This document shows positions 1 to 64,000 of a DNA stretch of 64,000 nt, in pieces. A program made the translations under genes and the position numbers. Position 1 is the stretch's first letter, and each line of letters begins with the position of its first letter. Below the pieces are notes generated by a model, which was given only the letters and a program-made list of their open reading frames with translations, was not told where the DNA came from and did not search any database. Source of the stretch: an uncultured Oscillospiraceae bacterium (lineage in GTDB: Bacteria; Bacillota; Clostridia; Oscillospirales; Oscillospiraceae); contig CAKTNW010000008.1 of NCBI GenBank assembly GCA_934589145.1, forward strand, positions 1 through 64,000. The letters are read 5' to 3'.

Positions 1-1
1 T

Positions 2-77
2 TGGTGCCCCGTCGGGGATTCGAACCCCGGACACCCTGCTTAAAAGGCAGGTGCTCTACCGACTGAGCTAACGGAGC
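2..77 (-). tRNA. tRNA-Lys (anticodon TTT)
   Basis: Read on the minus strand the gene has a 7-bp acceptor stem (GCTCCGT/ACGGGGC), a T-loop with GGTTCGAATCC, and a seven-base anticodon loop CTTTTAA giving anticodon TTT. The 3' CCA is encoded. It is the last gene of a five-tRNA minus-strand array. Confidence 0.96.
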
Positions 78-116
78 GTTTGCTATGAAAACAGGCCCTG
101 CGGCCCGGTCTATATC

Positions 117-191
117 TGGCAGGGATGGCTGGACTCGAACCAGCGGATGAGGGAGTCAAAGTCCCTTGCCTTACCACTTGGCGACACCCCT
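117..191 (-). tRNA. tRNA-Gln (anticodon TTG)
   Basis: The minus strand folds with acceptor AGGGGTG/CATCCCT, discriminator G, encoded CCA and anticodon loop CTTTGAC, so the anticodon is TTG. It lies 39 bp upstream of tRNA-Lys in the same array. Confidence 0.95.
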
Positions 192-243
192 GTGTGGAAA
201 GGGATGAGGGACCGGGACACTCCCGATCCCTCATTTCTTTTTG

Positions 244-321
<78 letters not shown>

Positions 322-369
322 ACATATACATCCGTCTGGGATCGTGCTGACGCCCCGCCGGGGGAAAAA

Positions 370-446
<77 letters not shown>

Positions 447-459
447 GTATCTGTCAAGT

Positions 460-534
460 TGGAGCGGGTGACGGGAATCGAACCCGCATCCCCAGCTTGG
501 AAGGCTGGTGCCCTGGCCATTGTGCTACACCCGC
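460..534 (-). tRNA. tRNA-Gly (anticodon TCC)
   Basis: This is the first gene of the minus-strand array. Its anticodon loop CTTCCAA gives TCC, the acceptor is GCGGGTG, and CCA is encoded. A consensus-like promoter lies 33 bp upstream. Confidence 0.95.
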
Positions 535-566
535 ATGGGCCCTCCGCAGAAATCGTCAGCTTTATT

Positions 567-596
567 ATATTAGCACATGAATACCCATTATGTCAA
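567..596 (-). promoter_or_regulatory. Promoter of the five-tRNA operon
   Basis: On the minus strand a perfect -35 TTGACA (591-596) is followed after 18 bp by TAATAT (567-572). Transcription would enter tRNA-Gly and run through the array. Confidence 0.75.
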
Positions 597-616
597 GATA
601 AAATTCAAAATAATCC

Positions 617-1192
617 CTATTTTATCTGCGCCGCCCACCATCGAAACAGCGGCGCGGCATCCGTGGCGTCATCCCGCCGCCGCTGGAAGCTCTGCCGCTC
701 CGGATGGTACTGCACCCCCAGCAGAGGCAGCGTCTCGTGGACGATGGCCTCCACCACGCCGTCCTCTGCCCATTGGCAGGCCGTCAATCCCTGTCCCAGC
801 GCCTTCACCGCCTGATGGTGGTTGCTGGTGACGGCGGGCGCAGACCCCAGCAGCGCCGCCGCAAGGCCCTCCGCCCGGGTCAGATGCACCATGTCCCCCG
901 CCGGCAGTTGGTGGCCCGGTATCCGGTCGTACAGCGTGCCGCCGCAGTAGATGTTCAGCGCCTGCATCCCCCGGCAGATGCCCAGGACGGGCCTGCGCCG
1001 GGCCACAAAGGCATTGATGACCGCCATCTCCCGCCGTCCCAGGGCGCCGAAGATGTCCCCGCCGCCGGGCAGCAGCAGTCCGCCGCACCGCCGGGCCATC
1101 GCCGGGTCAAGGGAGACCGTGCTCTCCTGTCCCACCGCCGCCAGCGCCGCCCGATAGCTGTCAAAGGTTCCCTCGCCATAGATCATCACCAT
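617..1192 (-). CDS. Class I glutamine amidotransferase-like protein (peptidase C26 / PuuD type)
   Basis: The 191-residue protein carries the whole catalytic set of a class I glutamine amidotransferase. An oxyanion loop LLPGGGDI is near residue 40, nucleophile Cys73 sits in GICRGMQ, and His163 and Glu165 lie in QYHPE. The segment SNHHQAVK near residue 125 is typical of the gamma-glutamyl hydrolase (C26) branch, which cuts gamma-glutamyl amides such as gamma-glutamyl-GABA. The substrate here is unknown. It is shorter than the usual 230-250 residues and lacks part of the N-terminal strand region. GGGAGGG lies 7 bp before the ATG. It stands alone between the tRNA array and tRNA-Ser. The fold call is firm and the substrate is inferred. 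Confidence 0.85.
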   Translation of the reverse strand: MVMIYGEGTFDSYRAALAAVGQESTVSLDPAMARRCGGLLLPGGGDIFGALGRREMAVINAFVARRRPVLGICRGMQALNIYCGGTLYDRIPGHQLPAGDMVHLTRAEGLAAALLGSAPAVTSNHHQAVKALGQGLTACQWAEDGVVEAIVHETLPLLGVQYHPERQSFQRRRDDATDAAPLFRWWAAQIK

Positions 1193-1220
1193 AAAATTTC
1201 CCTCCCCGTAAAAATATGCA

Positions 1221-1249
1221 TTGCGCGCCGGAAAAATGTATGGTATACT
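1221..1249 (+). promoter_or_regulatory. Promoter of tRNA-Ser
   Basis: TTGCGC (1221-1226), a 17-bp spacer and TATACT (1244-1249) end 13 bp before the tRNA-Ser gene. Confidence 0.6.
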
Positions 1250-1262
1250 AATACAGTTATAT

Positions 1263-1351
1263 GCAGCGGTATCGAAGTGGTCATAACGGGGCTGACTCGA
1301 AATCAGTTTGCGGGCAACCGCACGTGGGTTCGAATCCCACCCGCTGCGCCA
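1263..1351 (+). tRNA. tRNA-Ser (anticodon CGA)
   Basis: Acceptor GCAGCGG/CCGCTGC, a class II long variable arm and anticodon loop CTCGAAA give tRNA-Ser(CGA) with an encoded CCA. It is about 89 nt long, as expected for serine tRNAs, and has its own promoter and terminator. Confidence 0.95.
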
Positions 1352-1354
1352 AAT

Positions 1355-1386
1355 AAAAGATCCTCCGCCACAGGCGGAGGATCTTT
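1355..1386 (+). terminator. Rho-independent terminator of tRNA-Ser
   Basis: The GATCCTCCGCC/GGCGGAGGATC stem with a four-base loop is flanked by A and T runs, so it can also act from the other strand. Confidence 0.85.
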
Positions 1387-1449
1387 TATTTTACACGGGA
1401 TTTGAAGTTTATACCCCCCTGTGGGGTAAATCCCACCCGTCACGTCAAA

Positions 1450-1485
1450 CAAAGAAGGGACTTCCTTTCGGAAGTCCCTTCTTTG
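1450..1485 (-). terminator. Terminator downstream of cstA
   Basis: A 16-bp stem (CAAAGAAGGGACTTCC and its complement) with loop TTTC lies 39 bp beyond the cstA stop codon. Confidence 0.75.
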
Positions 1486-1523
1486 TTGTTTATAAGGGGT
1501 GAGAAAACTCACAATGGAAAGCG

Positions 1524-3251
1524 TTACTTGGCAGCAGCGGCCTTCTTCTGAGCGCTCAGAGCCTTGATGCCCTGAATGACCAGGTCGATGGCCAGGATCA
1601 CCAGCAGCACGCCGATGATGCCGCGGATGTAGCACCACACCACGCCTTCGCCGCCGGCAGCGATACCAGCGATCTGAGCCTTGATGGTGAACACCAGGGA
1701 GGTCAGAGTGACGACCAGCATGAAGAACATGGGGAAGTAGAACATCTTGTTGTTGCGGCCGATCTTACCCAGCCAGCAGCACACAGCCAGCAGACCCAGA
1801 GCAGCCAGCAGCTGGTTGGCAGCGCCGAACAGAGCCCAGATCTTGGCATAACCGGTCAGGCCCAGGGCCACGCCGGCCACCACGGTGATACCAGTGGCAA
1901 CATAGGGGTTGGTGATGACGCGCTTCCAGCCCTTCAGATCCTCGCGGGTCTGGCCAGGCTCGACGAAGAACTCGGCGAACATGTAACGGGCAAGACGGGT
2001 AGCGGTATCAACAGAGGTCAGGCAGAAAGCGGACACGGCCAGGATCAGCATGGAGTACACCACGTTGTAACAGCCGTCGCCGAAGACCTTGGAGAACATG
2101 GAGGCCAGGCCGGTGGCGAACACGACGGTAGGAGTCGTGGTGGTGCCGTCAGCATAGCTGGCCCAGATGTAACCAACAGCGCAGACAGAGATCAGAGCCA
2201 GAGCGCACTCGATCAGCATGCCGCCGTAAGCGATGGGCTTGGCATCCTTTTCCTGATCCAGCTGCTTGGAGGTGGTGCCGGAACCAACCAGAGAGTGGAA
2301 GCCGGACACAGCGCCGCAGGCGATGGTCACGAACAGGGCGGGGAACATGTAGCCCAGAGAGGTGCCGGAAGGAGCCAGGGAATCATAGAAACCGGTAAAA
2401 GCAGGCATATCAACGGTGGGATGCGCACCGACGATACCCACGACAGCCAGGATCATCATGCCGTACAGCAGGAAGGAGCTCAGGTAGTCACGGGGCTGCA
2501 GCAGGATCCACACGGGAGTGACGGATGCAATGGCGATGTACAGACCGACAATGATCATCCACACGGTGTAGCTCAGATAGATGGGGTGCCAGTTCAGACC
2601 GATGATCATGCAGACCACGATGCCGATGACGCCGATGACAGTGGAGATGCCCAGAGGAGCATTACGGCGATAGACAAAGAAGCCGAACAGGATGGCCATC
2701 AGGATGAACATGATGGAGATGATAGCGGTGGAAGCGTTGGCAGAAGAAGCGGCATAGTCGATCGCGCCCTCTGCGGTGTAGGTTGCCTTGAAGGTGTTGG
2801 CCACGATGGAAGCGAAGGCAGCCACAACAAGGATCAGGGTCAGGTAAGCGAAGGTGATGAACAGCTTCTTGGCCTTGGCGCCGATAGCGTCGCCGATGAC
2901 CTCACCGATGGACTCGCCTTTGTGGCGGATGGAAGCGAACAGAGAACCGAAGTCATGCACGCCGCCGAAGAAGATACCGCCGATCAGAACCCACAGCATC
3001 ACGGGAACCCAGCCGAACACAGCCGCCTGAATGGGGCCGTTGATGGGGCCGGCGCCGGCGATGGAGGAGAAGTGATGGCCCATCAGCACAGGAGCCTTGG
3101 CAGGGCAGTAGTCCTTGCCGTCTTCCATGGTATGAGCGGGAGTAGGACGGGAGTTATCGACGCCCCACTTCTTGGCCAGCCAGCCGCCGTAGAAGATATA
3201 GCCTACGACCAGAACTGCGCAGCCGATGATAAGGAACAAAGCAGCATTCAT
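1524..3251 (-). CDS. cstA: CstA-family carbon starvation / peptide or pyruvate transporter
   Basis: This 575-residue, highly hydrophobic protein matches the CstA family along its length: an N-terminal segment ending FYGGWLAKKWG, then the signatures GHHFSSIAGAGPINGP and GGVHDFGSLF, and a long series of membrane helices. CstA proteins carry peptides or pyruvate across the cytoplasmic membrane and are induced at carbon limitation. The C-terminus ends in a short Lys/Ala-rich cytoplasmic tail. The ATG overlaps the stop of the upstream 179-residue gene as ATGA, so the two are probably translationally coupled and share the promoter at 3928-3956. The family call is firm. The substrate cannot be decided from sequence. 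Confidence 0.93.
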   Translation of the reverse strand: MNAALFLIIGCAVLVVGYIFYGGWLAKKWGVDNSRPTPAHTMEDGKDYCPAKAPVLMGHHFSSIAGAGPINGPIQAAVFGWVPVMLWVLIGGIFFGGVHDFGSLFASIRHKGESIGEVIGDAIGAKAKKLFITFAYLTLILVVAAFASIVANTFKATYTAEGAIDYAASSANASTAIISIMFILMAILFGFFVYRRNAPLGISTVIGVIGIVVCMIIGLNWHPIYLSYTVWMIIVGLYIAIASVTPVWILLQPRDYLSSFLLYGMMILAVVGIVGAHPTVDMPAFTGFYDSLAPSGTSLGYMFPALFVTIACGAVSGFHSLVGSGTTSKQLDQEKDAKPIAYGGMLIECALALISVCAVGYIWASYADGTTTTPTVVFATGLASMFSKVFGDGCYNVVYSMLILAVSAFCLTSVDTATRLARYMFAEFFVEPGQTREDLKGWKRVITNPYVATGITVVAGVALGLTGYAKIWALFGAANQLLAALGLLAVCCWLGKIGRNNKMFYFPMFFMLVVTLTSLVFTIKAQIAGIAAGGEGVVWCYIRGIIGVLLVILAIDLVIQGIKALSAQKKAAAAK

Positions 3252-3787
3252 AAAGCTCTCTCCTTTCTGAACAAGTTTTTCTTTTGCTTATGAAACAGGC
3301 CCTGTTTAAAGACCTGCGCTGCACTGTGTCCGCTGGCGTTGCTGCTGACCTTTTCCTCCGGCAGCTCCACCATCGCGGTGTGGAAATCCATCCAGCCCCA
3401 ATAGGACATGCGGAAGCTCTTGTAGAGCCGGCAGCGCTTCAGCGCCTTGCGGGCGTCGTCGTCGCAGCTATCGCACAGGAACAGGGCCGTGATGTAGGTG
3501 TACATGTGATTGGGGCCGGGATTGATGCGGGCCATGCCCTCCTCATAGGCCTTCTTTTCACATGCCTCATAGATCTCGCGGGTCAGATGGGGGACGCTGA
3601 ACAGGTAAACATATTCAAAGCTGTTGGCTTCCCAGAGCTTTGCTTTTTTGGACAGCACATATTTGGAAGTCTCTGCATAAAAATCCATTTGCGCCGCCAG
3701 AGGCTGCTCGTGCTCTTCGCACACGCGAACGTCAAATTCGCCGCTGTAGATATTGCACAGACGCTGTACTGCTTCTTCCCGAGTCAT
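3248..3787 (-). CDS. Unknown protein translationally coupled to cstA
   Basis: I do not recognise this 179-residue soluble protein. It has no signal peptide or membrane segment. It is rich in aromatic and charged residues, carries a CDSC motif around residue 110 that could bind metal, and has a basic Lys/Arg-rich C-terminus. Its TGA overlaps the cstA ATG by four bases, so it is the first gene of the cst operon and may regulate or assist the transporter. A structured leader of about 130 nt separates it from the promoter. It contains hairpins GAGGAAAAA/TTTTTCCTC and CTTTCGCG/CGCGAAAG. The link to transport is inferred from gene order only. Confidence 0.7.
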   Translation of the reverse strand: MTREEAVQRLCNIYSGEFDVRVCEEHEQPLAAQMDFYAETSKYVLSKKAKLWEANSFEYVYLFSVPHLTREIYEACEKKAYEEGMARINPGPNHMYTYITALFLCDSCDDDARKALKRCRLYKSFRMSYWGWMDFHTAMVELPEEKVSSNASGHSAAQVFKQGLFHKQKKNLFRKERAL

Positions 3788-3927
3788 GGTTCCACCGTCC
3801 TTTCCTTGAATACAGCCATCACATTTCCGTATGCTTTCGCGGTTTTAAGCGCGAAAGGTACTATGAGGAAAAAGTTGCATTTTTCCTCTCTGGAAACGTT
3901 ATCGCTGCTTGAAAAATCATAGTCCAT

Positions 3928-3956
3928 ACTATACGCCAGATGTTTTTGAATTTCAA
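3928..3956 (-). promoter_or_regulatory. Promoter of the cst operon
   Basis: On the minus strand TTGAAA (3951-3956), a 17-bp spacer and TATAGT (3928-3933) form a good sigma-A promoter. A small inverted repeat ATAGT/ACTAT overlaps the -10 and could be an operator. Confidence 0.65.
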
Positions 3957-3976
3957 GAGGGCAAAATTAACAAGAA

Positions 3977-4010
3977 TTTAACGGAAAGTTCATATAAATT
4001 TTCCGTTAAA
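3977..4010. promoter_or_regulatory. Inverted repeat between divergent promoters
   Basis: A perfect 11-bp inverted repeat TTTAACGGAAA/TTTCCGTTAAA lies between the cst promoter (minus) and the small-RNA promoter (plus). Its symmetry and place fit a regulator site acting on either transcript. Confidence 0.4.
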
Positions 4011-4016
4011 TCCATA

Positions 4017-4045
4017 TTGAAAACGTTAAAAAGCTGTGATATCAT
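4017..4045 (+). promoter_or_regulatory. Promoter of a candidate small RNA
   Basis: TTGAAA (4017-4022), a 17-bp spacer and TATCAT (4040-4045) point away from cstA. No ORF follows, only a terminator 36 bp further on. Confidence 0.55.
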
Positions 4046-4051
4046 GTGCAT

Positions 4052-4115
4052 GTGCCATCGCCTATGGTAAAGGCAGGCAGAACGCACCGTGAAACGTCCT
4101 TCACGGTGCGTTTTT
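4052..4115 (+). ncRNA. Candidate small RNA of about 65 nt
   Basis: A promoter ending at 4045 is followed by a strong terminator at 4081-4115 with no reading frame between them, the usual layout of a bacterial sRNA. The unpaired part contains AAAGGCAGGCA (about 4069-4079). The same 11-mer recurs at 4152-4162 in the terminator of the opposite-strand pseudouridine synthase gene, so the RNA could pair with that gene's 3' end. No Rfam family is recognised. Confidence 0.4.
4081..4115 (+). terminator. Terminator of the candidate small RNA
   Basis: AACGCACCGTGAA and its complement form a 13-bp stem around a six-base loop, followed by TTTTTAT. Confidence 0.8.
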
Positions 4116-4151
4116 ATACAATGTGTCGCAAAACTCTCAGGAAGATATAGA

Positions 4152-4191
4152 AAAGGCAGGCATCACAGAAGCTTCTGTGATGCCTGCCTTT
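4152..4191 (-). terminator. Terminator of the RluA-family gene
   Basis: A 19-bp perfect stem AAAGGCAGGCATCACAGAA with a two-base loop lies just past the stop codon at 4195 and is followed by TTTT on the minus strand. Confidence 0.8.
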
Positions 4192-4194
4192 ATG

Positions 4195-4857
4195 TCAACT
4201 TATCGTACCGATCCCGGCAAACAGATCCCACGGATAGGTATCCGGCGGGGGACAGGTCACGTCCACGGCCTTTTTGGTGACGGGATGGGTGAAGGCCAGA
4301 TGATATGACCACAGGGCGGCGGAGCAGTCCGCCTTGCTGCCGTAGCGGATATCCCCCAGCAGGGGAAGCCCCCGGTGGGAGAACTGCACCCGGATCTGAT
4401 GGGTGCGGCCGGTGTGGAGCCGTACCCTCACCAGCGTCAGTTCGTCGGTCTTTTCCAGCACCGCATAGTCCAGCGTGGCCTCGCGGACGCCCTTGCGCAT
4501 CCGCTGCACCACATAGCTCTTGTTGTGCTGCGCGTCCCGGAACAGCAGGTCGGTGAGCGTGCCGGCGTCCTTCTCCGGATGGCCCCGGAGAACGGCCAGA
4601 TACTCCTTGGTGATCTCGTGGGCGGCCACGGCGGCGGTGAGCTTGCCGGTGATCTCTTTGCGGCGGGAGAACACCATCACGCCGCCGGTGACGCGATCCA
4701 GCCGGTGTACGGTGGCGATGTAGTCATTTTCTCCCAGACTGCGGTAGTGCTGGCGCAGCAGGGCGGGCATGCAGGCAGCCTTGGGATCGTCCTCGGACAG
4801 TACGCCCACGGGCTTGACGGCCACCACCAGATAGCGATCCTGATAGAGAATGGTCAT
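4195..4857 (-). CDS. RluA-family 23S rRNA/tRNA pseudouridine synthase
   Basis: The protein of about 220 residues converts uridine to pseudouridine in RNA. It has the RluA motif HRLDRVTGG with catalytic Asp near residue 54, and LHTGRTHQIRVQF in the C-terminal third that forms the active-site floor. There is no S4 domain, which places it with the short RluA forms (RluA, RluC-core or TruC-like), so the target base is unclear. The ATG at 4857 gives a normal N-terminus. A GTG at 4863, directly after the stop of the carboxypeptidase gene, would add two residues. It is co-directional with dacF and probably in the same transcript. Confidence 0.88.
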   Translation of the reverse strand: MTILYQDRYLVVAVKPVGVLSEDDPKAACMPALLRQHYRSLGENDYIATVHRLDRVTGGVMVFSRRKEITGKLTAAVAAHEITKEYLAVLRGHPEKDAGTLTDLLFRDAQHNKSYVVQRMRKGVREATLDYAVLEKTDELTLVRVRLHTGRTHQIRVQFSHRGLPLLGDIRYGSKADCSAALWSYHLAFTHPVTKKAVDVTCPPPDTYPWDLFAGIGTIS

Positions 4858-4863
4858 GGGCAC

Positions 4864-6231
4864 TTACCGGAAGCGGCGGCCACGGTAGCTGCGGTGCCGC
4901 ATCCGCTTGCTGCGGGCGCTGCCGTAACGGCGGCGGCGCATGAAGGTCTTGCCGAACAGCAGCACCAGCACCACCAAAATCACCAGCACCACCAGCAGGA
5001 TCTTGACAACGGTGCGGGAGAAGAATTCCTTCAGAGCGTGCTTCACCACCAGAAAGCGGCTGGCGCTGACGTCGGCCACCGCCAGCAGAGGCACGGTGGC
5101 GTAATCCACGCCGCCGTAGCTGAGGGTGATGGTGCCCAGCTCCTGCCCGGCGGTGATGGGAGCATCCACCACGTCGGCAGTCAGGGTGACGGTGCGCTGG
5201 AGGGACTCCGGCTCCAGATCGCTGGGCAGCACCGCCTCGGCGGTGTAGGCCGGGTGGACGGCGATGCTGGCCACCTCCTTGCTGAGGGCCACCGGCACCT
5301 CCTGGATCATCTCGTCCTCGGTCAGCACGGTCTTGGTGACGAAATTGTTGAAGCCCCAGTCAAACAGGCGGCTGGTCTCGGTGAAGCTGCCCACCTTGGT
5401 GTCGCCGGTCTCGGTCTGCATCAGCTTGGCGCCCAGCACCACGGAGATCAACTGCCGGTCCGTCCGGACGGCGGAGGACACCAGACAGTAGCCCGCCGAG
5501 TCGGTGGAGCCGGTCTTGATGCCCTGGGCGCCGCTGTACAGATACCCGGTGGCCCGCCAGTTGGAGATCAGATAGTTGGTGCTGTGCAGCTCGCGGGCCT
5601 CGCTCTTGTTGGTGGCGGGCACGTCATAGGCCTTGGTGTTGACGATGTTCATGAACTGGTCGTACTTCATGGCCTCTCTGGTGAAGAGATAGATGTCCCA
5701 CGCGGTGGTATAGTGCTCGTTATCCGGCAGGCCGGAGGTGTTGACGAAATGGGTATTCTCGCACCCCAGCTCCTGGGCCCGCTGGTTCATCTGGGCCACA
5801 AAGTTGGCGACGCTGCCGCTGACGGCCTCGGCCAGGATGTTGCCCACCTCGTTGGCGGACACCACCAGCAGGCAGTAGAGAAGCTGCTCCACCGTCAGCG
5901 TCTCGCCGGCCACGATGTCGGCGGTGCTGGCGTCATCCGGCAGGCCCGCCACGCTGTTGGCGCTGGCGGTGATGGGGGTGTCCATCCGCAGCTCGCCCCG
6001 GTCGATGGCCTCGAACACCAGCAGGGCCGTCATCACCTTGGTGATGCTGGCGGGATACTGCTTGGTGTGGGCGTCCTGATCCAGCAGCACGGTGCCGGTG
6101 GCGCCGTCCACCAGCAGGGCGGCGCGGGCTTCGATCTGGATATCCTCCACGGCGTAGGCGGTGACGGGCAGAAGCTGGGTCACCAGTAGGGCCAGTAGCA
6201 AAAAAACGGTGCAGAAACGGCGGAATTTCAT
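4864..6231 (-). CDS. dacF: D-alanyl-D-alanine carboxypeptidase (DacF/PBP5 family)
   Basis: The enzyme trims terminal D-Ala from peptidoglycan stem peptides outside the membrane. The 455-residue protein has a signal peptide (residues 1-27). The three penicillin-binding motifs are S62-x-x-K65 (SITK), S125-A-N127 and K239-T-G241. A PBP5-C-like beta domain follows, then a C-terminal membrane helix (about 415-437) and a strongly basic tail RRRRYGSARSKRMRHRSYRG. The start ATG at 6231 is chosen because GGAGAAA lies 8 bp upstream and the signal peptide begins there. In spore formers DacF-type enzymes often sit beside sporulation genes. Here the divergent neighbour is a two-component system. Confidence 0.93.
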   Translation of the reverse strand: MKFRRFCTVFLLLALLVTQLLPVTAYAVEDIQIEARAALLVDGATGTVLLDQDAHTKQYPASITKVMTALLVFEAIDRGELRMDTPITASANSVAGLPDDASTADIVAGETLTVEQLLYCLLVVSANEVGNILAEAVSGSVANFVAQMNQRAQELGCENTHFVNTSGLPDNEHYTTAWDIYLFTREAMKYDQFMNIVNTKAYDVPATNKSEARELHSTNYLISNWRATGYLYSGAQGIKTGSTDSAGYCLVSSAVRTDRQLISVVLGAKLMQTETGDTKVGSFTETSRLFDWGFNNFVTKTVLTEDEMIQEVPVALSKEVASIAVHPAYTAEAVLPSDLEPESLQRTVTLTADVVDAPITAGQELGTITLSYGGVDYATVPLLAVADVSASRFLVVKHALKEFFSRTVVKILLVVLVILVVLVLLFGKTFMRRRRYGSARSKRMRHRSYRGRRFR

Positions 6232-6232
6232 A

Positions 6233-6260
6233 ATGACATTTTCTCCATATGTGCTATAAT
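6233..6260 (+). promoter_or_regulatory. Promoter of the two-component operon
   Basis: ATGACA (6233-6238), a 16-bp spacer and a perfect TATAAT (6255-6260). It overlaps the 5' untranslated region of dacF on the other strand, so the two transcription units may interfere. The leader to the first start is about 135 nt. Confidence 0.65.
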
Positions 6261-6400
6261 GTTGGTACCGAATGTATGTCAGGACATGGGCCGCCGGGCG
6301 GCCCATGGGCAGTGTTCAACTCATTATTATAAACGACATGGCCCCTCCCGTCAACGGGGAGCGGTTTGCCAAATGTAAACATTTTTCAGGAGGTGACGCC

Positions 6401-7096
6401 ATGAAGATACTTGTGGTGGACGACGAAAAGCTGTTGGTGAAGGGGATCACCTTCAATCTGGAGAACGAGGGCTATCAGGTCACCGCCGCCTATGATGGCG
6501 AAGCCGCCGTGGAGCTGGCGAAAAAGGAGGATTTCGACCTGATCATCCTGGATCTGATGATGCCGGTGCTGTCGGGCACCGAGGCGTGCATGAAGATCCG
6601 CGAGTTCTCCGATGTGCCCATCATCATGCTGACGGCCCGCAGCGAGGATGCGGACAAGCTGATGGGCTTTGCCTGCGGCGCTGACGACTATGTGACAAAG
6701 CCTTTCAATATCCTGGAGCTGAAGGCCCGGATCCGGGCGCTTCTGAAGCGCAGCGCCGGCCGCTCGGACGCGGTGCGCACCATGCTGACGGTGGGGGATC
6801 TGAGCCTGGACACCCAGCAGCGGGTGGCCATCCGGGACGGAAAGACCATCGACCTGACCGCCAAGGAGTACGACCTGCTGGAGCTGCTGATGAAGAATCC
6901 CCGGCGGGTGTACAGCCGGGAGAGCCTGATGGATCTGGTGTGGGGCTATTCCTACGCCGGGGATTACCGCACGGTGGACGTCCATGTGCGCCGCCTGCGG
7001 GAGAAGCTGGAGCGGGTTCCGGCGGAACCGGCCTATATCATGACCAAGTGGGGAGTGGGTTACTATTTTCAGGGGGAAAACCAGCCTACAATTTAA
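6401..7096 (+). CDS. OmpR/PhoB-family response regulator
   Basis: A 231-residue regulator with a receiver domain (residues 1-118: acidic pair D7/D8, phospho-acceptor D51, T78, K100) and a C-terminal winged-helix DNA-binding domain ending GVGYYF. Phosphorylation by the kinase encoded next would control DNA binding. The ATG at 6401 follows CAGGAGGTGACGCC. An upstream in-frame extension from 6272 has no ribosome site and does not match the family. The three-gene operon continues with a kinase and a GerMN lipoprotein, which suggests a cell-envelope or sporulation role. The target genes cannot be read. Confidence 0.93.
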   Translation: MKILVVDDEKLLVKGITFNLENEGYQVTAAYDGEAAVELAKKEDFDLIILDLMMPVLSGTEACMKIREFSDVPIIMLTARSEDADKLMGFACGADDYVTKPFNILELKARIRALLKRSAGRSDAVRTMLTVGDLSLDTQQRVAIRDGKTIDLTAKEYDLLELLMKNPRRVYSRESLMDLVWGYSYAGDYRTVDVHVRRLREKLERVPAEPAYIMTKWGVGYYFQGENQPTI

Positions 7097-7118
7097 GTTT
7101 GGCGTCAGCTATATCCTG

Positions 7119-8486
7119 GTGATCGCCGCGGTGCTGGTGCTGCTGAACACCTATCCGCTGCTGCAGTCCCAGACCATGGTGTTCCAGTCCAAGGAGACAT
7201 CCATGAAGAGCTCCGTAAAGCTGATCGAGGCGTCGCTGAGCGGCCTGAAGCAGCTGGACGAGGAGAATGTGTCCAAGGCGCTGAGCTCCATGCGGGACAC
7301 CGGTGTTTCCCGCATCCTGGTGACGGATACGGCGGGCCGCATCCTGTACGACACCCGCGAGGCGAACGGCGCGGTGGGTCTGTACGCCTTCTATACGGAG
7401 ATCGTCCAGGCCCTGGAGGGCTATGACGCCTTTTACTGCAACTACGATTCCACGGCGTTCCTCAGTCGCATGGCCTCGCCGGTGGTGTACCACAACCAGA
7501 TCGTGGGCGCGGTGTATACCTATGAATACGACACCAAGCAGGCGGATATTCTGAAGAGCTTCCAGTCCAACCTGATGAAGATCTCGGCGGTGATCGCCCT
7601 GGGCGTCATCGGCCTGTCCATCCTGCTGAGCCGAGTGCTGACGGCCCAGATCACCGACCTGCTGTCGGCCATCCGCAAGGTGCGGGAGGGCGCGTACAGC
7701 CACCGTGCCGCCGTGACGGGCAGCGACGAGATCAGCCAGATCGCGGCGGAGTTCAACAGCCTGACGGATCGCCTGCAGACCACCGAGGACGCCCGGCGGC
7801 GGTTCGTATCCGACGCCAGCCATGAGTTGAAAACGCCTCTGGCGGGCATCCGGCTGCTGACGGACTCCATTCTGCAGACCGGCGACATGGACGCGGACAC
7901 CACCCGCGAGTTCGTGGGCGACATCGGGCGGGAGGCGGAGCGCCTGACCCGCATTACGGAAAATCTGCTGCGGCTGACCCGGCTGGACAGCGGCGCGGTG
8001 CCGCAGGTGGCGCCGGTGGCGGTGGCCCCGGTGCTGGAGCGGGTGGCCCGGATGCTGGCGGTGCTGGCACGGGAGAAGAACGTGACGCTGACCTACGAGG
8101 CGGCGGAGGACGCGGTGGCCCTGGCCACCGAGGACGATGTCCACCAGATCCTCTATAACCTGATGGACAACGGCATCAAATATTCCGGCACCGACGGCTT
8201 CGTCCACGCCGCCGCGGCGGTGGAGGGCGACTGGGTGGTGCTGACGGTGGAGGACAACGGCATCGGTATCCCGGAGGAGGATCTGCCCCATATCTTCGAG
8301 CGGTTCTACCGGGTGGACAAGATGCGCTCCCGCGCCATCGGCGGCACGGGCCTGGGTCTGTCCATCGTGAAGGACACGGTGGAGAACCGGGGCGGCCGGA
8401 TCACCGCCGGGCCGCGGCAGGGCGGCAGCGGCACGGTGTTCACCGTGTATCTGCCCCGCGCGGAGGAAGGCGGTGAGGACGCGTGA
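7119..8486 (+). CDS. Membrane sensor histidine kinase
   Basis: The kinase has an N-terminal membrane helix, an extracytoplasmic sensor region (about 20-150), a second helix (about 153-172), HAMP (172-225), H-box with His235 in SHELKTPLAG, N-box NLMDNGIKYSG, and G boxes DNGIGIPEEDL and GGTGLGLSI. It would phosphorylate the preceding regulator. The start is uncertain. The frame is open back to 7044 and the family N-terminus should begin near 7080, just after AGGGGG (7071-7076), but no ATG, GTG or TTG lies there. The first usable codon is GTG 7119, inside the first membrane helix and without a ribosome site. Its stop overlaps the next gene as GTGA. Confidence 0.88.
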   Translation: MIAAVLVLLNTYPLLQSQTMVFQSKETSMKSSVKLIEASLSGLKQLDEENVSKALSSMRDTGVSRILVTDTAGRILYDTREANGAVGLYAFYTEIVQALEGYDAFYCNYDSTAFLSRMASPVVYHNQIVGAVYTYEYDTKQADILKSFQSNLMKISAVIALGVIGLSILLSRVLTAQITDLLSAIRKVREGAYSHRAAVTGSDEISQIAAEFNSLTDRLQTTEDARRRFVSDASHELKTPLAGIRLLTDSILQTGDMDADTTREFVGDIGREAERLTRITENLLRLTRLDSGAVPQVAPVAVAPVLERVARMLAVLAREKNVTLTYEAAEDAVALATEDDVHQILYNLMDNGIKYSGTDGFVHAAAAVEGDWVVLTVEDNGIGIPEEDLPHIFERFYRVDKMRSRAIGGTGLGLSIVKDTVENRGGRITAGPRQGGSGTVFTVYLPRAEEGGEDA

Positions 8487-9352
8487 GAGGAAAGCTTTCA
8501 TGTCTCGCGGCACTGGCCCTGGCGCTGTGCCTGCTGGCGGGCTGCGCCGCCGGTACCGTGAGCGGCAGGGACGGCCTGCGGCTGTACTACGCCGTGCCGC
8601 TGGATACCCATCCCGGCGGCGACGCCATCGACAGCGTGACGGTGGACTGGAACAGCCTGCCGGAGGGTGACAAGACGGCACGGGTGGCGGCGGTGCTGGC
8701 GCTGCTGATGGGCGAATGCCACGAAAAGGGCTTCCAGAGCCCCATCCCTGCTGGAACCACGCTGCGCTCGGCGGAGGTGAAGGGCAGCACCGCATGGGTG
8801 GACTTCACCGGAAGCTATGGCCAGCTCAGCGGCATGGATCTGACCATCGCCGACTACTGCGTGGCGCTGTCCCTGACGCAGCTGGACGGCGTGTACGCGG
8901 TGCGCATCACCGTCAACGGCCAGGAGCTGGCCTATCGGGACAGCAACCTGTTCCTGGCCAGCGACGTGCTGCTGACCTCTATGGACGACGTGGTGCGGAT
9001 GCTGACGGCCCAGCTCTACTTCCCGGACGGCGAGGGTGCGCTGGTGCCGGAGGAGCGGCTGCTGACCCAGTACGAGGGCCAGTCGGCGGCGGACGTGGTG
9101 CTGGCCGCTTTGGCGGACGGCCCCACGGAGGACGGCCTGCTGCCGCTGATCCCGGAGAACGTGGAGGGCATCACCGCCCGTGTGGAGGGCGGTGTGTGCC
9201 AGCTGAACCTGCCGTCCGAGGTGATCGCGGCCATGGACACGGATGCCGCCGGAGAGATGGAGCAGGGCATCGCCGCCTCGCTGCTGTCTCTGGAGGGTGT
9301 GTCCGCCGTACAGATCTACACCGACGGCGTGTATGTGGATGTATATGAATGA
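8483..9352 (+). CDS. GerMN-domain lipoprotein
   Basis: A 289-residue lipoprotein with signal peptide and lipobox LLAGC (Cys21), followed by two GerMN-type repeats (about 75-160 and 205-289; each contains an A-x-V-[DN] strand such as TAWVDFTG and VCQLNL). GerM-like proteins act in spore cortex formation or germination, and related domains occur in LpqB-type partners of two-component kinases. The GTG start overlaps the kinase stop by four bases, so it is coupled to the signalling pair and may be its extracytoplasmic accessory. That role is inferred. A terminator follows at once. Confidence 0.85.
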   Translation: MRGKLSCLAALALALCLLAGCAAGTVSGRDGLRLYYAVPLDTHPGGDAIDSVTVDWNSLPEGDKTARVAAVLALLMGECHEKGFQSPIPAGTTLRSAEVKGSTAWVDFTGSYGQLSGMDLTIADYCVALSLTQLDGVYAVRITVNGQELAYRDSNLFLASDVLLTSMDDVVRMLTAQLYFPDGEGALVPEERLLTQYEGQSAADVVLAALADGPTEDGLLPLIPENVEGITARVEGGVCQLNLPSEVIAAMDTDAAGEMEQGIAASLLSLEGVSAVQIYTDGVYVDVYE

Positions 9353-9353
9353 G

Positions 9354-9386
9354 AAAGAGGCTCTGACCATCGGTCAGAGCCTCTTT
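9354..9386 (+). terminator. Terminator of the two-component operon
   Basis: AAAGAGGCTCTGACC, loop ATC and the full complement are followed by TTTTT. It also faces tsaD from the other side. Confidence 0.85.
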
Positions 9387-9426
9387 TTGATATAAGGTAC
9401 CTGCGGACGGTCCGGATACCCCGCCC

Positions 9427-10443
9427 TCAGAACCGCGCGGCGTCCAGTTCCATGGTGGCGTAGCCGTTGAGGGTCATGTCGCCCCGGACGCCGGACTGGT
9501 ACTCATAGTAGCCCTGGGCGCCGATCATGGCGCCGTTGTCGCCGCACCATTTCAGCGGCGGCAGATAGAGCTTCACGCCCCGTCTTTCGCACAGTCTTTG
9601 CAGGTCGGCGCGGATGATGGAGTTGGCGGCCACGCCGCCTGCCGCCACCAGCACGGTGCGGCCCGTCTGCTCCAGCGCCAGGGCCGCACGCTCCGTCAGC
9701 TCGTCGCTGACGGCCTGGGTGAAGTCCCGGGCCAGGGCGGGCTCGTCCAGGGGTTCGCCCTTCTGCTGGGCGTTGTGGGCCAGATTCACCACGGCGGTTT
9801 TCAAGCCCGAGAAGCTCATGTCCAGCGGCGCGCCGTCCACATGGGCGCGGGGCAGGGTATACACCCCGCCGGAGGATTGCTGTGCAAGCTGATCCATGGG
9901 CTTGCCGCCGGGATAGGGCAGGCCCAGCACACGGGCGGCCTTGTCGAAGCACTCGCCCGCCGCGTCGTCACGGGTGGCGCCCAGCACCTTCATGTCGGTG
10001 TAGTCCGCCACATCCACGATCAGCGTGTTGCCGCCGGAGATGGCCAGCGCCAGGAACGGCGGCTCCAGCTCCGGAAAGGCCAGATAGTTGGCGGCGATGT
10101 GGCCCCGCACATGGTGCACCGGCACCAGCGGCACGCCCAGCGCCCACGCGGCGGACTTGGCGAAGCTGACGCCCACCAGCACCGCGCCGATCAGCCCCGG
10201 CGCGTAGGTGACGGCCACCGCGTCGATGTCCCGCTTCGTCAGTCCCGCGTCACGGAGGGCCTGATCCGTCAGTCCGGCGATGGCCTCCACATGCTTGCGG
10301 GAGGCGATCTCCGGCACCACGCCGCCATAGAGGGCGTGCATGTCCGCCTGGGAGAGAATGGCGTCGGAGAGCACCTTGCGGCCATCCTGCACCACCGCCA
10401 CGGCGGTCTCGTCGCAGGAGGATTCAAAAGCCAGTATGTTCAT
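9427..10443 (-). CDS. tsaD: tRNA N6-adenosine threonylcarbamoyltransferase
   Basis: TsaD transfers the threonylcarbamoyl group to A37 of tRNAs that read ANN codons, working with TsaB and TsaE. The 338-residue protein starts MNILAFESSCDETA, has the metal-binding pair His111 and His115 in HHVRGH, the ISGGNT nucleotide loop and a C-terminal GGVAAN segment, all standard for the family. Its start overlaps the stop of rimI by four bases, the usual rimI-tsaD order. tsaB and tsaE are not visible here. Confidence 0.96.
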   Translation of the reverse strand: MNILAFESSCDETAVAVVQDGRKVLSDAILSQADMHALYGGVVPEIASRKHVEAIAGLTDQALRDAGLTKRDIDAVAVTYAPGLIGAVLVGVSFAKSAAWALGVPLVPVHHVRGHIAANYLAFPELEPPFLALAISGGNTLIVDVADYTDMKVLGATRDDAAGECFDKAARVLGLPYPGGKPMDQLAQQSSGGVYTLPRAHVDGAPLDMSFSGLKTAVVNLAHNAQQKGEPLDEPALARDFTQAVSDELTERAALALEQTGRTVLVAAGGVAANSIIRADLQRLCERRGVKLYLPPLKWCGDNGAMIGAQGYYEYQSGVRGDMTLNGYATMELDAARF

Positions 10444-10910
10444 GCGTTCGCCTCCTCAAAATCCCGGGTCAGGATCAAAGCGTCCTCCTTGGGAAGGTCA
10501 TAGTAGTTACGCCGCCGTCCCCGCTCCGTAAAGCCGAAGGACTGGTAGAGGGCGATGGCCGCGGCGTTGCTGGGCCGCACCTCCAGCGTCAGGAACGCCA
10601 GATGCTGCCCCGCCGCGAAGTCACAGAACACCTTCAGAAGCTTGGCGGCGATGCCCTGGCGGCGGTATTCCGGGAACACCGCCACGTTGGTGATATAGCC
10701 CTCGTCCGCCGCCACCAGCAGTCCGGCGTAGCCCACCACCTTGCCGGTCACGGCGTCCAGCGCCGTCAGGAAGGCGGCGCACTGGTTTTCCAGCTCCTCG
10801 GCCAGCATATTGCGGGACCAGGGGCGGGAGAAGCACACCCGCTCCAGCGCCGCGATCTCGTCCAGATGATCGGCGTTCATGGGCACGATCTTTACCTGTA
10901 TCTTTTCCAT
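10440..10910 (-). CDS. rimI: Ribosomal-protein-alanine N-acetyltransferase
   Basis: A 156-residue GNAT acetyltransferase. The acetyl-CoA loop is seen as EYRRQGIAAKLL (about residue 80), with strand LEVRPSNAAAIALYQSFGF after it, the RimI hallmark. It is expected to acetylate the N-terminal Ala of ribosomal protein S18. It lies directly upstream of tsaD and overlaps it. Between it and polA lies one degenerate GTAGGGCGG palindrome (10965-10992). Confidence 0.88.
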   Translation of the reverse strand: MEKIQVKIVPMNADHLDEIAALERVCFSRPWSRNMLAEELENQCAAFLTALDAVTGKVVGYAGLLVAADEGYITNVAVFPEYRRQGIAAKLLKVFCDFAAGQHLAFLTLEVRPSNAAAIALYQSFGFTERGRRRNYYDLPKEDALILTRDFEEANA

Positions 10911-10992
10911 AGTATTTAACCTGCTTTTTCAGATTTTTGCGTGCCGCTGTGTACGAAAATCGTGTAGCGGGCGGGCTAGAACTCCGCCCTAC

Positions 10993-13656
10993 TCAGCCTT
11001 TTGCGTCCAGCCAGTTCTTGCCGCTGTGGGCCTCGGCGGTTAGGGGAACGGCCAGGGCCGCCACCTGCTCCATCTCCTGCCGCAGCAGCTTCTCCACCGC
11101 TTCACGCTCTTCCTCCGGGCACTCCACGATCAGCTCGTCGTGCACCTGCATGATGAGCCTGGCCTGCAGGCCCTCACGGCGCAGACGGTCATAGACCCGG
11201 AGCATGGCCAGCTTCATGATGTCCGCCGCCGTACCCTGAATGGGCATGTTCAGCGCCACCCGCTCGCCAAAGGAGCGCTGGATGAAATTGGAGGACTTCA
11301 GCTCTGGCAGCGCCCGGCGGCGGTGGTACAGCGTCTCCACATACCCCTGCTCCTTGGCCTTTTCCACGATGTCGGTCATGTACTGCTTCACGCCGGGGTA
11401 GGTGGCGAAGTAGCGCTCCATATAGTCCTTGGCCTCCGCCACCGTCACCTGGATGTCCTGGCTGAGAGAGAAGGCGGACATGCCGTACACGATGCCGAAG
11501 TTCACCGCCTTGGCGCGGGAGCGCATCTGATGGGTGACCTCGCTCTCCGGCACATGGAACACCTTTGCCGCCGTGACGGTGTGGAAATCCGCGCCGGACA
11601 GGAACGCCTGCTGCATGGCCTCGTCCCCGGCCATGTGGGCCAGCAGCCGCAGCTCAATCTGGGAGTAGTCCGCGTCCACCAGCACATTGCCGTCCCCGGC
11701 GATGAACAGGCGGCGGATCTCGCTGCCCAGCTCGGTGCGGGTGGGGATGTTTTGCAGATTCGGCTCCGTGGAGCTGAGGCGGCCTGTGGCCGTCACCGTC
11801 ATCTGGAAGCTGGTGCGCACCCGTCCGTCGGGGGACACCGCCCGCAGCAGGCCGTCGGCATAGGTGGAGCGCAGTTTGGCATACTGCCGGTATTCCAGCA
11901 CCTTGTCCACGATGGGCGCCTCGTACCGCAGCTTTTCCAGCACCTCGGCATTGGTGGACCAGCCGGTTTTTGTCTTTTTCCCGTGGGGAAGCTGCAATTT
12001 GTCAAAGAGGATGGCCCCCAACTGCTTGGGGGAGTTGATGTTGAAGGTCTCGCCCGCCATGTCGTAGATGGACTGCTCCAGCGTCACGATCCGCTGCTGC
12101 AGATCCTCGCCGAACCGGGCCAGGGCCGCGCCGTCGATGCGGAAGCCCGCCAGCTCCATCTCCGCCAGCACCCGGCACAGGGGCAGCTCCATCTCGTGGA
12201 GCAGCGCCGTCATGTTCAGCTCCTCCAGCCGGGGCGGCAGCACCTCGTACAGGGCGGCGACGGCGCTGGTATAGCTGCACAGGGCCGCCTCCGCCGCAGC
12301 GTCGTTCCCCAGCAGGGAGAAGGCATCCTTCTCCAGATGGGCCGGGGCGGGCAGCTCCGCGCCACAGTAGGCCACAAACAGCCGCTGCAGGTCATACCCT
12401 CCGGCGGTGGCGTCCAGCAGATAGCCCGCCAGCGCCGTGTCGAAGACAAAGCCCTCGGCAGGAAGGCCACGCTCCAGCAGGGCGCGGGTCAGATCCTTCA
12501 CATTGTGGGCCGCCTTGGCGATATCGCAGCTGAAGAGGCCCCGCAGTAGGGCATCCCAGTCGCCGCCGAAGCGGTCGAACCGCAGGATGGCCGTCAGGCT
12601 GCTGCGCTCGTCGATGTCGCAGGCCACCGCCAGCACGGAGAGGTCGGCAAGGCCGTACACCGCCACATGGGGCGCCTTCCGCCACAGCGCCAACAGCCGC
12701 GCGGTGTCGGCGTCGGTCTCCGGCGTCTCCACGGTGGCCACATAGTCCTCGTCGTGGGTGACGGCCGCCGGTTCCGGCGCGGGCGCGGAGGGTGTCAGGC
12801 CGTACTTCTTGATGAGCTTGGTGAATTCCAGCTTTACGAACAGGTCGTAAAGCTCCGGCTTATAGGGCTGGCACAGGGCGTCCTCCGGGTCGAACTCCAG
12901 GGGCGCGTCGGTGACGATGGTGGCCAGCCAGTAGCTGCGGCGGGCGGACTCCTCCCCCTCCGCCAGCTTCCGCAGTGCGGCGGGCTTGGCCTCCACCTCC
13001 GGCATGGCGGCGTACAGCGCGTCGATGCTGCCGTAGCGCTGCACCAGGGCCGTGGCGGTCTTTTCGCCGATGCCCGGCACGCCGGGGATATTGTCGCTGC
13101 TGTCGCCCATCAGGGCCTTCAGGTCGATCATATGGATGGGGTCGAAGCCGTACTGCTCCCGGAACAGGGCGGGGGTCATATCGGCGGTGGAGGTCTGGCC
13201 CATGCGGGAGGTCACCAGCTTCACCCGCGTGCGGTCGGTGATGAGCTGCAGGCTGTCCCGGTCGCCGGTGACGATGACGCACTCCCAGCCCCGCTTTTCG
13301 CACCGGCGGGAGATGGTGCCCAGCAGGTCGTCGGCCTCATAGCCCACCATCTCGTAGCAAGGGATGGACATGGCGCACAGCACCTGCTTCATCACCGGCA
13401 TCTGCTGGGCAAGCTCGTCGGGCATGCCCTTGCGGGTGGCCTTGTAGCTGGCGTCCGCCTCGTGCCGGAAGGTGGGCTCCTTCCGGTCAAAGGCCACGCA
13501 CAGCGCCTCAGGCTGTTCCTCGTCGGTGAACCGCTGGAGCATATTCAAAAAGCCGAAAATGGCGTTGGTATACAGTCCGTCCCGGGTGGTCAGGGGCTTC
13601 ACGCCGTAAAAGGCGCGGTTGATGATGCTGTTGCCGTCAAGAACCATCAGTTTCAT
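10993..13656 (-). CDS. polA: DNA polymerase I
   Basis: The 887-residue polymerase has an N-terminal 5'-3' exonuclease/flap domain (MVLDGNSIINRAFYG, later GDSSDNIPGVPGIGEKTA), a middle region in the place of the 3'-5' exonuclease but poor in its metal-binding acids, and a family A polymerase domain with motif A DADYSQIELR, the O-helix RSRAKAVNFGIVYG and motif C MQVHDELI. It fills gaps in DNA repair and removes RNA primers. The ATG at 13656 is chosen because AAGGAGG precedes it. The longer frame to 13686 has no ribosome site. Confidence 0.96.
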   Translation of the reverse strand: MKLMVLDGNSIINRAFYGVKPLTTRDGLYTNAIFGFLNMLQRFTDEEQPEALCVAFDRKEPTFRHEADASYKATRKGMPDELAQQMPVMKQVLCAMSIPCYEMVGYEADDLLGTISRRCEKRGWECVIVTGDRDSLQLITDRTRVKLVTSRMGQTSTADMTPALFREQYGFDPIHMIDLKALMGDSSDNIPGVPGIGEKTATALVQRYGSIDALYAAMPEVEAKPAALRKLAEGEESARRSYWLATIVTDAPLEFDPEDALCQPYKPELYDLFVKLEFTKLIKKYGLTPSAPAPEPAAVTHDEDYVATVETPETDADTARLLALWRKAPHVAVYGLADLSVLAVACDIDERSSLTAILRFDRFGGDWDALLRGLFSCDIAKAAHNVKDLTRALLERGLPAEGFVFDTALAGYLLDATAGGYDLQRLFVAYCGAELPAPAHLEKDAFSLLGNDAAAEAALCSYTSAVAALYEVLPPRLEELNMTALLHEMELPLCRVLAEMELAGFRIDGAALARFGEDLQQRIVTLEQSIYDMAGETFNINSPKQLGAILFDKLQLPHGKKTKTGWSTNAEVLEKLRYEAPIVDKVLEYRQYAKLRSTYADGLLRAVSPDGRVRTSFQMTVTATGRLSSTEPNLQNIPTRTELGSEIRRLFIAGDGNVLVDADYSQIELRLLAHMAGDEAMQQAFLSGADFHTVTAAKVFHVPESEVTHQMRSRAKAVNFGIVYGMSAFSLSQDIQVTVAEAKDYMERYFATYPGVKQYMTDIVEKAKEQGYVETLYHRRRALPELKSSNFIQRSFGERVALNMPIQGTAADIMKLAMLRVYDRLRREGLQARLIMQVHDELIVECPEEEREAVEKLLRQEMEQVAALAVPLTAEAHSGKNWLDAKG

Positions 13657-13696
13657 GGTCGGCCTCCTTGTGGGGTCAGATTTCACATAATACTTT

Positions 13697-13725
13697 ATTA
13701 TAGTCTATTTTCCGGCAAAACACAA
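13697..13725 (-). promoter_or_regulatory. Promoter of polA
   Basis: Minus strand TTGTGT (13720-13725), a 17-bp spacer and a perfect TATAAT (13697-13702), 41 bp before the start codon. Confidence 0.6.
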
Positions 13726-13734
13726 CCTCCGCTC

Positions 13735-13762
13735 TTGACAGTTTTTCCTTTTGTGATAGTAT
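13735..13762 (+). promoter_or_regulatory. Promoter of the ankyrin gene
   Basis: A perfect TTGACA (13735-13740), a 16-bp spacer and TAGTAT (13757-13762). It is back to back with the polA promoter. Confidence 0.55.
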
Positions 13763-13807
13763 GGAGTGGATTTATCGTATCTCGCAAGATCTGTGACAGG
13801 AGGCGCT

Positions 13808-14662
13808 ATGAACAAGCCTTTTATCCGAAAAATACTTGAAGTGACGCTTGCGGTGCTGCTGGTGGTGTGTATCGCCCTGCTGACGTTTTACTTCGTCAAC
13901 TGCTATCAGTCGAAGAAGCTGGTAGAGGCGATCAGGCAAAAAGATCTTCCGAAAGTAGAGTATATCGTGGAGAAATATCCCCATTGTGTCAATACGTTTC
14001 CGTCAGTGAGTTCACATTGGTGGCGAGCCGTAATGGGCATAGTAGCCGATTTTCCACTGGTAGAAGCGTGCGGGATCGGAGATACAGAAATTGTCAGATA
14101 TCTTGTAGAACACGGTGCGGATGTGAACTGCGATGATGGTTATTCGCCGTTGAGCGTGACACTTATTGGAAAACCGGAAGGCTGGCGCGATACATTTCAC
14201 TATTTGATCGACTGTGGAGCGAATGTGGACTACATAACGGCGTCCCACACAACATCTGTGGAGGATGCCGTAAGATATAAGTACTGTAAGAGTGATGTCG
14301 ATATAGACGAGGTGTGCGATGTTGTCCGTTACTTATTGAAGCATGGCGCACCCAGTAAGGATGACGTTATGGACGCGCTTTGCCGATGCGCAGAGCAGGA
14401 CAGCCGCAGTATCCCAGTTATGGAAATATTGATGAAGGAAGGGCGTATAGGGGTCAACGACAAAGGCTGGAAGAGTAATACACCGTTAATGTATGCGGCG
14501 GCCTATGGCGATGCCGAAACGGTCGAATACCTGCTGTCGTGCGGCGCGGACGTAGATGCCGTGGATGATGACGGCGAAACGGCGATAGATTGGGCCGAGC
14601 GAAACGGGCGAACCGACATTTTGTTATTGCTGAAAGACCACAAAGAAACCATTCCCGATTGA
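13808..14662 (+). CDS. Membrane-anchored ankyrin-repeat protein
   Basis: The 284-residue protein has one N-terminal membrane helix (about 10-32) and then ankyrin-type helix pairs (IGDTEIVRYLVEHGADVN, YGDAETVEYLLSCGADVD, NGRTDILLLLKD), which mediate protein contacts. With a short positive N-terminus the repeats probably face outward or lie at the membrane surface. The start at 13808 follows GACAGGAGGCGCT. Its base composition is clearly richer in A and T than the genes on both sides, with rare codons such as ATA and AGA, so recent transfer is likely. No partner is evident. It is a lone gene between polA and a transporter. Confidence 0.8.
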   Translation: MNKPFIRKILEVTLAVLLVVCIALLTFYFVNCYQSKKLVEAIRQKDLPKVEYIVEKYPHCVNTFPSVSSHWWRAVMGIVADFPLVEACGIGDTEIVRYLVEHGADVNCDDGYSPLSVTLIGKPEGWRDTFHYLIDCGANVDYITASHTTSVEDAVRYKYCKSDVDIDEVCDVVRYLLKHGAPSKDDVMDALCRCAEQDSRSIPVMEILMKEGRIGVNDKGWKSNTPLMYAAAYGDAETVEYLLSCGADVDAVDDDGETAIDWAERNGRTDILLLLKDHKETIPD

Positions 14663-14684
14663 ATAGATTGAATAGAGGTCAACT

Positions 14685-15887
14685 ATGGACAAGCTTGCCA
14701 GACAAGTGGATATTCACCATGCCGTGATGCAGGGCAGCTATTTTGCCGGATTCTCCGCCATATGGGGCTTCGGGCCGGTGCTGCTGCTGTACCATGGGCT
14801 GAGCAACAGCACGCTGGGCGTGATCACGTCCCTGGCGCTGGTGCTGCCGCTGCTGATCCAGCCGGCGCTGGCCTCCCTGTCGGACGCCGATCCCCGGTGG
14901 ACCAGCCGCCGCCTGGCGCTGGTGCTGTCGCTGATCACGTTGGCGGCGGCGGTGGCCATGACGCTGCTGCCGGGGCAGAAAGCCGTGCAGGTGGTCAGCT
15001 ACGCCGTCATCGGCGTCATGCTGGTGTGTACGGCGCCCTTCTTCAACAGTATGGTGATGGAGTACCATCTGCGGGGCGTCAACATCAACTACGGCATTGG
15101 CCGGGGCACCGGCTCCACCACCTATGCCATCGTGGCGCTGGTGATGGGCTTTGTGCTGGAGCGCCGCAGTCCTACGGTGATCCTGCCGGTGCTGCTGGCG
15201 GCGCTGGCGGTGCAGATCGCCGCCGTCTGGAGCTTCCGCTATCCGCTGCCGCCCGCGCCTGCGGCCCAGGAGGGTGAGCCGCCCCAGGTGCTGGGGGTGT
15301 GGGGCCTGCTGCGGAAGTATCCGGCCTTTTCCGTGATGCTGGTGGGCTGCGCCCTGCTGCAGGGCGGCCACAACGCCTGCAATACCTATATGATCCACAT
15401 CGCCAGCAAGGTGGGAGCGGGCGAGGGCCTGATGGGCGTCATCCTGGCGGTGTCGGCCTTTGCGGAGCTGCCTGCCATGGCGCTGTTTCCCCGGATGCAC
15501 CGCCGGTTCAGCCTGCGGACGCTGTTCCTGGTGTGCGCCGCCGCCTTCGTGGGAAAGAACGTGCTGTTTCTGCTGGCCCAGTCGCCGGTGCTGCTGTATC
15601 TGGCGGCGGCGCTGCAGTTCTTTGAGTTCGGCATCTTCCTGCCGGCCACGGTGTATTACGCAGCGGAGACGCTGGACGCGGCCAATCAGGCCAAGGGCCA
15701 GGGCCTGATCCATGTATTTTCCAACGGCGTGGGCCCGGCGGTGATGACCGCCATCGGCGGACGTCTTATTGACCGCGCCGGCATCAACACCATGGTGGCG
15801 GCCATGGCCGCCGCGGCGCTGGTGGGCTTTTTCGTGGTGGCGCTGGCCACCTCGCGGCATTTTGACAAGAGGAGCGTAGAGAAATGA
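14685..15887 (+). CDS. Major facilitator superfamily transporter
   Basis: A 400-residue membrane protein with about 12 predicted helices in two halves, split by a cytoplasmic loop near residue 195. It starts MDKLARQVDIHHAVMQGSYF and resembles the MFS_1-like/LacY-type branch that takes up sugars or nucleosides. The substrate cannot be read. Its last codons overlap the start of the AEC permease (15884) by four bases, so the two are one transcription unit. Base composition returns to the high-GC level of the host. Confidence 0.82.
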   Translation: MDKLARQVDIHHAVMQGSYFAGFSAIWGFGPVLLLYHGLSNSTLGVITSLALVLPLLIQPALASLSDADPRWTSRRLALVLSLITLAAAVAMTLLPGQKAVQVVSYAVIGVMLVCTAPFFNSMVMEYHLRGVNINYGIGRGTGSTTYAIVALVMGFVLERRSPTVILPVLLAALAVQIAAVWSFRYPLPPAPAAQEGEPPQVLGVWGLLRKYPAFSVMLVGCALLQGGHNACNTYMIHIASKVGAGEGLMGVILAVSAFAELPAMALFPRMHRRFSLRTLFLVCAAAFVGKNVLFLLAQSPVLLYLAAALQFFEFGIFLPATVYYAAETLDAANQAKGQGLIHVFSNGVGPAVMTAIGGRLIDRAGINTMVAAMAAAALVGFFVVALATSRHFDKRSVEK

Positions 15888-16810
15888 TCCATTCCTTTTT
15901 GACAGTGGGCCAGCAGGTGCTGATCCTGTTTGCCCTGATGGCGGTGGGCTTCGTGCTGGGCAAGGTCAAGCTGATGGACGACCGGGGCAGCCTGGCCATG
16001 ACGAACCTGGTGATGTACGCGGTGTCCCCCGCCATGATGGTGGTGGCCTTCCAGCGGGAGAAGGACACGGCGGATCTGCACAACTTCCTGATGTGCCTGC
16101 TGCTGGCGGTGGCCGTCCACGCCTTCAGCATCCTGCTGGCCCGGGTGTTGATCCGGGGCAGGGACAGCACCGCCGGTATCCTGCAGTTCGGCGCGGTGTT
16201 CTCCAACTGCGGCTTCATGGGCTATCCCCTGATGCTGGCCATGCTGGGCAGCATCGGCGTGTTCTACGGCTCGGCCTATGTGGTGGTGTTCACAGTGCTG
16301 ACGTGGACGGTGGGCATCTATATGGTCACCCACGACGCGGGAAAGCTCAGCTGGAAGCACATCCTGCTGAACCCCGGCGTGCTCAGTGTGGTGGTGGCCA
16401 TGGTGCTGTATCTGCTGTCGGTGCGCCTGCCGGAGATCGTCATGACGCCACTGAACTATCTGGCCAACATGAACACCCCCCTGCCCACCATCGTGGTGGG
16501 CTATCAGCTCAGCCACGCCAACTTCAGCCAGGCATTTTCCGACAAGCGCTCCTGGACAGCGCTGGCGCTGCGCCTGGCAGTGTTCCCGCTGCTGACCATC
16601 GCGCTGTGCTATGCCCTGCGGGTGGACAGCGCCGTGACGCTGGTGACGGTGATCGCCGCCAGTACGCCGCCCGCCGCGCTGCTGAGTATGTTCGCCCAGA
16701 AATTCGGCAGCGACACCCGTCTGGCCTCCAGCGTGGTGTCGGTGTTCACGGCCATCTCCGTGCTGACCATTCCGCCGGTGGTGGGCCTGGCCCAATACCT
16801 GATGGGCTGA
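15884..16810 (+). CDS. AEC-family (auxin efflux carrier) permease
   Basis: A 308-residue protein with ten hydrophobic segments in two five-helix bundles. The paired motifs AVFSNCGFMGYPL and AASTPPAALLSMFAQKFG are characteristic of the AEC family. Bacterial members export or import malate and other organic acids. It is translationally coupled to the MFS gene. The substrate is unknown. Confidence 0.87.
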   Translation: MIHSFLTVGQQVLILFALMAVGFVLGKVKLMDDRGSLAMTNLVMYAVSPAMMVVAFQREKDTADLHNFLMCLLLAVAVHAFSILLARVLIRGRDSTAGILQFGAVFSNCGFMGYPLMLAMLGSIGVFYGSAYVVVFTVLTWTVGIYMVTHDAGKLSWKHILLNPGVLSVVVAMVLYLLSVRLPEIVMTPLNYLANMNTPLPTIVVGYQLSHANFSQAFSDKRSWTALALRLAVFPLLTIALCYALRVDSAVTLVTVIAASTPPAALLSMFAQKFGSDTRLASSVVSVFTAISVLTIPPVVGLAQYLMG

Positions 16811-16851
16811 CGGCCTGTGTGCGTAAGGGAGAAATTTGAAATGACGGCGAA

Positions 16852-16879
16852 AATGCGCGCTCATTATATTATGTAAACA
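16852..16879 (+). other. dif-like XerC/XerD recombination site
   Basis: The 28 bp divide as an 11-bp left arm AATGCGCGCTC, a 6-bp centre ATTATA and an 11-bp right arm TTATGTAAACA. The right arm matches the Bacillus dif XerD arm at 10 of 11 positions and the left arm shares TGCGC with the Escherichia coli dif. A second full right arm TTATGTAAACT occurs at 17034-17044. The site lies 380 bp from a filamentous-phage-like element, a class that often integrates at dif. Confidence 0.4.
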
Positions 16880-16886
16880 AAATACC

Positions 16887-17005
16887 CGTGGATAACAATG
16901 TGTCACCTGTGTTTGCGGGTTTTCCAGAAAGAGGAAAACAGCGTCGAAGCCCTGTATCCACACAGATGTGCACCGTGTGGAAAAAGCTGTGGAAAGTGTG
17001 GATAA
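16887..17005. other. Cluster of DnaA boxes
   Basis: One perfect box TGTGGATAA (16997-17005) is joined by TGTGGAAAG (16988-16996), TGTGGAAAA (16976-16984), GTATCCACA (16954-16962) and CGTGGATAA (16887-16895). The last three boxes are packed at 9-12 bp intervals, and AT-rich DNA follows. No dnaA, dnaN, rnpA or rpmH lies nearby. Confidence 0.5.
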
Positions 17006-17260
17006 CTCCTTGTAGAAGTTATGGCGTGTAAAATTATGTAAACTCTATGTAAAGGAAAAAGCCTGTCGAAAAAGGCGGAAAAAGTGCGGCAAAAGGGGAG
17101 GATTCCGGGAGAGCGTCGTATTTTCGCACCTTGGTGATTTTGCCGAAGCGGAGCGAAGTCGGCGGAAAAAAGTAGTTTTTTTGCCGGGAAAAATGCGCGC
17201 GGCGGGAAATGATTACATTATGTATTTCCCGACAGCGGCGGGGGGAAAACGCCGCTGCCG

Positions 17261-17275
17261 GGCAGTGTCCCGGTG
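17261..17275 (+). repeat. Left end repeat of the phage-like element
   Basis: GGCAGTGTCCCGGTG is repeated exactly at 20400-20414. Homology extends left as CTGCCG with one base inserted, giving about 21 bp of imperfect match. It may be an attachment site. Confidence 0.5.
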
Positions 17276-17504
17276 GGCAAATGTCAAGAAGTTTTTGCAG
17301 TATTGACAAAAAATATCAAAGTGGGGGATGAAGATACCACACCGAAAAAGTCCTGTAAAGGAGCTTTCGCGGCATAAAACCAGTGTGCGCACTGGATTTA
17401 TTCCACGGTCTCCTTGACAGGGCTTTTGTCGTTGCGTGGAGGTGAAGAAACACAGCGCGCCCGCGCTGTGCTTCACTCACACTTTATTTTGGGAGGACGA
17501 TACT

Positions 17505-17690
17505 ATGACGAACCTGAACGATCCACGTTACACGTTCTACAAGGAGCAACTACAAGAAAGCACTGATCCATACGCCACGGCTGCCAAATTGATTGTCAAC
17601 ATCGGAAAAAACAAGAAGCGCACGAAAGCCGAAAAATGCAGAGAGTTTGAGATGCTTGTGCAGGCATACAAAGATCTTAGTAAAACCTAA
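17505..17690 (+). CDS. Unknown small protein of the phage-like element
   Basis: A 61-residue, Lys-rich soluble protein with no recognisable domain. The GGGAGGA site lies 8 bp before the ATG and a clean terminator follows the stop, which argues that it is a real gene. Upstream lies a GC-rich hairpin (ACAGCGCG/CGCGCTGT). Unlike the replication genes of the element it is on the plus strand. Confidence 0.55.
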   Translation: MTNLNDPRYTFYKEQLQESTDPYATAAKLIVNIGKNKKRTKAEKCREFEMLVQAYKDLSKT

Positions 17691-17696
17691 ACAGAC

Positions 17697-17720
17697 AATA
17701 CCCCGGATGACCGGGGTATT
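17697..17720 (+). terminator. Terminator after the 61-residue gene
   Basis: AATACCCCGG, loop ATGA and its complement, followed by GTTCT. Confidence 0.65.
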
Positions 17721-17757
17721 GTTCTACCATGGTAAAATGAAACTACTCCAACAACGC

Positions 17758-18120
17758 TTATTGAGGAGGTACAGGGAGATGAAGAAACGGCACAATATGA
17801 CAGAAACAGAGCGGCATCAGCTGGAAGCCATGCGGCGGAACAAGATACCGGTGCGGGAGATCGCGCGACAACTGGGATTCTGTGAGCGGACGATCTACTA
17901 CGAACTGCGGCGGGGCAGCTATATACATACCTGTAAATTTTGGGATGAGGAACGCTACTCGGCGCAGAAAGGGCAGCACATGTAAAGCCTGTCCGATAAT
18001 ATATCCGGCTTGACCAGGCGTCCAGTTATCCCAAATAGGATAACCATCGGCATAGGCGGACACCGACAAGGAAAGCGCCAAAACCAGAGAAAGGCAAAAC
18101 GAAAGGAAAAACTTCTTCAT
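17758..18120 (-). CDS. Signal-peptide ORF, likely a truncated phage surface protein
   Basis: The first 40 residues look real: a signal peptide (MKKFFLSFCLSLVLALSLSV, cleavage after SAYA) and GGGAGGTGTCAAC directly before the ATG. The rest is antisense to the HTH gene and has no protein-like character. In filamentous phages an exported adsorption protein lies after the coat gene. Here its body may have been deleted, joining the signal peptide to unrelated DNA near 17990. Confidence 0.4.
   Translation of the reverse strand: MKKFFLSFCLSLVLALSLSVSAYADGYPIWDNWTPGQAGYIIGQALHVLPFLRRVAFLIPKFTGMYIAAPPQFVVDRPLTESQLSRDLPHRYLVPPHGFQLMPLCFCHIVPFLHLPVPPQ
17779..17985 (+). CDS. HTH_38-type DNA-binding protein, probably truncated
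   Basis: The 68-residue protein is a helix-turn-helix (VREIARQLGFCERTIYYELRRG) of the kind found at the N-terminus of IS30-family transposases and of short phage regulators, ending in YSAQKGQHM. Full-length relatives continue past this point, so the gene seems cut at about 17985. AGGAGG lies 10 bp before the ATG at 17779. It could be a repressor of the element or a transposase fragment. The ORF with a signal peptide on the opposite strand overlaps it entirely. Confidence 0.6.
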   Translation: MKKRHNMTETERHQLEAMRRNKIPVREIARQLGFCERTIYYELRRGSYIHTCKFWDEERYSAQKGQHM

Positions 18121-18121
18121 G

Positions 18122-18149
18122 TTGACACCTCCCTAAAATATGATAAAAT
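18122..18149 (+). promoter_or_regulatory. Promoter of a small membrane protein gene
   Basis: A perfect TTGACA (18122-18127), a 16-bp spacer and TAAAAT (18144-18149), 26 bp before the 39-residue ORF. It overlaps the ribosome site of the minus-strand signal-peptide ORF. Confidence 0.5.
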
Positions 18150-18174
18150 AAAGAAAATCCGAAAGGAGCATAAG

Positions 18175-18294
18175 ATGATTCTATTATATCTTTTGGCACT
18201 GATTAAAATTGCGCTTCCCATCTTGATGATCGTATTCCTCATCAAAGGCATCAAATACTTGAACAAGAAAAATAACGAAAAGAACAACGATTAA
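18175..18294 (+). CDS. Small single-helix membrane protein (39 aa)
   Basis: Residues 1-26 form one hydrophobic helix (LLYLLALIKIALPILMIVFL) and the tail is Lys/Asn-rich. AAAGGAG lies 8 bp before the ATG and a promoter is present. Phage coat-like or toxin-like peptides have this shape. No family is recognised. Confidence 0.5.
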   Translation: MILLYLLALIKIALPILMIVFLIKGIKYLNKKNNEKNND

Positions 18295-18310
18295 CCTGTA
18301 TCCCTCGCCG

Positions 18311-18424
18311 TCAGCTATCGAACCGATGAATAATCCATGCGCCGAAATGCCACGCCAGCGAAGCGATAAGCACCAGTAAGAAGAAAACTATTGCACCGAA
18401 TACGGTAGAAAGGGAATTAGACAT
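18311..18424 (-). CDS. Small single-helix membrane protein (37 aa)
   Basis: The peptide has a central hydrophobic helix (VFGAIVFFLLVLIASLAW) and a short basic tail. AGGAG lies 7 bp before the ATG. Length and helix fit a filamentous-phage coat protein or a minor coat protein such as pVII or pIX. This is inference from size and position. Confidence 0.5.
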   Translation of the reverse strand: MSNSLSTVFGAIVFFLLVLIASLAWHFGAWIIHRFDS

Positions 18425-18461
18425 AAAAGAACTCCTGTCTGATATTCAAGCGATATTTGTG

Positions 18462-18599
18462 ATGTTCGGGAACTTCTTCCGACAACTGCTAACGCTAAAC
18501 AATCCAATAGGCGATGTGAAAGACCTGCTTACCACCGTTTGTATAATCATTGCAGCAATCGGAGGAACAATAACAGGTACAAAACGCCGCAAACGCTGA
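18462..18599 (+). CDS. Possible small membrane protein (45 aa)
   Basis: The peptide shows a helix (LTTVCIIIAAIGGTI) followed by a basic tail TGTKRRKR, which resembles coat proteins that bind DNA with their C-terminus. No clear ribosome site precedes it, and a minus-strand frame (18446-18592) covers the same DNA, so it is uncertain. Confidence 0.3.
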   Translation: MFGNFFRQLLTLNNPIGDVKDLLTTVCIIIAAIGGTITGTKRRKR

Positions 18600-18627
18600 T
18601 CTCTATCCCTCGCCGTCAGGTGGGGGA

Positions 18628-18729
18628 TTATTCTTTATACCTTTCTGGCAACGTCCGCAGTTCCAGAATCTCAATCCAGAGAATACCGAAGATCAGGATT
18701 GCGAAGATATCTTGCAAATCGGTACTCAT
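18628..18729 (-). CDS. Small hydrophobic peptide (33 aa)
   Basis: The start codon overlaps the stop of the 52-residue gene as ATGA. The peptide has one hydrophobic stretch (IFAILIFGILWIEIL) and a charged end. It resembles the pVII/pIX minor coat proteins in size and place. No homology is recognised. Confidence 0.45.
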   Translation of the reverse strand: MSTDLQDIFAILIFGILWIEILELRTLPERYKE

Positions 18730-18884
18730 ACTTCATCCTTTTCCCGCTTCTTGCCGGGAGCGAATTTCTGAGGGAACAGGGAGCGCAGCACCTTAATGAC
18801 CACCCACAGCATGGCGGAGCCGATCAGGGCGAAGATGAACAGGAACACCAGCACAAAGCCGACGTTGATAAGGAATTTGATCAT
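18726..18884 (-). CDS. Small membrane protein (52 aa)
   Basis: One long hydrophobic helix (residues 3-32) is followed by a basic tail ending KKREKDEV. GTGAGG lies 7 bp before the ATG. It lies just after the replication genes in the position of coat or minor coat genes of filamentous phages and is coupled to the following 33-residue ORF. Confidence 0.55.
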   Translation of the reverse strand: MIKFLINVGFVLVFLFIFALIGSAMLWVVIKVLRSLFPQKFAPGKKREKDEV

Positions 18885-18893
18885 AGAGTTACC

Positions 18894-19076
18894 TCACACT
18901 AAATCTTTCAGATAGTTGAACAGGAACCGGCCAGCAGCATACGCAAAGCCGCCGATGATGCACCATTTGAAATGGTCGAAAAACTTCATGGTCATGTATT
19001 TCTTCCTTTTCAGCTTCCACCAGAACCGGCGCAGCTGACGAAACAGGTAATTGTAAATTTGAAAGTGCATATTCAC
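18894..19076 (-). CDS. Small basic membrane protein (60 aa)
   Basis: The protein is basic in its first half (RQLRRFWWKLKRKKY) and has one helix near the C-terminus (WCIIGGFAYAAGRFLFNYL). Its GTG start overlaps the Rep stop by four bases. An ATG two codons on is the alternative. Position directly after Rep fits a phage accessory gene. Confidence 0.55.
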   Translation of the reverse strand: MNMHFQIYNYLFRQLRRFWWKLKRKKYMTMKFFDHFKWCIIGGFAYAAGRFLFNYLKDLV

Positions 19077-19936
19077 AGATAGCCATCAAGCTTGAGCTGC
19101 TCAAAACTCGGCTCAATGGTCATGGGCTGGAAATCAGGATCAGGAGCAACGGGAAACAAGGGAATCTCATTGGCAGGCTCTGCGCCGTCCCAGAGGTACG
19201 GCCATGCCCATTCCTCGCCGTAGACCATGCCGGTCTTGCAGAAGTCATATTCATTGACGCAAAGCTCATCCAACGGACGCTGATAGAGATACACGTCGCT
19301 GGCCTTGGTGGCCTTCTTGAGCGGACGGGAATGGAAGTACAGGTGCTTGCCTATGTCAAATTCTCGCCGGGAGAGATCCTTGCTGATGTACTTTGTGATG
19401 TAGTAGGCCGTTGCTATGGGGTCTCTGATGGGTGCCAGAGAGCAAAAGCCGAAGGTGTTCATGTAGTCCGGCCAGTTGAGAAAACCGCCGTCTATAAGAC
19501 GCTGGGGTGCCGGAGACGTGAAGGGGGATATCACATCATCCGGCAGCCCCGAAATCAGCCCATGGATATGCCATGCACCATCCTTATGGTGTTCCGGCAC
19601 AAGCAGCACCTGTATTTGTGACTGGTACTTTTTGCGCTTGTCACGGATAAACTGAGATAAGCGGCTCTGGTAGGTGTCCAAATCGAAACGGTCGAACTTG
19701 GCACGGTCTATGGTACCGGTGAAAAAGTAGTCCCACGGATTGCACAAGGCGTATTGCAGCACCATGTTACGGGCACGGCTGAAATTGTTGTCCAGCTTCT
19801 TGTCGTTGTGCTGTACGGCCTCGGATTGCCGGAAATAGGCATTGTCAGGATCGCGGACACCTTTGAAGGTCACGACCTTGTAAATGCCGTTTCCATATTC
19901 GTGGATGCTGTGAACGGGGGATGCAGAATTCGTCAT
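19073..19936 (-). CDS. Rolling-circle replication initiator (HUH endonuclease, G2P-like)
   Basis: The 287-residue protein has the three HUH-Rep motifs in order: motif I WDYFFTGTID (about 69-78), the metal-binding motif AWHIHGL with His123 and His125, and the nucleophile motif YYITKYISK (178-186) with Tyr and Lys residues spaced as in filamentous-phage and Spiroplasma-phage Rep proteins. It would nick the plus strand at the origin and drive rolling-circle replication. The ATG at 19936 is chosen over 19972 because the conserved region begins soon after. The gene looks intact, so the element may still be able to replicate as a circle if excised. Confidence 0.85.
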   Translation of the reverse strand: MTNSASPVHSIHEYGNGIYKVVTFKGVRDPDNAYFRQSEAVQHNDKKLDNNFSRARNMVLQYALCNPWDYFFTGTIDRAKFDRFDLDTYQSRLSQFIRDKRKKYQSQIQVLLVPEHHKDGAWHIHGLISGLPDDVISPFTSPAPQRLIDGGFLNWPDYMNTFGFCSLAPIRDPIATAYYITKYISKDLSRREFDIGKHLYFHSRPLKKATKASDVYLYQRPLDELCVNEYDFCKTGMVYGEEWAWPYLWDGAEPANEIPLFPVAPDPDFQPMTIEPSFEQLKLDGYL

Positions 19937-19974
19937 ATTGCAGGCACTTCCCGGAATTCGATATGGTGTCAAGT

Positions 19975-20012
19975 GCCCTCGTCGGAGCTTTCTACTCCGA
20001 CCTCTTGAGGGC
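19975..20012. other. Hairpin between rep and the small basic gene
   Basis: GCCCTC..CGGAG pairs with CTCCG..GAGGGC in 38 bp. In filamentous phages hairpins here serve as origin or packaging signals, or it may attenuate rep expression. Confidence 0.45.
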
Positions 20013-20069
20013 AGCTCTGACGGTGCACATCATCACGACGTTCACAGCGAGAGTTAAGTTTCTTTGTGG

Positions 20070-20309
20070 TTACTTTGTGATCAGGAATACACCGTCACAC
20101 TTGCCAAAGCGATTGTAGCTGATCTTAACCTCGTCACCCAGTTTGGGAGTATAGCCGCAAAAAGCGAGCTTCCGGTCCAGAACATAGACACGATCACAGC
20201 TCAGGCCCTCGCCTTTGTCCATAGGCTCAGTGAGAAACAGATTGACACCAGAAACGGTTTCACCACTGTCACCCTTAAAAGAGCTTTTACGAATACCGAT
20301 TACCTTCAT
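20070..20309 (-). CDS. Small basic protein, probable ssDNA-binding (gpV-like)
   Basis: The 79-residue protein is mostly beta in character (MKVIGIRKSSFKGDSGETVS, LGDEVKISYNRFGKCDGVFLI) and basic, the size of the gpV ssDNA-binding proteins that coat the single strand of filamentous phages. It lies upstream of rep on the same strand. Start at 20309 with AAGGAAA upstream. The role is inferred from size, context and OB-like composition. Confidence 0.6.
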   Translation of the reverse strand: MKVIGIRKSSFKGDSGETVSGVNLFLTEPMDKGEGLSCDRVYVLDRKLAFCGYTPKLGDEVKISYNRFGKCDGVFLITK

Positions 20310-20336
20310 CGTTGTATTTCCTTTCGATGTATAAAA

Positions 20337-20381
20337 TTTGCAGGGTACAGAGCTTCCTTTCGGAGGGCTGTACCCTGCAAA
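20337..20381. other. Long perfect hairpin at the end of the element
   Basis: A 14-bp perfect stem TTTGCAGGGTACAG/CTGTACCCTGCAAA encloses a smaller stem CTTCC/GGAGG. It lies between the gpV-like gene and the right end repeat. Filamentous phages keep such a hairpin as packaging signal. It may also end transcripts. Confidence 0.5.
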
Positions 20382-20399
20382 CATATATTAAAACCTGCC

Positions 20400-20414
20400 G
20401 GCAGTGTCCCGGTG
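20400..20414 (+). repeat. Right end repeat of the phage-like element
   Basis: Exact copy of the 15 bp at 17261-17275. It lies 11 bp before the -35 of the tRNA-Thr promoter. Confidence 0.5.
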
Positions 20415-20425
20415 AAAAATAGGAG

Positions 20426-20454
20426 TTGACGCGGCGCGGGATTTGTGGTAAGAT
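20426..20454 (+). promoter_or_regulatory. Promoter of tRNA-Thr
   Basis: TTGACG (20426-20431), a 17-bp spacer and TAAGAT (20449-20454). Confidence 0.7.
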
Positions 20455-20513
20455 ACAAAATGGCTTTTGGGCCGATAAACAGAGTACGGCGAGGAACCGG
20501 ATCTCATAGAGAC

Positions 20514-20589
20514 GCTTGTGTGGCTCAGCTGGCAGAGCAGCTCACTCGTAATGAGCAGGTCGCCGGTTCGAATCCGGCCACAAGCTCCA
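20514..20589 (+). tRNA. tRNA-Thr (anticodon CGT)
   Basis: Acceptor GCTTGTG/CACAAGC, anticodon loop CTCGTAA and encoded CCA give tRNA-Thr(CGT). It has its own promoter and terminator. Confidence 0.96.
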
Positions 20590-20590
20590 G

Positions 20591-20619
20591 ACTCCTCGCG
20601 GATACCGCGAGGAGTTTTT
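20591..20619 (+). terminator. Terminator of tRNA-Thr
   Basis: ACTCCTCGCGG, loop ATA and its complement, then TTTTTC. The 3' half of the stem also supplies the GAGGAG ribosome site of the next gene. Confidence 0.8.
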
Positions 20620-20621
20620 CT

Positions 20622-20798
20622 ATGTACAAGAACAGCGACAAACGATATACAGTTCCCATGAAGAACGCGGAGGCCTCCGTCCGCATGGAGGGCTGTCAGG
20701 TGACACCCCAGATGCGGGAGCAGTGCCAGCGAGCGCTGCGGGGTGAGGTAACTACGGCGGAGCTGCTGCGGCGTTTTGCGAAACCAGCCGAGAGGTGA
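20622..20798 (+). CDS. VbhA-like antitoxin of a Fic toxin
   Basis: The 58-residue protein carries SVRMEG, the [S/T]xxxE[G/N] inhibitory motif with which class I Fic antitoxins block ATP binding by their toxin. A short helical tail follows (TTAELLRRF). VbhA proteins are made together with a Fic AMP-transferase, whose gene should follow. Here only its first 22 codons remain (20806-20874). Translation would use GAGGAG in the tRNA-Thr terminator stem, so expression depends on read-through from the tRNA promoter or an unseen start. A later ATG at 20658 would still keep the motif. Confidence 0.75.
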   Translation: MYKNSDKRYTVPMKNAEASVRMEGCQVTPQMREQCQRALRGEVTTAELLRRFAKPAER

Positions 20799-20805
20799 CA
20801 ATGAT

Positions 20806-20874
20806 ATGGCGTACAGCATCGACCCCATTCAGGACAACTGCTACCCCGGCACAGCGGTGCTGGTGAACAAATAA
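20806..20874 (+). pseudogene. N-terminal remnant of a Fic-family toxin
   Basis: The 22 codons after AGAGGTGACAATGAT read MAYSIDPIQDNCYPGTAVLV and NK, which matches the start of VbhT-like Fic proteins (DPI..NCYPGT..LVNK). A TAA then ends the frame and a terminator follows 15 bp later. The catalytic HPFREGNGR region is absent from the window, so the toxin is lost while its antitoxin remains. Confidence 0.7.
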
Positions 20875-20889
20875 AGTGATTTCATACAA

Positions 20890-20923
20890 AAAGAGCGTTT
20901 GGAGTTCTCTCCAAACGCTCTTT
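20890..20923. terminator. Bidirectional terminator between the antitoxin locus and rlmI
   Basis: AAAGAGCGTTTGGAG, loop TTCT and the full complement, with A and T runs on both sides. Confidence 0.85.
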
Positions 20924-20933
20924 CTTGCGTTTA

Positions 20934-22163
20934 TCACACCACCTGGAACAGGAAAAACTTCAGATAATTCGTCTCCTCCACGCCCCAGAGGATGGGGTGG
21001 TCGGCGCACTGCTGCCGGGCCTCGATCTGCCGCAGCTGCACCCCGGCGTCACGGGCAGCGCTGTGGAGCATTTTGATGAACAGCTCCTCGGTGGCGAAGT
21101 GGCTGCACGAGCAGGTGGCCAGATATCCGCCACGGGGCAGCAGCTTCATGGCCCGGTAGTTGATCTCCTTATAGCCGCCCATGGCGTTGTGTACCGTCTT
21201 GCGGCTCTTGGTGAAGGCCGGGGGGTCGAGGATGATGAAATCGTACTTCCGGGGCTGCTTCTCCAGCTCCGGAAGCAGGTCGAACACGTTGGCGGCCACG
21301 CAGTCCATGACGCCGTCCAGCCCGTTGCGGCGGGCGTTCTCCGCCGCGCACTGCACGGCGAACTCCGACACGTCTACGGCGGTGACGTGAGCCGCACCAC
21401 CTCTGGCGGCGTTCAGGGCAAAGCTGCCGGTGTGGGTGAAGCAGTCCAGCACCGTCTTGCCCTTTGCCAGCTTTGCCACGGCGAGGCGGTTATACTTCTG
21501 ATCCAGGAAGAATCCGGTTTTCTGGCCGTTTTCAAAGTCCACGGTGGAGACGATGCCGTTCTCCGTGATGTCCACGCAGGTCTTCTCCGGCGGCGTCTCG
21601 CCGGGCAGAGCGTACCAGCCCTTGTTCTGCGCCATGCCCTCCCGCTCCCGCAGGGCCACGTCGTTGCGCTCGTAGATGCCGCGGATGTCCTGTCCGTCCT
21701 CCCGCAGCACCTTTACCAGCAGGGGGAACAGCCGGTCCTTGATGCGCTCCATGCCCAGGCTCAGGGTCTGGGTCACCAGCACGGACTCGAACCGGTCCAC
21801 CGTCAGGCCGGGGAACAGGTCGGCCTCACCGAAGATGACGCGGCAGCAGCGGCTGTCGGTCTCGCCCATGACGGTCTTGCGATAGTCCCAGGCGTAGCGG
21901 ACGCGGCGCTCCCAGAAGGCATCGGAAAAGTCGTCGTTGGCGTTGCGGCTGAGAAGCCGCACGCGAATTTTGGAGTGGCTGTTGTAGAAGCCGCAGCCCA
22001 GCCAGCTTCCCCGGCGGCTCACCACGTCCACCAGGGCGCCGTCCTCGGGCGTGCCGTCCATGGCGGTCACCTCGCCCTCATAGACCCAGGGGTGCCCTCC
22101 CGTCAGGGCGGCCTCCCCCTTGGGGGTGATGGTGATCTTGGGATAGGGACGCAGTGCTTTCAT
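20934..22163 (-). CDS. rlmI: 23S rRNA cytosine-5 methyltransferase, RlmI family
   Basis: A 409-residue protein with an N-terminal PUA RNA-binding domain (about 1-80; GGHPWVYEGEV), a middle domain, and a class I SAM methyltransferase domain with motif I LDCFTHTGSFAL (about 240), acidic motif II TAVDVSEFA, motif IV ILDPPAFTKS and motif VI CSCSHF. RlmI-type enzymes make m5C1962 in 23S rRNA. It is monocistronic with a terminator at its end. A related but shorter methyltransferase is encoded at 56434-57297. Confidence 0.9.
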   Translation of the reverse strand: MKALRPYPKITITPKGEAALTGGHPWVYEGEVTAMDGTPEDGALVDVVSRRGSWLGCGFYNSHSKIRVRLLSRNANDDFSDAFWERRVRYAWDYRKTVMGETDSRCCRVIFGEADLFPGLTVDRFESVLVTQTLSLGMERIKDRLFPLLVKVLREDGQDIRGIYERNDVALREREGMAQNKGWYALPGETPPEKTCVDITENGIVSTVDFENGQKTGFFLDQKYNRLAVAKLAKGKTVLDCFTHTGSFALNAARGGAAHVTAVDVSEFAVQCAAENARRNGLDGVMDCVAANVFDLLPELEKQPRKYDFIILDPPAFTKSRKTVHNAMGGYKEINYRAMKLLPRGGYLATCSCSHFATEELFIKMLHSAARDAGVQLRQIEARQQCADHPILWGVEETNYLKFFLFQVV

Positions 22164-22204
22164 GGCGGTTCTCTCCTGTCGTAATATCGATTTGCAGCAA
22201 TTTG

Positions 22205-22702
22205 TCAGACTTCTACGTCTGTATGGGGTATCTCACTGCAGCAGATCCAGTGATCGCTGTTGATCCACTGACGCAGCAGCGGTTCTGTTTTCTTTGAATA
22301 TGGCAGTACGATCTGCTCCCGGAACGCAAACCTCCACGCGCTGCGCTTCTCCGGCGGAAGCCAGCGCAGGCTGCGATAGGACAGCATGATATAGTCCTTC
22401 GTCCGTTTTTCCGTTTCGATCTGATCCTGAAAAATAATGTAATACACCGTCTTACGGCAGTCTATCTCATTGCGGTGGATAAAAGGGATCCTGGAGCGGA
22501 TCGTATGGTCTTTGATTGTGATGATGCTCCACGGACAGGGAAAAGCAAGATACAACAAAACGACAAGCAGCACAATGGCAACGTAGTACTTCGTCATCCC
22601 GACCCAATTATCCATGACCCCCAATATCACGACCAGAGCGGCAAAGAAGGCGTCCAGACATAGAAATCCGATCACACAAAACAGAGATAAAAATACTGTC
22701 AT
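22205..22702 (-). CDS. Unknown membrane protein with two N-terminal helices
   Basis: The 165-residue protein has two membrane helices (about 5-28 and 38-58) and a soluble C-terminal part of about 105 residues with alternating strands (SIITIKDHTIRSRIPFIHRNEI). The shape recalls YcxB/PH-like membrane proteins, but I cannot assign a family. It is AT-richer than its neighbours. An extended -10 (TGCTATAAT) lies at 22767-22775 on the minus strand. Confidence 0.65.
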   Translation of the reverse strand: MTVFLSLFCVIGFLCLDAFFAALVVILGVMDNWVGMTKYYVAIVLLVVLLYLAFPCPWSIITIKDHTIRSRIPFIHRNEIDCRKTVYYIIFQDQIETEKRTKDYIMLSYRSLRWLPPEKRSAWRFAFREQIVLPYSKKTEPLLRQWINSDHWICCSEIPHTDVEV

Positions 22703-22766
22703 ATTTTCTCCTTACGGGGTAGTCGGCCCGGCGGGATATGTTTTCCGCGAATGCAGCGGGACATTT

Positions 22767-22775
22767 ATTATAGCA
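22767..22775 (-). promoter_or_regulatory. Extended -10 element for the 165-residue gene
   Basis: Minus strand TGCTATAAT. The -35 is poor, as is common with extended -10 promoters. Confidence 0.4.
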
Positions 22776-22835
22776 CATTCTTTTCTCCCGCGCTACATAT
22801 ATATGAAGGAGAAACCGAAAAAGGAGGTCCCGCCC

Positions 22836-23579
22836 ATGCCTAACATTTATATTTCGCCAAGCACACAAGAATATAATTCCTATATCACCGGCTCCGGCAA
22901 CGAGGAATACTGGATGAACCGCATCGCCGACGCCATGGAGCCGTATCTGCGGGCCAATACCATCCGCTTTACCCGCAACACGCCGGAGATGACCGCCGCG
23001 TCCTCCATCGCCCAGGCGGCACGGGGCAGCTACGACTTCTATCTGGCCCTCCACTCCAACGCCAGCGGCGACGGCTCCAGCGAGGGCCGCCAGCGGGGCA
23101 TCATCGCCTTTTACTATCCCACCAGCACCAACGGCAGGCGGGCCGCCGACATCTTCGTGACGAACCTGAAGGAGATCTATCCCCTGCCCCAACTGGTGAC
23201 GGCCCGCGCCACCACCGCCCTGGGGGAGGTGCGCCAGCCGAAGATGCCCGCGGTGCTGCTGGAGATCGGCTATCACGACAACACCGCCGACGCCCGGTGG
23301 ATCGAAGAAAATGTGCAGAGCATCGCGGAGAATCTCTCCCGCTCCCTGACGGAATACTTCGCTCTGCCCTTCATCTATCCCACGACGCCCCGGACGGGCA
23401 CGGTGATCACGGAGGAGAGCGCCCTGAACGTGCGGGCCTACCCGTCCATAAGCGGCCAGGTGGTGGGCAGCGTGCCCCGCGAGGCCCAACTGACGGTGTA
23501 CGGCCAGTATGACGGCTGGTACAGCATGGCCTACGGCGGCCTGGCGGGGTATGTGCGGTCGGACTATGTACGGGTATAG
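22836..23579 (+). CDS. N-acetylmuramoyl-L-alanine amidase (Amidase_3) with SH3b domain
   Basis: The 247-residue enzyme hydrolyses the amide between N-acetylmuramic acid and L-Ala in peptidoglycan. The Amidase_3 domain (about 1-180) shows the later motifs LALHSNAS and VLLEIGYHDN, with the catalytic Glu in the last. The first zinc-binding region is the variant form NIYISPSTQEYN...NEEYWMN known from Clostridia rather than DPGHGG. An SH3b domain (about 185-247) would bind the wall. There is no signal peptide, so it may act at mother-cell lysis or be released by lysis. AAGGAGG precedes the ATG at 22836. Confidence 0.88.
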   Translation: MPNIYISPSTQEYNSYITGSGNEEYWMNRIADAMEPYLRANTIRFTRNTPEMTAASSIAQAARGSYDFYLALHSNASGDGSSEGRQRGIIAFYYPTSTNGRRAADIFVTNLKEIYPLPQLVTARATTALGEVRQPKMPAVLLEIGYHDNTADARWIEENVQSIAENLSRSLTEYFALPFIYPTTPRTGTVITEESALNVRAYPSISGQVVGSVPREAQLTVYGQYDGWYSMAYGGLAGYVRSDYVRV

Positions 23580-23641
23580 GCAGATTCGACAAAATGTTTT
23601 TCCCATGCGGACAAATTTTTCACAACAGTATGTTTTTCTTC

Positions 23642-23670
23642 TTGACAGTTTACCGTAATGAGGGTAGAAT
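23642..23670 (+). promoter_or_regulatory. Promoter of rny
   Basis: TTGACA (23642-23647), 17 bp, TAGAAT (23665-23670). The leader to the rny start is about 125 nt. Confidence 0.75.
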
Positions 23671-23802
23671 TATGAAGGATTATTATCAGACGATTTAGGG
23701 GAATTGTCTGATTATTTTCTGAGGACAGCCACCATCCCCATCCCCGCTTGTCCCCGGATGGAGGGCGATTGTCCGGATACACCATATTTACAGGAGGAAA
23801 CC

Positions 23803-25356
23803 ATGATCAAAATCGTATACGCGGCGATAATGGTCGTTGTTGCGTTTGTTCTTGGCCTCCTCACTTGTATTCTGATCCAACGGCAGAAGCAGAAGCGCGA
23901 CCAGGGCAAGATCCAGGATGCCGAGCAGGAAGCGCTGCGCATCGTCAACGAAGCCATCAAGAATGGCGAGAGTAAGAAACGCGAAGCATTGGTGGAGGCG
24001 AAGGAGGAGATCCTGCGCTCCAGAAACGAATACGAGAAGGAAGTCAAGGAACGCCGCGCCGACCTGCAGAAGCAGGAGCGCCGCTTACAGCAGAAGGAAG
24101 AAAATCTCGATCACAAGACCGAACAGATCGAGAAGAAGGAAGAAGCGTTGGCCGCCAAGCACGCTGCCGCCGACCGTGAGCAGGAGGAGATCAAGCTCAT
24201 CAAGCGCAGCCAGACGGAGATGCTGGAGCGGATCTCCGGCTTTACCGCCGACGAGGCCAAGCAGTATCTGATCGCCCAGGTGGAGTCCGAGGTCACCCAC
24301 GAGACTGCCCTGAAGATCAAGGAGATCGAAGCACGCGCCAAGGAGGAGGCCGATACCCGCGCCCGCGAGATCGTGGCCACCGCCATCCAGCGCTGCGCCG
24401 CCGACCATGTGGCCGAGATCACCGTCAGTGTGGTACCCCTGCCCAATGACGAGATGAAGGGCCGCATCATCGGCCGCGAGGGCCGCAACATCCGCGCCAT
24501 CGAGACGCTGACCGGCGCCGATCTCATCATCGACGATACCCCCGAGGCCATCACGGTGTCCTGCTTCGAGCCGGTACGCCGCGAGGTGGCACGCCTTGCA
24601 TTGGAAAAGCTCATCGCCGACGGCCGCATCCACCCCACTCACATCGAGGAGATGGTGGAGAAGGCCAAGCGCGAGGTGGATGCCGTCATCCGCTCCGAGG
24701 GCGAACGCGCCGTGCTGGAGACCGGCGTCCGCGGCCTGCACCCCGAACTGCAGAAGCTGCTGGGCCGCCTCCACTACCGCACCAGCTATGGCCAGAACGT
24801 GCTGCAGCACTCTATCGAGGTGTCCCATATCGCCGGCATGATGGCCGCCGAGCTGGGCGCCGACGTCCACGCCGCCAAGCGTGCGGGCCTGCTGCACGAT
24901 ATCGGCAAGGCGCTGGATCACGAATTTGAGGGCACCCATGTGTCTCTGGGCGTGGAGTACGCCCGGAAGTACAAGGAGAAGGAAGAGATCGTCCACGCCA
25001 TCCAGGCCCATCACGGCGACGTGGAGTGCAAGACGCTGGTGGCCTGCCTGGTGCAGGCGGCCGACGCCATCTCTGCCGCCCGTCCCGGCGCGCGCCGCGA
25101 AAACCTTGAGAATTACATCAAGCGTTTGCAGAAGCTGGAGGAGATCACTAGCTCCTATCCCGGCGTGGAGAAGAGCTATGCCATCCAGGCGGGCCGCGAG
25201 GTGCGCGTGATGGTGAAGCCGGAGCAGGTCAGCGAGGATCAGATGGTCATCCTGGCCCGTGAGCTTGCCAAGCGCATCGAGAACGAGCTGGAATACCCCG
25301 GCCAGATCAAGGTACACGTTCTGCGTGAGACCAAGGTCGTGGAATACGCGAAATAA
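23803..25356 (+). CDS. rny: Ribonuclease Y
   Basis: RNase Y is the membrane-anchored endoribonuclease that starts mRNA decay in Firmicutes. The 517-residue protein has an N-terminal helix (about 3-25), a long coiled coil rich in Glu, Lys and Arg (about 30-180), a KH domain ([17 protein letters not shown], about 220) and an HD domain with [12 protein letters not shown] (about 365) that binds the catalytic metal. The ATG at 23803 follows AGGAGGAAACC. ymdB, its usual partner gene, lies 1.6 kb downstream with a lipoprotein gene between. Confidence 0.96.
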
Positions 25357-25421
25357 ATCAACAACACTGTGCGACACCCTCCCCCGGGGTGCCGCACAGC
25401 TGCATCTTGGGAGGATATTTT

Positions 25422-26666
25422 ATGAGACGAAAGCTTTTGGCCCTGCTGCTGGCGGTCTGCATGGTGCTGCCGGTGCTGTCCGGCTGCGGCGGACAGCCCT
25501 CCGATGTCCCGCCGTCCCAGAGCGGCCAGACCCAGCAGCAGGAGGAGCCGCAGACGCCGCCGGACGACGGCTTCACCACCGCCGTAGGCGGACGGGTGGA
25601 GGATCCGGAGGGACTGGCGGCGGAGGAGCAGAAGGCGTTGATGAACCGGCTGCTGACCGACTGGTACACCGACATCGCCCTGTTTGAGGAGCCGCAGATG
25701 GCGGCGCTGTTCGCCGACGAAAAGGACGCCGCCATGCACGAGGCGTCCATCCGTACCCTGAACGCCATCCGGCAGCAGGCGCTGACCGACCTGCGGATGC
25801 AGGACGTGGACTTTGTGCTGACCGTCACCAAGGCGGAGCCCTCTACCGAGGAGGACGCCGCGGAGGGACAGGTACATATCGAGGCCAGCGAGTCTGCGGT
25901 GATGCACTTTGCCGCCACGCCGGAGGTGGACAGCAAGCTCTATGACGTGCCCCACATCTTCGAGCTGGTGCCCGGAGAGAACGGCGGTTGGCTGATCCGG
26001 CATCACGAGGCTGACGACAACCCCTATTTCAGCCTGACCTATGAGGAGGGCGCGGCGACGGACGGACGGCTCCAGCAGCTGCTGCGTGCCATCGAGCGGC
26101 GGCAGCTCCAACGGCAGGAGACGGTGCAGGTGACGCTGACGTGCGACCATCCCTATGACCGCACGGCGGCGGAACAGTACATGCGGCAGTATGACCACCA
26201 ACGCAATGACCGGTGGTACGCCTATGATGACGTGGGCGGCAACTGCATGAACTTCGGCTCTCAGGTGCTGCTGGCGGGCGGTATCCCCATGGACGAGGAG
26301 GGCGGCAGCAAGTGGTACTGGCACGGCCAGAATACGCTGGATCTCTCCTGGATCAACGTGGGCCGGTTCTATAGCTACGCCCGGGAGAACCGGGGCTATG
26401 GCCTTGTGGCGGACACCGAGGCCAACTACTACACCGGCCAGGTGGGGGATATCCTGATCCTGGGCCCCGACGGCGGCCATAACCACACCACCGTCATCTC
26501 CGGCATCGTCCGGAATGAGGCGGGGGAAACGGTGGACTATCTGCTGTGCTCCAACACCACCAACTATACGGACTTCCCCGCCGGGGCGTATTACTACACC
26601 AGCCACCGGCTCATTAAAATTTACGGCTGGAACGAAAGCGCCCCTGACGGAGCACCGGGCATGTAA
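25422..26666 (+). CDS. Lipoprotein with C-terminal Amidase_6 (NlpC-like) domain
   Basis: A 414-residue lipoprotein: signal peptide with lipobox VLSGC (Cys22), a linker rich in Gln, Pro and Glu, a central domain of unknown role, and a C-terminal putative amidase domain (about 240-410). That domain shows NAYD-like YDRTAAEQYM, Cys in GGNCMNFGSQ, and His in HNHTTVISG, the Cys-His pair of papain-like Amidase_6 enzymes. It may cut peptidoglycan or another surface peptide. The hairpin at 25367-25400 between rny and this gene has no T-run and could be an mRNA processing site. Confidence 0.82.
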   Translation: MRRKLLALLLAVCMVLPVLSGCGGQPSDVPPSQSGQTQQQEEPQTPPDDGFTTAVGGRVEDPEGLAAEEQKALMNRLLTDWYTDIALFEEPQMAALFADEKDAAMHEASIRTLNAIRQQALTDLRMQDVDFVLTVTKAEPSTEEDAAEGQVHIEASESAVMHFAATPEVDSKLYDVPHIFELVPGENGGWLIRHHEADDNPYFSLTYEEGAATDGRLQQLLRAIERRQLQRQETVQVTLTCDHPYDRTAAEQYMRQYDHQRNDRWYAYDDVGGNCMNFGSQVLLAGGIPMDEEGGSKWYWHGQNTLDLSWINVGRFYSYARENRGYGLVADTEANYYTGQVGDILILGPDGGHNHTTVISGIVRNEAGETVDYLLCSNTTNYTDFPAGAYYYTSHRLIKIYGWNESAPDGAPGM

Positions 26667-26673
26667 TGCGCTG

Positions 26674-26818
26674 CCGTGCGGCGGCATGTGGTCATGCCGC
26701 CCTACGAAATGACCACCGATAGTGCTTTGTAGGGCGGGGTGCCCACACCCCGTCGCACGGTGGACGCAACGGGTACGGTAAGCATTTCGTAGGGGCGGGG
26801 TTCTACCCCGCCCGCCGC
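26674..26818. repeat. Three GTAGGGCGG-type palindromes
   Basis: The stretch holds three palindromic units (about 26674-26705, 26729-26757, 26788-26818), each with a GTAGGGCGG-like arm and its complement around a short variable loop. The first is the reverse complement of the unit at 58205-58233. Confidence 0.7.
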
Positions 26819-26859
26819 CATTACGGGATGGCATCCTGCAAACACCCCATCTGCAAAAT

Positions 26860-26890
26860 AGGGGAGCGCTCTTGCGCTCCCTCTTCTTTT
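26860..26890 (+). terminator. Terminator before ymdB
   Basis: GGGAGCG, loop CTCTTG and CGCTCCC followed by TCTTCTTTT. A weak promoter TTGCGC-17-CATAAT (26872-26900) overlaps it and could start the ymdB transcript. Confidence 0.6.
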
Positions 26891-26936
26891 GTGGCATAAT
26901 AGCGGGGAATGAAGAAATCGTAAAAAGGAGGACACC

Positions 26937-27722
26937 ATGCTGTATCATATTCTTGCCATCGGCGACGTGACCAGCGAGGACGGCTTGAAGCATCTGCGCC
27001 GCCATCTTTCGCCGCTGAAGAAGCTGAAAAGCATTGATTTTACCGTGGTCAACGGAGAGAATATCTCCGGCACCGGCCTGACCCCCGCCCAGGCGGACGA
27101 GCTGTTTGCCGCTGGAGCCGACGTGATCACCCTGGGCAACCACACCTTCGGCCGGGTGCAGATTGCCGACTATCTGGAGGATAACCGCTACATCCTGCGG
27201 CCCGCCAACTTCTCCGGCCGGATGCCGGGCCGGGGCTGCGGCGTGTACGACTGCGGAAAGCTCCGCATCGCCGTCATGACCCTCATCGGCCGGTGCGACC
27301 TGGACTGGAAGGCCGCCGACCCCTTTACCACGGCGGACAAGCTGCTGCGGGAGCTGGACGAAAAGGAGAAGCCCACCTTCACCCTGCTGGACTTCCATGC
27401 CCAGGCCACCAGCGAGAAGCTGGCCCTGGGCTACTATCTGGATGGCCGCATCAGCGCCATGTGGGGCACCCACACCCATGTGCCCACCGCCGACGAGCGG
27501 GTGATGCCCAAGGGCACCGGCTACATCACCGACCTGGGCATGACCGGCGCCATCGAATCCGTGCTGGGCATCCCGCCGGAGCAGTCCATCGAGTCGTTCC
27601 TGGGGGGACTGGCGGGGCGCTACCGCTTTGCCGACGGCCCCTGCAAGGCCCAGGGCTGCATCTTCACACTGGACAGCGATACCGGACTGTGCACCGCCGT
27701 GGAGCGGGTGGACATCCGGTGA
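26937..27722 (+). CDS. ymdB: YmdB-family metallophosphoesterase (cyclic nucleotide phosphodiesterase)
   Basis: A 261-residue phosphoesterase of the TIGR00282 family with the metal ligands Asp10 (AIGDV), GENISGTG, GNHTFGR, DFHAQATSEK and GTHTHVPTAD. In Bacillus YmdB hydrolyses 2',3'-cyclic nucleotides and influences biofilm choice and RNase Y-dependent decay. The short distance to rny supports the same role. AAAGGAGG lies before the ATG. Confidence 0.92.
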   Translation: MLYHILAIGDVTSEDGLKHLRRHLSPLKKLKSIDFTVVNGENISGTGLTPAQADELFAAGADVITLGNHTFGRVQIADYLEDNRYILRPANFSGRMPGRGCGVYDCGKLRIAVMTLIGRCDLDWKAADPFTTADKLLRELDEKEKPTFTLLDFHAQATSEKLALGYYLDGRISAMWGTHTHVPTADERVMPKGTGYITDLGMTGAIESVLGIPPEQSIESFLGGLAGRYRFADGPCKAQGCIFTLDSDTGLCTAVERVDIR

Positions 27723-27759
27723 ACCGTAAAAGCAATCAATCGTAAAGGAGATCATCACC

Positions 27760-28248
27760 ATGTCTGTTGAAAAAGTAAGAGCCTATCTGGAGCCCTACGG
27801 CGTGACCGACCGTATCCGTGAGTTTGACGTGTCCAGCGCCACGGTGGAGCTGGCCGCTCTGGCCGTGGGCGTAGAGGGCGCCCGCATCGCCAAGACCCTC
27901 AGCTTCAAGGTGGGGGAGGATCCCATCCTGATCGTGGCCGCCGGCGACGCCAAGGTGGACAACAGCAAGTATAAGCATTTCTTCGGCGCCAAGGCCAAGA
28001 TGCTGACCGCCGAGGAGGCGGTGGAGCGCATCGGCCACGCCGTGGGCGGCGTGTGCCCCTTTGCCCTGCCCGACGATGTCAAGACCTATCTGGACGTGTC
28101 CTTGAAGCGGTTTGAGACGGTGTTCCCCGCCGTGGGCAGCGCCGCCAGCGCCATCGAGCTAAACTGCGACGAGCTGGAGCACTGCTGCGGCAAGAACTTC
28201 GTCCAATGGGTGGACGTTTGCAAGGGCTGGCAGGCCGAGGAAGCGTAA
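27760..28248 (+). CDS. YbaK/EbsC-family aminoacyl-tRNA deacylase
   Basis: A 162-residue single-domain protein of the YbaK/ProX editing family. These enzymes hydrolyse mischarged tRNAs such as Cys-tRNA(Pro) or Ala-tRNA(Pro). Seen motifs are KTLSFKVG (about 45), VAAGDAKVDNSKY (about 62-74), and GGVCPFALPDDVKTYLDVSL (about 92-111), which carry the conserved Lys and Gly-x-x-x-Pro. AAGGAG precedes the ATG. The next gene starts at the base after its stop. Confidence 0.88.
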   Translation: MSVEKVRAYLEPYGVTDRIREFDVSSATVELAALAVGVEGARIAKTLSFKVGEDPILIVAAGDAKVDNSKYKHFFGAKAKMLTAEEAVERIGHAVGGVCPFALPDDVKTYLDVSLKRFETVFPAVGSAASAIELNCDELEHCCGKNFVQWVDVCKGWQAEEA

Positions 28249-29334
28249 ATGGTACGGATTCTGCACGCGGCGGACTTCCATCTGGACAGCGCCTTCACCG
28301 GCCTGGACGAGCAGCGCGCCCGTCAGCGCCGTCAGGAGAGCCGCGATCTGGCCCGCCGCATGGTGGAGTACGCCAACGACCATGACGTGCAGCTGATGCT
28401 GCTGTCCGGCGACCTGTTCGACAGTGACAGCGTCTACGGCCAGACGGCGGAGGAGCTGGCGGCAGCCTTCGGGGCGTTCCGGGGCGAGATCGTCATCGCC
28501 CCCGGCAATCACGACTGCTATACCGCCGCGTCCCCCTATGCCCGTACCCTGTGGCCGGAGAATGTCCATATCTTCACCGCCCTCTACATGACCCGCATGG
28601 CCTTCCCCCAGTACGGCTGCACCGTGTACGGCGCGGCCTTCACGGCGCCGGAGGCGTCGGAGAGCGCCGCGCTGGAGAACGTGGCGGCAAGGGATGAGGG
28701 TGTTGCCATCGGCCTGCTGCATGGCGAGGTGGGGGTGAAGGACAGCCGTTACCGGCCCATCCCCCTGCCCCAGATCGCCGGAAGCGGCCTGGACTATCTG
28801 GCCCTGGGCCATGTCCACGCCTGCTCCGGCGTCCAGACGGCGGGGACTACCGCCTATGCCTACCCCGGCTGCCCCGAGGGACGGGGCTTCGACGAGTTGG
28901 GGGACAAGGGCTTCCTGATGGGCGAGGTGGACAAGGGCAGCGTGAAGCTGCGGTTCATCCCCTTTGCCCGGCGGCGCTATGAGATCCTGACGGTGGACGT
29001 AACGGAGCAGGAGCCGCTGGCGGCCATCCGGGCGGCGCTGCCCGCCCGCACGGAGCCGGACATCTACCGCATCCTGCTGACCGGCGAGACCGACGGCGGC
29101 GTGGAGATCCCCGCCATCACCGACGAGCTGGCGTCCCGGTTCTACGCCCTGGAGGTGCGGGACCGCACCACGGTGCGCCGTGATATCTGGGACGGCTGCG
29201 GCGACGATTCCCTGCGGGGCCTGTTTCTGCAGAAAATGCGCCAGCGGTACGACGCCGCCGATGAGGCGGAGCGCCGGACGGTCCAGCAGGCGGTGCGCTT
29301 CGCCCTGGCCGCCATGGAAAACCGGGATATGTAG
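28249..29334 (+). CDS. SbcD/YhaO-like metallophosphoesterase without a visible ATPase partner
   Basis: The 361-residue protein has all Mre11/SbcD nuclease motifs: AADFHLDS, GDLFD, GNHDC, HGEVG and GHVHA. A C-terminal region follows that in relatives contacts the SMC-like ATPase (SbcC, YhaN). Such pairs process DNA ends. Here no ATPase gene follows: an asparaginase gene begins 30 bp later. The ATG directly follows the YbaK stop codon. It may work with a distant ATPase or alone. Confidence 0.83.
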   Translation: MVRILHAADFHLDSAFTGLDEQRARQRRQESRDLARRMVEYANDHDVQLMLLSGDLFDSDSVYGQTAEELAAAFGAFRGEIVIAPGNHDCYTAASPYARTLWPENVHIFTALYMTRMAFPQYGCTVYGAAFTAPEASESAALENVAARDEGVAIGLLHGEVGVKDSRYRPIPLPQIAGSGLDYLALGHVHACSGVQTAGTTAYAYPGCPEGRGFDELGDKGFLMGEVDKGSVKLRFIPFARRRYEILTVDVTEQEPLAAIRAALPARTEPDIYRILLTGETDGGVEIPAITDELASRFYALEVRDRTTVRRDIWDGCGDDSLRGLFLQKMRQRYDAADEAERRTVQQAVRFALAAMENRDM

Positions 29335-29364
29335 CGCCATAGTATTTCGACGGAGGAGAAGACC

Positions 29365-30357
29365 ATGAAGAACATCCTGATGATCGGCACCGGCGGCACC
29401 ATCGCCAGCGAGATGACGCCGGACGGCCTGACCCCGGAGCTGAACAGCACGCAGCTCCTGTCCTTTGTCCCCAAGGTGGGCGAGCTGTGCCACGTGGACT
29501 GCATCCAGGTGTACAGTCTGGACAGCACCAATCTGGAGCCCCGCCATTGGCTGGGGGTGGCCAACGCCATCCGGGAGAACTATGACCGGTACGACGGCTT
29601 TGTCATCAGCCACGGCACCGACACCATGGCCTATACGGCGGCGGCCCTCAGCTATCTGGTCCAGGGCAGCCCCAAGCCTATCGTGCTGACCGGCGCCCAG
29701 AAGCCCATCTGGTTCGACGGCACCGACTCCAAGCGCAATCTCACCGACGCGTTCCTGTATGCCTGCCGCGGCTGCGGCGGCGTGCAGATCGTCTTCAACG
29801 GCAAGGTCATCCTGGGCACCCGCGCCCGCAAGACCTGCTCCAAGAGCTTCCAGGCCTTCTCCAGTGTCAACCACCCTGACCTGGCGGTGGTGCAGGACGA
29901 CCATCTCCTGCAGTACATGTCCTGTCCAGTGGCGGAGAAACCTACATTCTACGATAAGCTGGACGGCAATGTGGGGCTGCTGAAGCTGATCCCCGGCACA
30001 AAACCGGAGCTGGTGGAGTTCATGACCCAGCACTACGACGGCCTCATCATCGAGAGCTTCGGCGTGGGCGGCCTGCCGGAGTACGGCAACCTGTACGAGA
30101 TCCTCCGCGCCGCCGTGGAGCGGGGCAAGATCGTCGTCATGACCACCCAGGTGCCCAACGAGGGCAGCGACCTGACGGTGTACCATGTGGGCGGACGGCT
30201 GAAGCAGAACCTGCGCCTGCTGGAGGCCTACGACATGACCACGGAGGCGGCGGTGGCCAAGCTCATGTGGATCATGGGCCAGACCCACGACTTCGCGGCG
30301 GTGGAGAAGCTGTTCTACGCCCCGGTAGCCCGGGATATTTTGTACAGCAATGAATAA
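29365..30357 (+). CDS. ansA: Type I L-asparaginase
   Basis: The enzyme converts L-asparagine to aspartate and ammonia. The 330-residue protein has the two catalytic Thr motifs, GTGGTIAS near residue 9 and SHGTDTMAYTA near residue 80, with the conserved Lys (TGAQKP) after it. Lack of a signal peptide indicates the cytoplasmic type. It is the last gene of the ymdB-ybaK-sbcD-like run and ends before a terminator. GGAGGAG precedes the start. Confidence 0.92.
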   Translation: MKNILMIGTGGTIASEMTPDGLTPELNSTQLLSFVPKVGELCHVDCIQVYSLDSTNLEPRHWLGVANAIRENYDRYDGFVISHGTDTMAYTAAALSYLVQGSPKPIVLTGAQKPIWFDGTDSKRNLTDAFLYACRGCGGVQIVFNGKVILGTRARKTCSKSFQAFSSVNHPDLAVVQDDHLLQYMSCPVAEKPTFYDKLDGNVGLLKLIPGTKPELVEFMTQHYDGLIIESFGVGGLPEYGNLYEILRAAVERGKIVVMTTQVPNEGSDLTVYHVGGRLKQNLRLLEAYDMTTEAAVAKLMWIMGQTHDFAAVEKLFYAPVARDILYSNE

Positions 30358-30374
30358 AGATGAGTGAAAATTTG

Positions 30375-30445
30375 TGTAGGGGAGGGGCTCTGCCCCTCCC
30401 TTTGTTTGGATATATTAGGCGGGCGGGGTAGAACCCCGCCCCTAC
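30375..30445. repeat. Two GTAGGGGCGG-type palindromes
   Basis: Units at about 30376-30403 (GTAGGGGAGGGGC / GCCCCTCCC) and 30418-30445 (GGGCGGGG / CCCCGCCCCTAC) lie between ansA and its terminator. Confidence 0.65.
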
Positions 30446-30464
30446 GAACAAGTGCATGGCAAGA

Positions 30465-30496
30465 AAAAAGCGTGCTCCTTCGGGAGCACGCTTTTT
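30465..30496 (+). terminator. Terminator downstream of ansA
   Basis: AAAAAGCGTGCTCC, loop TTCG and full complement with a T-run. Confidence 0.85.
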
Positions 30497-30550
30497 GCAT
30501 AATCCTCCCATTTTCCACCCATACTACACGGGAAACGGAGGAGGATGCCT

Positions 30551-31951
30551 ATGGTGGATTTTAAGACCCGGACGGCCCAACTAGACGACCTGCTGGGTGT
30601 GGGACGGAATTTTGATATGGTGGGCCGCGATCTGTGTGTGGGCGGACGGCAGGCCCGGCTGTGGGTGGTGAACGGCTACGCCGAGGATATGCTCATCGAG
30701 CGGATGATCGGGCGGCTGATGGCCATCGGCGACCTGAAAAAGGTGCCGGATCTGGAAGCATTTCTGACGGCCTACGTCACCGTGCCGGACGCGGCGGCGG
30801 AGACGGACGTACACAGCATGGTGGTGGGCGTTTTTGCGGGAAAAACGCTTCTGGTAATGGACGGCTATGACGGCGGCGTGCTGATGGACGCCAAGGAGTA
30901 CCCCACCCGGGGCGTGGAGGAGCCGGACACCAGCAAGGTGCTGCGGGGCAGCCACGACGGCTTTGTGGAGAGCATCATGGCCAACGCCGCCCTGCTGCGG
31001 CGGCGCATCCGCGACCCGGCCCTGACCCTGGAGCGCCATCAGGTGGGGGGCCGGTCACAGACCGACGTGGCCCTGGTCTACATGAAGGGCGAGGCCAACG
31101 AGCAGCACCTGCGCCAGCTGCGGCAGAAGCTGGACAGCATCGACGTGCGCTCCATCGCCATGAGCCAGGAATCCATCGCCGAGTGCATCGTGCCCAAGCA
31201 GTGGTGGAACCCCTTTCCCAAGATCCGCTATACCGAGCGGCCCGACGTGGCCACCGCCAGCGTCATGGAGGGCAGCATCCTGCTGCTGATCGACAACACG
31301 CCCTCGGTGATGCTGCTGCCCACCACGCTGTTCAGCTTTGCCGAGGAGATCAACGACTACTACTTCCCGCCGCTGATCGGCACCTATCTGCGCATCGTGC
31401 GGCTGGTGGTGCTGTTCCTGACGGTGTTCATCACGCCATTGTGGTACCTGCTGGTGAAAAACGGCGACGTGCTGCCGGGGGAGCTGGAGTTCCTTCTCAT
31501 CGAGGACGAGTACTTCGTGCCGCTGATCGTGCAGCTATTGCTGGTGGAGTTCATCGTGGACATCCTGAAGCTGGCGTCGCTGAACACGCCGGACGCCCTC
31601 AGCAACTCCTTCAGCATGCTGGGCGCGCTGATCCTGGGGGACTTTGCCGTCCAGGCCCGGTGGCTGGTGCCGGAGGTGCTGGTGTATATGGCCTTCGTGG
31701 CGGTGGCGGGTTACGCCCAGCACAGCTATGAGATGGGCTACGCCTGCAAGCTGGTGCGGATGGTGCTGCTGATCCTGATTTTTTTCTGGGACTGGTGGGG
31801 CTTTGCCGCCGGTGTGGTGGGTACGGTGCTGCTGATCGTCTCCACCAAGCCGGTGGTGGGGAAGGGGTATCTCTATCCCCTGATCCCCTTCAACGGCAAG
31901 CGCCTGATGCGGATCCTGCGGAGAAGGCCTATTGATAGGGATAATACTTGA
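30551..31951 (+). CDS. spoVAF: Spore germination protein of the GerA/SpoVAF family
   Basis: A 466-residue protein with a soluble N-terminal domain (about 1-250) containing the GerA-family segment LTLERHQVGGRSQTDVALVY and a C-terminal part with about five membrane helices, including IDNTPSVMLLPTTLFSF. It fits SpoVAF, the A-subunit-like protein linked to the SpoVA channel that releases dipicolinic acid from spores. The rest of spoVA is not in the window. GGAGGAGG ends next to the ATG at 30545, so the ATG at 30551 is preferred. Confidence 0.87.
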   Translation: MVDFKTRTAQLDDLLGVGRNFDMVGRDLCVGGRQARLWVVNGYAEDMLIERMIGRLMAIGDLKKVPDLEAFLTAYVTVPDAAAETDVHSMVVGVFAGKTLLVMDGYDGGVLMDAKEYPTRGVEEPDTSKVLRGSHDGFVESIMANAALLRRRIRDPALTLERHQVGGRSQTDVALVYMKGEANEQHLRQLRQKLDSIDVRSIAMSQESIAECIVPKQWWNPFPKIRYTERPDVATASVMEGSILLLIDNTPSVMLLPTTLFSFAEEINDYYFPPLIGTYLRIVRLVVLFLTVFITPLWYLLVKNGDVLPGELEFLLIEDEYFVPLIVQLLLVEFIVDILKLASLNTPDALSNSFSMLGALILGDFAVQARWLVPEVLVYMAFVAVAGYAQHSYEMGYACKLVRMVLLILIFFWDWWGFAAGVVGTVLLIVSTKPVVGKGYLYPLIPFNGKRLMRILRRRPIDRDNT

Positions 31952-31953
31952 AA

Positions 31954-32554
31954 GGGGAGGTTTCGCGCACCGGCGCGACCTACTTTTGAACTGTTGCGGT
32001 GCCCAAAATTTCGTTGCGGCATTAAAGCCGCCGAAATTTTGACCGCTGCCACTCGCTCACCTCGCTTCATCTGCCACTGGCAGCGCTCGGATTGCTCCCA
32101 ACAGTGACAAAAGTAGGCAAAAGCACCGGAAGGAACCTCCGGTTCCTTCACTTCCGGGCGCGCTATGTGTTGTGCAGATTTGCTGCTGTGACAACTCAAG
32201 TTTTGCGGTGGAAATCTAGATGGATGCTACGGCGGCATAGCCGCCGAGATCGGAGGCTAAAAACATGCCACCGGCATGTTTTCTTAACGCCCCGACGTCG
32301 CTGCCGCTAATGCTTACGCCAAACAACGCTTTATCGTCTACCGCTGCAACGATGAGCGGCAGCGGCGCAAGACGAAGGTCAATGCGTCATACGAAACGAC
32401 AACAACCATGTCCCGCGAGCGCGTGGTAAAAGGCGGTAAATGTGTACACGGCATAGCGTGCGCGGATTCTTAAACCGCAGGTTTAAGCAGCGTTTTTGGG
32501 TACTTTTGCCGCTGTGGGCAAAAGTACCTCGTCCCCGAGGGGACGAAACACCTC
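31954..32554. repeat. Long inverted-repeat element A (about 600 bp)
   Basis: The ends are inverted copies: GGTTTCG...CGACCTACTTTTG at the left and, read from the right, GTGTTTCG...CGAGGTACTTTTG. Each arm then carries a small hairpin and the string GCGCGCTATG or its variant. Element B (52753-53419) has the same arms. Matching stems keep their pairing with changed bases, such as GGAACC/GGTTCC in the left arm and AAACC/GGTTT in the right. It contains no credible ORF and fills the gap between spoVAF and degV. Confidence 0.65.
31989..32107. repeat. Loop-inserted module R1, copy 1
   Basis: About 119 bp lie between CCTACTTTTG and CAAAAGTAGG, the two sides of a hairpin that in element B has only a six-base loop. 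It contains AAAATTTC/GAAATTTT and CTGCCACTGGCAG and is homologous to copies near 60026 and 63441. Confidence 0.7.
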
Positions 32555-32587
32555 TTGCGCCGGGGCGCAAAATCCCACCCCATAACG

Positions 32588-32620
32588 AAGAAAGGCCGCC
32601 CAAGACGGGCGGCCTTTCTT
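32588..32620 (-). terminator. Terminator of degV
   Basis: AAGAAAGGCCGCCC, loop AAGAC and its complement, 53 bp after the degV stop. Confidence 0.75.
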
Positions 32621-32673
32621 CACAGGGAAGGGGATCAATGCAAAGGGGAGAGAGAAGATATCAAAATAAAGGA

Positions 32674-33570
32674 TCAAAGCAGCGGGAGCTTGCGGTCGCG
32701 GCCCCAGAAGAACAGAGCCACGGTACCGGGGCCGGTATGGCTGCCGATGGTGGTGCCCACATAGTTGATCTCCACCTTGCCGTTCAGCTTGGGGAACTTG
32801 GCCTCGATGAGATCGGCCAGGGCGCGGGCGTCGTCGTAGCACTCGGACTGGGAGATAAAGCACTTGCCGTCGTAATCCAGGCCGTTGTCGGCGTACTGCT
32901 CCATACGCAGCAGCATCTCCTGGATGACCTTCTTCTTGGAGCGGATCTTGGAGCGGGGGATCAGGTGACCCTGCTCGTCCATGTTCAGCAGCGGGCAGAT
33001 GCCCAGCACGCCGCCGATGAAGCCCGCCGCCTTGGAGATGCGGCCGCCCTTCACATAGAAGCTCAGGTCGGTGGAGAAGAACCAGTGGTTCATCCGCAGC
33101 TTGTTCTCCTCGATCCACTGGTGCAGGGTGTCGATGTCCATGCCGCCGTCCCGCAGGTCGGCCAGGGTCTCCATAATAAGGCCGTAGCCGGAGGAGGCGC
33201 CCAGGGAATCCACGATGTAGATCTTCCGGTCGGGGAACTGCTCCCGGGCGATGAGGGCGGCGCTGGTGGCGGAGTTATAGGTACCGGACAGGCCGGAGGA
33301 CAGGCAGACATGCAGGATGTCCTTGCCGCTCTCCAGAATGGGGGTGAACAGATCCAGATACTGGGAGATGTTCACCTGAGAGGTGCTGGTCTCGGCGCCG
33401 TTGGCCATGGCCTGATAGAAGATGGGGAAGGGGATGGACTGGCCCAGATCGTCGGGGTAGGTCTCGCCGTTCAGGGTGAAGTGGAAGCAGGCGTATTGAA
33501 TATCACGGGCGGCAAAATGCTCGTGGGTCAGGTCGGCTGTGGAGCAGCAGGTCAGTGCGTAAGATGCCAT
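32674..33570 (-). CDS. DegV-family fatty-acid-binding protein
   Basis: A 298-residue protein of the DegV fold, which in Firmicutes (FakB) holds a fatty acid for phosphorylation by FakA. Family marks are the N-terminal CCSTADLT, TSQVN near residue 63, CLSSGLSGTYNSA (about 90) and the C-terminal IGSHTGPGTVALFFWG. No fakA is in the window. It is alone between element A and an Xre regulator. Confidence 0.9.
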   Translation of the reverse strand: MASYALTCCSTADLTHEHFAARDIQYACFHFTLNGETYPDDLGQSIPFPIFYQAMANGAETSTSQVNISQYLDLFTPILESGKDILHVCLSSGLSGTYNSATSAALIAREQFPDRKIYIVDSLGASSGYGLIMETLADLRDGGMDIDTLHQWIEENKLRMNHWFFSTDLSFYVKGGRISKAAGFIGGVLGICPLLNMDEQGHLIPRSKIRSKKKVIQEMLLRMEQYADNGLDYDGKCFISQSECYDDARALADLIEAKFPKLNGKVEINYVGTTIGSHTGPGTVALFFWGRDRKLPLL

Positions 33571-33687
33571 GAGAGTTCCTCCGTTGTGGTTGGTATTGCA
33601 GTCCGTCTCGGACTGTGACCAGTATACGGCACCGGGCGGAAAAAGCCAACCTACGGCTGGCGAGAGGGCACTCTACGAAAAAGCCGG

Positions 33688-33724
33688 GAGCAGGATCGCA
33701 CGGATAGAGCGATTCTACTCCCGG
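33688..33724. terminator. Stem-loop between the Xre regulator and degV
   Basis: CCGGGAG...ATCGC pairs with GCGAT...CTCCCGG, with an outer CACTCTAC/GTAGAGTG pair that extends the stem. It lies 16 bp past the regulator stop codon. Confidence 0.6.
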
Positions 33725-33739
33725 TAGAGTGACGGTTTT

Positions 33740-34333
33740 TCAGCGTTTCTGGGCGCTTCGGTAGATCCGTGCCCCCAGGAACACCAGCAGCAGGGAGGGA
33801 ATGGCCATCAGCCAGAGCTGCCACAGGTTGCGGCCCAGGAAGGTCAGATACACGGTGGCGATGATGCTGAGCACCAGGGCGGCGATGATGTACCGGTTCT
33901 TCCTGCCGCCGTTCCACACGGAGTTCAGCACCAGGAAGGTGATCAGCGACACGGGCACGGCGTAGACGAACACCAGCCACACCACCATGCCGCAGATCCA
34001 AAGAATCACGAACACGAACAGCGCCACCGTCCAGATACCCAGAATGGTCACTAGGGTGATCATGTTGGTGGTATAGGTGGCCTCGTTGGCGGGCTTGTTG
34101 TAGATGGCGGGCTCGATCTCGTTGTGGGGCTTGAGGAGATAGTCCACATCCACGCCGAAGATCTCGGCGATCTGCATCAGCACGAACACGTCGGTGGTCA
34201 CGTCGCCCCGCTCCCATTTGGAGATGGATTTGTCCGAATAGTTCAGTTTTTCGCCCAGCTCCGCCTGGGTCATCCCGGCGGCCAGCCGCAGCCGGATCAG
34301 GTTGCTGGCGATGGTGGCCTTACGTTCGTCCAT
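33740..34333 (-). CDS. Xre-family regulator with membrane domain
   Basis: The 197-residue protein has an N-terminal Cro/CI-type helix-turn-helix (about 8-65; MTQAELGEKLNYSDKSISKWERG) and four membrane helices in the C-terminal half. Such anchored Xre proteins often sense membrane or envelope conditions. The target is unknown. It is divergent from nothing close and lies between degV and a MATE pump on the same strand, which it may control. Confidence 0.85.
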   Translation of the reverse strand: MDERKATIASNLIRLRLAAGMTQAELGEKLNYSDKSISKWERGDVTTDVFVLMQIAEIFGVDVDYLLKPHNEIEPAIYNKPANEATYTTNMITLVTILGIWTVALFVFVILWICGMVVWLVFVYAVPVSLITFLVLNSVWNGGRKNRYIIAALVLSIIATVYLTFLGRNLWQLWLMAIPSLLLVFLGARIYRSAQKR

Positions 34334-34446
34334 AGCTGCCTTCCTTTTGCTTGTTTTTCTCTCCTATTATTCCGAAAAAACCGCGGAATGTCAAGTAAAG
34401 GATTTCGTGGGACAGGGCCGCGGCGAAAAACATTTACGGTGCTGTT

Positions 34447-34530
34447 GTGCGGGCCGATGTGGGCATCGGCCCCTACGGGATTCTATCGTACCTGTTGTAG
34501 GGGGCGATGCCCACATCGCCCCGCAGGGCA
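34447..34530. repeat. Two GGGCCGATG-type palindromes
   Basis: Units near 34450-34480 (GGGCCGATGTGGGCATCGGCCC) and 34497-34528 (GTAGGGGGCGATG / CATCGCCCC) have the outer GTAGGG arms of the family with a different core. Confidence 0.6.
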
Positions 34531-34540
34531 AGGGAAACCC

Positions 34541-35944
34541 CTACGCGGCGTCCCGCAGGTCATGGGGCAGCCATTTCTTCCGCCGCAGGAAGAACAGAAA
34601 CAGCAGTCCCCGGAAGCACAGCTCGATGCACATGGCGATCCACGCGCCCTGGAGCCCCCAGTGGGGCACCATCAGAAGCGTCAGCGTAACACGGACGCCC
34701 CACATGCTGGCAAAGTTCAGCACGGAGCTCAGAAGCGAGCTGCCCGCCCCCTGGAAAACCCCGGCGGCCACGATGGACGCGCCGAACAGCGGCTCGGCAA
34801 ACACCACGATCCGCAGCACCTGGGTGCCCAGGGCTACCACCTGGGCGTCGGGGCTCAGCATGCCGATGATCCACGGGGCCAGGATGTACATCAGCGTGGA
34901 GGCCGCCAGCATGACGCCCATGCCCAGCAGCACCGTGACCCAGCCCAGACGGTTCACCAGATCCCGCCGCCTGGCGCCTACGCTCTGGCCTACCAGGGTG
35001 ACGGCGGCGCTCTGTACACCGTAGCCGGGCATATAGCACAGCGCCTCCGCCGTGACGGCGAAGGAGTTGGCGGCGATGGCCACCGTGCCCAGCGGGGCGA
35101 TGATGCGGGTGGTCACCACCTGGGCGCTGGACATGACCGCCTGTTCGATGGCCACAGGCGCGCCCAGCCGGACGGCCCGCCGCAGCTGGGCGGGGATGAA
35201 GTATAGGCGCTCACCCTTCCGCAGGCCCAGCATGGGAGAGCGCAGCAGGCAGACGCATAAAACGATGGCTACCACGGCTTCGGATAAAGCCGTGCCCAGC
35301 GCCGCGCCTGCCACGCCCAGATCCGCGCCCGGCAGCGTCAGCGCGCCGAGCTGCCGGGTGGGGAAGATCAGCAGGGAGTTGAAGATTACGTCCAGACCGC
35401 ACATCAGCACCAACAGTATGCTGGGCGTGCGCATGTTGCCGCTGGCCTCCAGCAGGCCCGCCGCCAGACGGTTCAGCTGCACGAAGGGCAGCGACAGGGC
35501 AAAAATCAGAAAATACGCCGACGCGTCGGGGCAGATGGCGCTGTCCGCGTGGAGCCAGTGGGGCAGCCCGCCGGAGATGGCGGCGCCGATGGCCGCCAGC
35601 AGCAGGCCGAAGGCGATGCCGGCGCACAGGCCCTGCTTTACCAGATTCCGGGCGTCCCGTTCCTCGCACGCGCCGATGCGCTGGGCCACCATCACGGAGA
35701 AGCCCACCACCAGCGCCCGGCACAATCCGCCGAACAGCCATGTGCTGGAGGCCACCAGGCCGATGGAGGCGGAGGCGTCCCGGCCCAACCGGCCCACCAT
35801 GGACGCGTCGATGTACTGCATGACGATGGAGGAGATCTGGGCCAGAATGGCGGGAATACTGAGCTGCAGCGTCAGCCTGGTCTGCTGCCGCAGGGTCAGA
35901 GGCTGTCCCTCCCGCAGCGACAGGAGCAGATCCTGCCCGGCCAT
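34541..35944 (-). CDS. MATE-family multidrug/toxin efflux transporter
   Basis: A 467-residue membrane protein with 12 helices in two homologous halves (QIDASMVGRLG-like QYIDASMVGRLG near residue 45, and the matching segment in the second half near 280). MATE proteins export cationic drugs or metabolites with Na+ or H+ antiport. The substrate is unknown. It is on the same strand as the Xre regulator downstream. Confidence 0.9.
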   Translation of the reverse strand: MAGQDLLLSLREGQPLTLRQQTRLTLQLSIPAILAQISSIVMQYIDASMVGRLGRDASASIGLVASSTWLFGGLCRALVVGFSVMVAQRIGACEERDARNLVKQGLCAGIAFGLLLAAIGAAISGGLPHWLHADSAICPDASAYFLIFALSLPFVQLNRLAAGLLEASGNMRTPSILLVLMCGLDVIFNSLLIFPTRQLGALTLPGADLGVAGAALGTALSEAVVAIVLCVCLLRSPMLGLRKGERLYFIPAQLRRAVRLGAPVAIEQAVMSSAQVVTTRIIAPLGTVAIAANSFAVTAEALCYMPGYGVQSAAVTLVGQSVGARRRDLVNRLGWVTVLLGMGVMLAASTLMYILAPWIIGMLSPDAQVVALGTQVLRIVVFAEPLFGASIVAAGVFQGAGSSLLSSVLNFASMWGVRVTLTLLMVPHWGLQGAWIAMCIELCFRGLLFLFFLRRKKWLPHDLRDAA

Positions 35945-36029
35945 ATGATCGCCTCCTTTTCCGTAATGTCGTATCTTTCATTATACGGTCTGCGCCGAAA
36001 AAGGTCAAGATGAAGTAATTTTAAGAAAT

Positions 36030-36207
36030 GCCTCGCAGAGTTCGCGGCCGCAGACGCGAAAAAGTCAAATCATTTTTCTGACGACATGTCCCCCAAGGGG
36101 ACTTCCGTTGGGCGTGCGTCAGAAAAATTCTTCTCGGCCGCCAGTGTGTCCGAAGGACGCGTGCAGTCGGCCGTAATCCTGTTTGGCAACAAAATCGTAA
36201 GATTTTG
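36030..36207. repeat. Hairpin repeat family R3, copy 1
   Basis: The block shows GCCTCGCAGAGTTCGC with a TTCGC/GCGAA hairpin, then ATTTTTCTGAC/GTCAGAAAAAT and ACAAAATC/GATTTTGT. The copy at 39808 has the same order of hairpins with different stem bases. The rest of the 330-bp gap between the MATE gene and the next gene shows nothing else but a terminator-like stem. Confidence 0.5.
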
Positions 36208-36221
36208 TGCCAGTAATAGAG

Positions 36222-36251
36222 AGTATGGCGCGGCATACGCCGCGCCATACT
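36222..36251 (-). terminator. Stem-loop after the Cys-rich small gene
   Basis: AGTATGGCGCGGC, loop ATAC and the complement. It lies 24 bp beyond the stop codon at 36275. Confidence 0.5.
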
Positions 36252-36274
36252 TTAGATGTTGCTTCTTTGCGCTG

Positions 36275-36493
36275 CTATCGGATCAGTCGGCGGCTGGCGG
36301 AGTACTCCTCGTTGATCTGAGCAAGCTCCTTTTCACCGTCGATATAGGGCTGGTAAATGGCCTCGATCCGGCCGCCGCCGGAGTTACCGCAGCCATTGCA
36401 GCCGTCGCAGCTTCCGCCGCAGGCGCTCAGCGCCCGGCGGACGATCTCCTCCCGCTCCTCACGGGTGGTGTCGCGGATCAGCAAAGACCGCAT
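36275..36493 (-). CDS. Small Cys-rich protein downstream of spoIVB
   Basis: The 72-residue protein has four Cys in CGGSCDGCNGC (about 25-35) followed by Gly-rich GNSGGG, which looks like a metal-binding knuckle, between charged helices. AGGAGG lies 8 bp before the ATG, and it starts 15 bp after the spoIVB stop, so the two are co-transcribed. I do not recognise a family. A sporulation role is suggested only by the neighbour. Confidence 0.65.
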   Translation of the reverse strand: MRSLLIRDTTREEREEIVRRALSACGGSCDGCNGCGNSGGGRIEAIYQPYIDGEKELAQINEEYSASRRLIR

Positions 36494-36508
36494 GTGGGTC
36501 GCCTCCTG

Positions 36509-37492
36509 TCATCCCGTCATGTTCAGCATGTTTTCCATAAAAATGCCGTAGCCCCGTGTGGGGTCGTCAATGAGAACGTGGGTCACGGCGCCCACCAGCT
36601 TGCCGTTCTGCAGGATGGGGCTGCCGCTCATCCCCTGCACGATGCCGCCGGTGGCGGCCAGAAGCTGGGGATCCGTCACCCGCAGCATCAGGTTGCGGGT
36701 ATCCGCGCCGCTGCCGTACAGCCGCAGGATCTCCACCTGATACTCCCGTGTCTGGCTGCCGTTGACGGTGGAGAGAATGGTGGCCGGGCCGCACTTGACC
36801 TCGCGGGCCGCGGCCACGGGGATGGCCTGGGCGCCGTCGATAAAGCTGCTGTCGGCCACCTTGCCGAAGATGCCGCCGTTGGTGTTGGCTGTCAGGGTGC
36901 CCACGTCACGCTGCACCGTGAAGTCGCCCTTCAGCTCGCCGGGATCGCCCCGCTGGCCCTTCTTCACCGCCTTCACCGTGGTCTCCATGATGGAGCCGCT
37001 GCTGAGACTCATGAGCTGGGCCGTGTCCACATCGGTGATGCCGTGGCCCAGGGCGCCGTAGCTGGCGGTCTGAGGGTCGTAGTAGGTCAGGGTGCCGATG
37101 CCCGCCATGCTGTCACGGATCCACGCGCCCAGGCGGTACACGCCGTCACTGCCGCACTGGGGCGTATCCGTGAAGGTGACCAGCCGCTCACCCCGCCGCA
37201 CCTGCATGGATACCGGCAGGCTGCCGTTTTGCTGCAGCAGTGCCTGAAGCTGCTCGGTGGACTGCACCCTGGTGTCGTTGACCTTCAGCAGAAGGTCGCC
37301 CACCTTCAGGGTGTCGCTGCCCTCCAGCGACACCACCAGCGCGCCGTCTGCGAACAGCTTGATGCCCACCGCCTTGCCCAGCGGGATCAGGGTGCGCTCT
37401 CCTTCCGCCGCCCACGCGGGGGTGATAAGGGAAAACGCCAGCAGACAGGAGAAGAGAAGGGAGAACCATCGTTTTTTTCGCGTCTCATACAA
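36509..37492 (-). CDS. spoIVB: SpoIVB serine peptidase (sigma-K checkpoint)
   Basis: SpoIVB is secreted from the forespore and cuts SpoIVFA, which triggers pro-sigma-K processing in the mother cell. The protein of about 327 residues has an N-terminal signal-anchor (SLLFSCLLAFSLITPAWA), a PDZ domain (about 40-115), catalytic His in ALGHGITD and catalytic Ser in VQGMSGSPILQNGK. The TTG at 37492 is preferred because AAAGGGTGA ends 4 bp upstream. GTG at 37501 is an alternative, and the frame to 37660 is unlikely. It is shorter than the 426-residue Bacillus form, as usual in Clostridia. Confidence 0.92.
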   Translation of the reverse strand: MYETRKKRWFSLLFSCLLAFSLITPAWAAEGERTLIPLGKAVGIKLFADGALVVSLEGSDTLKVGDLLLKVNDTRVQSTEQLQALLQQNGSLPVSMQVRRGERLVTFTDTPQCGSDGVYRLGAWIRDSMAGIGTLTYYDPQTASYGALGHGITDVDTAQLMSLSSGSIMETTVKAVKKGQRGDPGELKGDFTVQRDVGTLTANTNGGIFGKVADSSFIDGAQAIPVAAAREVKCGPATILSTVNGSQTREYQVEILRLYGSGADTRNLMLRVTDPQLLAATGGIVQGMSGSPILQNGKLVGAVTHVLIDDPTRGYGIFMENMLNMTG

Positions 37493-37661
37493 ATTGATCA
37501 CCCTTTCGTGGCAAAGCGCAGGCCGCGCTTTGCCGGATCTGTCACCGGTGACTGGGTTATTTTCTGTCGAAACCGCTCCGCTATGCCCGTTAAAAACAGG
37601 CAGCGGCGGCAAAGGATAGAATTCCATTTTTTGCCAGCGTCTGCGGCGTGGAAAAAGCAAA

Positions 37662-37690
37662 TTGACAAAGAGTTGTCAAATCGGTATAAT
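37662..37690 (+). promoter_or_regulatory. Consensus promoter with palindromic operator
   Basis: Both hexamers are perfect: TTGACA (37662-37667), a 17-bp spacer and TATAAT (37685-37690). An exact inverted repeat TTGACAA-AGAG-TTGTCAA (37662-37679) covers the -35 and most of the spacer, a typical place for a repressor. Such a strong promoter would need a repressor for control. Confidence 0.8.
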
Positions 37691-37737
37691 GAAGTATCCT
37701 ATATAATAAACACTATTACATGCCACAAGGAGGCACA

Positions 37738-38928
37738 ATGGATATTTTTGAAAAATGCTATGCCCCGTCCCTGGCCGGCGAGCTGAAGGAAAAGGGCGTA
37801 TACCCCTATTTCCACGCCCTGCAGTCCCGGCAGGATGTGGAGGTCACCATGGAGGGCAAGCGCCGCATCATGCTGGGCTCCAACAACTACCTGGGCCTGA
37901 CCATCCAGCCGGAGGTCATCGAGGCCGGTGTGAAGGCGCTGGAGCAGTACGGCACCGGCTGCTCCGGCTCCCGCTTCCTCAACGGCACGCTGGAGCTGCA
38001 TCTGGAGCTGGAGGCGGAGCTGGCCAAGTTCCTGCGGAAGGACGGCGTTGTCACCTTCGGCACCGGCTTCCAGTCCAACGTGGGCATCATCTCCGCCCTG
38101 GTGGACCGCCACGACTATGTGATCTGCGACAAGGAGAACCATGCCAGCATCTACGCCGGGTGCCAGATGAGCTACGGCAAGATGCTGCGCTATCGCCACA
38201 ACGACATGGCGGAGCTGGAGCGCATCCTGCAGAAGATCGACGGCAAGAACGGCGTGCTGATCGTCACCGACGGTGTGTTCTCCATGGGCGGCGACATCGC
38301 CAAGCTGCCGGAGATCTGCGCCCTGGCCAAAAAGTACGGCGCCCGCGTTATGGTGGATGACGCCCACGGCCTGGGCGTGCTGGGCGAGGGCGGCCGCGGC
38401 ACCGCCAGCTATTTCGGGCTGGAGGATCAGGTGGACGTCTATATGGGCACCTTCTCCAAGTCCCTGGCGTCCCTGGGCGGCTATATGGCGGCCTCCGCCG
38501 AGGTGGCGGAGTTCGTGCGCCACGCCTCCCGTCCCTTCATCTTCTCCGCCTCCATCCCGCCCGCCAACTGCGCCACGGCGCTGGCGGCCCTGCGGTATCT
38601 GGAGGCTCACCCCGAACTGCCGGAGCGGCTGCGGGATCTGAGCCTGTACGCCCGCAAGGGCTTCACCGACCGGGGCATCAAGATCCGGGAGAGCGCCCTG
38701 GAGGCGCCCACCCCCATCATTCCCCTGTACACCTACGAGACCTATTGGACGCTGGAGGCCGCGGCGGAGATCTACGACCGGGGCGTGTATGTGAATCCCA
38801 CGCTGCCCCCCGCCACGCCGGAGGGCGAGGCCCTGCTGCGCACCAGCTACATGGCCTCCCACACCGAGGCGCTGCTGGACGAGGCCATGGATATCATTTC
38901 GGACGTGATGGTGAAGCGCCATGGATAA
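37738..38928 (+). CDS. Alpha-oxoamine synthase (serine palmitoyltransferase / BioF / Kbl family)
   Basis: The enzyme joins an acyl-CoA to an amino acid with loss of CO2, using PLP. In the 396-residue protein the PLP Lys is Lys241 in GTFSKSLASLGGY, the ring is held by Asp207 or Asp208 and His210 (VDDAHGLG), and His135 (ENHAS) stacks on it. The segment SRPFIFSASIPP (about 266-277) and the GTFSKS form are nearest to serine palmitoyltransferase, but Kbl or BioF cannot be excluded. The ATG at 37738 follows AAGGAGG. It overlaps the SDR gene by 8 bases, which suggests that the 3-keto product is reduced next. Confidence 0.85.
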   Translation: MDIFEKCYAPSLAGELKEKGVYPYFHALQSRQDVEVTMEGKRRIMLGSNNYLGLTIQPEVIEAGVKALEQYGTGCSGSRFLNGTLELHLELEAELAKFLRKDGVVTFGTGFQSNVGIISALVDRHDYVICDKENHASIYAGCQMSYGKMLRYRHNDMAELERILQKIDGKNGVLIVTDGVFSMGGDIAKLPEICALAKKYGARVMVDDAHGLGVLGEGGRGTASYFGLEDQVDVYMGTFSKSLASLGGYMAASAEVAEFVRHASRPFIFSASIPPANCATALAALRYLEAHPELPERLRDLSLYARKGFTDRGIKIRESALEAPTPIIPLYTYETYWTLEAAAEIYDRGVYVNPTLPPATPEGEALLRTSYMASHTEALLDEAMDIISDVMVKRHG

Positions 38929-39718
38929 AAAAGTCGCTATCGTCACCGGAGGCACCTCCGGGATCGGTCGCGCCACGGCGCTGGCTCTGCGGGAGAGCGG
39001 CTGGACCGTCTATGAGCTGAGCCGCCGGGCGGAGGGCATGCCGGATATCCCCCACATCGTGGCGGACATCACCAGGGAGGAGACGCTGCGCGCCGCCGTG
39101 GATCAGGTGATGGCGGCGGAGGGCCGCATCGACCTGGTGGTGAACAACGCGGGCTTCGGCATCTCCGGCGCCATCGAATTCACCGACACCCAGGAGGCCC
39201 AGCGGCTGTTCGACACCCTGTTTTTCGGCATGGTGCGGATGAACCGCTGCGTGATCCCCATCCTGCGGCAGCAGGGGAGGGGCCGCATCGTCAACATCAG
39301 CAGCGTAGCCGCCCCGGTGCCCATCCCCTTCCAGGCGTATTACAGCGCCGGAAAGGCCGCCATCAACGCCTATACCATGGCCCTGGCCAACGAGCTGCGG
39401 CCCTTCGGCGTCACCGTGTGCGCCGTAATGCCGGGGGATATCAGAACCGGCTTCACCGCCGCCCGCGAGAAGATCATCGACGGCGATGAGATCTATCAGG
39501 GCCGCATCGGCCGCAGCGTGAAGCGGATGGAGCATGACGAGCAGACCGGCATGGATCCTGCCAAGGTGGGCCGCTACATCGCCGCCGTGGCGAGCCGCGA
39601 GGGCAATCATCACCCCCTGTATGCCACCCGCATCGACTATAAGTTCTTCGTTTTCCTGACGAAGGTGCTGCCCGCCCGGTTCCTGAACTGGCTGATCTAC
39701 CAGCTCTACGGAAAGTAA
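38921..39718 (+). CDS. Short-chain dehydrogenase with C-terminal hydrophobic tail
   Basis: A 265-residue classical SDR with nucleotide loop TGGTSGIGRA (9-18), NNAG (75-78), catalytic Ser127 or Ser128, Tyr141 and Lys145 (YSAGK). The end (FFVFLTKVLPARFLNWLIYQLYG) is hydrophobic and may hold it at the membrane, as in 3-ketodihydrosphingosine reductases and other lipid SDRs. Overlap with the oxoamine synthase gene suggests the two act in order. A terminator follows. Confidence 0.87.
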   Translation: MDKKVAIVTGGTSGIGRATALALRESGWTVYELSRRAEGMPDIPHIVADITREETLRAAVDQVMAAEGRIDLVVNNAGFGISGAIEFTDTQEAQRLFDTLFFGMVRMNRCVIPILRQQGRGRIVNISSVAAPVPIPFQAYYSAGKAAINAYTMALANELRPFGVTVCAVMPGDIRTGFTAAREKIIDGDEIYQGRIGRSVKRMEHDEQTGMDPAKVGRYIAAVASREGNHHPLYATRIDYKFFVFLTKVLPARFLNWLIYQLYGK

Positions 39719-39730
39719 GCGATACATACG

Positions 39731-39760
39731 AAAAACACCGCCCATCCGGGCGGTGTTTTT
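39731..39760 (+). terminator. Terminator of the oxoamine synthase-SDR operon
   Basis: AAAAACACCGCCC, loop ATC and complement GGGCGGTGTTTTT. Confidence 0.85.
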
Positions 39761-39807
39761 GTTTCTGAATAGTTGTTTATTTATAGAAAGGCCTGTCTTA
39801 TGGCTAA

Positions 39808-39985
39808 AAAAGCTTCGCAGAATTCGCCGCCGCAGCGGCGAACCTGTTTGATCGTTTTTTGCCGCAGCATGTATGTGGCAAAAAACACTTTGCGCGGAGA
39901 GAGTGTTCATTCGCACACAAAGTGGGCGAATGAATGCGGGTTGGAGTGAGTCCTATCCAGACAAAAAAGCATAGCCTTTTTGTCA
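39808..39985. repeat. Hairpin repeat family R3, copy 2
   Basis: AAAAGCTTCGCAGAATTCGC with the stem TTCGCCGC/GCGGCGAA, then GTTTTTTGCC/GGCAAAAAAC, then GACAAAAA/TTTTTGTC. The block fills most of the 308-bp gap between the SDR gene and proC. Confidence 0.5.
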
Positions 39986-39989
39986 AGCT

Positions 39990-40023
39990 GCAAGGAAGCC
40001 GCCCCTTGGGGCGGCTTCCTTGC
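39990..40023 (-). terminator. Stem-loop at the end of proC
   Basis: GCAAGGAAGCCGCC, a short loop and the complement, ending 5 bp from the proC stop codon. Confidence 0.65.
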
Positions 40024-40027
40024 AAGA

Positions 40028-40825
40028 TTACAGCTCCTTCGTCCGCTCATAGGCGGCGATGACGGCGTCCATGGCGGCGGCCCGGAAGCCATACTCCTCC
40101 AGTGCCCGGACACCCGCGATGGTGGTGCCGCCGGGGGAGCAGACGGCGTCCTTCAGCGCACCGGTGTGGTCGTCGGAGGCCAGCGCCAGCTTCGCCGCGC
40201 CCAGCAGCATCTGGGCGGCGTAGCGCTGGGCCTTGGCACGGGGCAGGCCCGCGTATACCGCGCCGTCTGCCAGCCCCTCCAGGAACAGATAGGCGAACGC
40301 CCCGCCGCAGCCGGCCACGGCGCTGCCCGCGTCCATCAGCTTTTCCTCCAGCTCCTCCAGCAGGCCGGAGCAGTGCAGCAGGGAGACAAAGCCCTCCCGC
40401 TGGGCCTCCGTTACGTTGTCGGAGCAGCAGTACATGGTGACGCCCTCGCCCACCGCCACGGCGGTGTTGGGCATGATGCGGATGACGGGATAGTCGCCGC
40501 CCGCCATCTCCCGGATGCGCTGGATGGTCAGACCCGCCGCCATGCTCAGCAGCACGAAGGGAGTGGTACGCTCCTTCAGGGCGGGCGCGATCTCCGCAAG
40601 CATCCCGGCCATCATCTGGGGCTTGACCCCCAGCAGGATGTAGTCGCACTCCCGGGCGACGGTCAGGTTATCCGCCACGGAGGCGCCGATCTCGTCGGCC
40701 AGCCGCGCGGCCTTTTCCGGCGTCCGGTTGGCCAGCACGATGCTACTGCGCACCTCCACCGTTTTGGCAGCGGCACGGGCCAGTGCGCCGCCCATATTGC
40801 CGGTGCCAATGAATCCGTAGGTCAT
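40028..40825 (-). CDS. proC: Pyrroline-5-carboxylate reductase
   Basis: The last enzyme of proline synthesis reduces pyrroline-5-carboxylate with NAD(P)H. The 265-residue protein has the Rossmann loop FIGTGNMGGALA (5-16), the family segment RIMPNTAVAVGEG (about 117) and the C-terminal signature SPGGTTIAGVRALEEYGFRAA (about 227). Monocistronic with its own terminator. The other proline genes are not in the window. Confidence 0.95.
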   Translation of the reverse strand: MTYGFIGTGNMGGALARAAAKTVEVRSSIVLANRTPEKAARLADEIGASVADNLTVARECDYILLGVKPQMMAGMLAEIAPALKERTTPFVLLSMAAGLTIQRIREMAGGDYPVIRIMPNTAVAVGEGVTMYCCSDNVTEAQREGFVSLLHCSGLLEELEEKLMDAGSAVAGCGGAFAYLFLEGLADGAVYAGLPRAKAQRYAAQMLLGAAKLALASDDHTGALKDAVCSPGGTTIAGVRALEEYGFRAAAMDAVIAAYERTKEL

Positions 40826-40871
40826 AAATACCCCTCTTTTCTATAAATAAATAATTGTTTCGCAAGCGCGA

Positions 40872-41546
40872 TCACATGAAACGGCACAGTAAAATGGGCA
40901 GCAGGATCGCCGGAACCATGTTCAGGATCCGCAGCTTGGTGATGCCCAGCAGGTTCAGGCTGATGCCCACGATCAGCAGGGAGCCAACGAAGGTGATCTC
41001 GTTGACCACCGCCTCGCCCAGATAGGGCGCCACCACCGAGGCCAGCAGGGCGATGGAGCCCTCCACCGCGAATACCATCAGGCCGGACAGGGCCACGCCC
41101 AGTCCCAGGGTGGAGGCAAACACGATCGACGCCACGCCGTCGATGACCGATTTGGAGAACAGCAGGTCATGCTGGTGCTGCAGGCCGCTCTGCAGCGGGC
41201 CCATAACGGCCAGCGCGCCGATGGCGAACACCAGCGAGCCGGTGACGAACCCTTCGGTGACGCGGCTGCCGGAGAACCGCTTCTGCAGATTCTCGCCCAG
41301 CTTGTTGACGGCGGCGTCGATGTTCAGCAGCTCACCGATGATGGTGCCGATGACCATGGAGATGATGGGGATCAGCGCGTTGCTGCTTTTCAGCAGGCCC
41401 GGCACCGCGATGCCGATGGTCATCAGCGACAGCGCCGCCATCACGGAAGTCCGCAGCCGCTCCGGCAGCAGCTTTCCGGCGAACATGCCCACCAGGCCGC
41501 CCACCACGATGGCGCCGCCGTTGACAAGAGAACCCAATAGGATCAT
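40872..41546 (-). CDS. DUF554-family membrane protein
   Basis: A 224-residue protein with six or seven membrane helices and the DUF554 features: N-terminal GSLVNGGAIVVGGLVG, MTIGIAVPG and a C-terminal GISLNLLGI. The function of the family is unknown. A transporter role has been suggested. The start at 41546 overlaps the stop of tcdA as ATGA, so it is coupled to that gene. Confidence 0.85.
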   Translation of the reverse strand: MILLGSLVNGGAIVVGGLVGMFAGKLLPERLRTSVMAALSLMTIGIAVPGLLKSSNALIPIISMVIGTIIGELLNIDAAVNKLGENLQKRFSGSRVTEGFVTGSLVFAIGALAVMGPLQSGLQHQHDLLFSKSVIDGVASIVFASTLGLGVALSGLMVFAVEGSIALLASVVAPYLGEAVVNEITFVGSLLIVGISLNLLGITKLRILNMVPAILLPILLCRFM

Positions 41547-42271
41547 GGGATCAGCCCTCCTTCGTTCAATAGATCCTGTACCACTGTGCCCGCCATCAGC
41601 AGACCCGCCACGGAGGGCACCCACGATACGCTGGCGGGGACGCTGCGCCGTCCCGGAGGCGGCGTCTCCAACTGCTGTGTCTCGCCGGGCTGCTCGGGGC
41701 TGAACACCACCTTCAGGTGGTGGATGTCCCTGGCCCGCAGCTCCTTGCGCATGACGCGGGCCAGGGGACAGCCGGAGGTCCTGGCGATGTCGGTGATGGT
41801 CAGCAGCTCCGGGTGCAGCTTGTTGCCGGTGCCCAGGGCCGTCAGAATGGGGATGCGCCGCTGCCGCGCCTGTTCGATCAGATCCAGCTTGCAGCTGACC
41901 AGATCGATGGCGTCCACGATGTAGTCGTACCGGGCGGCAAAGAAATCCTCCCGGTGGGCGGCGTCATAGATGCCCACGATGGGGTGCACCACCGTGTCGG
42001 GACAGATGTCCCGGCAGCGGGCGGCGGCGGCCTCCGCCTTGGGAAGGCCCACCGTGGAGTGGAGGGCGTAGAGCTGGCGGTTGATGTTGGTGACGGACAC
42101 GGTGTCGCCGTCGATGAGGGTCAGCTCACCCACACCGGCGCGGCACAGGGCCTCCGTCACATAGCTGCCCACGCCGCCCAGGCCGAACACCGCCACATGG
42201 CTGCGCCGCAGCTTGTCCAGGGCCTCGCCGCCCAGGATCATTTCTGTTCTTAAAAATTCTTCATTTCTCAT
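41543..42271 (-). CDS. tcdA: tRNA threonylcarbamoyladenosine dehydratase (ThiF/E1-like)
   Basis: TcdA closes t6A37 of tRNA to the cyclic ct6A form using ATP. The 242-residue E1-like protein has GLGGVGSYVTEAL (about 29-41), the adenylate-binding INRQLYAL, DAIDLVSCK, and the C-terminal SWVPSVAGLLMAG. It fits with tsaD in this window, which supplies the t6A substrate. The ATG at 42271 is chosen by homology. Its ribosome site is weak. Confidence 0.9.
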   Translation of the reverse strand: MRNEEFLRTEMILGGEALDKLRRSHVAVFGLGGVGSYVTEALCRAGVGELTLIDGDTVSVTNINRQLYALHSTVGLPKAEAAAARCRDICPDTVVHPIVGIYDAAHREDFFAARYDYIVDAIDLVSCKLDLIEQARQRRIPILTALGTGNKLHPELLTITDIARTSGCPLARVMRKELRARDIHHLKVVFSPEQPGETQQLETPPPGRRSVPASVSWVPSVAGLLMAGTVVQDLLNEGGLIP

Positions 42272-42342
42272 GGTTTCGTTCAATATAAGCGGCAAAGGAC
42301 CGGCATACGCCAGTCCTTTGCGGTGGTTTTGTGGTGATCGGC

Positions 42343-43914
42343 TTAATAGCCCACATACTGCATGCCGAAACCCTCGGTCACGCTTTCGGCGGCGCTCTGC
42401 TCGGCCAGCCATGCGTTGTAGTCCTCGTTTTCCAGCTGGTTCTGGGCCAGAACCTTCCAGTAGGGATCGCCGAAGCTGTCCAGATACATGACGTGGCTGC
42501 CGTAGGAGCTTTCAATCACACCGGCGTCGCCCGCCTTGCGGCCATCGGCGAAGCACCAATCCAGAAACTCCGGCACGAAGTTGGTGGTCTTGCTGATGCC
42601 CTGGAACAGGCCGCCGTTGGAGGCGCTGCCGGTGTCGCCGGACAGCTCGGTGGCCATCTGGGCGAACAGTTCTGCGGTAGCGCCGCCGTCCTGCCACTCC
42701 TTCAGTGCCTTCTCGGCGTCGTTGTGGGCCAGCTCCTTCAGATTTGCCAGGTCGGCTTCATAGGTCTCGGACTCCTTGTCCAGATCGGAATCGTCCACCT
42801 CGAAGAGGATGTGACGAACGTTGACCACGTTATAATCCTGGCGGGCACGGCTGTGGAACAGCGCGAAATAGATGGAAGAATCGGTGTTGACGATGTCGGC
42901 ATCGCCGGAGACGCGAGCGGCGTCAAACACCCAGTTTACCAGATCGGTGTCGGCATAGGTGCCCTCCTCCTGGTGAGTGTAGGTGGCAATGTCCTCATAG
43001 CTGGCGGCGATGGCGTCCAGAGTCTCACCGGCGGCGTAGCGCTCGGCGGCGTCAGCGGCGGCATCCTCGGCATCCTTCTTGGCGGCGGCGGTCTCCTCGT
43101 CGGTGGGCTCCACGGTGTTGCCGTCGGCATCCTTGGTGCTGTCGGCGGTGGCCTTGAAGGAGATGTACTCGTAATCGGCCACGTCGAAGCTGTTCTTATC
43201 CGCGTCATAGCAGGCCTGCAGCTGGGCGTCGGTATAGGTCAGGCCGTCCAGATACTGCTCCTGATAGTGGGAGGACAGCGCGGTCATCTCATACATGTTT
43301 TTGAAGGTGCTGACGGTCATGTTGGAGCCGTACACCAGCTTCAGATACTCGGCGAAGCTGTAGCCCTGCTGCTTGGCATAGGAGGTGATGCTGTCGATGT
43401 CGGCCTGCATCTCTTCCTTCATATGGTCGTCAAAGGTGATACCCTCGGCCTTGGCCTTTTCGCTGAGCGTATAGACCTGGGCCAGGTTTTCCTTGGCGGT
43501 GTTCTTCAGGAACTGATCCCAGGACATGTCCTCTTCCGCGGTGACGCCCAGCAGCATCTTGGCCATGGCGTTGAGGTTCTGGGTCTTCATGGAGCTGTTG
43601 TTATCCAGACCCATGTAGCTGGAATAGCTGGAGTTTCTCACGTTGTTCAGGGCGGCATAGTAGAAGTAATCCACCTCGGCGGAGGTGAAGTTCTTGCCGT
43701 CCACCGTCAGGGCGGTGGCGCTGCGCTGAAAAACGCCGGAGTTGTACAGCAGCACCACAGCGGCCACGATGACGAACAGAACGGCCACGCCGCCGTAGAT
43801 CAGCTTGTTCTTTTTCCGCTCGGCAGCTTCCTTCTGCTCACGTTCGACGCGAGGATCGACATGACCCTGAGCAGCCAGTTCCTGGCGGTTTTTCTTTTCT
43901 CTGGATGCACTCAT
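42343..43914 (-). CDS. Membrane-anchored peptidylprolyl isomerase (SurA/PrsA-like foldase)
   Basis: The 523-residue protein has a basic cytoplasmic N-terminus, one membrane helix (about 40-60), a SurA-N-like helical domain and a parvulin-like domain starting at VRHILFEV (about 365). It would help fold exported proteins outside the membrane. An acidic stretch rich in Ala, Asp and Glu (about 240-270) separates the domains. The ATG at 43914 is chosen over 44004 because the anchor begins there. Confidence 0.83.
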   Translation of the reverse strand: MSASREKKNRQELAAQGHVDPRVEREQKEAAERKKNKLIYGGVAVLFVIVAAVVLLYNSGVFQRSATALTVDGKNFTSAEVDYFYYAALNNVRNSSYSSYMGLDNNSSMKTQNLNAMAKMLLGVTAEEDMSWDQFLKNTAKENLAQVYTLSEKAKAEGITFDDHMKEEMQADIDSITSYAKQQGYSFAEYLKLVYGSNMTVSTFKNMYEMTALSSHYQEQYLDGLTYTDAQLQACYDADKNSFDVADYEYISFKATADSTKDADGNTVEPTDEETAAAKKDAEDAAADAAERYAAGETLDAIAASYEDIATYTHQEEGTYADTDLVNWVFDAARVSGDADIVNTDSSIYFALFHSRARQDYNVVNVRHILFEVDDSDLDKESETYEADLANLKELAHNDAEKALKEWQDGGATAELFAQMATELSGDTGSASNGGLFQGISKTTNFVPEFLDWCFADGRKAGDAGVIESSYGSHVMYLDSFGDPYWKVLAQNQLENEDYNAWLAEQSAAESVTEGFGMQYVGY

Positions 43915-44091
43915 TTGATTTTCAGTCCTCTCAAGTGATAGGCGCAATACGCCCTTGGTCGTAAAATACCTGCCTATTATACCGTAGTTTTGCCGAATGT
44001 GCAAGTATTATATTTTGGAAGGGGGCGAAAAGTGGAAAAAAGGCGTGCATAGGAACTGACGTGATAGAGAAACTCTCTATTGAGGCATAAA

Positions 44092-44127
44092 AAAGGCATC
44101 CTGTTCCGCAAGGAACAGGATGCCTTT
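44092..44127 (-). terminator. Terminator of the sortase gene
   Basis: AAAGGCATCCTGTTCC, loop GCAA and full complement, just after the sortase stop codon at 44139. Confidence 0.85.
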
Positions 44128-44138
44128 CTATGCGTTTC

Positions 44139-45017
44139 TTAGTTGGTCTTGGCAGCCGTATCGGCGGTGCCGGTGGCCGCGGTATCCTTCAGGGGCCAGG
44201 TGGTGGGATCGGCGGTATCCTCGATCATCTTGGAGACGATCAGATAACGGTGGTTATCGTCGCCGTTCTTGCACACCGACAGGATCAGCACCTTGTCGCC
44301 GGCCACGGGCTTATTGTCCTTGTCCAGATTGGTGGTGCCGTCGGTTTCCTTCCACAGCTGGTCGAAGAAGCTGTTGAATACCTCATCATTGGAGAAATCA
44401 TGGTAGTAAATGATGTGGCTCAGGTCATACTGCACGCCGCCCACGATCTGATAGGTCACGCGGCGATCTTTCTGATACATATAGATCAGATGCTGTTCGC
44501 TGAAGTCCATGTTCTTCATCATGCTCTGCAAACCGCCGAACATGGTGCGGTTGGCCTGATTGTGGCCATACAGCACGGTGACGGGATCGTTCAGGTCGCG
44601 GCCGTTGATAGTCTTGCCTTCGACCACGGCTTCACTGAAAATGGTACCGGCCTTATTGCTGTTGCCGTCCAGATCACGGTGCAGATAGAATTCGCGGTCA
44701 GTGGGATGCTGGGCCACAGGATAGGACAGCTCGTGATCGGTGCCCAGGATCTTGGCGAAGTCAGGCACCTCCAGCCACGCGTACACATCCTTATACTTGG
44801 CGAAGGTCTCTTCCATGCCTGCCGGTTCCACAACGGGAGCGGGCTCCACGCGATCCTCGATGGTGGGCTCGTCGATGACGGGATCATCAATGACGGGCTC
44901 ATCAGGGGTGGTGTCGCCGCCGCAGCCGGCCAGCGCCAGAACCAGAACCAGCGACAGTGCCAGAATCAAGGCGCGGAGGATGGTGCGGCTGTTAAAGCGA
45001 GCAATCAATTCTTTCAT
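44139..45017 (-). CDS. Class B sortase with lipoprotein-like N-terminus
   Basis: A transpeptidase that links proteins with a C-terminal sorting motif to the wall. The 292-residue protein has His152 (VLYGHN), Cys249 (LSVCKNG) and Arg257 (NHRYLIV), the class B triad. Unusually the N-terminal signal ends in a lipobox LALAGC (Cys32), followed by a Pro/Glu/Asp repeat linker (DEPVIDDPVIDEP), so it may be a lipoprotein instead of a simple membrane-anchored enzyme. No LPxTG- or NPQTN-type substrate gene is next to it. Confidence 0.87.
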   Translation of the reverse strand: MKELIARFNSRTILRALILALSLVLVLALAGCGGDTTPDEPVIDDPVIDEPTIEDRVEPAPVVEPAGMEETFAKYKDVYAWLEVPDFAKILGTDHELSYPVAQHPTDREFYLHRDLDGNSNKAGTIFSEAVVEGKTINGRDLNDPVTVLYGHNQANRTMFGGLQSMMKNMDFSEQHLIYMYQKDRRVTYQIVGGVQYDLSHIIYYHDFSNDEVFNSFFDQLWKETDGTTNLDKDNKPVAGDKVLILSVCKNGDDNHRYLIVSKMIEDTADPTTWPLKDTAATGTADTAAKTN

Positions 45018-45168
45018 CTTATTTCTCCTTTCGCATGGCCGGAAAGTTTGCCGTCCGGCCCATGGGGAACAGCGCCGCGCAAAGCCACAGCACTTGAAGC
45101 CATGGTACCATATTATGGCGTCAAAAGCAACCATAAATTTCTCGACCAATGGGAGACAATGGAAAGAA

Positions 45169-46290
45169 CTACCAGTTGACAGGGTGATTCCAGGCGGCGA
45201 ACAGCGCCTCGAACCGTGCCCTCTGGGCGGGGGTCATGCGGCTCTTGTACTGGCCCAGCAGCGTGTCCGCCTGCTGGACATTGCCGGTTTTCAGATAGTT
45301 GCCCATGGCCCTTTCCAGGCTGTCCGCCGCCGTGGAACTGAGAGAGGCGGTATTGCCGATGCTGGACACGGCGTCGGGAACGGTGGCGGAGGTCTGCATG
45401 CCCTTCTGCTCGGCGGCGGCCTTGTCGGCAAAGTAGTTCAGCAGCATCTGATAGTTCTTCAGATCGCGGCTGCTGATCTGGTCATAGCCGCTTTGAGCCT
45501 GGGCCATCTCCTTCTGCCACGCGGCCACCTCGTCCTGCCAGCGGTCGTACTCCGCCTCCTGCTGGCCCTGCAGCAGCTGATAGCGCTCCAGCAGCGCGTC
45601 GCCCGCGTCCCGATAGCGGCTGTACGCGGCGGACTGCAGCTGGGGCAGTACGTCGGACAGCTTCGCCAGATACTGCTGATAGGACTGCTGCCCGGCGGAC
45701 TGGGCATAGCTGGAGCCATAGCCGCCGGTGAGCTGGGCGGCCTGTCCCATGGTGTCCTCCATGGCGGCGCGGCCCTGGCTGGCGTACTGCCGGGCATAGG
45801 ACTGATAGGCGCTGTCCGCCGCCGGATCATAGGAAAAGCCGGGCCGGGCACTGATCTCCTGGTACAGCGTCTCCAGCTGGGAAGCGAAGCTGGATTCATA
45901 GTCCTTGGGCCGCAGCGCCGAAAGACTGTCCAGCAGGCTGCGGGCCGCGTCCACATCGCCGGAGGGGGTATAGCCTTTCTCCAGCTCCTTCAGCGCCGCG
46001 GCGGTGCCGTCGGATACCTTGCCCAGGGGGAGATTGGATGAGCCGCCGGAGGAAGAAGCGGGGGAATAGGTGGGCTGCCTGGCCAGCAGACTGCCCCAGG
46101 TCTCCTTGCCCACGATGCCGTCCAGCTTCAGGCCGTTCTTCTGCTGATAGTCCCGCACGGCGGCCTGCGTTTTCGCGCCAAAAATGCCGTCCACGGCCAG
46201 GTTATAACCGTGCTCATTCAGCACGGTCTGCAATTTGCTGACAGCGCTGCCGGTGGAGCCGTAGCCCACCTGGCGGTAAGTAGATGCCAT
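45169..46290 (-). CDS. Peptidoglycan-binding, coiled-coil virion protein
   Basis: The 373-residue protein has an N-terminal PG_binding_1 domain (about 8-68; GSAVSKLQTVL, LAVDGIFGAKTQAAV), a Ser/Gly linker and a long helical region rich in Ala, Gln and Tyr (about 90-330) with coiled-coil character. It is last in the virion operon. A wall-binding module joined to a long helical body fits an ejected or tail-tip protein that meets the cell wall, or a protein that anchors particles to the wall. No catalytic domain is seen. Confidence 0.65.
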   Translation of the reverse strand: MASTYRQVGYGSTGSAVSKLQTVLNEHGYNLAVDGIFGAKTQAAVRDYQQKNGLKLDGIVGKETWGSLLARQPTYSPASSSGGSSNLPLGKVSDGTAAALKELEKGYTPSGDVDAARSLLDSLSALRPKDYESSFASQLETLYQEISARPGFSYDPAADSAYQSYARQYASQGRAAMEDTMGQAAQLTGGYGSSYAQSAGQQSYQQYLAKLSDVLPQLQSAAYSRYRDAGDALLERYQLLQGQQEAEYDRWQDEVAAWQKEMAQAQSGYDQISSRDLKNYQMLLNYFADKAAAEQKGMQTSATVPDAVSSIGNTASLSSTAADSLERAMGNYLKTGNVQQADTLLGQYKSRMTPAQRARFEALFAAWNHPVNW

Positions 46291-46327
46291 ATGATCGTCT
46301 CCTTTTCAAATGTGATGAAAGTGGTGT

Positions 46328-47902
46328 TCAGCTCAGGCGCTGCCACACATATACCGCCAGATAGGGCGGCATCATGTCCACCGCCTCGCCGTCGCCGCAG
46401 GACTGGGTGTCCACATCCAGCGTGTGGTTGTGGCTGATGGAGATGGCGTCGGTGCGCAGCTCACGGCTGCCGGAGCCGCCGCCCCAGCTCTCGGCATAAG
46501 CGCCGGAGCCGCTGCCGCCCTGGGCGATGTTGGGGATGCCGTGGTCGTGGCTGATGGACTCCGCCCCGGTGTGGCCGGTGATGTGGTGGGCGTGGGGCGG
46601 CAGCTGCTGGGCGGTCAGCGTGCGCTGCGCCTGTCCGCCGGTGGTCCCTGCGGCATAGCTCTCGCCCGCCGCCAGCAGGAACCGATCCTGGATCCGCTGC
46701 CATGTGCCGCCCAGCACCGTGCCGGGGTCGGCATCGGCGGTGGACAGATACAGCGCTCCCACCGGGTACAGCAGGTCGAGAAGTGTCCTGCCGCCCACCG
46801 TCAGGCTGCCTGTCGCCACCTTGCCCGCCACGGTCACATCGCCGTCGAACCCCGCGTCCCACGCGCACTGCAGCGTGGGGCTGTCCGCCAGCTTGCCGAA
46901 GGCCGCACCCACGCCTCCGGCCCGGAGATGGAAGGCCACCGCCGCGTTGGAGGAGGTGTAGCTGACGGCCCTGACGCTGCCCACCGTGTCGATGGCGGAC
47001 AGCTCTACCTCATAGGTGGTGTCCTTGTCCAGCGCCTCGGCGATCTGGGCGGTCACGCCGCTCACCAGCGTGGTGTAGCTGCCGTAGACGCCGCCCACCG
47101 GACGGTACCTGGCCCGCAGCGTCACGGTGTTCCGGCCGTCCAGCGGCCAGCAGCTGCCGGATGCCTTCACCCGCAGACAGGGCCCGCCGCTGTCCTCCAC
47201 CCCGGCGGCATTGCACCGGAAGGCCGCCGACGTCTGCAGCGACGGCATCTGATAGTCGAATACCGACACCGCCGGCGCGGTGACGGTGGTGGTGCGGCCA
47301 CGGGAATCGGTGACCACGGCGGTGGGCGTCAGGGTGCCTGCCATGCCGATGGGCGCCGTGACGCCGGAAAAGCCCGATACGCTCTGTCCGGCAAAGGTGA
47401 ACCGGCACCCCGCCAGCGACGCGCCGCCCACGGCGCTGGCCTCCACCGCGTACTGCAGGCAGCTCATGCCCCGCACCCACAGGCCCCACTGCTCCAGCAG
47501 CGCGTTGTCGTTCACCAGCGTCACCGTCAGCGCGGCGCTGGGCCGCATGCTGTCCGGCACATAGGCGGTAAAGGCGTAGTTCTTGGTGCAGTAGTTGGGG
47601 TTGCTGAGCTGGGGGATGCCGCTGGTAAACGCCACCGTCATGGTCAGCGTGCCGCTGCCGGACACGCTGTCGGGGATGGCCAGGGACAGGCTCTCCTCCG
47701 GCGTCCAGCGATAGACCACCCTGGTGTCGTCCTGGGATACGGTCTCCAGCTCCGCCGCCGTCACATCGGCGCTGACGCCCTGAAAGTCATAGTGAAAGCG
47801 GAAGCTGTACTGGGCCGAGGGCCGTGTCACCACCAGGGTGTTGGCCTGGCCGATGGTGATGTCACCCCAGCTGAGATTGAAATCCTTTTCCGTATACGCC
47901 AT
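46328..47902 (-). CDS. Phage tail fibre/baseplate protein with collar-like C-terminus
   Basis: The 524-residue protein is built of beta-rich, Ig-like repeats (about 1-330, DUF859-like) and ends in a tail-collar-type region: PVGALYLSTADADPGTVLGG, QLPPHAHHITGH, and MMPPYLAVYVWQR. The His-rich loops HAHH and SHDHG resemble metal-binding trimer tips of phage fibres. It probably contacts the receptor. The start lies 3 bp past the upstream stop. Confidence 0.75.
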   Translation of the reverse strand: MAYTEKDFNLSWGDITIGQANTLVVTRPSAQYSFRFHYDFQGVSADVTAAELETVSQDDTRVVYRWTPEESLSLAIPDSVSGSGTLTMTVAFTSGIPQLSNPNYCTKNYAFTAYVPDSMRPSAALTVTLVNDNALLEQWGLWVRGMSCLQYAVEASAVGGASLAGCRFTFAGQSVSGFSGVTAPIGMAGTLTPTAVVTDSRGRTTTVTAPAVSVFDYQMPSLQTSAAFRCNAAGVEDSGGPCLRVKASGSCWPLDGRNTVTLRARYRPVGGVYGSYTTLVSGVTAQIAEALDKDTTYEVELSAIDTVGSVRAVSYTSSNAAVAFHLRAGGVGAAFGKLADSPTLQCAWDAGFDGDVTVAGKVATGSLTVGGRTLLDLLYPVGALYLSTADADPGTVLGGTWQRIQDRFLLAAGESYAAGTTGGQAQRTLTAQQLPPHAHHITGHTGAESISHDHGIPNIAQGGSGSGAYAESWGGGSGSRELRTDAISISHNHTLDVDTQSCGDGEAVDMMPPYLAVYVWQRLS

Positions 47903-47905
47903 TGC

Positions 47906-48667
47906 TCATCCTCCGATCCATTTGAATGTCAGTCCGCTGCCGCTGTCCATGCGCCACGAGCCGATGCCGATGCTGTCAAGCACCGTGATGTTGGTGATAT
48001 ACAGCCGGTTGTTGGATACATAGGCGATCTCCGTGCTGTCCTGCCAGAAGCTCAGTTTCTGGGCGGTGAACACCGCCCGGAAGTTGTTCTGATCCACCAC
48101 CTTTTTGCCGTCGGTCTCCGTGGTGGTCAGATTCTGGCCCACCGCCACGCCATAGACCGGGGCGGGCCCGTCATAGTACACGATGCCCGTGCGGATATAG
48201 CCCTCCGTGTCCAGCCGGTAGCTGGAAAAGGCGGCGTCCACCGCCGCCACATTGGCGGCCAGATCGCTGCAGAAGCTGTAATACTGCGTCAGCGCCGCCG
48301 GATTGGCCTCCAGATAGGCGCTCAGCCGCTGCACATAGGTGCCGAACTGGGAGGCGGCCACATATTCCTCCCCCAGCCGTACCTCAAGCTGCTCCATGCG
48401 CCGCGTCACCTGCTTGGCCGTCTTGATGATCATGGCCCGCAGATTCTGGAACTGCTCATTGTTCTCCGACACGGCGTCGGCGGCGGAGGCGCTGGCGGCG
48501 GCTCCGGCCCGCTTCCGCTGTCCGCCTCCGGCGGATGCGCCGCCGCCCTCCAGGGCGGCCAGGGCCATGTTGATCTGCTGGGCCATCTGGAAGAGATAGG
48601 AGTACTGCTGGGTCAACTGCTGCTGCACCGACCCGTTGGGATAGGGCGGCATGGGAAAATCGCTCAC
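47906..48667 (-). CDS. Virion structural protein, probable fibre or collar component
   Basis: The 253-residue protein has a helical N-terminal half (GSVQQQLTQQYSYLFQMAQQ) with an Ala/Gly-rich linker and a beta-rich C-terminal half ending in GLTFKWIGG, as seen in phage fibre adaptors. It overlaps the nozzle-like gene by four bases and lies 3 bp from the fibre gene, so it is part of the tail module. No named family is recognised. Confidence 0.6.
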   Translation of the reverse strand: MSDFPMPPYPNGSVQQQLTQQYSYLFQMAQQINMALAALEGGGASAGGGQRKRAGAAASASAADAVSENNEQFQNLRAMIIKTAKQVTRRMEQLEVRLGEEYVAASQFGTYVQRLSAYLEANPAALTQYYSFCSDLAANVAAVDAAFSSYRLDTEGYIRTGIVYYDGPAPVYGVAVGQNLTTTETDGKKVVDQNNFRAVFTAQKLSFWQDSTEIAYVSNNRLYITNITVLDSIGIGSWRMDSGSGLTFKWIGG

Positions 48668-50376
48668 GGCAGATCACTTCCTCTCTCATACACGGCGCTG
48701 ATGCTGTAAATGCGGCAGCCGCCGTGACCGGTGAGCCGCAGCCGGAGCTGGGGGCAGCGCACCGGCCGCACCGCCAGCAGTCCGGCCCGCAGGCGGCGTC
48801 CGTCTCCCTGCAGGCTCCCGGCATAGTGCCAGGTGCGCCCCTCGTCATAGCTGACGTGGGCCTTCACCCACGCGCCGCTGTCCGGCGAGAGCCGCAGCTC
48901 CAAGCGCTGCAAAAACTTCTGCTCCGGCGTGTCCAGCCCCAGCTCACCCGTCTCGGCGTACCAGTCGGGCGCCGCCTCGTCGCCGTCAGGCGCACCATGC
49001 AGCGCCGTGACGCCGCCCGCCGTCAGGCCGTACAGCACTCCGCCGGACACGGCGAACTGCTTCACCCGCAGCCCGTCCTGCCGGTGCCACAGCTGCCGCG
49101 CCGTGTCATAGACGAAGAGGTGATCCCCGCCACTTCGGCGGGCCGACAGCCAGTAGTGTCCCTCCGCCGCGCCGCCCACGGCGCTTTCATACCGCTCGTC
49201 GCCGAAGCAGGCGGATACCAGCCGGGGCATGCTGCCGTCAAAGGCGTACACGCCGCCGCTGCCGTGAAAATACAGCACCCCGTCCGCCACCGCCAGGGAG
49301 CGGCTGCTGCCCTGCTTCACGCCGGGGCACTGCAGCGACGTGATCTGGTGCGCGCCTGCGGCGCTGATGTACAGCCGCTCCATGCTGTGCTCCTTGAAGA
49401 ACAGCACCGTCCCCAGATAGGCCGCCGCGCCGGTGAACACGTCGTCGCTGCCCCGGTCGGCGGCGTAGCTGTCGGTGGACAGCCCTGCGAAGGCGTTCCA
49501 GTTGCGGAAGTCGCCCAGGGCGCTGCCGTACACGGCGTTGACGGTCTGTCCGTCCACGATGCCGTACTTGCAGCCCCACAGCCGGTTGCCGCACTCCACC
49601 ACGAAGTCCATGTCCGGCACATAGCGCCGCACCGTCACGGCGGTGGCCTGCTCCCCCTCAATGGCGGCCACGGCGCCGATGACGATGGCGTCGTCGGCGC
49701 ATTGCAGCAGCGTCCAGGTGCCGTCCGCCGCCGCCCCGGTGCAGCCGGAGACGGTCACGCCGTCCCCGGCGGAAAAGCCCAGGCCGATGCCCGCGGCGCT
49801 GATCTTCATGGCCGCGTCGTCCACCGCCTGCCACATGACGCCGTCATAGCGCATCAGCGCCGCGCCGCTGCCGGTGTCCAGCCACAGATCGCCGCTCTCG
49901 GCACCGGCCGGAGCCGCCGCCCCGGCGGTATAGTCCTCATACTCCGTGCCGTCGCTGCGGCACAGGGCAAAGGTGACGGCGCCGGTGGTCTGACGGGTGT
50001 TCTCCAGACTGCCCTTGTCGCTGAGATCCTGGGTGTTGACGTACTTCTTGTCGGGCCAGATCAACAGATACGCCCCCATGGATACCAACTGCTTTTCCCC
50101 ATCCGTCAGCGTCAGGTCGATGGCCGCCCCGTTGATGTACAGCGTGCCGCCGTCCACCCAGATCAGGCAGTCCTTGGCGCAAAGACCGTTGGGCTTGTCC
50201 AGCGCCATAACGGTCTTGCGCTTCTCCCGCACCGACAGCGTGGGATAGCCGTTCCCCGTCAGGTTCTCCATCCGGGCGAAAGCCCCCAGCGGCGTCCTGG
50301 GCCGCGCGTCATAGCCCAGAAATTTGCTGACCGTCACGCGCTGCTGCGCCGGGGCCTTGCATTGTGATAGAAACAT
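48664..50376 (-). CDS. Large beta-rich virion protein (podovirus nozzle-like)
   Basis: A 570-residue protein with repeated short beta strands (for example GGTLYINGAAIDL, GNRLWGCKYGIVDG, GVLYFHGSGGVYAFDG, GDHLFVYDTARQLWHR) that read like a beta-propeller. In short-tailed phages such a protein is the tail nozzle attached below the connector. The N-terminus KFLGYDARPRTPLGAFARMENL is typical of these proteins. Its place between connector and fibre genes supports the call. Confidence 0.6.
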   Translation of the reverse strand: MFLSQCKAPAQQRVTVSKFLGYDARPRTPLGAFARMENLTGNGYPTLSVREKRKTVMALDKPNGLCAKDCLIWVDGGTLYINGAAIDLTLTDGEKQLVSMGAYLLIWPDKKYVNTQDLSDKGSLENTRQTTGAVTFALCRSDGTEYEDYTAGAAAPAGAESGDLWLDTGSGAALMRYDGVMWQAVDDAAMKISAAGIGLGFSAGDGVTVSGCTGAAADGTWTLLQCADDAIVIGAVAAIEGEQATAVTVRRYVPDMDFVVECGNRLWGCKYGIVDGQTVNAVYGSALGDFRNWNAFAGLSTDSYAADRGSDDVFTGAAAYLGTVLFFKEHSMERLYISAAGAHQITSLQCPGVKQGSSRSLAVADGVLYFHGSGGVYAFDGSMPRLVSACFGDERYESAVGGAAEGHYWLSARRSGGDHLFVYDTARQLWHRQDGLRVKQFAVSGGVLYGLTAGGVTALHGAPDGDEAAPDWYAETGELGLDTPEQKFLQRLELRLSPDSGAWVKAHVSYDEGRTWHYAGSLQGDGRRLRAGLLAVRPVRCPQLRLRLTGHGGCRIYSISAVYERGSDLP

Positions 50377-50431
50377 GCCGTTCCTCCTTCCTTACACGGG
50401 GCGGGAGAGCATTCTCTCCCGCCCTGATTAT

Positions 50432-50482
50432 GAAAAAAGCTTCGCAGAATTCGCCGCCTGCCATGGCGGCGAATTTTTTGGA
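50432..50482. repeat. Hairpin repeat family R3, short copy
   Basis: AAAAAAGCTTCGCAGAATTC followed by the stem TTCGCCGCC/GGCGGCGAA, nearly the same as 39808. It lies inside the virion operon, between connector and nozzle-like genes. Confidence 0.55.
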
Positions 50483-50488
50483 TAAGGC

Positions 50489-50848
50489 TTAGCATAATTT
50501 CAGTGCCTTGACGCCCTGCACCGGCGCGGTGGTACGGCATACATAGTCCCGATAGGTCAGCAGGCCGTTGTTCCAGTTGGCCGCCGCGCTGTTGTACCGG
50601 GCCATCTCGCCGTTGCAGTAGTGGATCTGCGCCTCCACATAGTGGCGGTACAGCTCGTCATAGGGCGCCTCCACCGCCAGCGCTGCATCCTCCTCCAGCG
50701 CCGCCAGCGGCCCCGTCACCCGGCAGATCTCCCGCAGCACGAAGCCCTCCGCCTGCGCCAGCCACCGCAGCTTCTCCGCCCTGGTGTACTGATTGGGCAC
50801 CAGCGCGTCCACCTGCTCCAGCACCTGCTTTGCTGTGATGTTCGCCAT
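50489..50848 (-). CDS. Head-tail connector-like protein
   Basis: A 119-residue mostly helical protein (ITAKQVLEQVDALVPNQYT, KLRWLAQAEGFVLREI) with the size and helix layout of gp6/adaptor-type connectors that bind under the portal. It follows the capsid genes, where connectors normally lie. The call rests on position and length. No strong motif is seen. Confidence 0.6.
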   Translation of the reverse strand: MANITAKQVLEQVDALVPNQYTRAEKLRWLAQAEGFVLREICRVTGPLAALEEDAALAVEAPYDELYRHYVEAQIHYCNGEMARYNSAAANWNNGLLTYRDYVCRTTAPVQGVKALKLC

Positions 50849-50861
50849 GGCTGCCGCCTCC

Positions 50862-51083
50862 TCAGTCGGCCATTCTGTCCACATAGCGGCGGGCCTCCTC
50901 CGCCATCATGCGGCTGTTCACCAGTACCTCCGCCACATAGTCGGGCACCTCCACCTGTACGCCCTTCATGATCTTGAAGCTCCGGCCGTTGACGGAGACG
51001 ATGATGAAGTTTTCCTCCTGCTTGCGGCCTCTGGGGATGGTCACGCTGACCGTCTCCGCAGCCCTGTCCTGCTTCTTTGCCAT
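50862..51083 (-). CDS. Small virion-operon protein of unknown role
   Basis: The 73-residue protein has a basic N-terminus, strands (VSVTIPRGRKQEENFIIVSV, RSFKIMKGVQVEVPDYV) and a C-terminal helix with EEARRYVD. Small genes just after the capsid gene often encode decoration or head-completion proteins. The start at 51083 has GGAGG upstream. No family recognised. Confidence 0.6.
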   Translation of the reverse strand: MAKKQDRAAETVSVTIPRGRKQEENFIIVSVNGRSFKIMKGVQVEVPDYVAEVLVNSRMMAEEARRYVDRMAD

Positions 51084-51106
51084 ATCACGTTCCTCCTTTG
51101 TTGTTG

Positions 51107-51195
51107 TGTGGATACGGCGGGGTGTGGTCACCCCGCCCTACGCATATCTGCAAAGCCGATTTGTAGGGCGGCATGACTACATGCCGCCGCCGTAT
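51107..51195. repeat. Two palindromes between capsid and small virion gene
   Basis: Units near 51116-51142 (GGCGGGGTG / CACCCCGCCCTAC) and 51161-51188 (GTAGGGCGGCATG / CATGCCGCC). The second matches the unit at 58205 with loop ACTA. Confidence 0.65.
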
Positions 51196-51218
51196 AGGGG
51201 TTAAATTTTCATGCCAGC

Positions 51219-52454
51219 TCAGTTACCCTTATCCTCACCGGAATAGCTGCTGCCGCACTCCACGCGGACGATGTACTCGTCGTACAGGATGGCGGCGGCA
51301 TGGATGCCCTTCCAGCCCACGCTGGAGCGCTGATCCAGGGGATCGGCGGTGCCGGAGGAGCCGCGGGGCTTCACGATGACCTCGGTGCCCTCGCTGAGAT
51401 CCACGACGCCGTAGGCGCCCTTGCCCACGAACAGGCAGCCGTACACGGCCAGACCGTCCTTGCCGCCCTCGCCGGGATAGATGACGTCGTTGTCCGCCAG
51501 GGTGACGGCGCTGTCCAGCGTCAACTGGCTGGCGGTGTTGGCCGTGACCTTCGCGCGCTTGCCGCCGCACAGCACATAGCGGCCCACCAGCGCTCCGGCG
51601 GCCACGGTGCCGCCGTCAAAGCTGACGGTGGCGGAGCCGTTGGCGGCGGCGCTGGCGGTCAGGGTGCGGCTGTTGCTGGCCAGATCGTCGCCGCGGAAGA
51701 TCTTGGCCTCGGTGGTCTCCACGAAGCGCACGCCGTGCAGCTCGCCGATCTCGCCGGAGAACAGCTCCGTGGCGGCGGCGTACTGGTGGGCGGCCACCCA
51801 GTCGGGGTCATTGCGCAGGTCGAAGGCCACGCTGGGATGGATGATGCAGACGTACTTGCCGTCAAAGGTGGGGGCGTTCATCTTCTTCAGCTCGGTGGCG
51901 GCGCGGGCCACCAGCTCTGCGGTCATGACGCAGGTCTTGTCCAGCCCGTAGCGGTGCAGGTTCTCCGCCTTCTTGCCGTCGGTGTCCTTGCCGGGGGCGT
52001 AGATGACGTGGGTGCCCTGCTGGATCTCATTGCGGGTCACGGTGTCCAGGGTCAGACCCATGTTGGCGCCGTGGCGGTCGGTGATCTCCAGCACCACGTC
52101 GTCGATGGCGGTCAGATCCAGCATGTCGGACACGGTGGTGTAGTCGCCGTACTGGCTCAGCTCCTTGGTGATGTAGCTGACGGTGATGCCGCTGCCGTCG
52201 GGGGTCACGCCCTCGGTCAGGGGCGTCAGCGCCTTGTCGAAGGAGCCGAACTTGCACCACTCCACGGTCTTGCCGCCGCCCACAGGCAGGGGCTTGGTGG
52301 CGGCGAACTGGTTGTGCACCAGCGCGGGCTTGGCGTTCTCCAGCAGCTCCATGCCGTAATAGGTTTTCATCTCGGCGCTGAGGCTCTGGGTGCCGGTGGT
52401 CTGTACATTGCTGTCTGCAAAGCGCTGCAGATCAAAGGTATGTGCAAATGCCAT
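51219..52454 (-). CDS. N4-gp56 family major capsid protein
   Basis: The 411-residue protein matches the N4-gp56 capsid family: Gln/Thr-rich start, then TYYGMELLENAKPALVHNQF, PLPVGGGKTVEWCKF, PLTEGVTPDG, LSQYGDYTTVSDMLDL, and the later CIIHPSVAFDLRND and GEIGELHGVRFVET. These have the HK97 fold and form the shell. An Ig-like insertion rich in Ala, Gly and Ser is near 270-330. GGAG precedes the ATG. The reading frame is intact. Confidence 0.92.
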   Translation of the reverse strand: MAFAHTFDLQRFADSNVQTTGTQSLSAEMKTYYGMELLENAKPALVHNQFAATKPLPVGGGKTVEWCKFGSFDKALTPLTEGVTPDGSGITVSYITKELSQYGDYTTVSDMLDLTAIDDVVLEITDRHGANMGLTLDTVTRNEIQQGTHVIYAPGKDTDGKKAENLHRYGLDKTCVMTAELVARAATELKKMNAPTFDGKYVCIIHPSVAFDLRNDPDWVAAHQYAAATELFSGEIGELHGVRFVETTEAKIFRGDDLASNSRTLTASAAANGSATVSFDGGTVAAGALVGRYVLCGGKRAKVTANTASQLTLDSAVTLADNDVIYPGEGGKDGLAVYGCLFVGKGAYGVVDLSEGTEVIVKPRGSSGTADPLDQRSSVGWKGIHAAAILYDEYIVRVECGSSYSGEDKGN

Positions 52455-52625
52455 AGTGATTTCTCCTTTATAAAATTAGTGTCGGATGTTCCATGCTCCC
52501 CGGCGTCGGGAGCGCGCTGCGCCCGAAGAAACTGCTGTCTGCGGTAGCCCGCGACCCCGCCCGGACACCCCGGGCATCTATATCAAATCCCCACCCGATG
52601 CTGCACCGGTGTCTTATTTCCGCTC

Positions 52626-52750
52626 GTAGGGCGGGGCCCGTGTGCCCCGCCATCCACCATTGCACCGGGTGTGACAAATCTCCCGTAGGGGCGGACGACG
52701 AGCGCTGTGGAGCGCAGCGGAACGAGTGCCCTTGGGGTATCCGCCCCTTG
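52626..52750. repeat. Palindromes upstream of the capsid gene
   Basis: GTAGGGCGGGGCCCG / GTGCCCCGCC near 52627-52654 and a longer GTAGGGGCGGA...TCCGCCCC pair at 52686-52746 lie between the capsid gene and element B. Confidence 0.5.
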
Positions 52751-52752
52751 CA

Positions 52753-53419
52753 GGGGGCATTTCGCCCTCCAGGGCGACCTACTTTTGCCAATAGCGGCAA
52801 AAGTAGGCAAAAGCGCCAGAAGGAACCTCCGGTTCCTTCACTTCCGGGCACGCTATGGTTTGTACGAAATGGTAAGTGCCTGCCACGCGTTCGCGGGACA
52901 TGGCCGTTATCGTTACGGATGACGCATTGACTTTCTTCCTGCGCCGCTGCCGCTGATGCGCATCAACGGTGGGGAAGAAATCGTTGTACGGCGGGCCGAT
53001 GAGGGCATCGGCCCCTACGGAATGTCGTCGTACCGCTTCGTAGGGCGGGGTGACCACACCCCGCCGCCCACCGCTGCACCGGCTCCCTGTTCCCGCCCGT
53101 AGGGGCGGATGACCCTGTCCGCCCACACAATAGGCGCACAATGTCCTTCTCCGTACCGCATCAGCGGCAGCGGCGCAGGAGCAGAGACGATTCGATCATA
53201 ATGCGATAACGGAGATCCTGCGTGAACGTGTGGTACATGGTCACAAAATTCAAAAACGGTATAGCGCGCAAGGAAGTGAAGAAACCATGGGTTTCTTCTG
53301 GCTCTTTTGGTTACTTTTCCAGCTGTTGGGAAAAGTAACCCGCCGGAGGCCGTCTCCGCCGCCGGAGGCCGTCTCCGCCGCCGGAGGCCGTTTCCGCCCC
53401 GGAGGGCGAAACACCCCCC
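52753..53419. repeat. Long inverted-repeat element B (about 670 bp) inside the virion operon
   Basis: Left arm GGGGGCATTTCGCCC...GGGCGACCTACTTTTGCC is mirrored at the right by GGTTACTTTTCC...GGAGGGCGAAACACCCCC. The inner arms carry CTGCGCCGCTGCCGCTGATG (52949-52968) and its inverted copy near 53159. Its centre holds three GTAGGGCGG palindromes. It shares arms with element A. It ends at the base before the stop codon of the scaffold gene. No credible ORF is present. Confidence 0.65.
53342..53398 (+). repeat. Three tandem 19-bp units
   Basis: GCCGGAGGCCGTCTCCGCC is repeated three times head to tail, the third with one base change. It widens the right arm of element B. Confidence 0.85.
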
Positions 53420-53977
53420 TCAAAACCGGATCTTCTCCCCTCGCTGCACCCGTCTCCGGATCTCCGCCAGCTCACCGGGGGTCAGCGCCTTGAGATCGGC
53501 GCGGGTCACGGCGCTGCTGCTGCGGCCGCCGTTCTCCGCCACGCGCCGTCCGCCGCTGGCCACGGCACGGCTGCACTGCTCCGCCGCCCGCTTCGCGCCG
53601 TAACGCATGGCCTGGGCCAGGATCTCCCGGCTGTGTACCACCTCATAGGCGGTGCGGCCATCCACCCCCGCCGCGATCAAACGGCCAAAGGCCGGGTCAC
53701 GCATCTCCCTCTGCCAGTCAAAGCCGTCATATACCCGGCGGATGTCCTCTGCCTCGCGGGCCAGGCGCGCCACGCAGTCGTTTTCAAACCCCTGCCGCTC
53801 CTGGGCCTGACGGCGCAGTGCCTCGTTCTCCTGCCGCAGCGTCCGCAGCCGGCCGTCCAGGATCTTCTGCACCCGCTGCTGAAAGGGCTGCTTGCACCGG
53901 CCACGGATCAGCGCCTCGAATTCCGCGGCGCAGTCCGTCTCCGGCATGACCTGCTCCATTACCTGTTCCTCATCCAT
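53420..53977 (-). CDS. Capsid scaffolding-like protein
   Basis: A 185-residue, strongly charged, helical protein with a coiled coil (about 38-75; QRVQKILDGRLRTLRQENEA) and an Arg/Lys-rich C-terminus that could bind capsid subunits. It lies between the protease and capsid genes, where scaffold genes stand in tailed phages. It overlaps the protease gene by 8 bases. The role is inferred. Confidence 0.65.
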   Translation of the reverse strand: MDEEQVMEQVMPETDCAAEFEALIRGRCKQPFQQRVQKILDGRLRTLRQENEALRRQAQERQGFENDCVARLAREAEDIRRVYDGFDWQREMRDPAFGRLIAAGVDGRTAYEVVHSREILAQAMRYGAKRAAEQCSRAVASGGRRVAENGGRSSSAVTRADLKALTPGELAEIRRRVQRGEKIRF

Positions 53978-54272
53978 GGCGTTCCCTCCCTGTCCGAAGG
54001 TCTCTCACCTTCACATAGTCTCCATAGTGCCGCGCCAGCCGGAGAAAGCCCTCTCCGGCCACCGCCGGCAGCTCGCTGTCCTCCGCCGCGATGATGGAGC
54101 AGAACCCGTCGCCGAAATAGCTCAGTACCAGCTTGTCCTGCCGCTCCAGCGCGTCGGCGGTGGCCTCCATCAGGATGCTGACGGCGGCGCAGAGGATGTC
54201 CTGCCCCTTGGGGGCGTAGCCGCTGTGGCCTCTGGCCCACATGGCGTTGTCCTTCAGCGTGATCTGGATCAT
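53970..54272 (-). CDS. Prp-like cysteine protease in the capsid operon
   Basis: The 100-residue protein matches Prp (YsxB), the protease that trims the N-terminal extension of ribosomal protein L27 in Firmicutes: GHSGYAPKGQDILCAAVS holds catalytic His16 and Cys28. Host Prp genes lie between rplU and rpmA. This one lies between portal and scaffold genes and overlaps both, so it most likely acts as a prohead protease on scaffold or capsid N-termini. That role is inferred from position. Confidence 0.8.
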   Translation of the reverse strand: MIQITLKDNAMWARGHSGYAPKGQDILCAAVSILMEATADALERQDKLVLSYFGDGFCSIIAAEDSELPAVAGEGFLRLARHYGDYVKVRDLRTGRERHG

Positions 54273-55093
54273 CGGGGCCGCACCACCTCTCGTGACTGCT
54301 GGCGGCTGCGCTCCATGGCGCCCCGAGCCGCCGCATCGCGGGATGTGCCGGGCGCGGCGCTGCCGCCGTCTGCCTGCTCCGCCGCCAGGCGCTCCGCCAG
54401 ATGGGTGCCCTTGGCCTCGTCCACCACCTGGGCCAGCTGCAAAAGCTGCTGCCGCAGCGCGGCCATCTCCGCCGCCTGGGTCCTGCCGCCGGAGATGATC
54501 CGCGCCAGCTGATCCTTGTTCTTGAAGTCCATCAGCTCCAGACACCGCAGCGCCTGATCCGCCAGATCCTCCCGGAAGAAGCCCATCTGAAACAGCTGCA
54601 GCGCCAGTTGATTGGCCTCCGCCGTGCGATAGGGGCTCTCCCGTTCCGCGCCGATCTCCAGGTCGAACTCCGGCACCCGATAGGACACGTTCACCCCGTC
54701 GTCCATCACGCGGGGCTGCAATCCGCTGCGGTCATAGCTGACGAACTCCTCCGTGCCCATGGCGCCCAGCAGCCGGAACTGCCGGGGCATCTCATAGAAC
54801 TGGCGGATCAGCTCGATGCACAGCGTCACCACATCGGCAAAGGCCTCGTAGCCGTCGTCGATCATGTTGCGGCTCAGCTTGCCGCTGCTCTCCTGCAGCG
54901 CGGCGATGGCGGTACCCGCCGTCACGCCTGCGGCGGTGCCGCCGTTGGCCACGTCCCGGTTGCCTGCCGTCTCCTTCATCTCGGCGATCTTGTTGTTCAG
55001 GATCGCCACATACACGCTGTCCAGGCTGCCCGCCCGGATAGGCGCGATGGAGTCCGCCCCCAGATTGCCGTTGGTGTGGACAAAGGGCCGCGT
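54269..55093 (-). pseudogene. Portal protein, C-terminal part after an in-frame TAG
   Basis: Directly after the TAG at 55094-55096 the same frame continues for 274 codons without another stop (TRPFVHTNGNLGADSIAPIR, VAILNNKIAEMKETAG, then clip and crown-like helices) to a TGA that overlaps the Prp-like start as ATGA. No ribosome site precedes an internal start. GTG at 55015 could begin a shorter product. It is the second half of one portal gene of 643 codons. Confidence 0.75.
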
Positions 55094-56197
55094 CTAGTCG
55101 GCGTATTCGTTTTCGTTCACCGCCCCGTCGGAGCGGATGAAGAACCGGGGCGTGGCGTTGGCCAGCGTGTTCTTCAGGATGGCCTGATTCATCAGGTCGA
55201 TCTGCTTCTGGGGGCTCTTGCACAGGTCGATGTACCCGTACCCGCAGGGGGTGCCCTCCTCGGGGAACAGCACGTCGAACACAAAGGGGTACTTCCCGTG
55301 GTCGTACCAGCCCCGCTGCGCCATACTGGGGCCGCAGGGCGCCTGCCCCATCATGGGACGGCCCTCCTTGTCGGTGCCCAGAAACCGGGTCTCGGTGGGC
55401 TGCACCGTGTCGTTCTCCGTGGCGTACAGCACCGTTTCCCCCACATACTTGCAGTACTGCAATACCCTCCGGCCCTCCACTGCCGTGTGATAGTACCAGT
55501 CCACCACCAGCGACTTCCCGGTGGTGTCCACCGTGTCGTCATAGAGATAGCGGCTCAGGGTGAAGCCGCCCCGTCCCAGCTTCCCCTCCAACTGGGGATA
55601 GTCCGCCAGCAGCCGCTCGTTGTCCACCAGCTCCGTGGAGAAGAAGTGGGCGCTGTCCTGGATGTCCGTTACCCCCGGCTCCCAGAACAGGTTCAGCAGA
55701 TCCATCCGCTTCACGCTGATGTCCCCCAGTCCGCCCAGCTTCGTGCCGTCCCAGAACACGCCGTACACGGCGCAGCCGGACTTCAGCTTGTACCACCACG
55801 CGGAGGAATACGTCCGCTTGAACTGATTCTTCTTCAGCACCACCGGCAGGATGCGGCTCAGCCGCTGCGCCTCCAGCCTGTCGTCCGGCTCACGGGGCAG
55901 CACGGTGGGGGCGGGATAGCAGTCCATGGCGTCGGCGTGCTTGGAGAGGATGCAGTTCACCAGCCACCCGCTGGCGGGCTGGGGATCGCCGCTGTTGCCG
56001 CCCTGGCCCTCCTTCTCCATCTGCTCCCAGTGCCGCAGCTTCCAGAACTGCTCGTTGTCGATGATCCGCTGCTCCAGACGGGCCTTACCCTCCTTGTACT
56101 TTTTCAGGATGCCGTTGGCCCGCCGCAGCTCCTCGGGGCCGATCCTGGGCCGCGCCAGAATGTCGGCGGCGGACTGTGCCGTGTCGTTGTGTTCCAT
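55094..56197 (-). CDS. Portal protein, N-terminal part ending at TAG
   Basis: The 367 residues before the stop include portal-type stem and wing features (RRANGILKKYKEGKARLEQR, WWYKLKSGCAVYGVFWDG, SVKRMDLLNLFWEPGVTDI, PFVFDVLFPEEGTPCGYGYI, KSPQKQIDLMNQAILKN). The portal is the 12-fold ring at the head vertex through which DNA passes. AAGGAGG lies before the ATG at 56197. The break is one base from CAG. It is the first gene of the virion operon, and no terminase gene stands before it. Confidence 0.8.
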   Translation of the reverse strand: MEHNDTAQSAADILARPRIGPEELRRANGILKKYKEGKARLEQRIIDNEQFWKLRHWEQMEKEGQGGNSGDPQPASGWLVNCILSKHADAMDCYPAPTVLPREPDDRLEAQRLSRILPVVLKKNQFKRTYSSAWWYKLKSGCAVYGVFWDGTKLGGLGDISVKRMDLLNLFWEPGVTDIQDSAHFFSTELVDNERLLADYPQLEGKLGRGGFTLSRYLYDDTVDTTGKSLVVDWYYHTAVEGRRVLQYCKYVGETVLYATENDTVQPTETRFLGTDKEGRPMMGQAPCGPSMAQRGWYDHGKYPFVFDVLFPEEGTPCGYGYIDLCKSPQKQIDLMNQAILKNTLANATPRFFIRSDGAVNENEYAD

Positions 56198-56368
56198 AAG
56201 TACCTCCTTGTGATGTAGGATGGATGTGAAGAACGCCTCCACACCCCTGCCCCTGCCCCATGGCCGCCGTTGCTGCCCAAGGGGCAACACCCGGTAAAAA
56301 AGTGGTAAATTTTTTGTAACATCCCCGGAAACGGCGGAAAATGGCACCGCCCCAGCCCCTTCCCGGCC

Positions 56369-56397
56369 TTGACGGCCAGGGTGCGGCGATGTATAAT
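56369..56397 (+). promoter_or_regulatory. Promoter of the methyltransferase gene
   Basis: TTGACG (56369-56374), 17-bp spacer, TATAAT (56392-56397), 36 bp before the start codon. Confidence 0.75.
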
Positions 56398-56433
56398 AAA
56401 CTGATTTATTATCTGTATGGAGGACTTGGGGAT

Positions 56434-57297
56434 ATGTGGATCGCGGACGGCTGGCAGGATTATGAATTGCTCTCCTGCGGCGGCGGAGAAAAACTGGAAC
56501 GTTGGGGTCGTCAGATCCTGGTGCGGCCTGACCCCCAGGCCATCTGGGAGGCGGACAAGCGCTCGAAGCTGTGGCGGCAGGCCAACGCCCGTTACAGCCG
56601 CAGCTCTACCGGCGGCGGCCATTGGGAGAAGAACGACCTGCCCCAGAGCTGGCCCATCCGCTATAAGGAGCTGACCTTCCAGGTAAAGCCCATGAACTTC
56701 AAGCATACGGGCCTGTTCCCGGAGCAGGCGGCCAACTGGGACTTCGCCATGGACGCCATCCGCAGCGCGGGCCGTCCCATCCGGGTGCTGAACCTGTTCG
56801 CCTATACCGGCGGCGCCACCGTGGCCTGCGCCAAGGCGGGCGCCAGCGTCTGCCATGTGGACGCGGCCAAGGGCATGGTCTCCTGGGCGAAGGAAAACGC
56901 GAAGCTCTCCGGCCTGGCCGACGCGCCCATCCGCTGGATCGTGGACGACTGCGCCAAGTTTGTCGAGCGGGAGATTCGCCGGGGCAAGACCTACGACGCC
57001 ATCATCATGGATCCCCCCAGCTATGGCCGCGGCCCTTCCGGCGAGGTCTGGAAGCTGGAGGATAACCTGTACCCCTTCGTGAAGCTGTGCATGCAGGTGC
57101 TGTCGGACAAGCCCCTGTTCGTCATCATCAACAGCTACACCACCGGTCTTGCGCCCTCCGTGCTGGGCTATATCCTGCACCTGCTGGCCTGCCAGCGCTT
57201 CGGCGGCAAGGTCATGTGGGACGAGCTGGGCCTGCCCTGCACCGAGTCCGGCATGGCGCTGCCCTGCGGCGCAACGGGCCGCTGGGTCAGCGAATAA
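56434..57297 (+). CDS. Class I SAM-dependent methyltransferase (COG1092-like)
   Basis: A 287-residue methyltransferase: SAM-binding loop LNLFAYTGGATVACAKAG (about 110-127), acidic end HVDAAKGMVSWAKENA, and IMDPPSYGRGPSGEVW (about 190-205) carrying the DPPxY-type motif. It matches the catalytic half of RlmI/RlmK-type 23S rRNA methyltransferases but has no PUA domain. GGAGGA lies 9 bp before the ATG at 56434. It is divergent from the virion operon and upstream of the ECF genes. Confidence 0.83.
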   Translation: MWIADGWQDYELLSCGGGEKLERWGRQILVRPDPQAIWEADKRSKLWRQANARYSRSSTGGGHWEKNDLPQSWPIRYKELTFQVKPMNFKHTGLFPEQAANWDFAMDAIRSAGRPIRVLNLFAYTGGATVACAKAGASVCHVDAAKGMVSWAKENAKLSGLADAPIRWIVDDCAKFVEREIRRGKTYDAIIMDPPSYGRGPSGEVWKLEDNLYPFVKLCMQVLSDKPLFVIINSYTTGLAPSVLGYILHLLACQRFGGKVMWDELGLPCTESGMALPCGATGRWVSE

Positions 57298-57330
57298 CGC
57301 GATTACTTTCATAAGGAAACGATAGCTATT

Positions 57331-58179
57331 ATGTCAACGATGCTGAAAACCGAACACCTCTCCTTCACCTACCCGGCGGAGGAAGGGGTAAGCGCCTCCA
57401 CCACAGCGCTGGAGGATGTGTCGCTGTCCATTGAAAAGGGCAGTTTTGTGGTGGTGCTGGGCCATAACGGCTCCGGCAAATCCACCCTGGCCAAGCATAT
57501 GAATGCCGTGCTGCTGCCCTCTGGCGGCGCGGTGTATGTAGAGGGCATGGACACCAAGGACGAGGCCCTGCTGCTGGAGATCCGCCGCCGTGTGGGCATG
57601 GTGTTCCAGAACCCGGATAACCAGATCGTCGCCAACGTGGTGGAGGAGGACGTGGCCTTCGCCCCGGAGAATCTGGGCGTTCCCAGCGAGGAGATCCGCC
57701 GGCGGGTGGACGACGCCCTGGCGGCGGTGGGCATGTCGGAATTCACCCGCCACGCGCCCCATCTTCTGTCCGGCGGACAGAAGCAGCGGGTGGCCATCGC
57801 CGGCGTCATCGCCATGGCCCCGGAGTGCATCGTCCTGGACGAGGCCACCGCTATGCTGGACCCGGCGGGACGGCGCGAGGTGCTGTCCGCCATCCGCACA
57901 TTGAATCAGGAGCGGAACATCACCGTGGTGCTCATCACCCACCATATGGACGAGGCCATGGACGCCGACCGTCTCATCGTCATGAACGACGGCAAGCTGG
58001 TGATGGACGGAACCCCCGCCCAGGTGTTCACCCAGGTGGACGCCCTCCGCGCCATGGGCCTTGCCGCCCCGGATACGGTGGAGCTGCTGTACGGCCTGCG
58101 CCAGAGCGGCATGAACGTCCCCCTGGACGCCCTGACGGTAGACGCCTGCGCCGATGCCATCTGCAAAGCCCTGCAATAA
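57331..58179 (+). CDS. ecfA1: ECF transporter ATPase EcfA1
   Basis: First ATPase of the energy-coupling factor module that powers vitamin and metal uptake by exchangeable S-components. The 282-residue ABC protein has Walker [10 protein letters not shown] (about 50), Q-loop [21 protein letters not shown], signature [13 protein letters not shown], Walker [12 protein letters not shown] and switch His (LITHHMDE). The Ala before TAML in place of Pro in DEPT is common in EcfA1. Confidence 0.93.
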
Positions 58180-58204
58180 CCGCGGCACCTTCCTGAAACC
58201 ATCC

Positions 58205-58290
58205 GTAGGGCGGCATGACCACATGCCGCCGCCCAATATTGAACGCTTTCCTTGCTGAAAATCGTCAGATTTTCAGCAAAATCAATGAAA
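58205..58290. repeat. Empty GTAGGGCGGCATG palindrome and a second hairpin
   Basis: GTAGGGCGGCATG, loop ACC, ACATGCCGCC at 58205-58233 is the unfilled form of the unit that holds the R1 module at 63426. A second hairpin TTGCTGAAAATC/GATTTTCAGCAA follows at 58251-58280. Confidence 0.7.
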
Positions 58291-58304
58291 CGAGGAACCC
58301 AACA

Positions 58305-59171
58305 TTGGAACCCATCATTCGTGTCGATCACCTGACACATACCTATAGCGCCGGAACGCCCTTCCAGCGCAGCGCCGTCAAGGACATGTCCCTGGATATC
58401 CTGCCGGGCGAGTTCCTGGGCGTCATCGGCCATACCGGCAGCGGCAAATCCACCCTGATCCAGCACCTCAATGGCCTGCTGAAGCCCACCGAGGGGCATA
58501 TCTACCTCAACGGCCAGGACATCTGGGCCGACCCCAAGAAGATCCGCCAGGTGCGCTTCCATGTGGGCCTGGTGTTCCAGTATCCCGAGTACCAGCTCTT
58601 CGAGGAGACGGTCTATAAGGACGTGGCCTTCGGCCCGAAAAACATGGGCCTGGACGAGGCGGAGATCGACCGCCGGGTGCGCCAGTCGGTGCAGGCCGTG
58701 GGCCTGAACGAGGACGTGCTGGAAAAGTCCCCCTTCGCCCTGTCCGGCGGCCAGAAGCGCCGCGTGGCCATCGCCGGCGTCATGGCCATGGAGCCGGAGG
58801 TGCTGATCCTGGACGAGCCAACCGCGGGCCTTGATCCCCGTGGCTGCGAGGATATCCTCGCCCTCCTGCGGGATTACCATGCCCGGCGCGGCAGCACCGT
58901 GGTGCTGGTCAGCCACAGCATGGAGGAGATCGCCCGCAACGCCCAGCGCATCATCGTGCTGGACAAGGGCGGCGTCTGTATGCAGGGCAGCCCGGTGGAG
59001 GTGTTCGCCCGTGCCCGTGAGCTGGAATCCATCGGCCTTGACGTGCCCCAGGTCACCAAGATCGCCCACGCCCTCCATGAAAAGGGCGTGGCCATCGACC
59101 CGGCGGTCTATACGGTGGAGGCGCTGCGTGCGCAGCTCCTCGCCCTGAAAGGGGGCCGCAACCTATGCTGA
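58305..59171 (+). CDS. ecfA2: ECF transporter ATPase EcfA2
   Basis: Second ATPase of the ECF module, 288 residues: GHTGSGKST, VGLVFQYPEYQLFEETVYKDV, LSGGQKRRVAIAG, VLILDEPTAGLDP and VSHSMEE. The TTG at 58305 is the likely start. GAGGAA lies 7 bp upstream and the family begins about here (EPIIRVDHLTHTY). The gene overlaps ecfT by seven bases. Confidence 0.93.
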   Translation: MEPIIRVDHLTHTYSAGTPFQRSAVKDMSLDILPGEFLGVIGHTGSGKSTLIQHLNGLLKPTEGHIYLNGQDIWADPKKIRQVRFHVGLVFQYPEYQLFEETVYKDVAFGPKNMGLDEAEIDRRVRQSVQAVGLNEDVLEKSPFALSGGQKRRVAIAGVMAMEPEVLILDEPTAGLDPRGCEDILALLRDYHARRGSTVVLVSHSMEEIARNAQRIIVLDKGGVCMQGSPVEVFARARELESIGLDVPQVTKIAHALHEKGVAIDPAVYTVEALRAQLLALKGGRNLC

Positions 59172-59971
59172 AGGACATCACCCTGGGCCAGTATTTCCCC
59201 GGCGATACCCTGATCCACCGGCTGGATCCCCGCACCAAGCTGCTGTGCGTGATCCTGTATATCGTGGCCCTGTTCAACGCCAAGAGCGTGCTGACCTACG
59301 CCATTGTGGCGGTGGTGCTGATCACCTGCATCCTCATTTCCAAGGTACACTATAAGGCCCTGACCCGCGGATTGAAGCCGGTTTATATTATCGTAGCCTT
59401 CACCGCCATCATGAACCTGTTCTTCTCCGGCGGTACGCCGGTGGCGGACGTGTGGCTCCTGCGCCACATCACCTACGAGGGCATCCGCTCCGCCATCGCC
59501 ATGGTGCTGCGGATCATCATGCTGATCATGGGCACCTTCCTTCTGACCTATACCACCAGCCCCATCAGCCTGACCGACGCGCTGGAGCATCTGCTGTCCC
59601 CGCTGAAGAAGCTGAAAATGCCCATTCACGAGCTGTCCATGATGATGTCCATCGCCCTGCGCTTCATCCCCACCCTGATCGAGGAGACGGACAAGATCAT
59701 GTCCGCCCAGAAGGCCCGCGGCGCGGACTTCGAGTCCGGCAATATCTTCCAGCGGGCCAAGGCCCTGGTGCCTATTCTGGTGCCCCTGTTCATCAGCGCC
59801 TTCCGCCGTGCCGACGAGCTGGCCACGGCCATGGAGTGCCGCTGCTACCACGGCGGCGAGGGCCGCACCGCCCTCCACGTCCTGCGCTACAAGGCCGCCG
59901 ACTACCTGGCCCTGACGGTATTCCTGGTATTCACCGTGGGCATCATCGTATTGAAGCACCTGGGATTGTAA
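59165..59971 (+). CDS. ecfT: ECF transporter transmembrane subunit EcfT
   Basis: A 268-residue protein with five or six membrane helices and the coupling-helix motif SAQKARGADF (Ala-Arg-Gly) that contacts the ATPases, with a second such motif near AMECRCYHGG. It joins EcfA1 and EcfA2 to S-components encoded elsewhere. Confidence 0.93.
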   Translation: MLKDITLGQYFPGDTLIHRLDPRTKLLCVILYIVALFNAKSVLTYAIVAVVLITCILISKVHYKALTRGLKPVYIIVAFTAIMNLFFSGGTPVADVWLLRHITYEGIRSAIAMVLRIIMLIMGTFLLTYTTSPISLTDALEHLLSPLKKLKMPIHELSMMMSIALRFIPTLIEETDKIMSAQKARGADFESGNIFQRAKALVPILVPLFISAFRRADELATAMECRCYHGGEGRTALHVLRYKAADYLALTVFLVFTVGIIVLKHLGL

Positions 59972-59998
59972 GGAAAAAACGGGGAGCTTTCATGAAAC

Positions 59999-60365
59999 CC
60001 TCCGTAGGGGGCGGCGTGCTCCTGTTGCGGTGCCCAAAATTTCTGCGCTGCCTTACGGCGGACGCTTGAAATTTTGACCGCAGCCACTCGTTCGCCGTGC
60101 TTCATCTGCCGCTGGCAGCGCACGGCTCTCTCCCCGCCGTTTGCCGGATAATGTACGTTGAATGTGCGTAGGGGCGGGGCTCTGCCCCGCCCACCGATAC
60201 ATCGCTGTACCACCGGCGGGCGGGGTAGAACCCCGCCCCTACACCCGACCACCGGCGCCCCTACGCATCGACTGTCGATAGAACTTCCGTAGGGCGGGGC
60301 CCGTGTGCCCCGCCGTCCGGTATGCGGCGGTTTATCACGCGGCGGGACACACGGGTTCCGCCCTA
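59999..60365. repeat. Repeat block between ecfT and truA, with R1 copy 2
   Basis: R1 copy 2 lies at about 60018-60132, between GTAGGGGGCGGCGTG and CCCCGCC. Palindromic units then follow near 60168-60192 (GTAGGGGCGGGGC), 60216-60243 (GGGCGGGG / CCCCGCCCCTAC), 60288-60316 (GTAGGGCGGGGCCCG) and 60335-60366. No ORF is credible in this 437-bp gap. Confidence 0.7.
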
Positions 60366-60408
60366 CGACATTTACCGCCGTCCCCCACCACCCCATGAAG
60401 GAGAACCT

Positions 60409-61167
60409 ATGCGCAATATCGCCCTGACATTGATGTATAACGGCAGCGCCTACCACGGCTGGCAGGTGCAGAAAACGGAGGTCTCCGTGGCCCAGACGCT
60501 GGAGCGTGGCCTCAGCATGGTCTGCGGCCACCCGGTGAAGCTCACCGGCTGCGGCCGCACCGACGCCGGTGTCCACGCCGAGCACTATGTGGCCAATTTC
60601 CGCACCGACTCCCGCATCCCGCTGGATCGCCTGCCCTTCGCTGTCAATACCCATATCCCGGAGGATATCGCCGTCAAGGCCGCCTTTGAGGTGGCGGACG
60701 ATTTCAACGCCATCGGCTCCTGCGTCAAGAAGGAATACACCTACCGTATCTATAACTCCCGCATCAAGAATCCATTTTATGTCAACCGCGCCTATTTCTA
60801 TCCCAAGAAGCTGGACGAGGCGGTGATGGATCGTGCCGCCCGGATGTTCGAGGGCACCCACGATTTCGCCGCCGTCCGCTCTGTGGGCACCAATGTCCGC
60901 AGCACGGTGCGCACCATTTACTACTGCCGGGTCACCCGCAGCGGGGAGCTGCTGGAGCTGAAGGTATGCGCCGACGGATTTTTGTATAATATGGTACGGG
61001 CCATCACCGGCACCGTGCTGTACGCCGCCGAGGGGAAGCTGACGCCGGAGGATATTCCCGTCATTCTCGACAGCGGCAACCGCACCCTGGCGGGGCCGAC
61101 GGCGCCGCCGGGCGGACTGTATCTGACCCGGATCTGGTACAACGACCCGCGCCTGGAGCGGGAATGA
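60409..61167 (+). CDS. truA: tRNA pseudouridine(38-40) synthase
   Basis: TruA modifies U38-U40 in the anticodon arm of many tRNAs. The 252-residue protein has YNGSAYHGWQVQ (10-21), catalytic Asp52 in GCGRTDAGVHA, RIYNSRIKNPFYVNRAYFYP and the C-terminal GFLYNMVRAITGT. The ecfA1-ecfA2-ecfT-truA order is the standard Firmicute arrangement. The ATG at 60409 follows GAAGGAGAACCT. Confidence 0.95.
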   Translation: MRNIALTLMYNGSAYHGWQVQKTEVSVAQTLERGLSMVCGHPVKLTGCGRTDAGVHAEHYVANFRTDSRIPLDRLPFAVNTHIPEDIAVKAAFEVADDFNAIGSCVKKEYTYRIYNSRIKNPFYVNRAYFYPKKLDEAVMDRAARMFEGTHDFAAVRSVGTNVRSTVRTIYYCRVTRSGELLELKVCADGFLYNMVRAITGTVLYAAEGKLTPEDIPVILDSGNRTLAGPTAPPGGLYLTRIWYNDPRLERE

Positions 61168-61268
61168 GCCAAAAATAAGGTGTAAAAACGGTACAATAAA
61201 GGCCGTAATTGGTACAATAAGGGCCGTTATCCGGTACATAAACCATGGTGAAAGGGGGCAACAAGGCC

Positions 61269-62471
61269 GTGAAGAAGGACACAAAGAGCATCTATGACCT
61301 GCCGCCCGGAGATCTGCAGGAGGAGCAGCCCCGCCGCCTGCGCCAGAAGAAAAAGCCCCGCCGCTGGCTGTGGCTGACGCTGGCGGTGGTGATCGTGCTG
61401 GGCGTGGTGGCCGCCGCTGTCCTGTGGGACGCCAACAGCTTTGACGGCCTGCGCCGCGGCATCATCTACGCCCGGGCCGAGAAGGACGAGACCGGCTGCG
61501 CCAAGCTCTATTACTATGAAAACGACGCCACCAGCCGCTTTGCCGCCCTGAACGGCAGCCTGGTGACGGTGGCCGCCAATCAGGTGCGGGTGCTGGACGA
61601 GCGCAGCCAGGTGCTGTATCAGAACAGCGTCCGCTTCCTGCACCCGGATCTGGTGTCCGGCGGCGACGTGGCCGTGGCCTATGACATCGGCGGCACGGTG
61701 CTGTACGCCCTGGACAGCAAGGGCCTGCGCTGGCAGCAGGAGACCGAGGGCGAGCTGCTCTCTGTCACCGTCAACCCCCACGGCTATGTGACCGCCACCT
61801 ATAATAAGAGCGGCGCCAAGGCCGCTGTCACCGTGTGGGACAGCAGCGGCGCGGCGGTGTTTACCTATCTCTCCTCTCAGCGGTTCGTCATGACCGCCGC
61901 TCTGGGCCGGGACGACCGCACGCTGGCGGCGGTGACCATGGGACAGGAGGACGGCGGCTTCCAGAGCTTCCTGGTGCTGTACCGCACCAACAGCGATAAG
62001 GAGGTGGCTGCCACTGCCATCAACGGCGGCGCGGTCTACGCCCTGGAGACCATGCAGAGATCCTTCTGCGCCGTGGCGGAGCAGGGGCTCTATCTGCTGG
62101 ACACCGACGGCAAGCTGCGCTCCAGCTATTCCTACGGCGGCCAGTATCTGCGCCGCTGCGCCACCGGCGACGGCGACTGGGCGGCGCTGCTGCTCAGCCG
62201 GTATAAGTCCGGCGGCTACGCCAGCCTGATCACCGTGGACAACGACGGCAACGAGCTGGGCGGCTGCGACATTGACGGCGAGGTGCTGGATCTGTCCACC
62301 GCGGGCCGCTATGTGGCGGTGCTGTTCAGCGACCGGCTGACCATCTATGACAAATATCTGACGGAGGTGGCCATGCTGCCCGACGTCAGCGAGGCGCGGG
62401 CCGTCCTGATGCGTGAGGACGGCAGCGCTGTTCTGGCGGGCGCCACCGGCGCTTCGCTGTATCTGCCGTAA
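61269..62471 (+). CDS. DUF5711-like membrane-anchored beta-propeller protein
   Basis: The protein of about 400 residues has a basic, Pro-rich cytoplasmic N-terminus, one membrane helix (about 37-57) and an extracytoplasmic domain of repeated strands (QVRVLDERSQVLYQNSVRF, VTVWDSSGAAVFTYLS, LYLLDTDGKLRSSYSYGG, LTIYDKYLTEVAML) that suggests a propeller. DUF5711 is common in Oscillospiraceae and has no known function. GTG at 61269 has AAGGGGG 10 bp upstream. ATG at 61245 would add eight residues. A cvpA gene follows 17 bp on. Confidence 0.78.
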   Translation: MKKDTKSIYDLPPGDLQEEQPRRLRQKKKPRRWLWLTLAVVIVLGVVAAAVLWDANSFDGLRRGIIYARAEKDETGCAKLYYYENDATSRFAALNGSLVTVAANQVRVLDERSQVLYQNSVRFLHPDLVSGGDVAVAYDIGGTVLYALDSKGLRWQQETEGELLSVTVNPHGYVTATYNKSGAKAAVTVWDSSGAAVFTYLSSQRFVMTAALGRDDRTLAAVTMGQEDGGFQSFLVLYRTNSDKEVAATAINGGAVYALETMQRSFCAVAEQGLYLLDTDGKLRSSYSYGGQYLRRCATGDGDWAALLLSRYKSGGYASLITVDNDGNELGGCDIDGEVLDLSTAGRYVAVLFSDRLTIYDKYLTEVAMLPDVSEARAVLMREDGSAVLAGATGASLYLP

Positions 62472-62488
62472 GGGCAAAAGGAGAACTT

Positions 62489-63160
62489 ATGAGCATTTCC
62501 CTGATCTTTGATGTGGCCATCGCGGCAATTTTGCTGCTGTGCCTGGTGATCGGCGGCAGCCGGGGCTTCGTCAGCAGCCTGCTGAGCGTAGTGATCCTGG
62601 CGGTGGCCCTGGTGGGCAGCGGCATCGTGGCCAATCTGCTGGCTGACCCGGTCACCGAGTGGGTGACGCCCCGGGTGCAGGAGCGTATCCTTGACCGGCT
62701 GACCGACGGACACAGCGAGGAGGCCGTCACAGCCGCCGCCGCGTCCGACAACGAGGCGCTGGCCAGTCTGGTGGACTTTGACGCCATCACCGGCATCGCC
62801 AGGAAGGCCATGGACAGCGCCGTGGAGGCGGGCAAAAACCTGCTGGAGGGCGCCGTCACCGGGCTGGTGCGGTCGCTGGTATACGGCGTGCTGTTCGTGG
62901 TGTCGTTTCTGCTTTTGTCGCTGCTGCTGCGGCTGATCACAAGCCCCCTGCAGCTGGCGGCCCGCGCCCCGGTGCTGGGCTTTCTGAACCGCCTGGGCGG
63001 CGCGGCCCTGGGGCTGTGCCTGGGCATACTGGTGATGTTCGCCGCCGCCAGTGTGGTGCAGTGGACAGGACTGGTGGACGCCGCCACCCTGCGCCAGACG
63101 TACCTTTTACAATATTTCACCCAGCACAGTCCCATGGATCTGATCGCCATGCTGTGGTGA
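62489..63160 (+). CDS. CvpA-family membrane protein
   Basis: A 223-residue protein with four membrane helices and the CvpA start (LIFDVAIAAILLLCLVIGGSRGFV), plus an inserted soluble loop (about 65-115) before the third helix, a layout common in Clostridia. CvpA proteins are linked to envelope homeostasis and, in Enterobacteria, colicin V export. The precise role here is unknown. AAAGGAG precedes the ATG. Confidence 0.82.
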   Translation: MSISLIFDVAIAAILLLCLVIGGSRGFVSSLLSVVILAVALVGSGIVANLLADPVTEWVTPRVQERILDRLTDGHSEEAVTAAAASDNEALASLVDFDAITGIARKAMDSAVEAGKNLLEGAVTGLVRSLVYGVLFVVSFLLLSLLLRLITSPLQLAARAPVLGFLNRLGGAALGLCLGILVMFAAASVVQWTGLVDAATLRQTYLLQYFTQHSPMDLIAMLW

Positions 63161-63194
63161 GCGAGCGTGGGAGAAAAACATAAGGGTACGCCCC

Positions 63195-63570
63195 ATCGTT
63201 GTAGGGGGCGGCGTCCCCGACGCCCCGTCGTTTACCGCAAATGCCGTCGTATACCGTGCGGGCCGTCGAGGACGCCGGCCCCTACGGACGATGATAAGAG
63301 CCCGTTGCGTGATATGGCGGGCCGATGTGGGCATCGGCCCCTACGGATTTCTACCGATGGTGCGCCGCATTTACGGCGGCGGGGTGAGGTCACCCCGCCC
63401 TACGACCCAACCGACGACACCCTTCCGTAGGGCGGCATGATCCTGGTGCGGTGCCCAAAATTTCTGCGCTGCCTTACGGCGGGCGCTTGAAATTTTGACC
63501 GCTGCCACTCGTTCGCCGTGCTTCATCTGCCACTGGCAGCGCACGGCTTTCTCCCCACATGCCGCCGCGC
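63195..63570. repeat. Repeat block upstream of the last gene, with R1 copy 3
   Basis: Palindromes lie near 63200-63228 (GTAGGGGGCGGCGTC), 63260-63287 (GGGCCG / CGGCCCCTAC), 63318-63344 (GGGCCGATG / CATCGGCCCCTAC) and 63378-63403 (GGCGGGGTG / CACCCCGCCCTAC). R1 copy 3 (63441-63554) sits exactly between GTAGGGCGGCATGA and CCACATGCCGCC, the two halves of the unit found empty at 58205. Confidence 0.75.
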
Positions 63571-63657
63571 AATCATGCAAACCCCACCCGAAAAACCGCA
63601 ATTCTATTGGCTATGGGCACAAAATGCTTACGCCAGTTTCTGATTTGGAGGAACCAT

Positions 63658-64000
63658 ATGCAGCCTACCCTTTGTTCAAGATGTAAGAAAAACGTGGCGG
63701 TGGTGTTCATCTCCCGCCTCAACGAGAAGAACGAGCAGGTCAACGAGGGCCTGTGCCTGAAGTGCGCCGCCCAACTGGGCCTGCCCCAGGTGGACGAGAT
63801 GATGAAGCGCATGGGCATCACGCCGGAGGATCTGGACAACATCTCCAACGAGATGATGCAGGCCTTCGGCGGCGCGGAGGAGCTGCCCGAGGCCGAGGAC
63901 GGCGACGAGGACGACGAGGAGAGCGGCAAGACCGCCACCTTCCCCTTCCTGAACCGTCTGTTCGGCAATAACGGCAATCCCCCCGCCCAGCCCCAGCAGC
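63658..64000 (+). CDS. Clp-like ATPase with N-terminal zinc finger (start only)
   Basis: The frame is open to the end of the window (114 codons seen). It begins with a four-Cys finger CSRCKKNVAVVF...LCLKCAAQLG, as in McsA-like proteins, followed by a helix and an acidic, Gly-rich linker (EAEDGDEDDEE). In Oscillospiraceae this start belongs to ClpC-like ATPases with a built-in McsA-type finger. The ATPase part lies outside the window. GGAGG lies 9 bp before the ATG. Confidence 0.6.
   Translation, partial: MQPTLCSRCKKNVAVVFISRLNEKNEQVNEGLCLKCAAQLGLPQVDEMMKRMGITPEDLDNISNEMMQAFGGAEELPEAEDGDEDDEESGKTATFPFLNRLFGNNGNPPAQPQQ

Follow-up and report, generated by a model that had tools for sequence, protein, structure and literature searches.

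A podovirus-like structural operon in an Oscillospiraceae bacterium, probably part of a domesticated, GTA-like system whose terminase has moved away

Our analysis has shown that ten phage-type genes, recognized by profile matches to PHROG, Pfam and TIGR families, lie on the minus strand at positions 45169-56197 of the 64-kb stretch of DNA under study (the window). The block begins with a P22-like portal gene carrying one internal in-frame stop (54269..56197; phrog_156 and P22_portal match both pieces), followed by genes for a Prp-type cysteine protease (53970..54272; Peptidase_Prp, E 1.7e-10, and the peptidase family phrog_4478) and a scaffold-like protein (53420..53977). The latter matches phrog_13908 (E 7.9e-34), a family of unknown function, and its putative role was assigned from its position. 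A non-coding spacer (52455..53419) separates these genes from that of an N4-gp56 family major capsid protein (51219..52454; TIGR04387, E 5.3e-73; phrog_1357, E 3e-76). Then come a small conserved head-tail protein (50862..51131; phrog_15239, E 4.3e-12), a connector-like protein (50489..50884; phrog_12105, of unknown function, E 2.7e-21), a tail nozzle (48664..50376; phrog_511, E 1.9e-51), a tail protein without a clear family (47906..48667; weak PHROG and Pfam matches only) and a tail fibre-like protein (46328..47902; phrog_372, E 4.1e-40; Gp10_C, E 1.7e-18). The positions of the head-tail, connector-like and family-less tail proteins are kept in relatives. The last gene (45169..46290) encodes an N-terminal peptidoglycan-binding domain (PG_binding_1, E 3.5e-18) joined to a long helical body.

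Structure prediction was informative for two of these proteins. The nozzle model (pLDDT 89.4) matches P22 gp10 (8eap, E 1.7e-15) and T7 gp12 (6r21, E 5.7e-13) at 11% identity, and the predicted fold supports the assignment of this gene as a tail nozzle. A sequence search against solved structures gave marginal matches for the capsid and nothing useful for the nozzle or portal. The model of the peptidoglycan-binding protein (pLDDT 89.8) has a SleB-like wall-binding fold at its N-terminus, where it matches the SleB N-domain, and its best whole-length matches are uncharacterised proteins of predicted podoviruses. An earlier interpretation of this DNA (the sequence-only reading) had proposed that the block holds the genes of a short-tailed particle and that its last gene has a wall-binding domain, and both proposals were borne out. 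Nothing specific was found in favor of a wall-bound device: although the N-terminus is a genuine wall-binding domain, the body resembles uncharacterised proteins of predicted podoviruses.

Intergenic spacing is mixed. The tight packing with 4-8 base overlaps described previously applies to three junctions (overlaps of 4, 8 and 4 bases), and the others comprise an overlap of 23 bases and gaps of 965, 87, 112, 3 and 37 bases. The 965-base gap between the scaffold and capsid genes is a dispersed, partly palindromic repeat, with related copies in the window, a self-inverted match and copies at the loci of relatives.

Most of the frames are intact, as had been claimed, with the exception of the portal, where an in-frame stop at 55094-55096 splits the gene in two. 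The stop position was open in all nine related contigs checked. A portal query bearing X in place of the stop scored 8000 proteins, the best 120 of which were all 642 aa long and 99% identical, with 3-8 differences, and the position was open in all 120 of these near-identical portals among the matches listed, although a truncated portal would rank lower and other carriers are possible. Based on these two observations, the stop appears to be either rare or an assembly error. Portal dN to the closest relative is 0.087 before the stop and 0.085 after it, so the stop, if real, would be recent. It was also considered as a recoded codon, a reading rejected in view of the sense codon that relatives have at this position. 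If the stop is real, normal particles would not be expected from this strain, and the window's copy of the cluster may be broken.

Host genes stand directly on either side of the block, and family matches agree with the earlier description of these flanks. Beyond the last gene lies a class-B-sortase-like gene (44139..45149, minus strand; TIGR03064, E 1.7e-21, under its cut-off), with host-type ORFs for PPIase, ThiF, DUF554 and ProC on the same side. On the portal side are a SAM-dependent methyltransferase gene (56341..57297, plus strand; PF10672), ECF transporter genes and TruA. As previously noted, the block has no integrase, repressor or replication genes beside it, such as a complete prophage would carry, as far as the ORFs scanned with Pfam to its left and right show. 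A scan of 30 further window ORFs against Pfam at E 1e-5, covering those other than 8483-9352, 10993-13686, 23758-25356 and 58215-59171, revealed no family of integrases or terminases, and none of head or tail proteins. With an E cut-off of 1e-5, tblastn found no match to the TerL and TerS proteins of relatives in the window, and the operon itself contains neither holin nor endolysin. A rolling-circle Rep gene at 19073-19972 is part of another element, 25 kb away.

We gathered 95 related loci, 15 of them on viral contigs (IMG/VR) and 80 in genomes (the best 80 of 247 relatives). The genome loci are labelled as Clostridia, among them Oscillospiraceae and Oscillibacter, and several come from the guts of animals. 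At the sequence level the capsid family shows as very common; at least 120 matches were listed in a homologue search. In a sample of 300 genomes from the bacterial family, 39 had a capsid match, of which 4 were at 80% identity or above. Thirty of the 95 loci (L001-L014, L016-L026, L028-L030, L032 and L072) form a close group with capsids 75-94% identical and gene order alike where contigs allow; they are not all independent, some being one sequence in two collections, and many are cut by contig ends. TerS and TerL lie upstream of the portal in several of the 30, and in one of these (L018) the TerS gave matches to small subunits of phage terminases as well as to DNA-binding families. Host neighbours common to several close loci are a NUDIX gene, and a transglutaminase-like gene with TetR and a transporter. 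The closest relative among the genomes examined (locus L016 of genome G001) has a capsid 92% identical to the window's. It also occupies the same site, with the methyltransferase adjoining the portal and the sortase-like gene adjoining the other end of the cluster; the same gene set between the same host genes is what the sequence-only reading had suggested searching for.

The genus of G001 was represented by 32 genomes. Capsid was found in 25 of these, TerL in 27, portal in 23, nozzle in 25 and the RpoB domain in 24. RpoB is present in every complete genome. Its detection in only 24 genomes therefore indicates that the assemblies are incomplete and that the frequency of the cluster is close to the highest that such assemblies could reveal. 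In contrast, the ordinary phage terminase family PF03354 occurs in 7 of the 32. All TerL matches but one were at 61% identity or more (26 of 27), the other being at 24% (G323). Close copies (type A) account for capsids in 19 genomes and TerL in 20, and the other copies (type B) have capsids at 51-55% and TerL at 59-66% identity. In G318, G320, G323, G325 and G326, RpoB is present and the capsid and close TerL were not found, so the absence of the cluster is real in these five genomes. Hence the missing terminase of the sequence-only reading holds for the 64-kb window, by both tblastn and Pfam, and not for the genomes of relatives.

The location of TerL varies. The close genome loci come from 16 genomes; a single TerL was found in 14 of these, and none was found in G002 (a 0.9-Mb assembly) or G007. 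In G001, an intact TerL adjoins genes for a DUF6291 protein and a 2-hydroxyacid dehydrogenase on contig C27, and the operon lies on C25; a terminase elsewhere in the genome, which had been proposed as a check, is thus present in the closest relative amid host genes. Among the 20 type-A TerLs, the portal lies within 1.7 kb downstream in 14 (G003-G006, G009-G012, G014, G016, G141, G289, G315 and G322), TerL and portal are apart in five (G001, G008, G013, G316 and G319), and one is cut by a contig end (G015). The portal was not found in the assemblies of G008, G316 and G319. The detached gene neighbours smpB in G316 and G319, argS in G008, and a radical-SAM gene in G013, where the operon follows rpsF-ssb. 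Since the operon site is common to the window and G001, the simplest assumption is that the window's species resembles G001 in this respect too, and its TerL is probably at a separate locus. Four TerL matches (P0241-P0244, 88-91% identical to that of G001) were considered as the gene of this species and set aside, as no tie to the species was established. A stretch related to the scaffold-capsid repeat lies directly after TerL in G001, and related repeats are found in the TerL-portal interval of G315 (36 bases, L217) and L021 (110 bases). It is conceivable that TerL became separated from the operon when repeats of this kind recombined.

Comparison of the window with L016 shows that the cluster genes are under purifying selection and diverge at the pace of the host flanks. 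The dN/dS values, another check that had been proposed, were 0.21-0.35 in nine of the ten cluster genes and 0.67 in the poorly constrained Prp, and five flanking host genes gave 0.09-0.26. Values of dS were 0.18-0.60 in the cluster (median about 0.38) and 0.29-0.56 in the flanks (median 0.39). A more distant pair, L016 and L009, gave dN/dS of 0.10-0.24 (Prp 0.39); the window-L016 values are about twice as high, which may reflect time dependence or recent relaxation. The gene g6 reached 0.74 against L014, and diverged pairs gave up to 0.65 with high dS. For TerL, dN/dS was 0.093 between G008 and G319, where it is detached in both genomes and its ATPase motifs are intact, 0.17-0.27 in other detached pairs and 0.09-0.30 in other pairs.

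Inheritance was assessed against RpoB. Protein distances correlated with those of RpoB for TerL (Pearson 0.72, Spearman 0.47), capsid (0.59, 0.30), nozzle (0.82, 0.74) and portal (0.62, 0.41), with p 0.0002, the lowest value that 5000 permutations can give. Trees of the TerL, capsid, nozzle and portal sets had 6 of 11, 5 of 9, 3 of 8 and 4 of 8 splits in common with RpoB, counts reached by 0, 0, 7 and 0 per 1000 shuffles, respectively. The trees match that of RpoB only in part, though far better than expected by chance. The sets comprised RpoB from 23 of 24 matching genomes (G012, a short piece, was left out), TerL from 26 of 27 (G323 was left out, as were second copies in G289 and G322), capsid from 17 of 25, nozzle from 16 of 25 and portal from 17 of 23. 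Copies dropped from the last three sets were type-B, cut or split; the cut or split ones were capsids of G289 and G322 and nozzles of G005, G008 and G016. No stops occur in the aligned parts of the 17 capsids, 16 nozzles and 17 portals, and one of the 26 TerLs, that of G015, contains a stop close to the C-terminus.

Taken together, the host flanks, the absence of replication and integration genes beside the block, the purifying selection and the co-inheritance lead us to favor, with a probability of roughly two in three, the structural operon of a domesticated, podovirus-like, GTA-like system that is vertically inherited in a gut Clostridia genus and whose terminase has moved away. The sequence-only reading had likewise thought of a domesticated particle, and its GTA-like form is supported by these features; that such a particle does without a packaging ATPase is not supported, given the TerL genes of the genus. 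As described in PMC9662315, GTAs have six features: particle proteins derived from tailed phages, encapsidation of mostly random host DNA, a genome fixed in the host and often at several loci, incomplete packaging of their own genes in a head that is too small, mostly vertical inheritance, and delivery of packaged DNA to other cells. Here the portal, capsid, nozzle and terminase families derive from tailed phages. Fixation in the host at several loci is seen in relatives, with TerL and operon on different contigs amid host genes (G001 and G013), and mostly vertical inheritance is indicated by the dS values, distance correlations and shared splits, given their partial agreement. We use the label GTA-like because three of the six features were found, one of them in relatives only, and the other three need particles.

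Based upon this reading, we predict that the operon would be expressed in some cells, where scaffold and capsid proteins would form a small head on the portal and Prp would process it. A large terminase, encoded beside the portal or at a separate locus, would fill the head with chromosomal DNA, and the nozzle, fibre and peptidoglycan-binding proteins would form a short tail docking on the Gram-positive wall. Particle formation, the packaging and delivery of host DNA, and this strain's terminase are what we infer from the gene content. More tentatively, such systems could be GTAs in which the motor has been uncoupled from the capsid operon, packaging is controlled apart, and the particles are the source of the Oscillospiraceae host DNA carried by particles in human faeces. 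This idea, which we think has perhaps one chance in three of being right, draws on the lone TerL genes found under selection at different host loci in several lineages. The cluster is a concrete candidate GTA gene set in Oscillospiraceae, with a single terminase open to deletion. Should it prove active, the gut Clostridia would have another short-tailed GTA system, with a packaging gene apart from the capsid operon.

GTA-like packaging in Oscillospiraceae has been described by Borodovich et al. 2026 (PMC12946183) for Onthomonas (3 of 25 events), with no tie to the present cluster. In the same study, four MAGs were searched and a strong candidate operon was found in one only, a Faecalibacterium. 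The FpGTA of Faecalibacterium has capsid RCH50849.1 and portal RCH50851.1. As described there, FpGTA resembles our system in being a podovirus-like set of gut Clostridia with TerS, TerL, portal, scaffold and capsid genes, in lacking replication genes, and in occurring across species of one genus at two separate loci. However, TerS and TerL belong to the main operon of FpGTA, whereas TerL is detached in some of our lineages, and the fibre, holin and endolysin genes of FpGTA form a second operon, whereas fibre and wall-binding genes stand beside the head genes here. Its TerS is described as having no obvious DNA-binding domain, in contrast to the TerS of the window's relatives. Furthermore, FpGTA particles and their packaged DNA have been seen, whereas the window's system is known from genes alone and was compared by description. 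The alphaproteobacterial and spirochaete GTAs, as presented in PMC9662315, are similar in having phage-derived structural genes that are fixed in the host, often at several loci, and vertically inherited, but they differ in phage ancestry and hosts, and gene delivery is established for them. The P22-type portal and P22 gp10/T7 gp12-type nozzle recall P22-like and T7-like phages; in contrast to these, integration, replication and lysis modules are absent here.

The gene set, including the wall-binding protein, would equally fit a PBSX-like domesticated particle that packs host DNA or nothing, docks on related cells and kills them without gene delivery, an option left open for FpGTA by Borodovich et al. 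(PMC12946183). We consider this unlikely; the surroundings of the block showed no gene resembling a bacteriocin or immunity gene, but otherwise sequence cannot distinguish the two. Also improbable is a decaying prophage, in which the structural block of an old short-tailed phage is eroding after the loss of the genes for integration, replication and lysis. The portal stop, the lack of a terminase in the 64 kb, the repeat splitting the operon and the weakly constrained Prp would all suit such erosion. However, the stop was seen in none of the listed near-identical portals or related contigs, the other nine genes keep their low dN/dS, the detached TerL is still constrained, and the capsid, TerL and nozzle genes are each present in 25-27 of the 32 genus genomes. 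The sequence-only reading had treated simple decay as the outcome to expect if related genomes lacked the cluster or carried it as a full prophage while selection was relaxed. Five of 32 genomes do lack it, yet the loci of close relatives showed no full prophage, and there is no relaxation of selection, which disfavors simple decay even though the portal is broken here.

A live phage, or a satellite borrowing functions from a helper phage, is very improbable. In its favor, IMG/VR and INPHARED class relatives as viral, some being entered as faecal phage clones, an integrase lies 2.7 kb from the portal in L009, and a repressor family occurs at 11 loci of more distant relatives (CI-like in the one member scanned). 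Against it, this family is at none of the 30 close loci, a host-type ORF (named by eye) separates the L009 integrase from the portal, host neighbours recur, and divergence tracks the host. Recombinase-like genes, also named by eye, lie about 8 kb to either side of the cluster in G141. The wider family probably includes real prophages, and the close group may have arisen from them. Among the 15 matches listed for each protein, the best identity to a named isolate phage was 34% for the capsid (Bacillus phage Pascal) and 34.5% for TerL (Pelagibacter phage HTVC115P). Two faecal contigs labelled as phage, MT837590.1 (6.6 kb) and MT836218.1 (11.8 kb), are far closer, with capsids at 82% and 79% identity, respectively, and a TerL at 77% in MT837590.1. 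They are short, unverified and unannotated clones, possibly of similar host DNA.

A related cluster of large terminase (TerL), portal, capsid and nozzle genes, together with common neighbours, was found in three records (L087, L091 and L093) that belong to the species Bittarella massiliensis and Neobittarella massiliensis. These species are possible cultured hosts for tests. In some relatives TerL is detached, lying apart from the portal gene and among host genes, and in two of these genomes a DUF6291 gene is located immediately 5′ of it (L220, 5576-6034; L227, 11557-11853). DUF6291-related stretches also occur close to TerL elsewhere, with matches in loci L013, L021, L028, L030, L136 and L225.

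The capsids of related loci L010, L011, L012, L028, L029, L030 and L032 do not have the segment corresponding to approximately residues 254-330 of the window capsid. The segment is an insertion domain that is variably present among close relatives. Additional copies or pieces of the repeat in the non-coding scaffold-capsid gap were observed at window positions 32098-32548, 34449-34524, 60288-60318 and 63313-63432.

A gene for an N-acetylmuramoyl-L-alanine amidase with an SH3 domain is present at 22614-23579. It was grouped in gene family c36 with ORFs that, in certain more distant relatives, are neighbours of the structural cluster. This amidase could be a lysis partner or, alternatively, an ordinary host amidase. 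Elsewhere in the window, positions 17000-20500 are AT-richer than their surroundings, with GC content falling to 0.465. The region carries a gene for a rolling-circle replication initiator (19073-19972), which lies near tRNA-Thr (20514-20589), and it appears to be a small element of the plasmid or filamentous-phage type that has become integrated.
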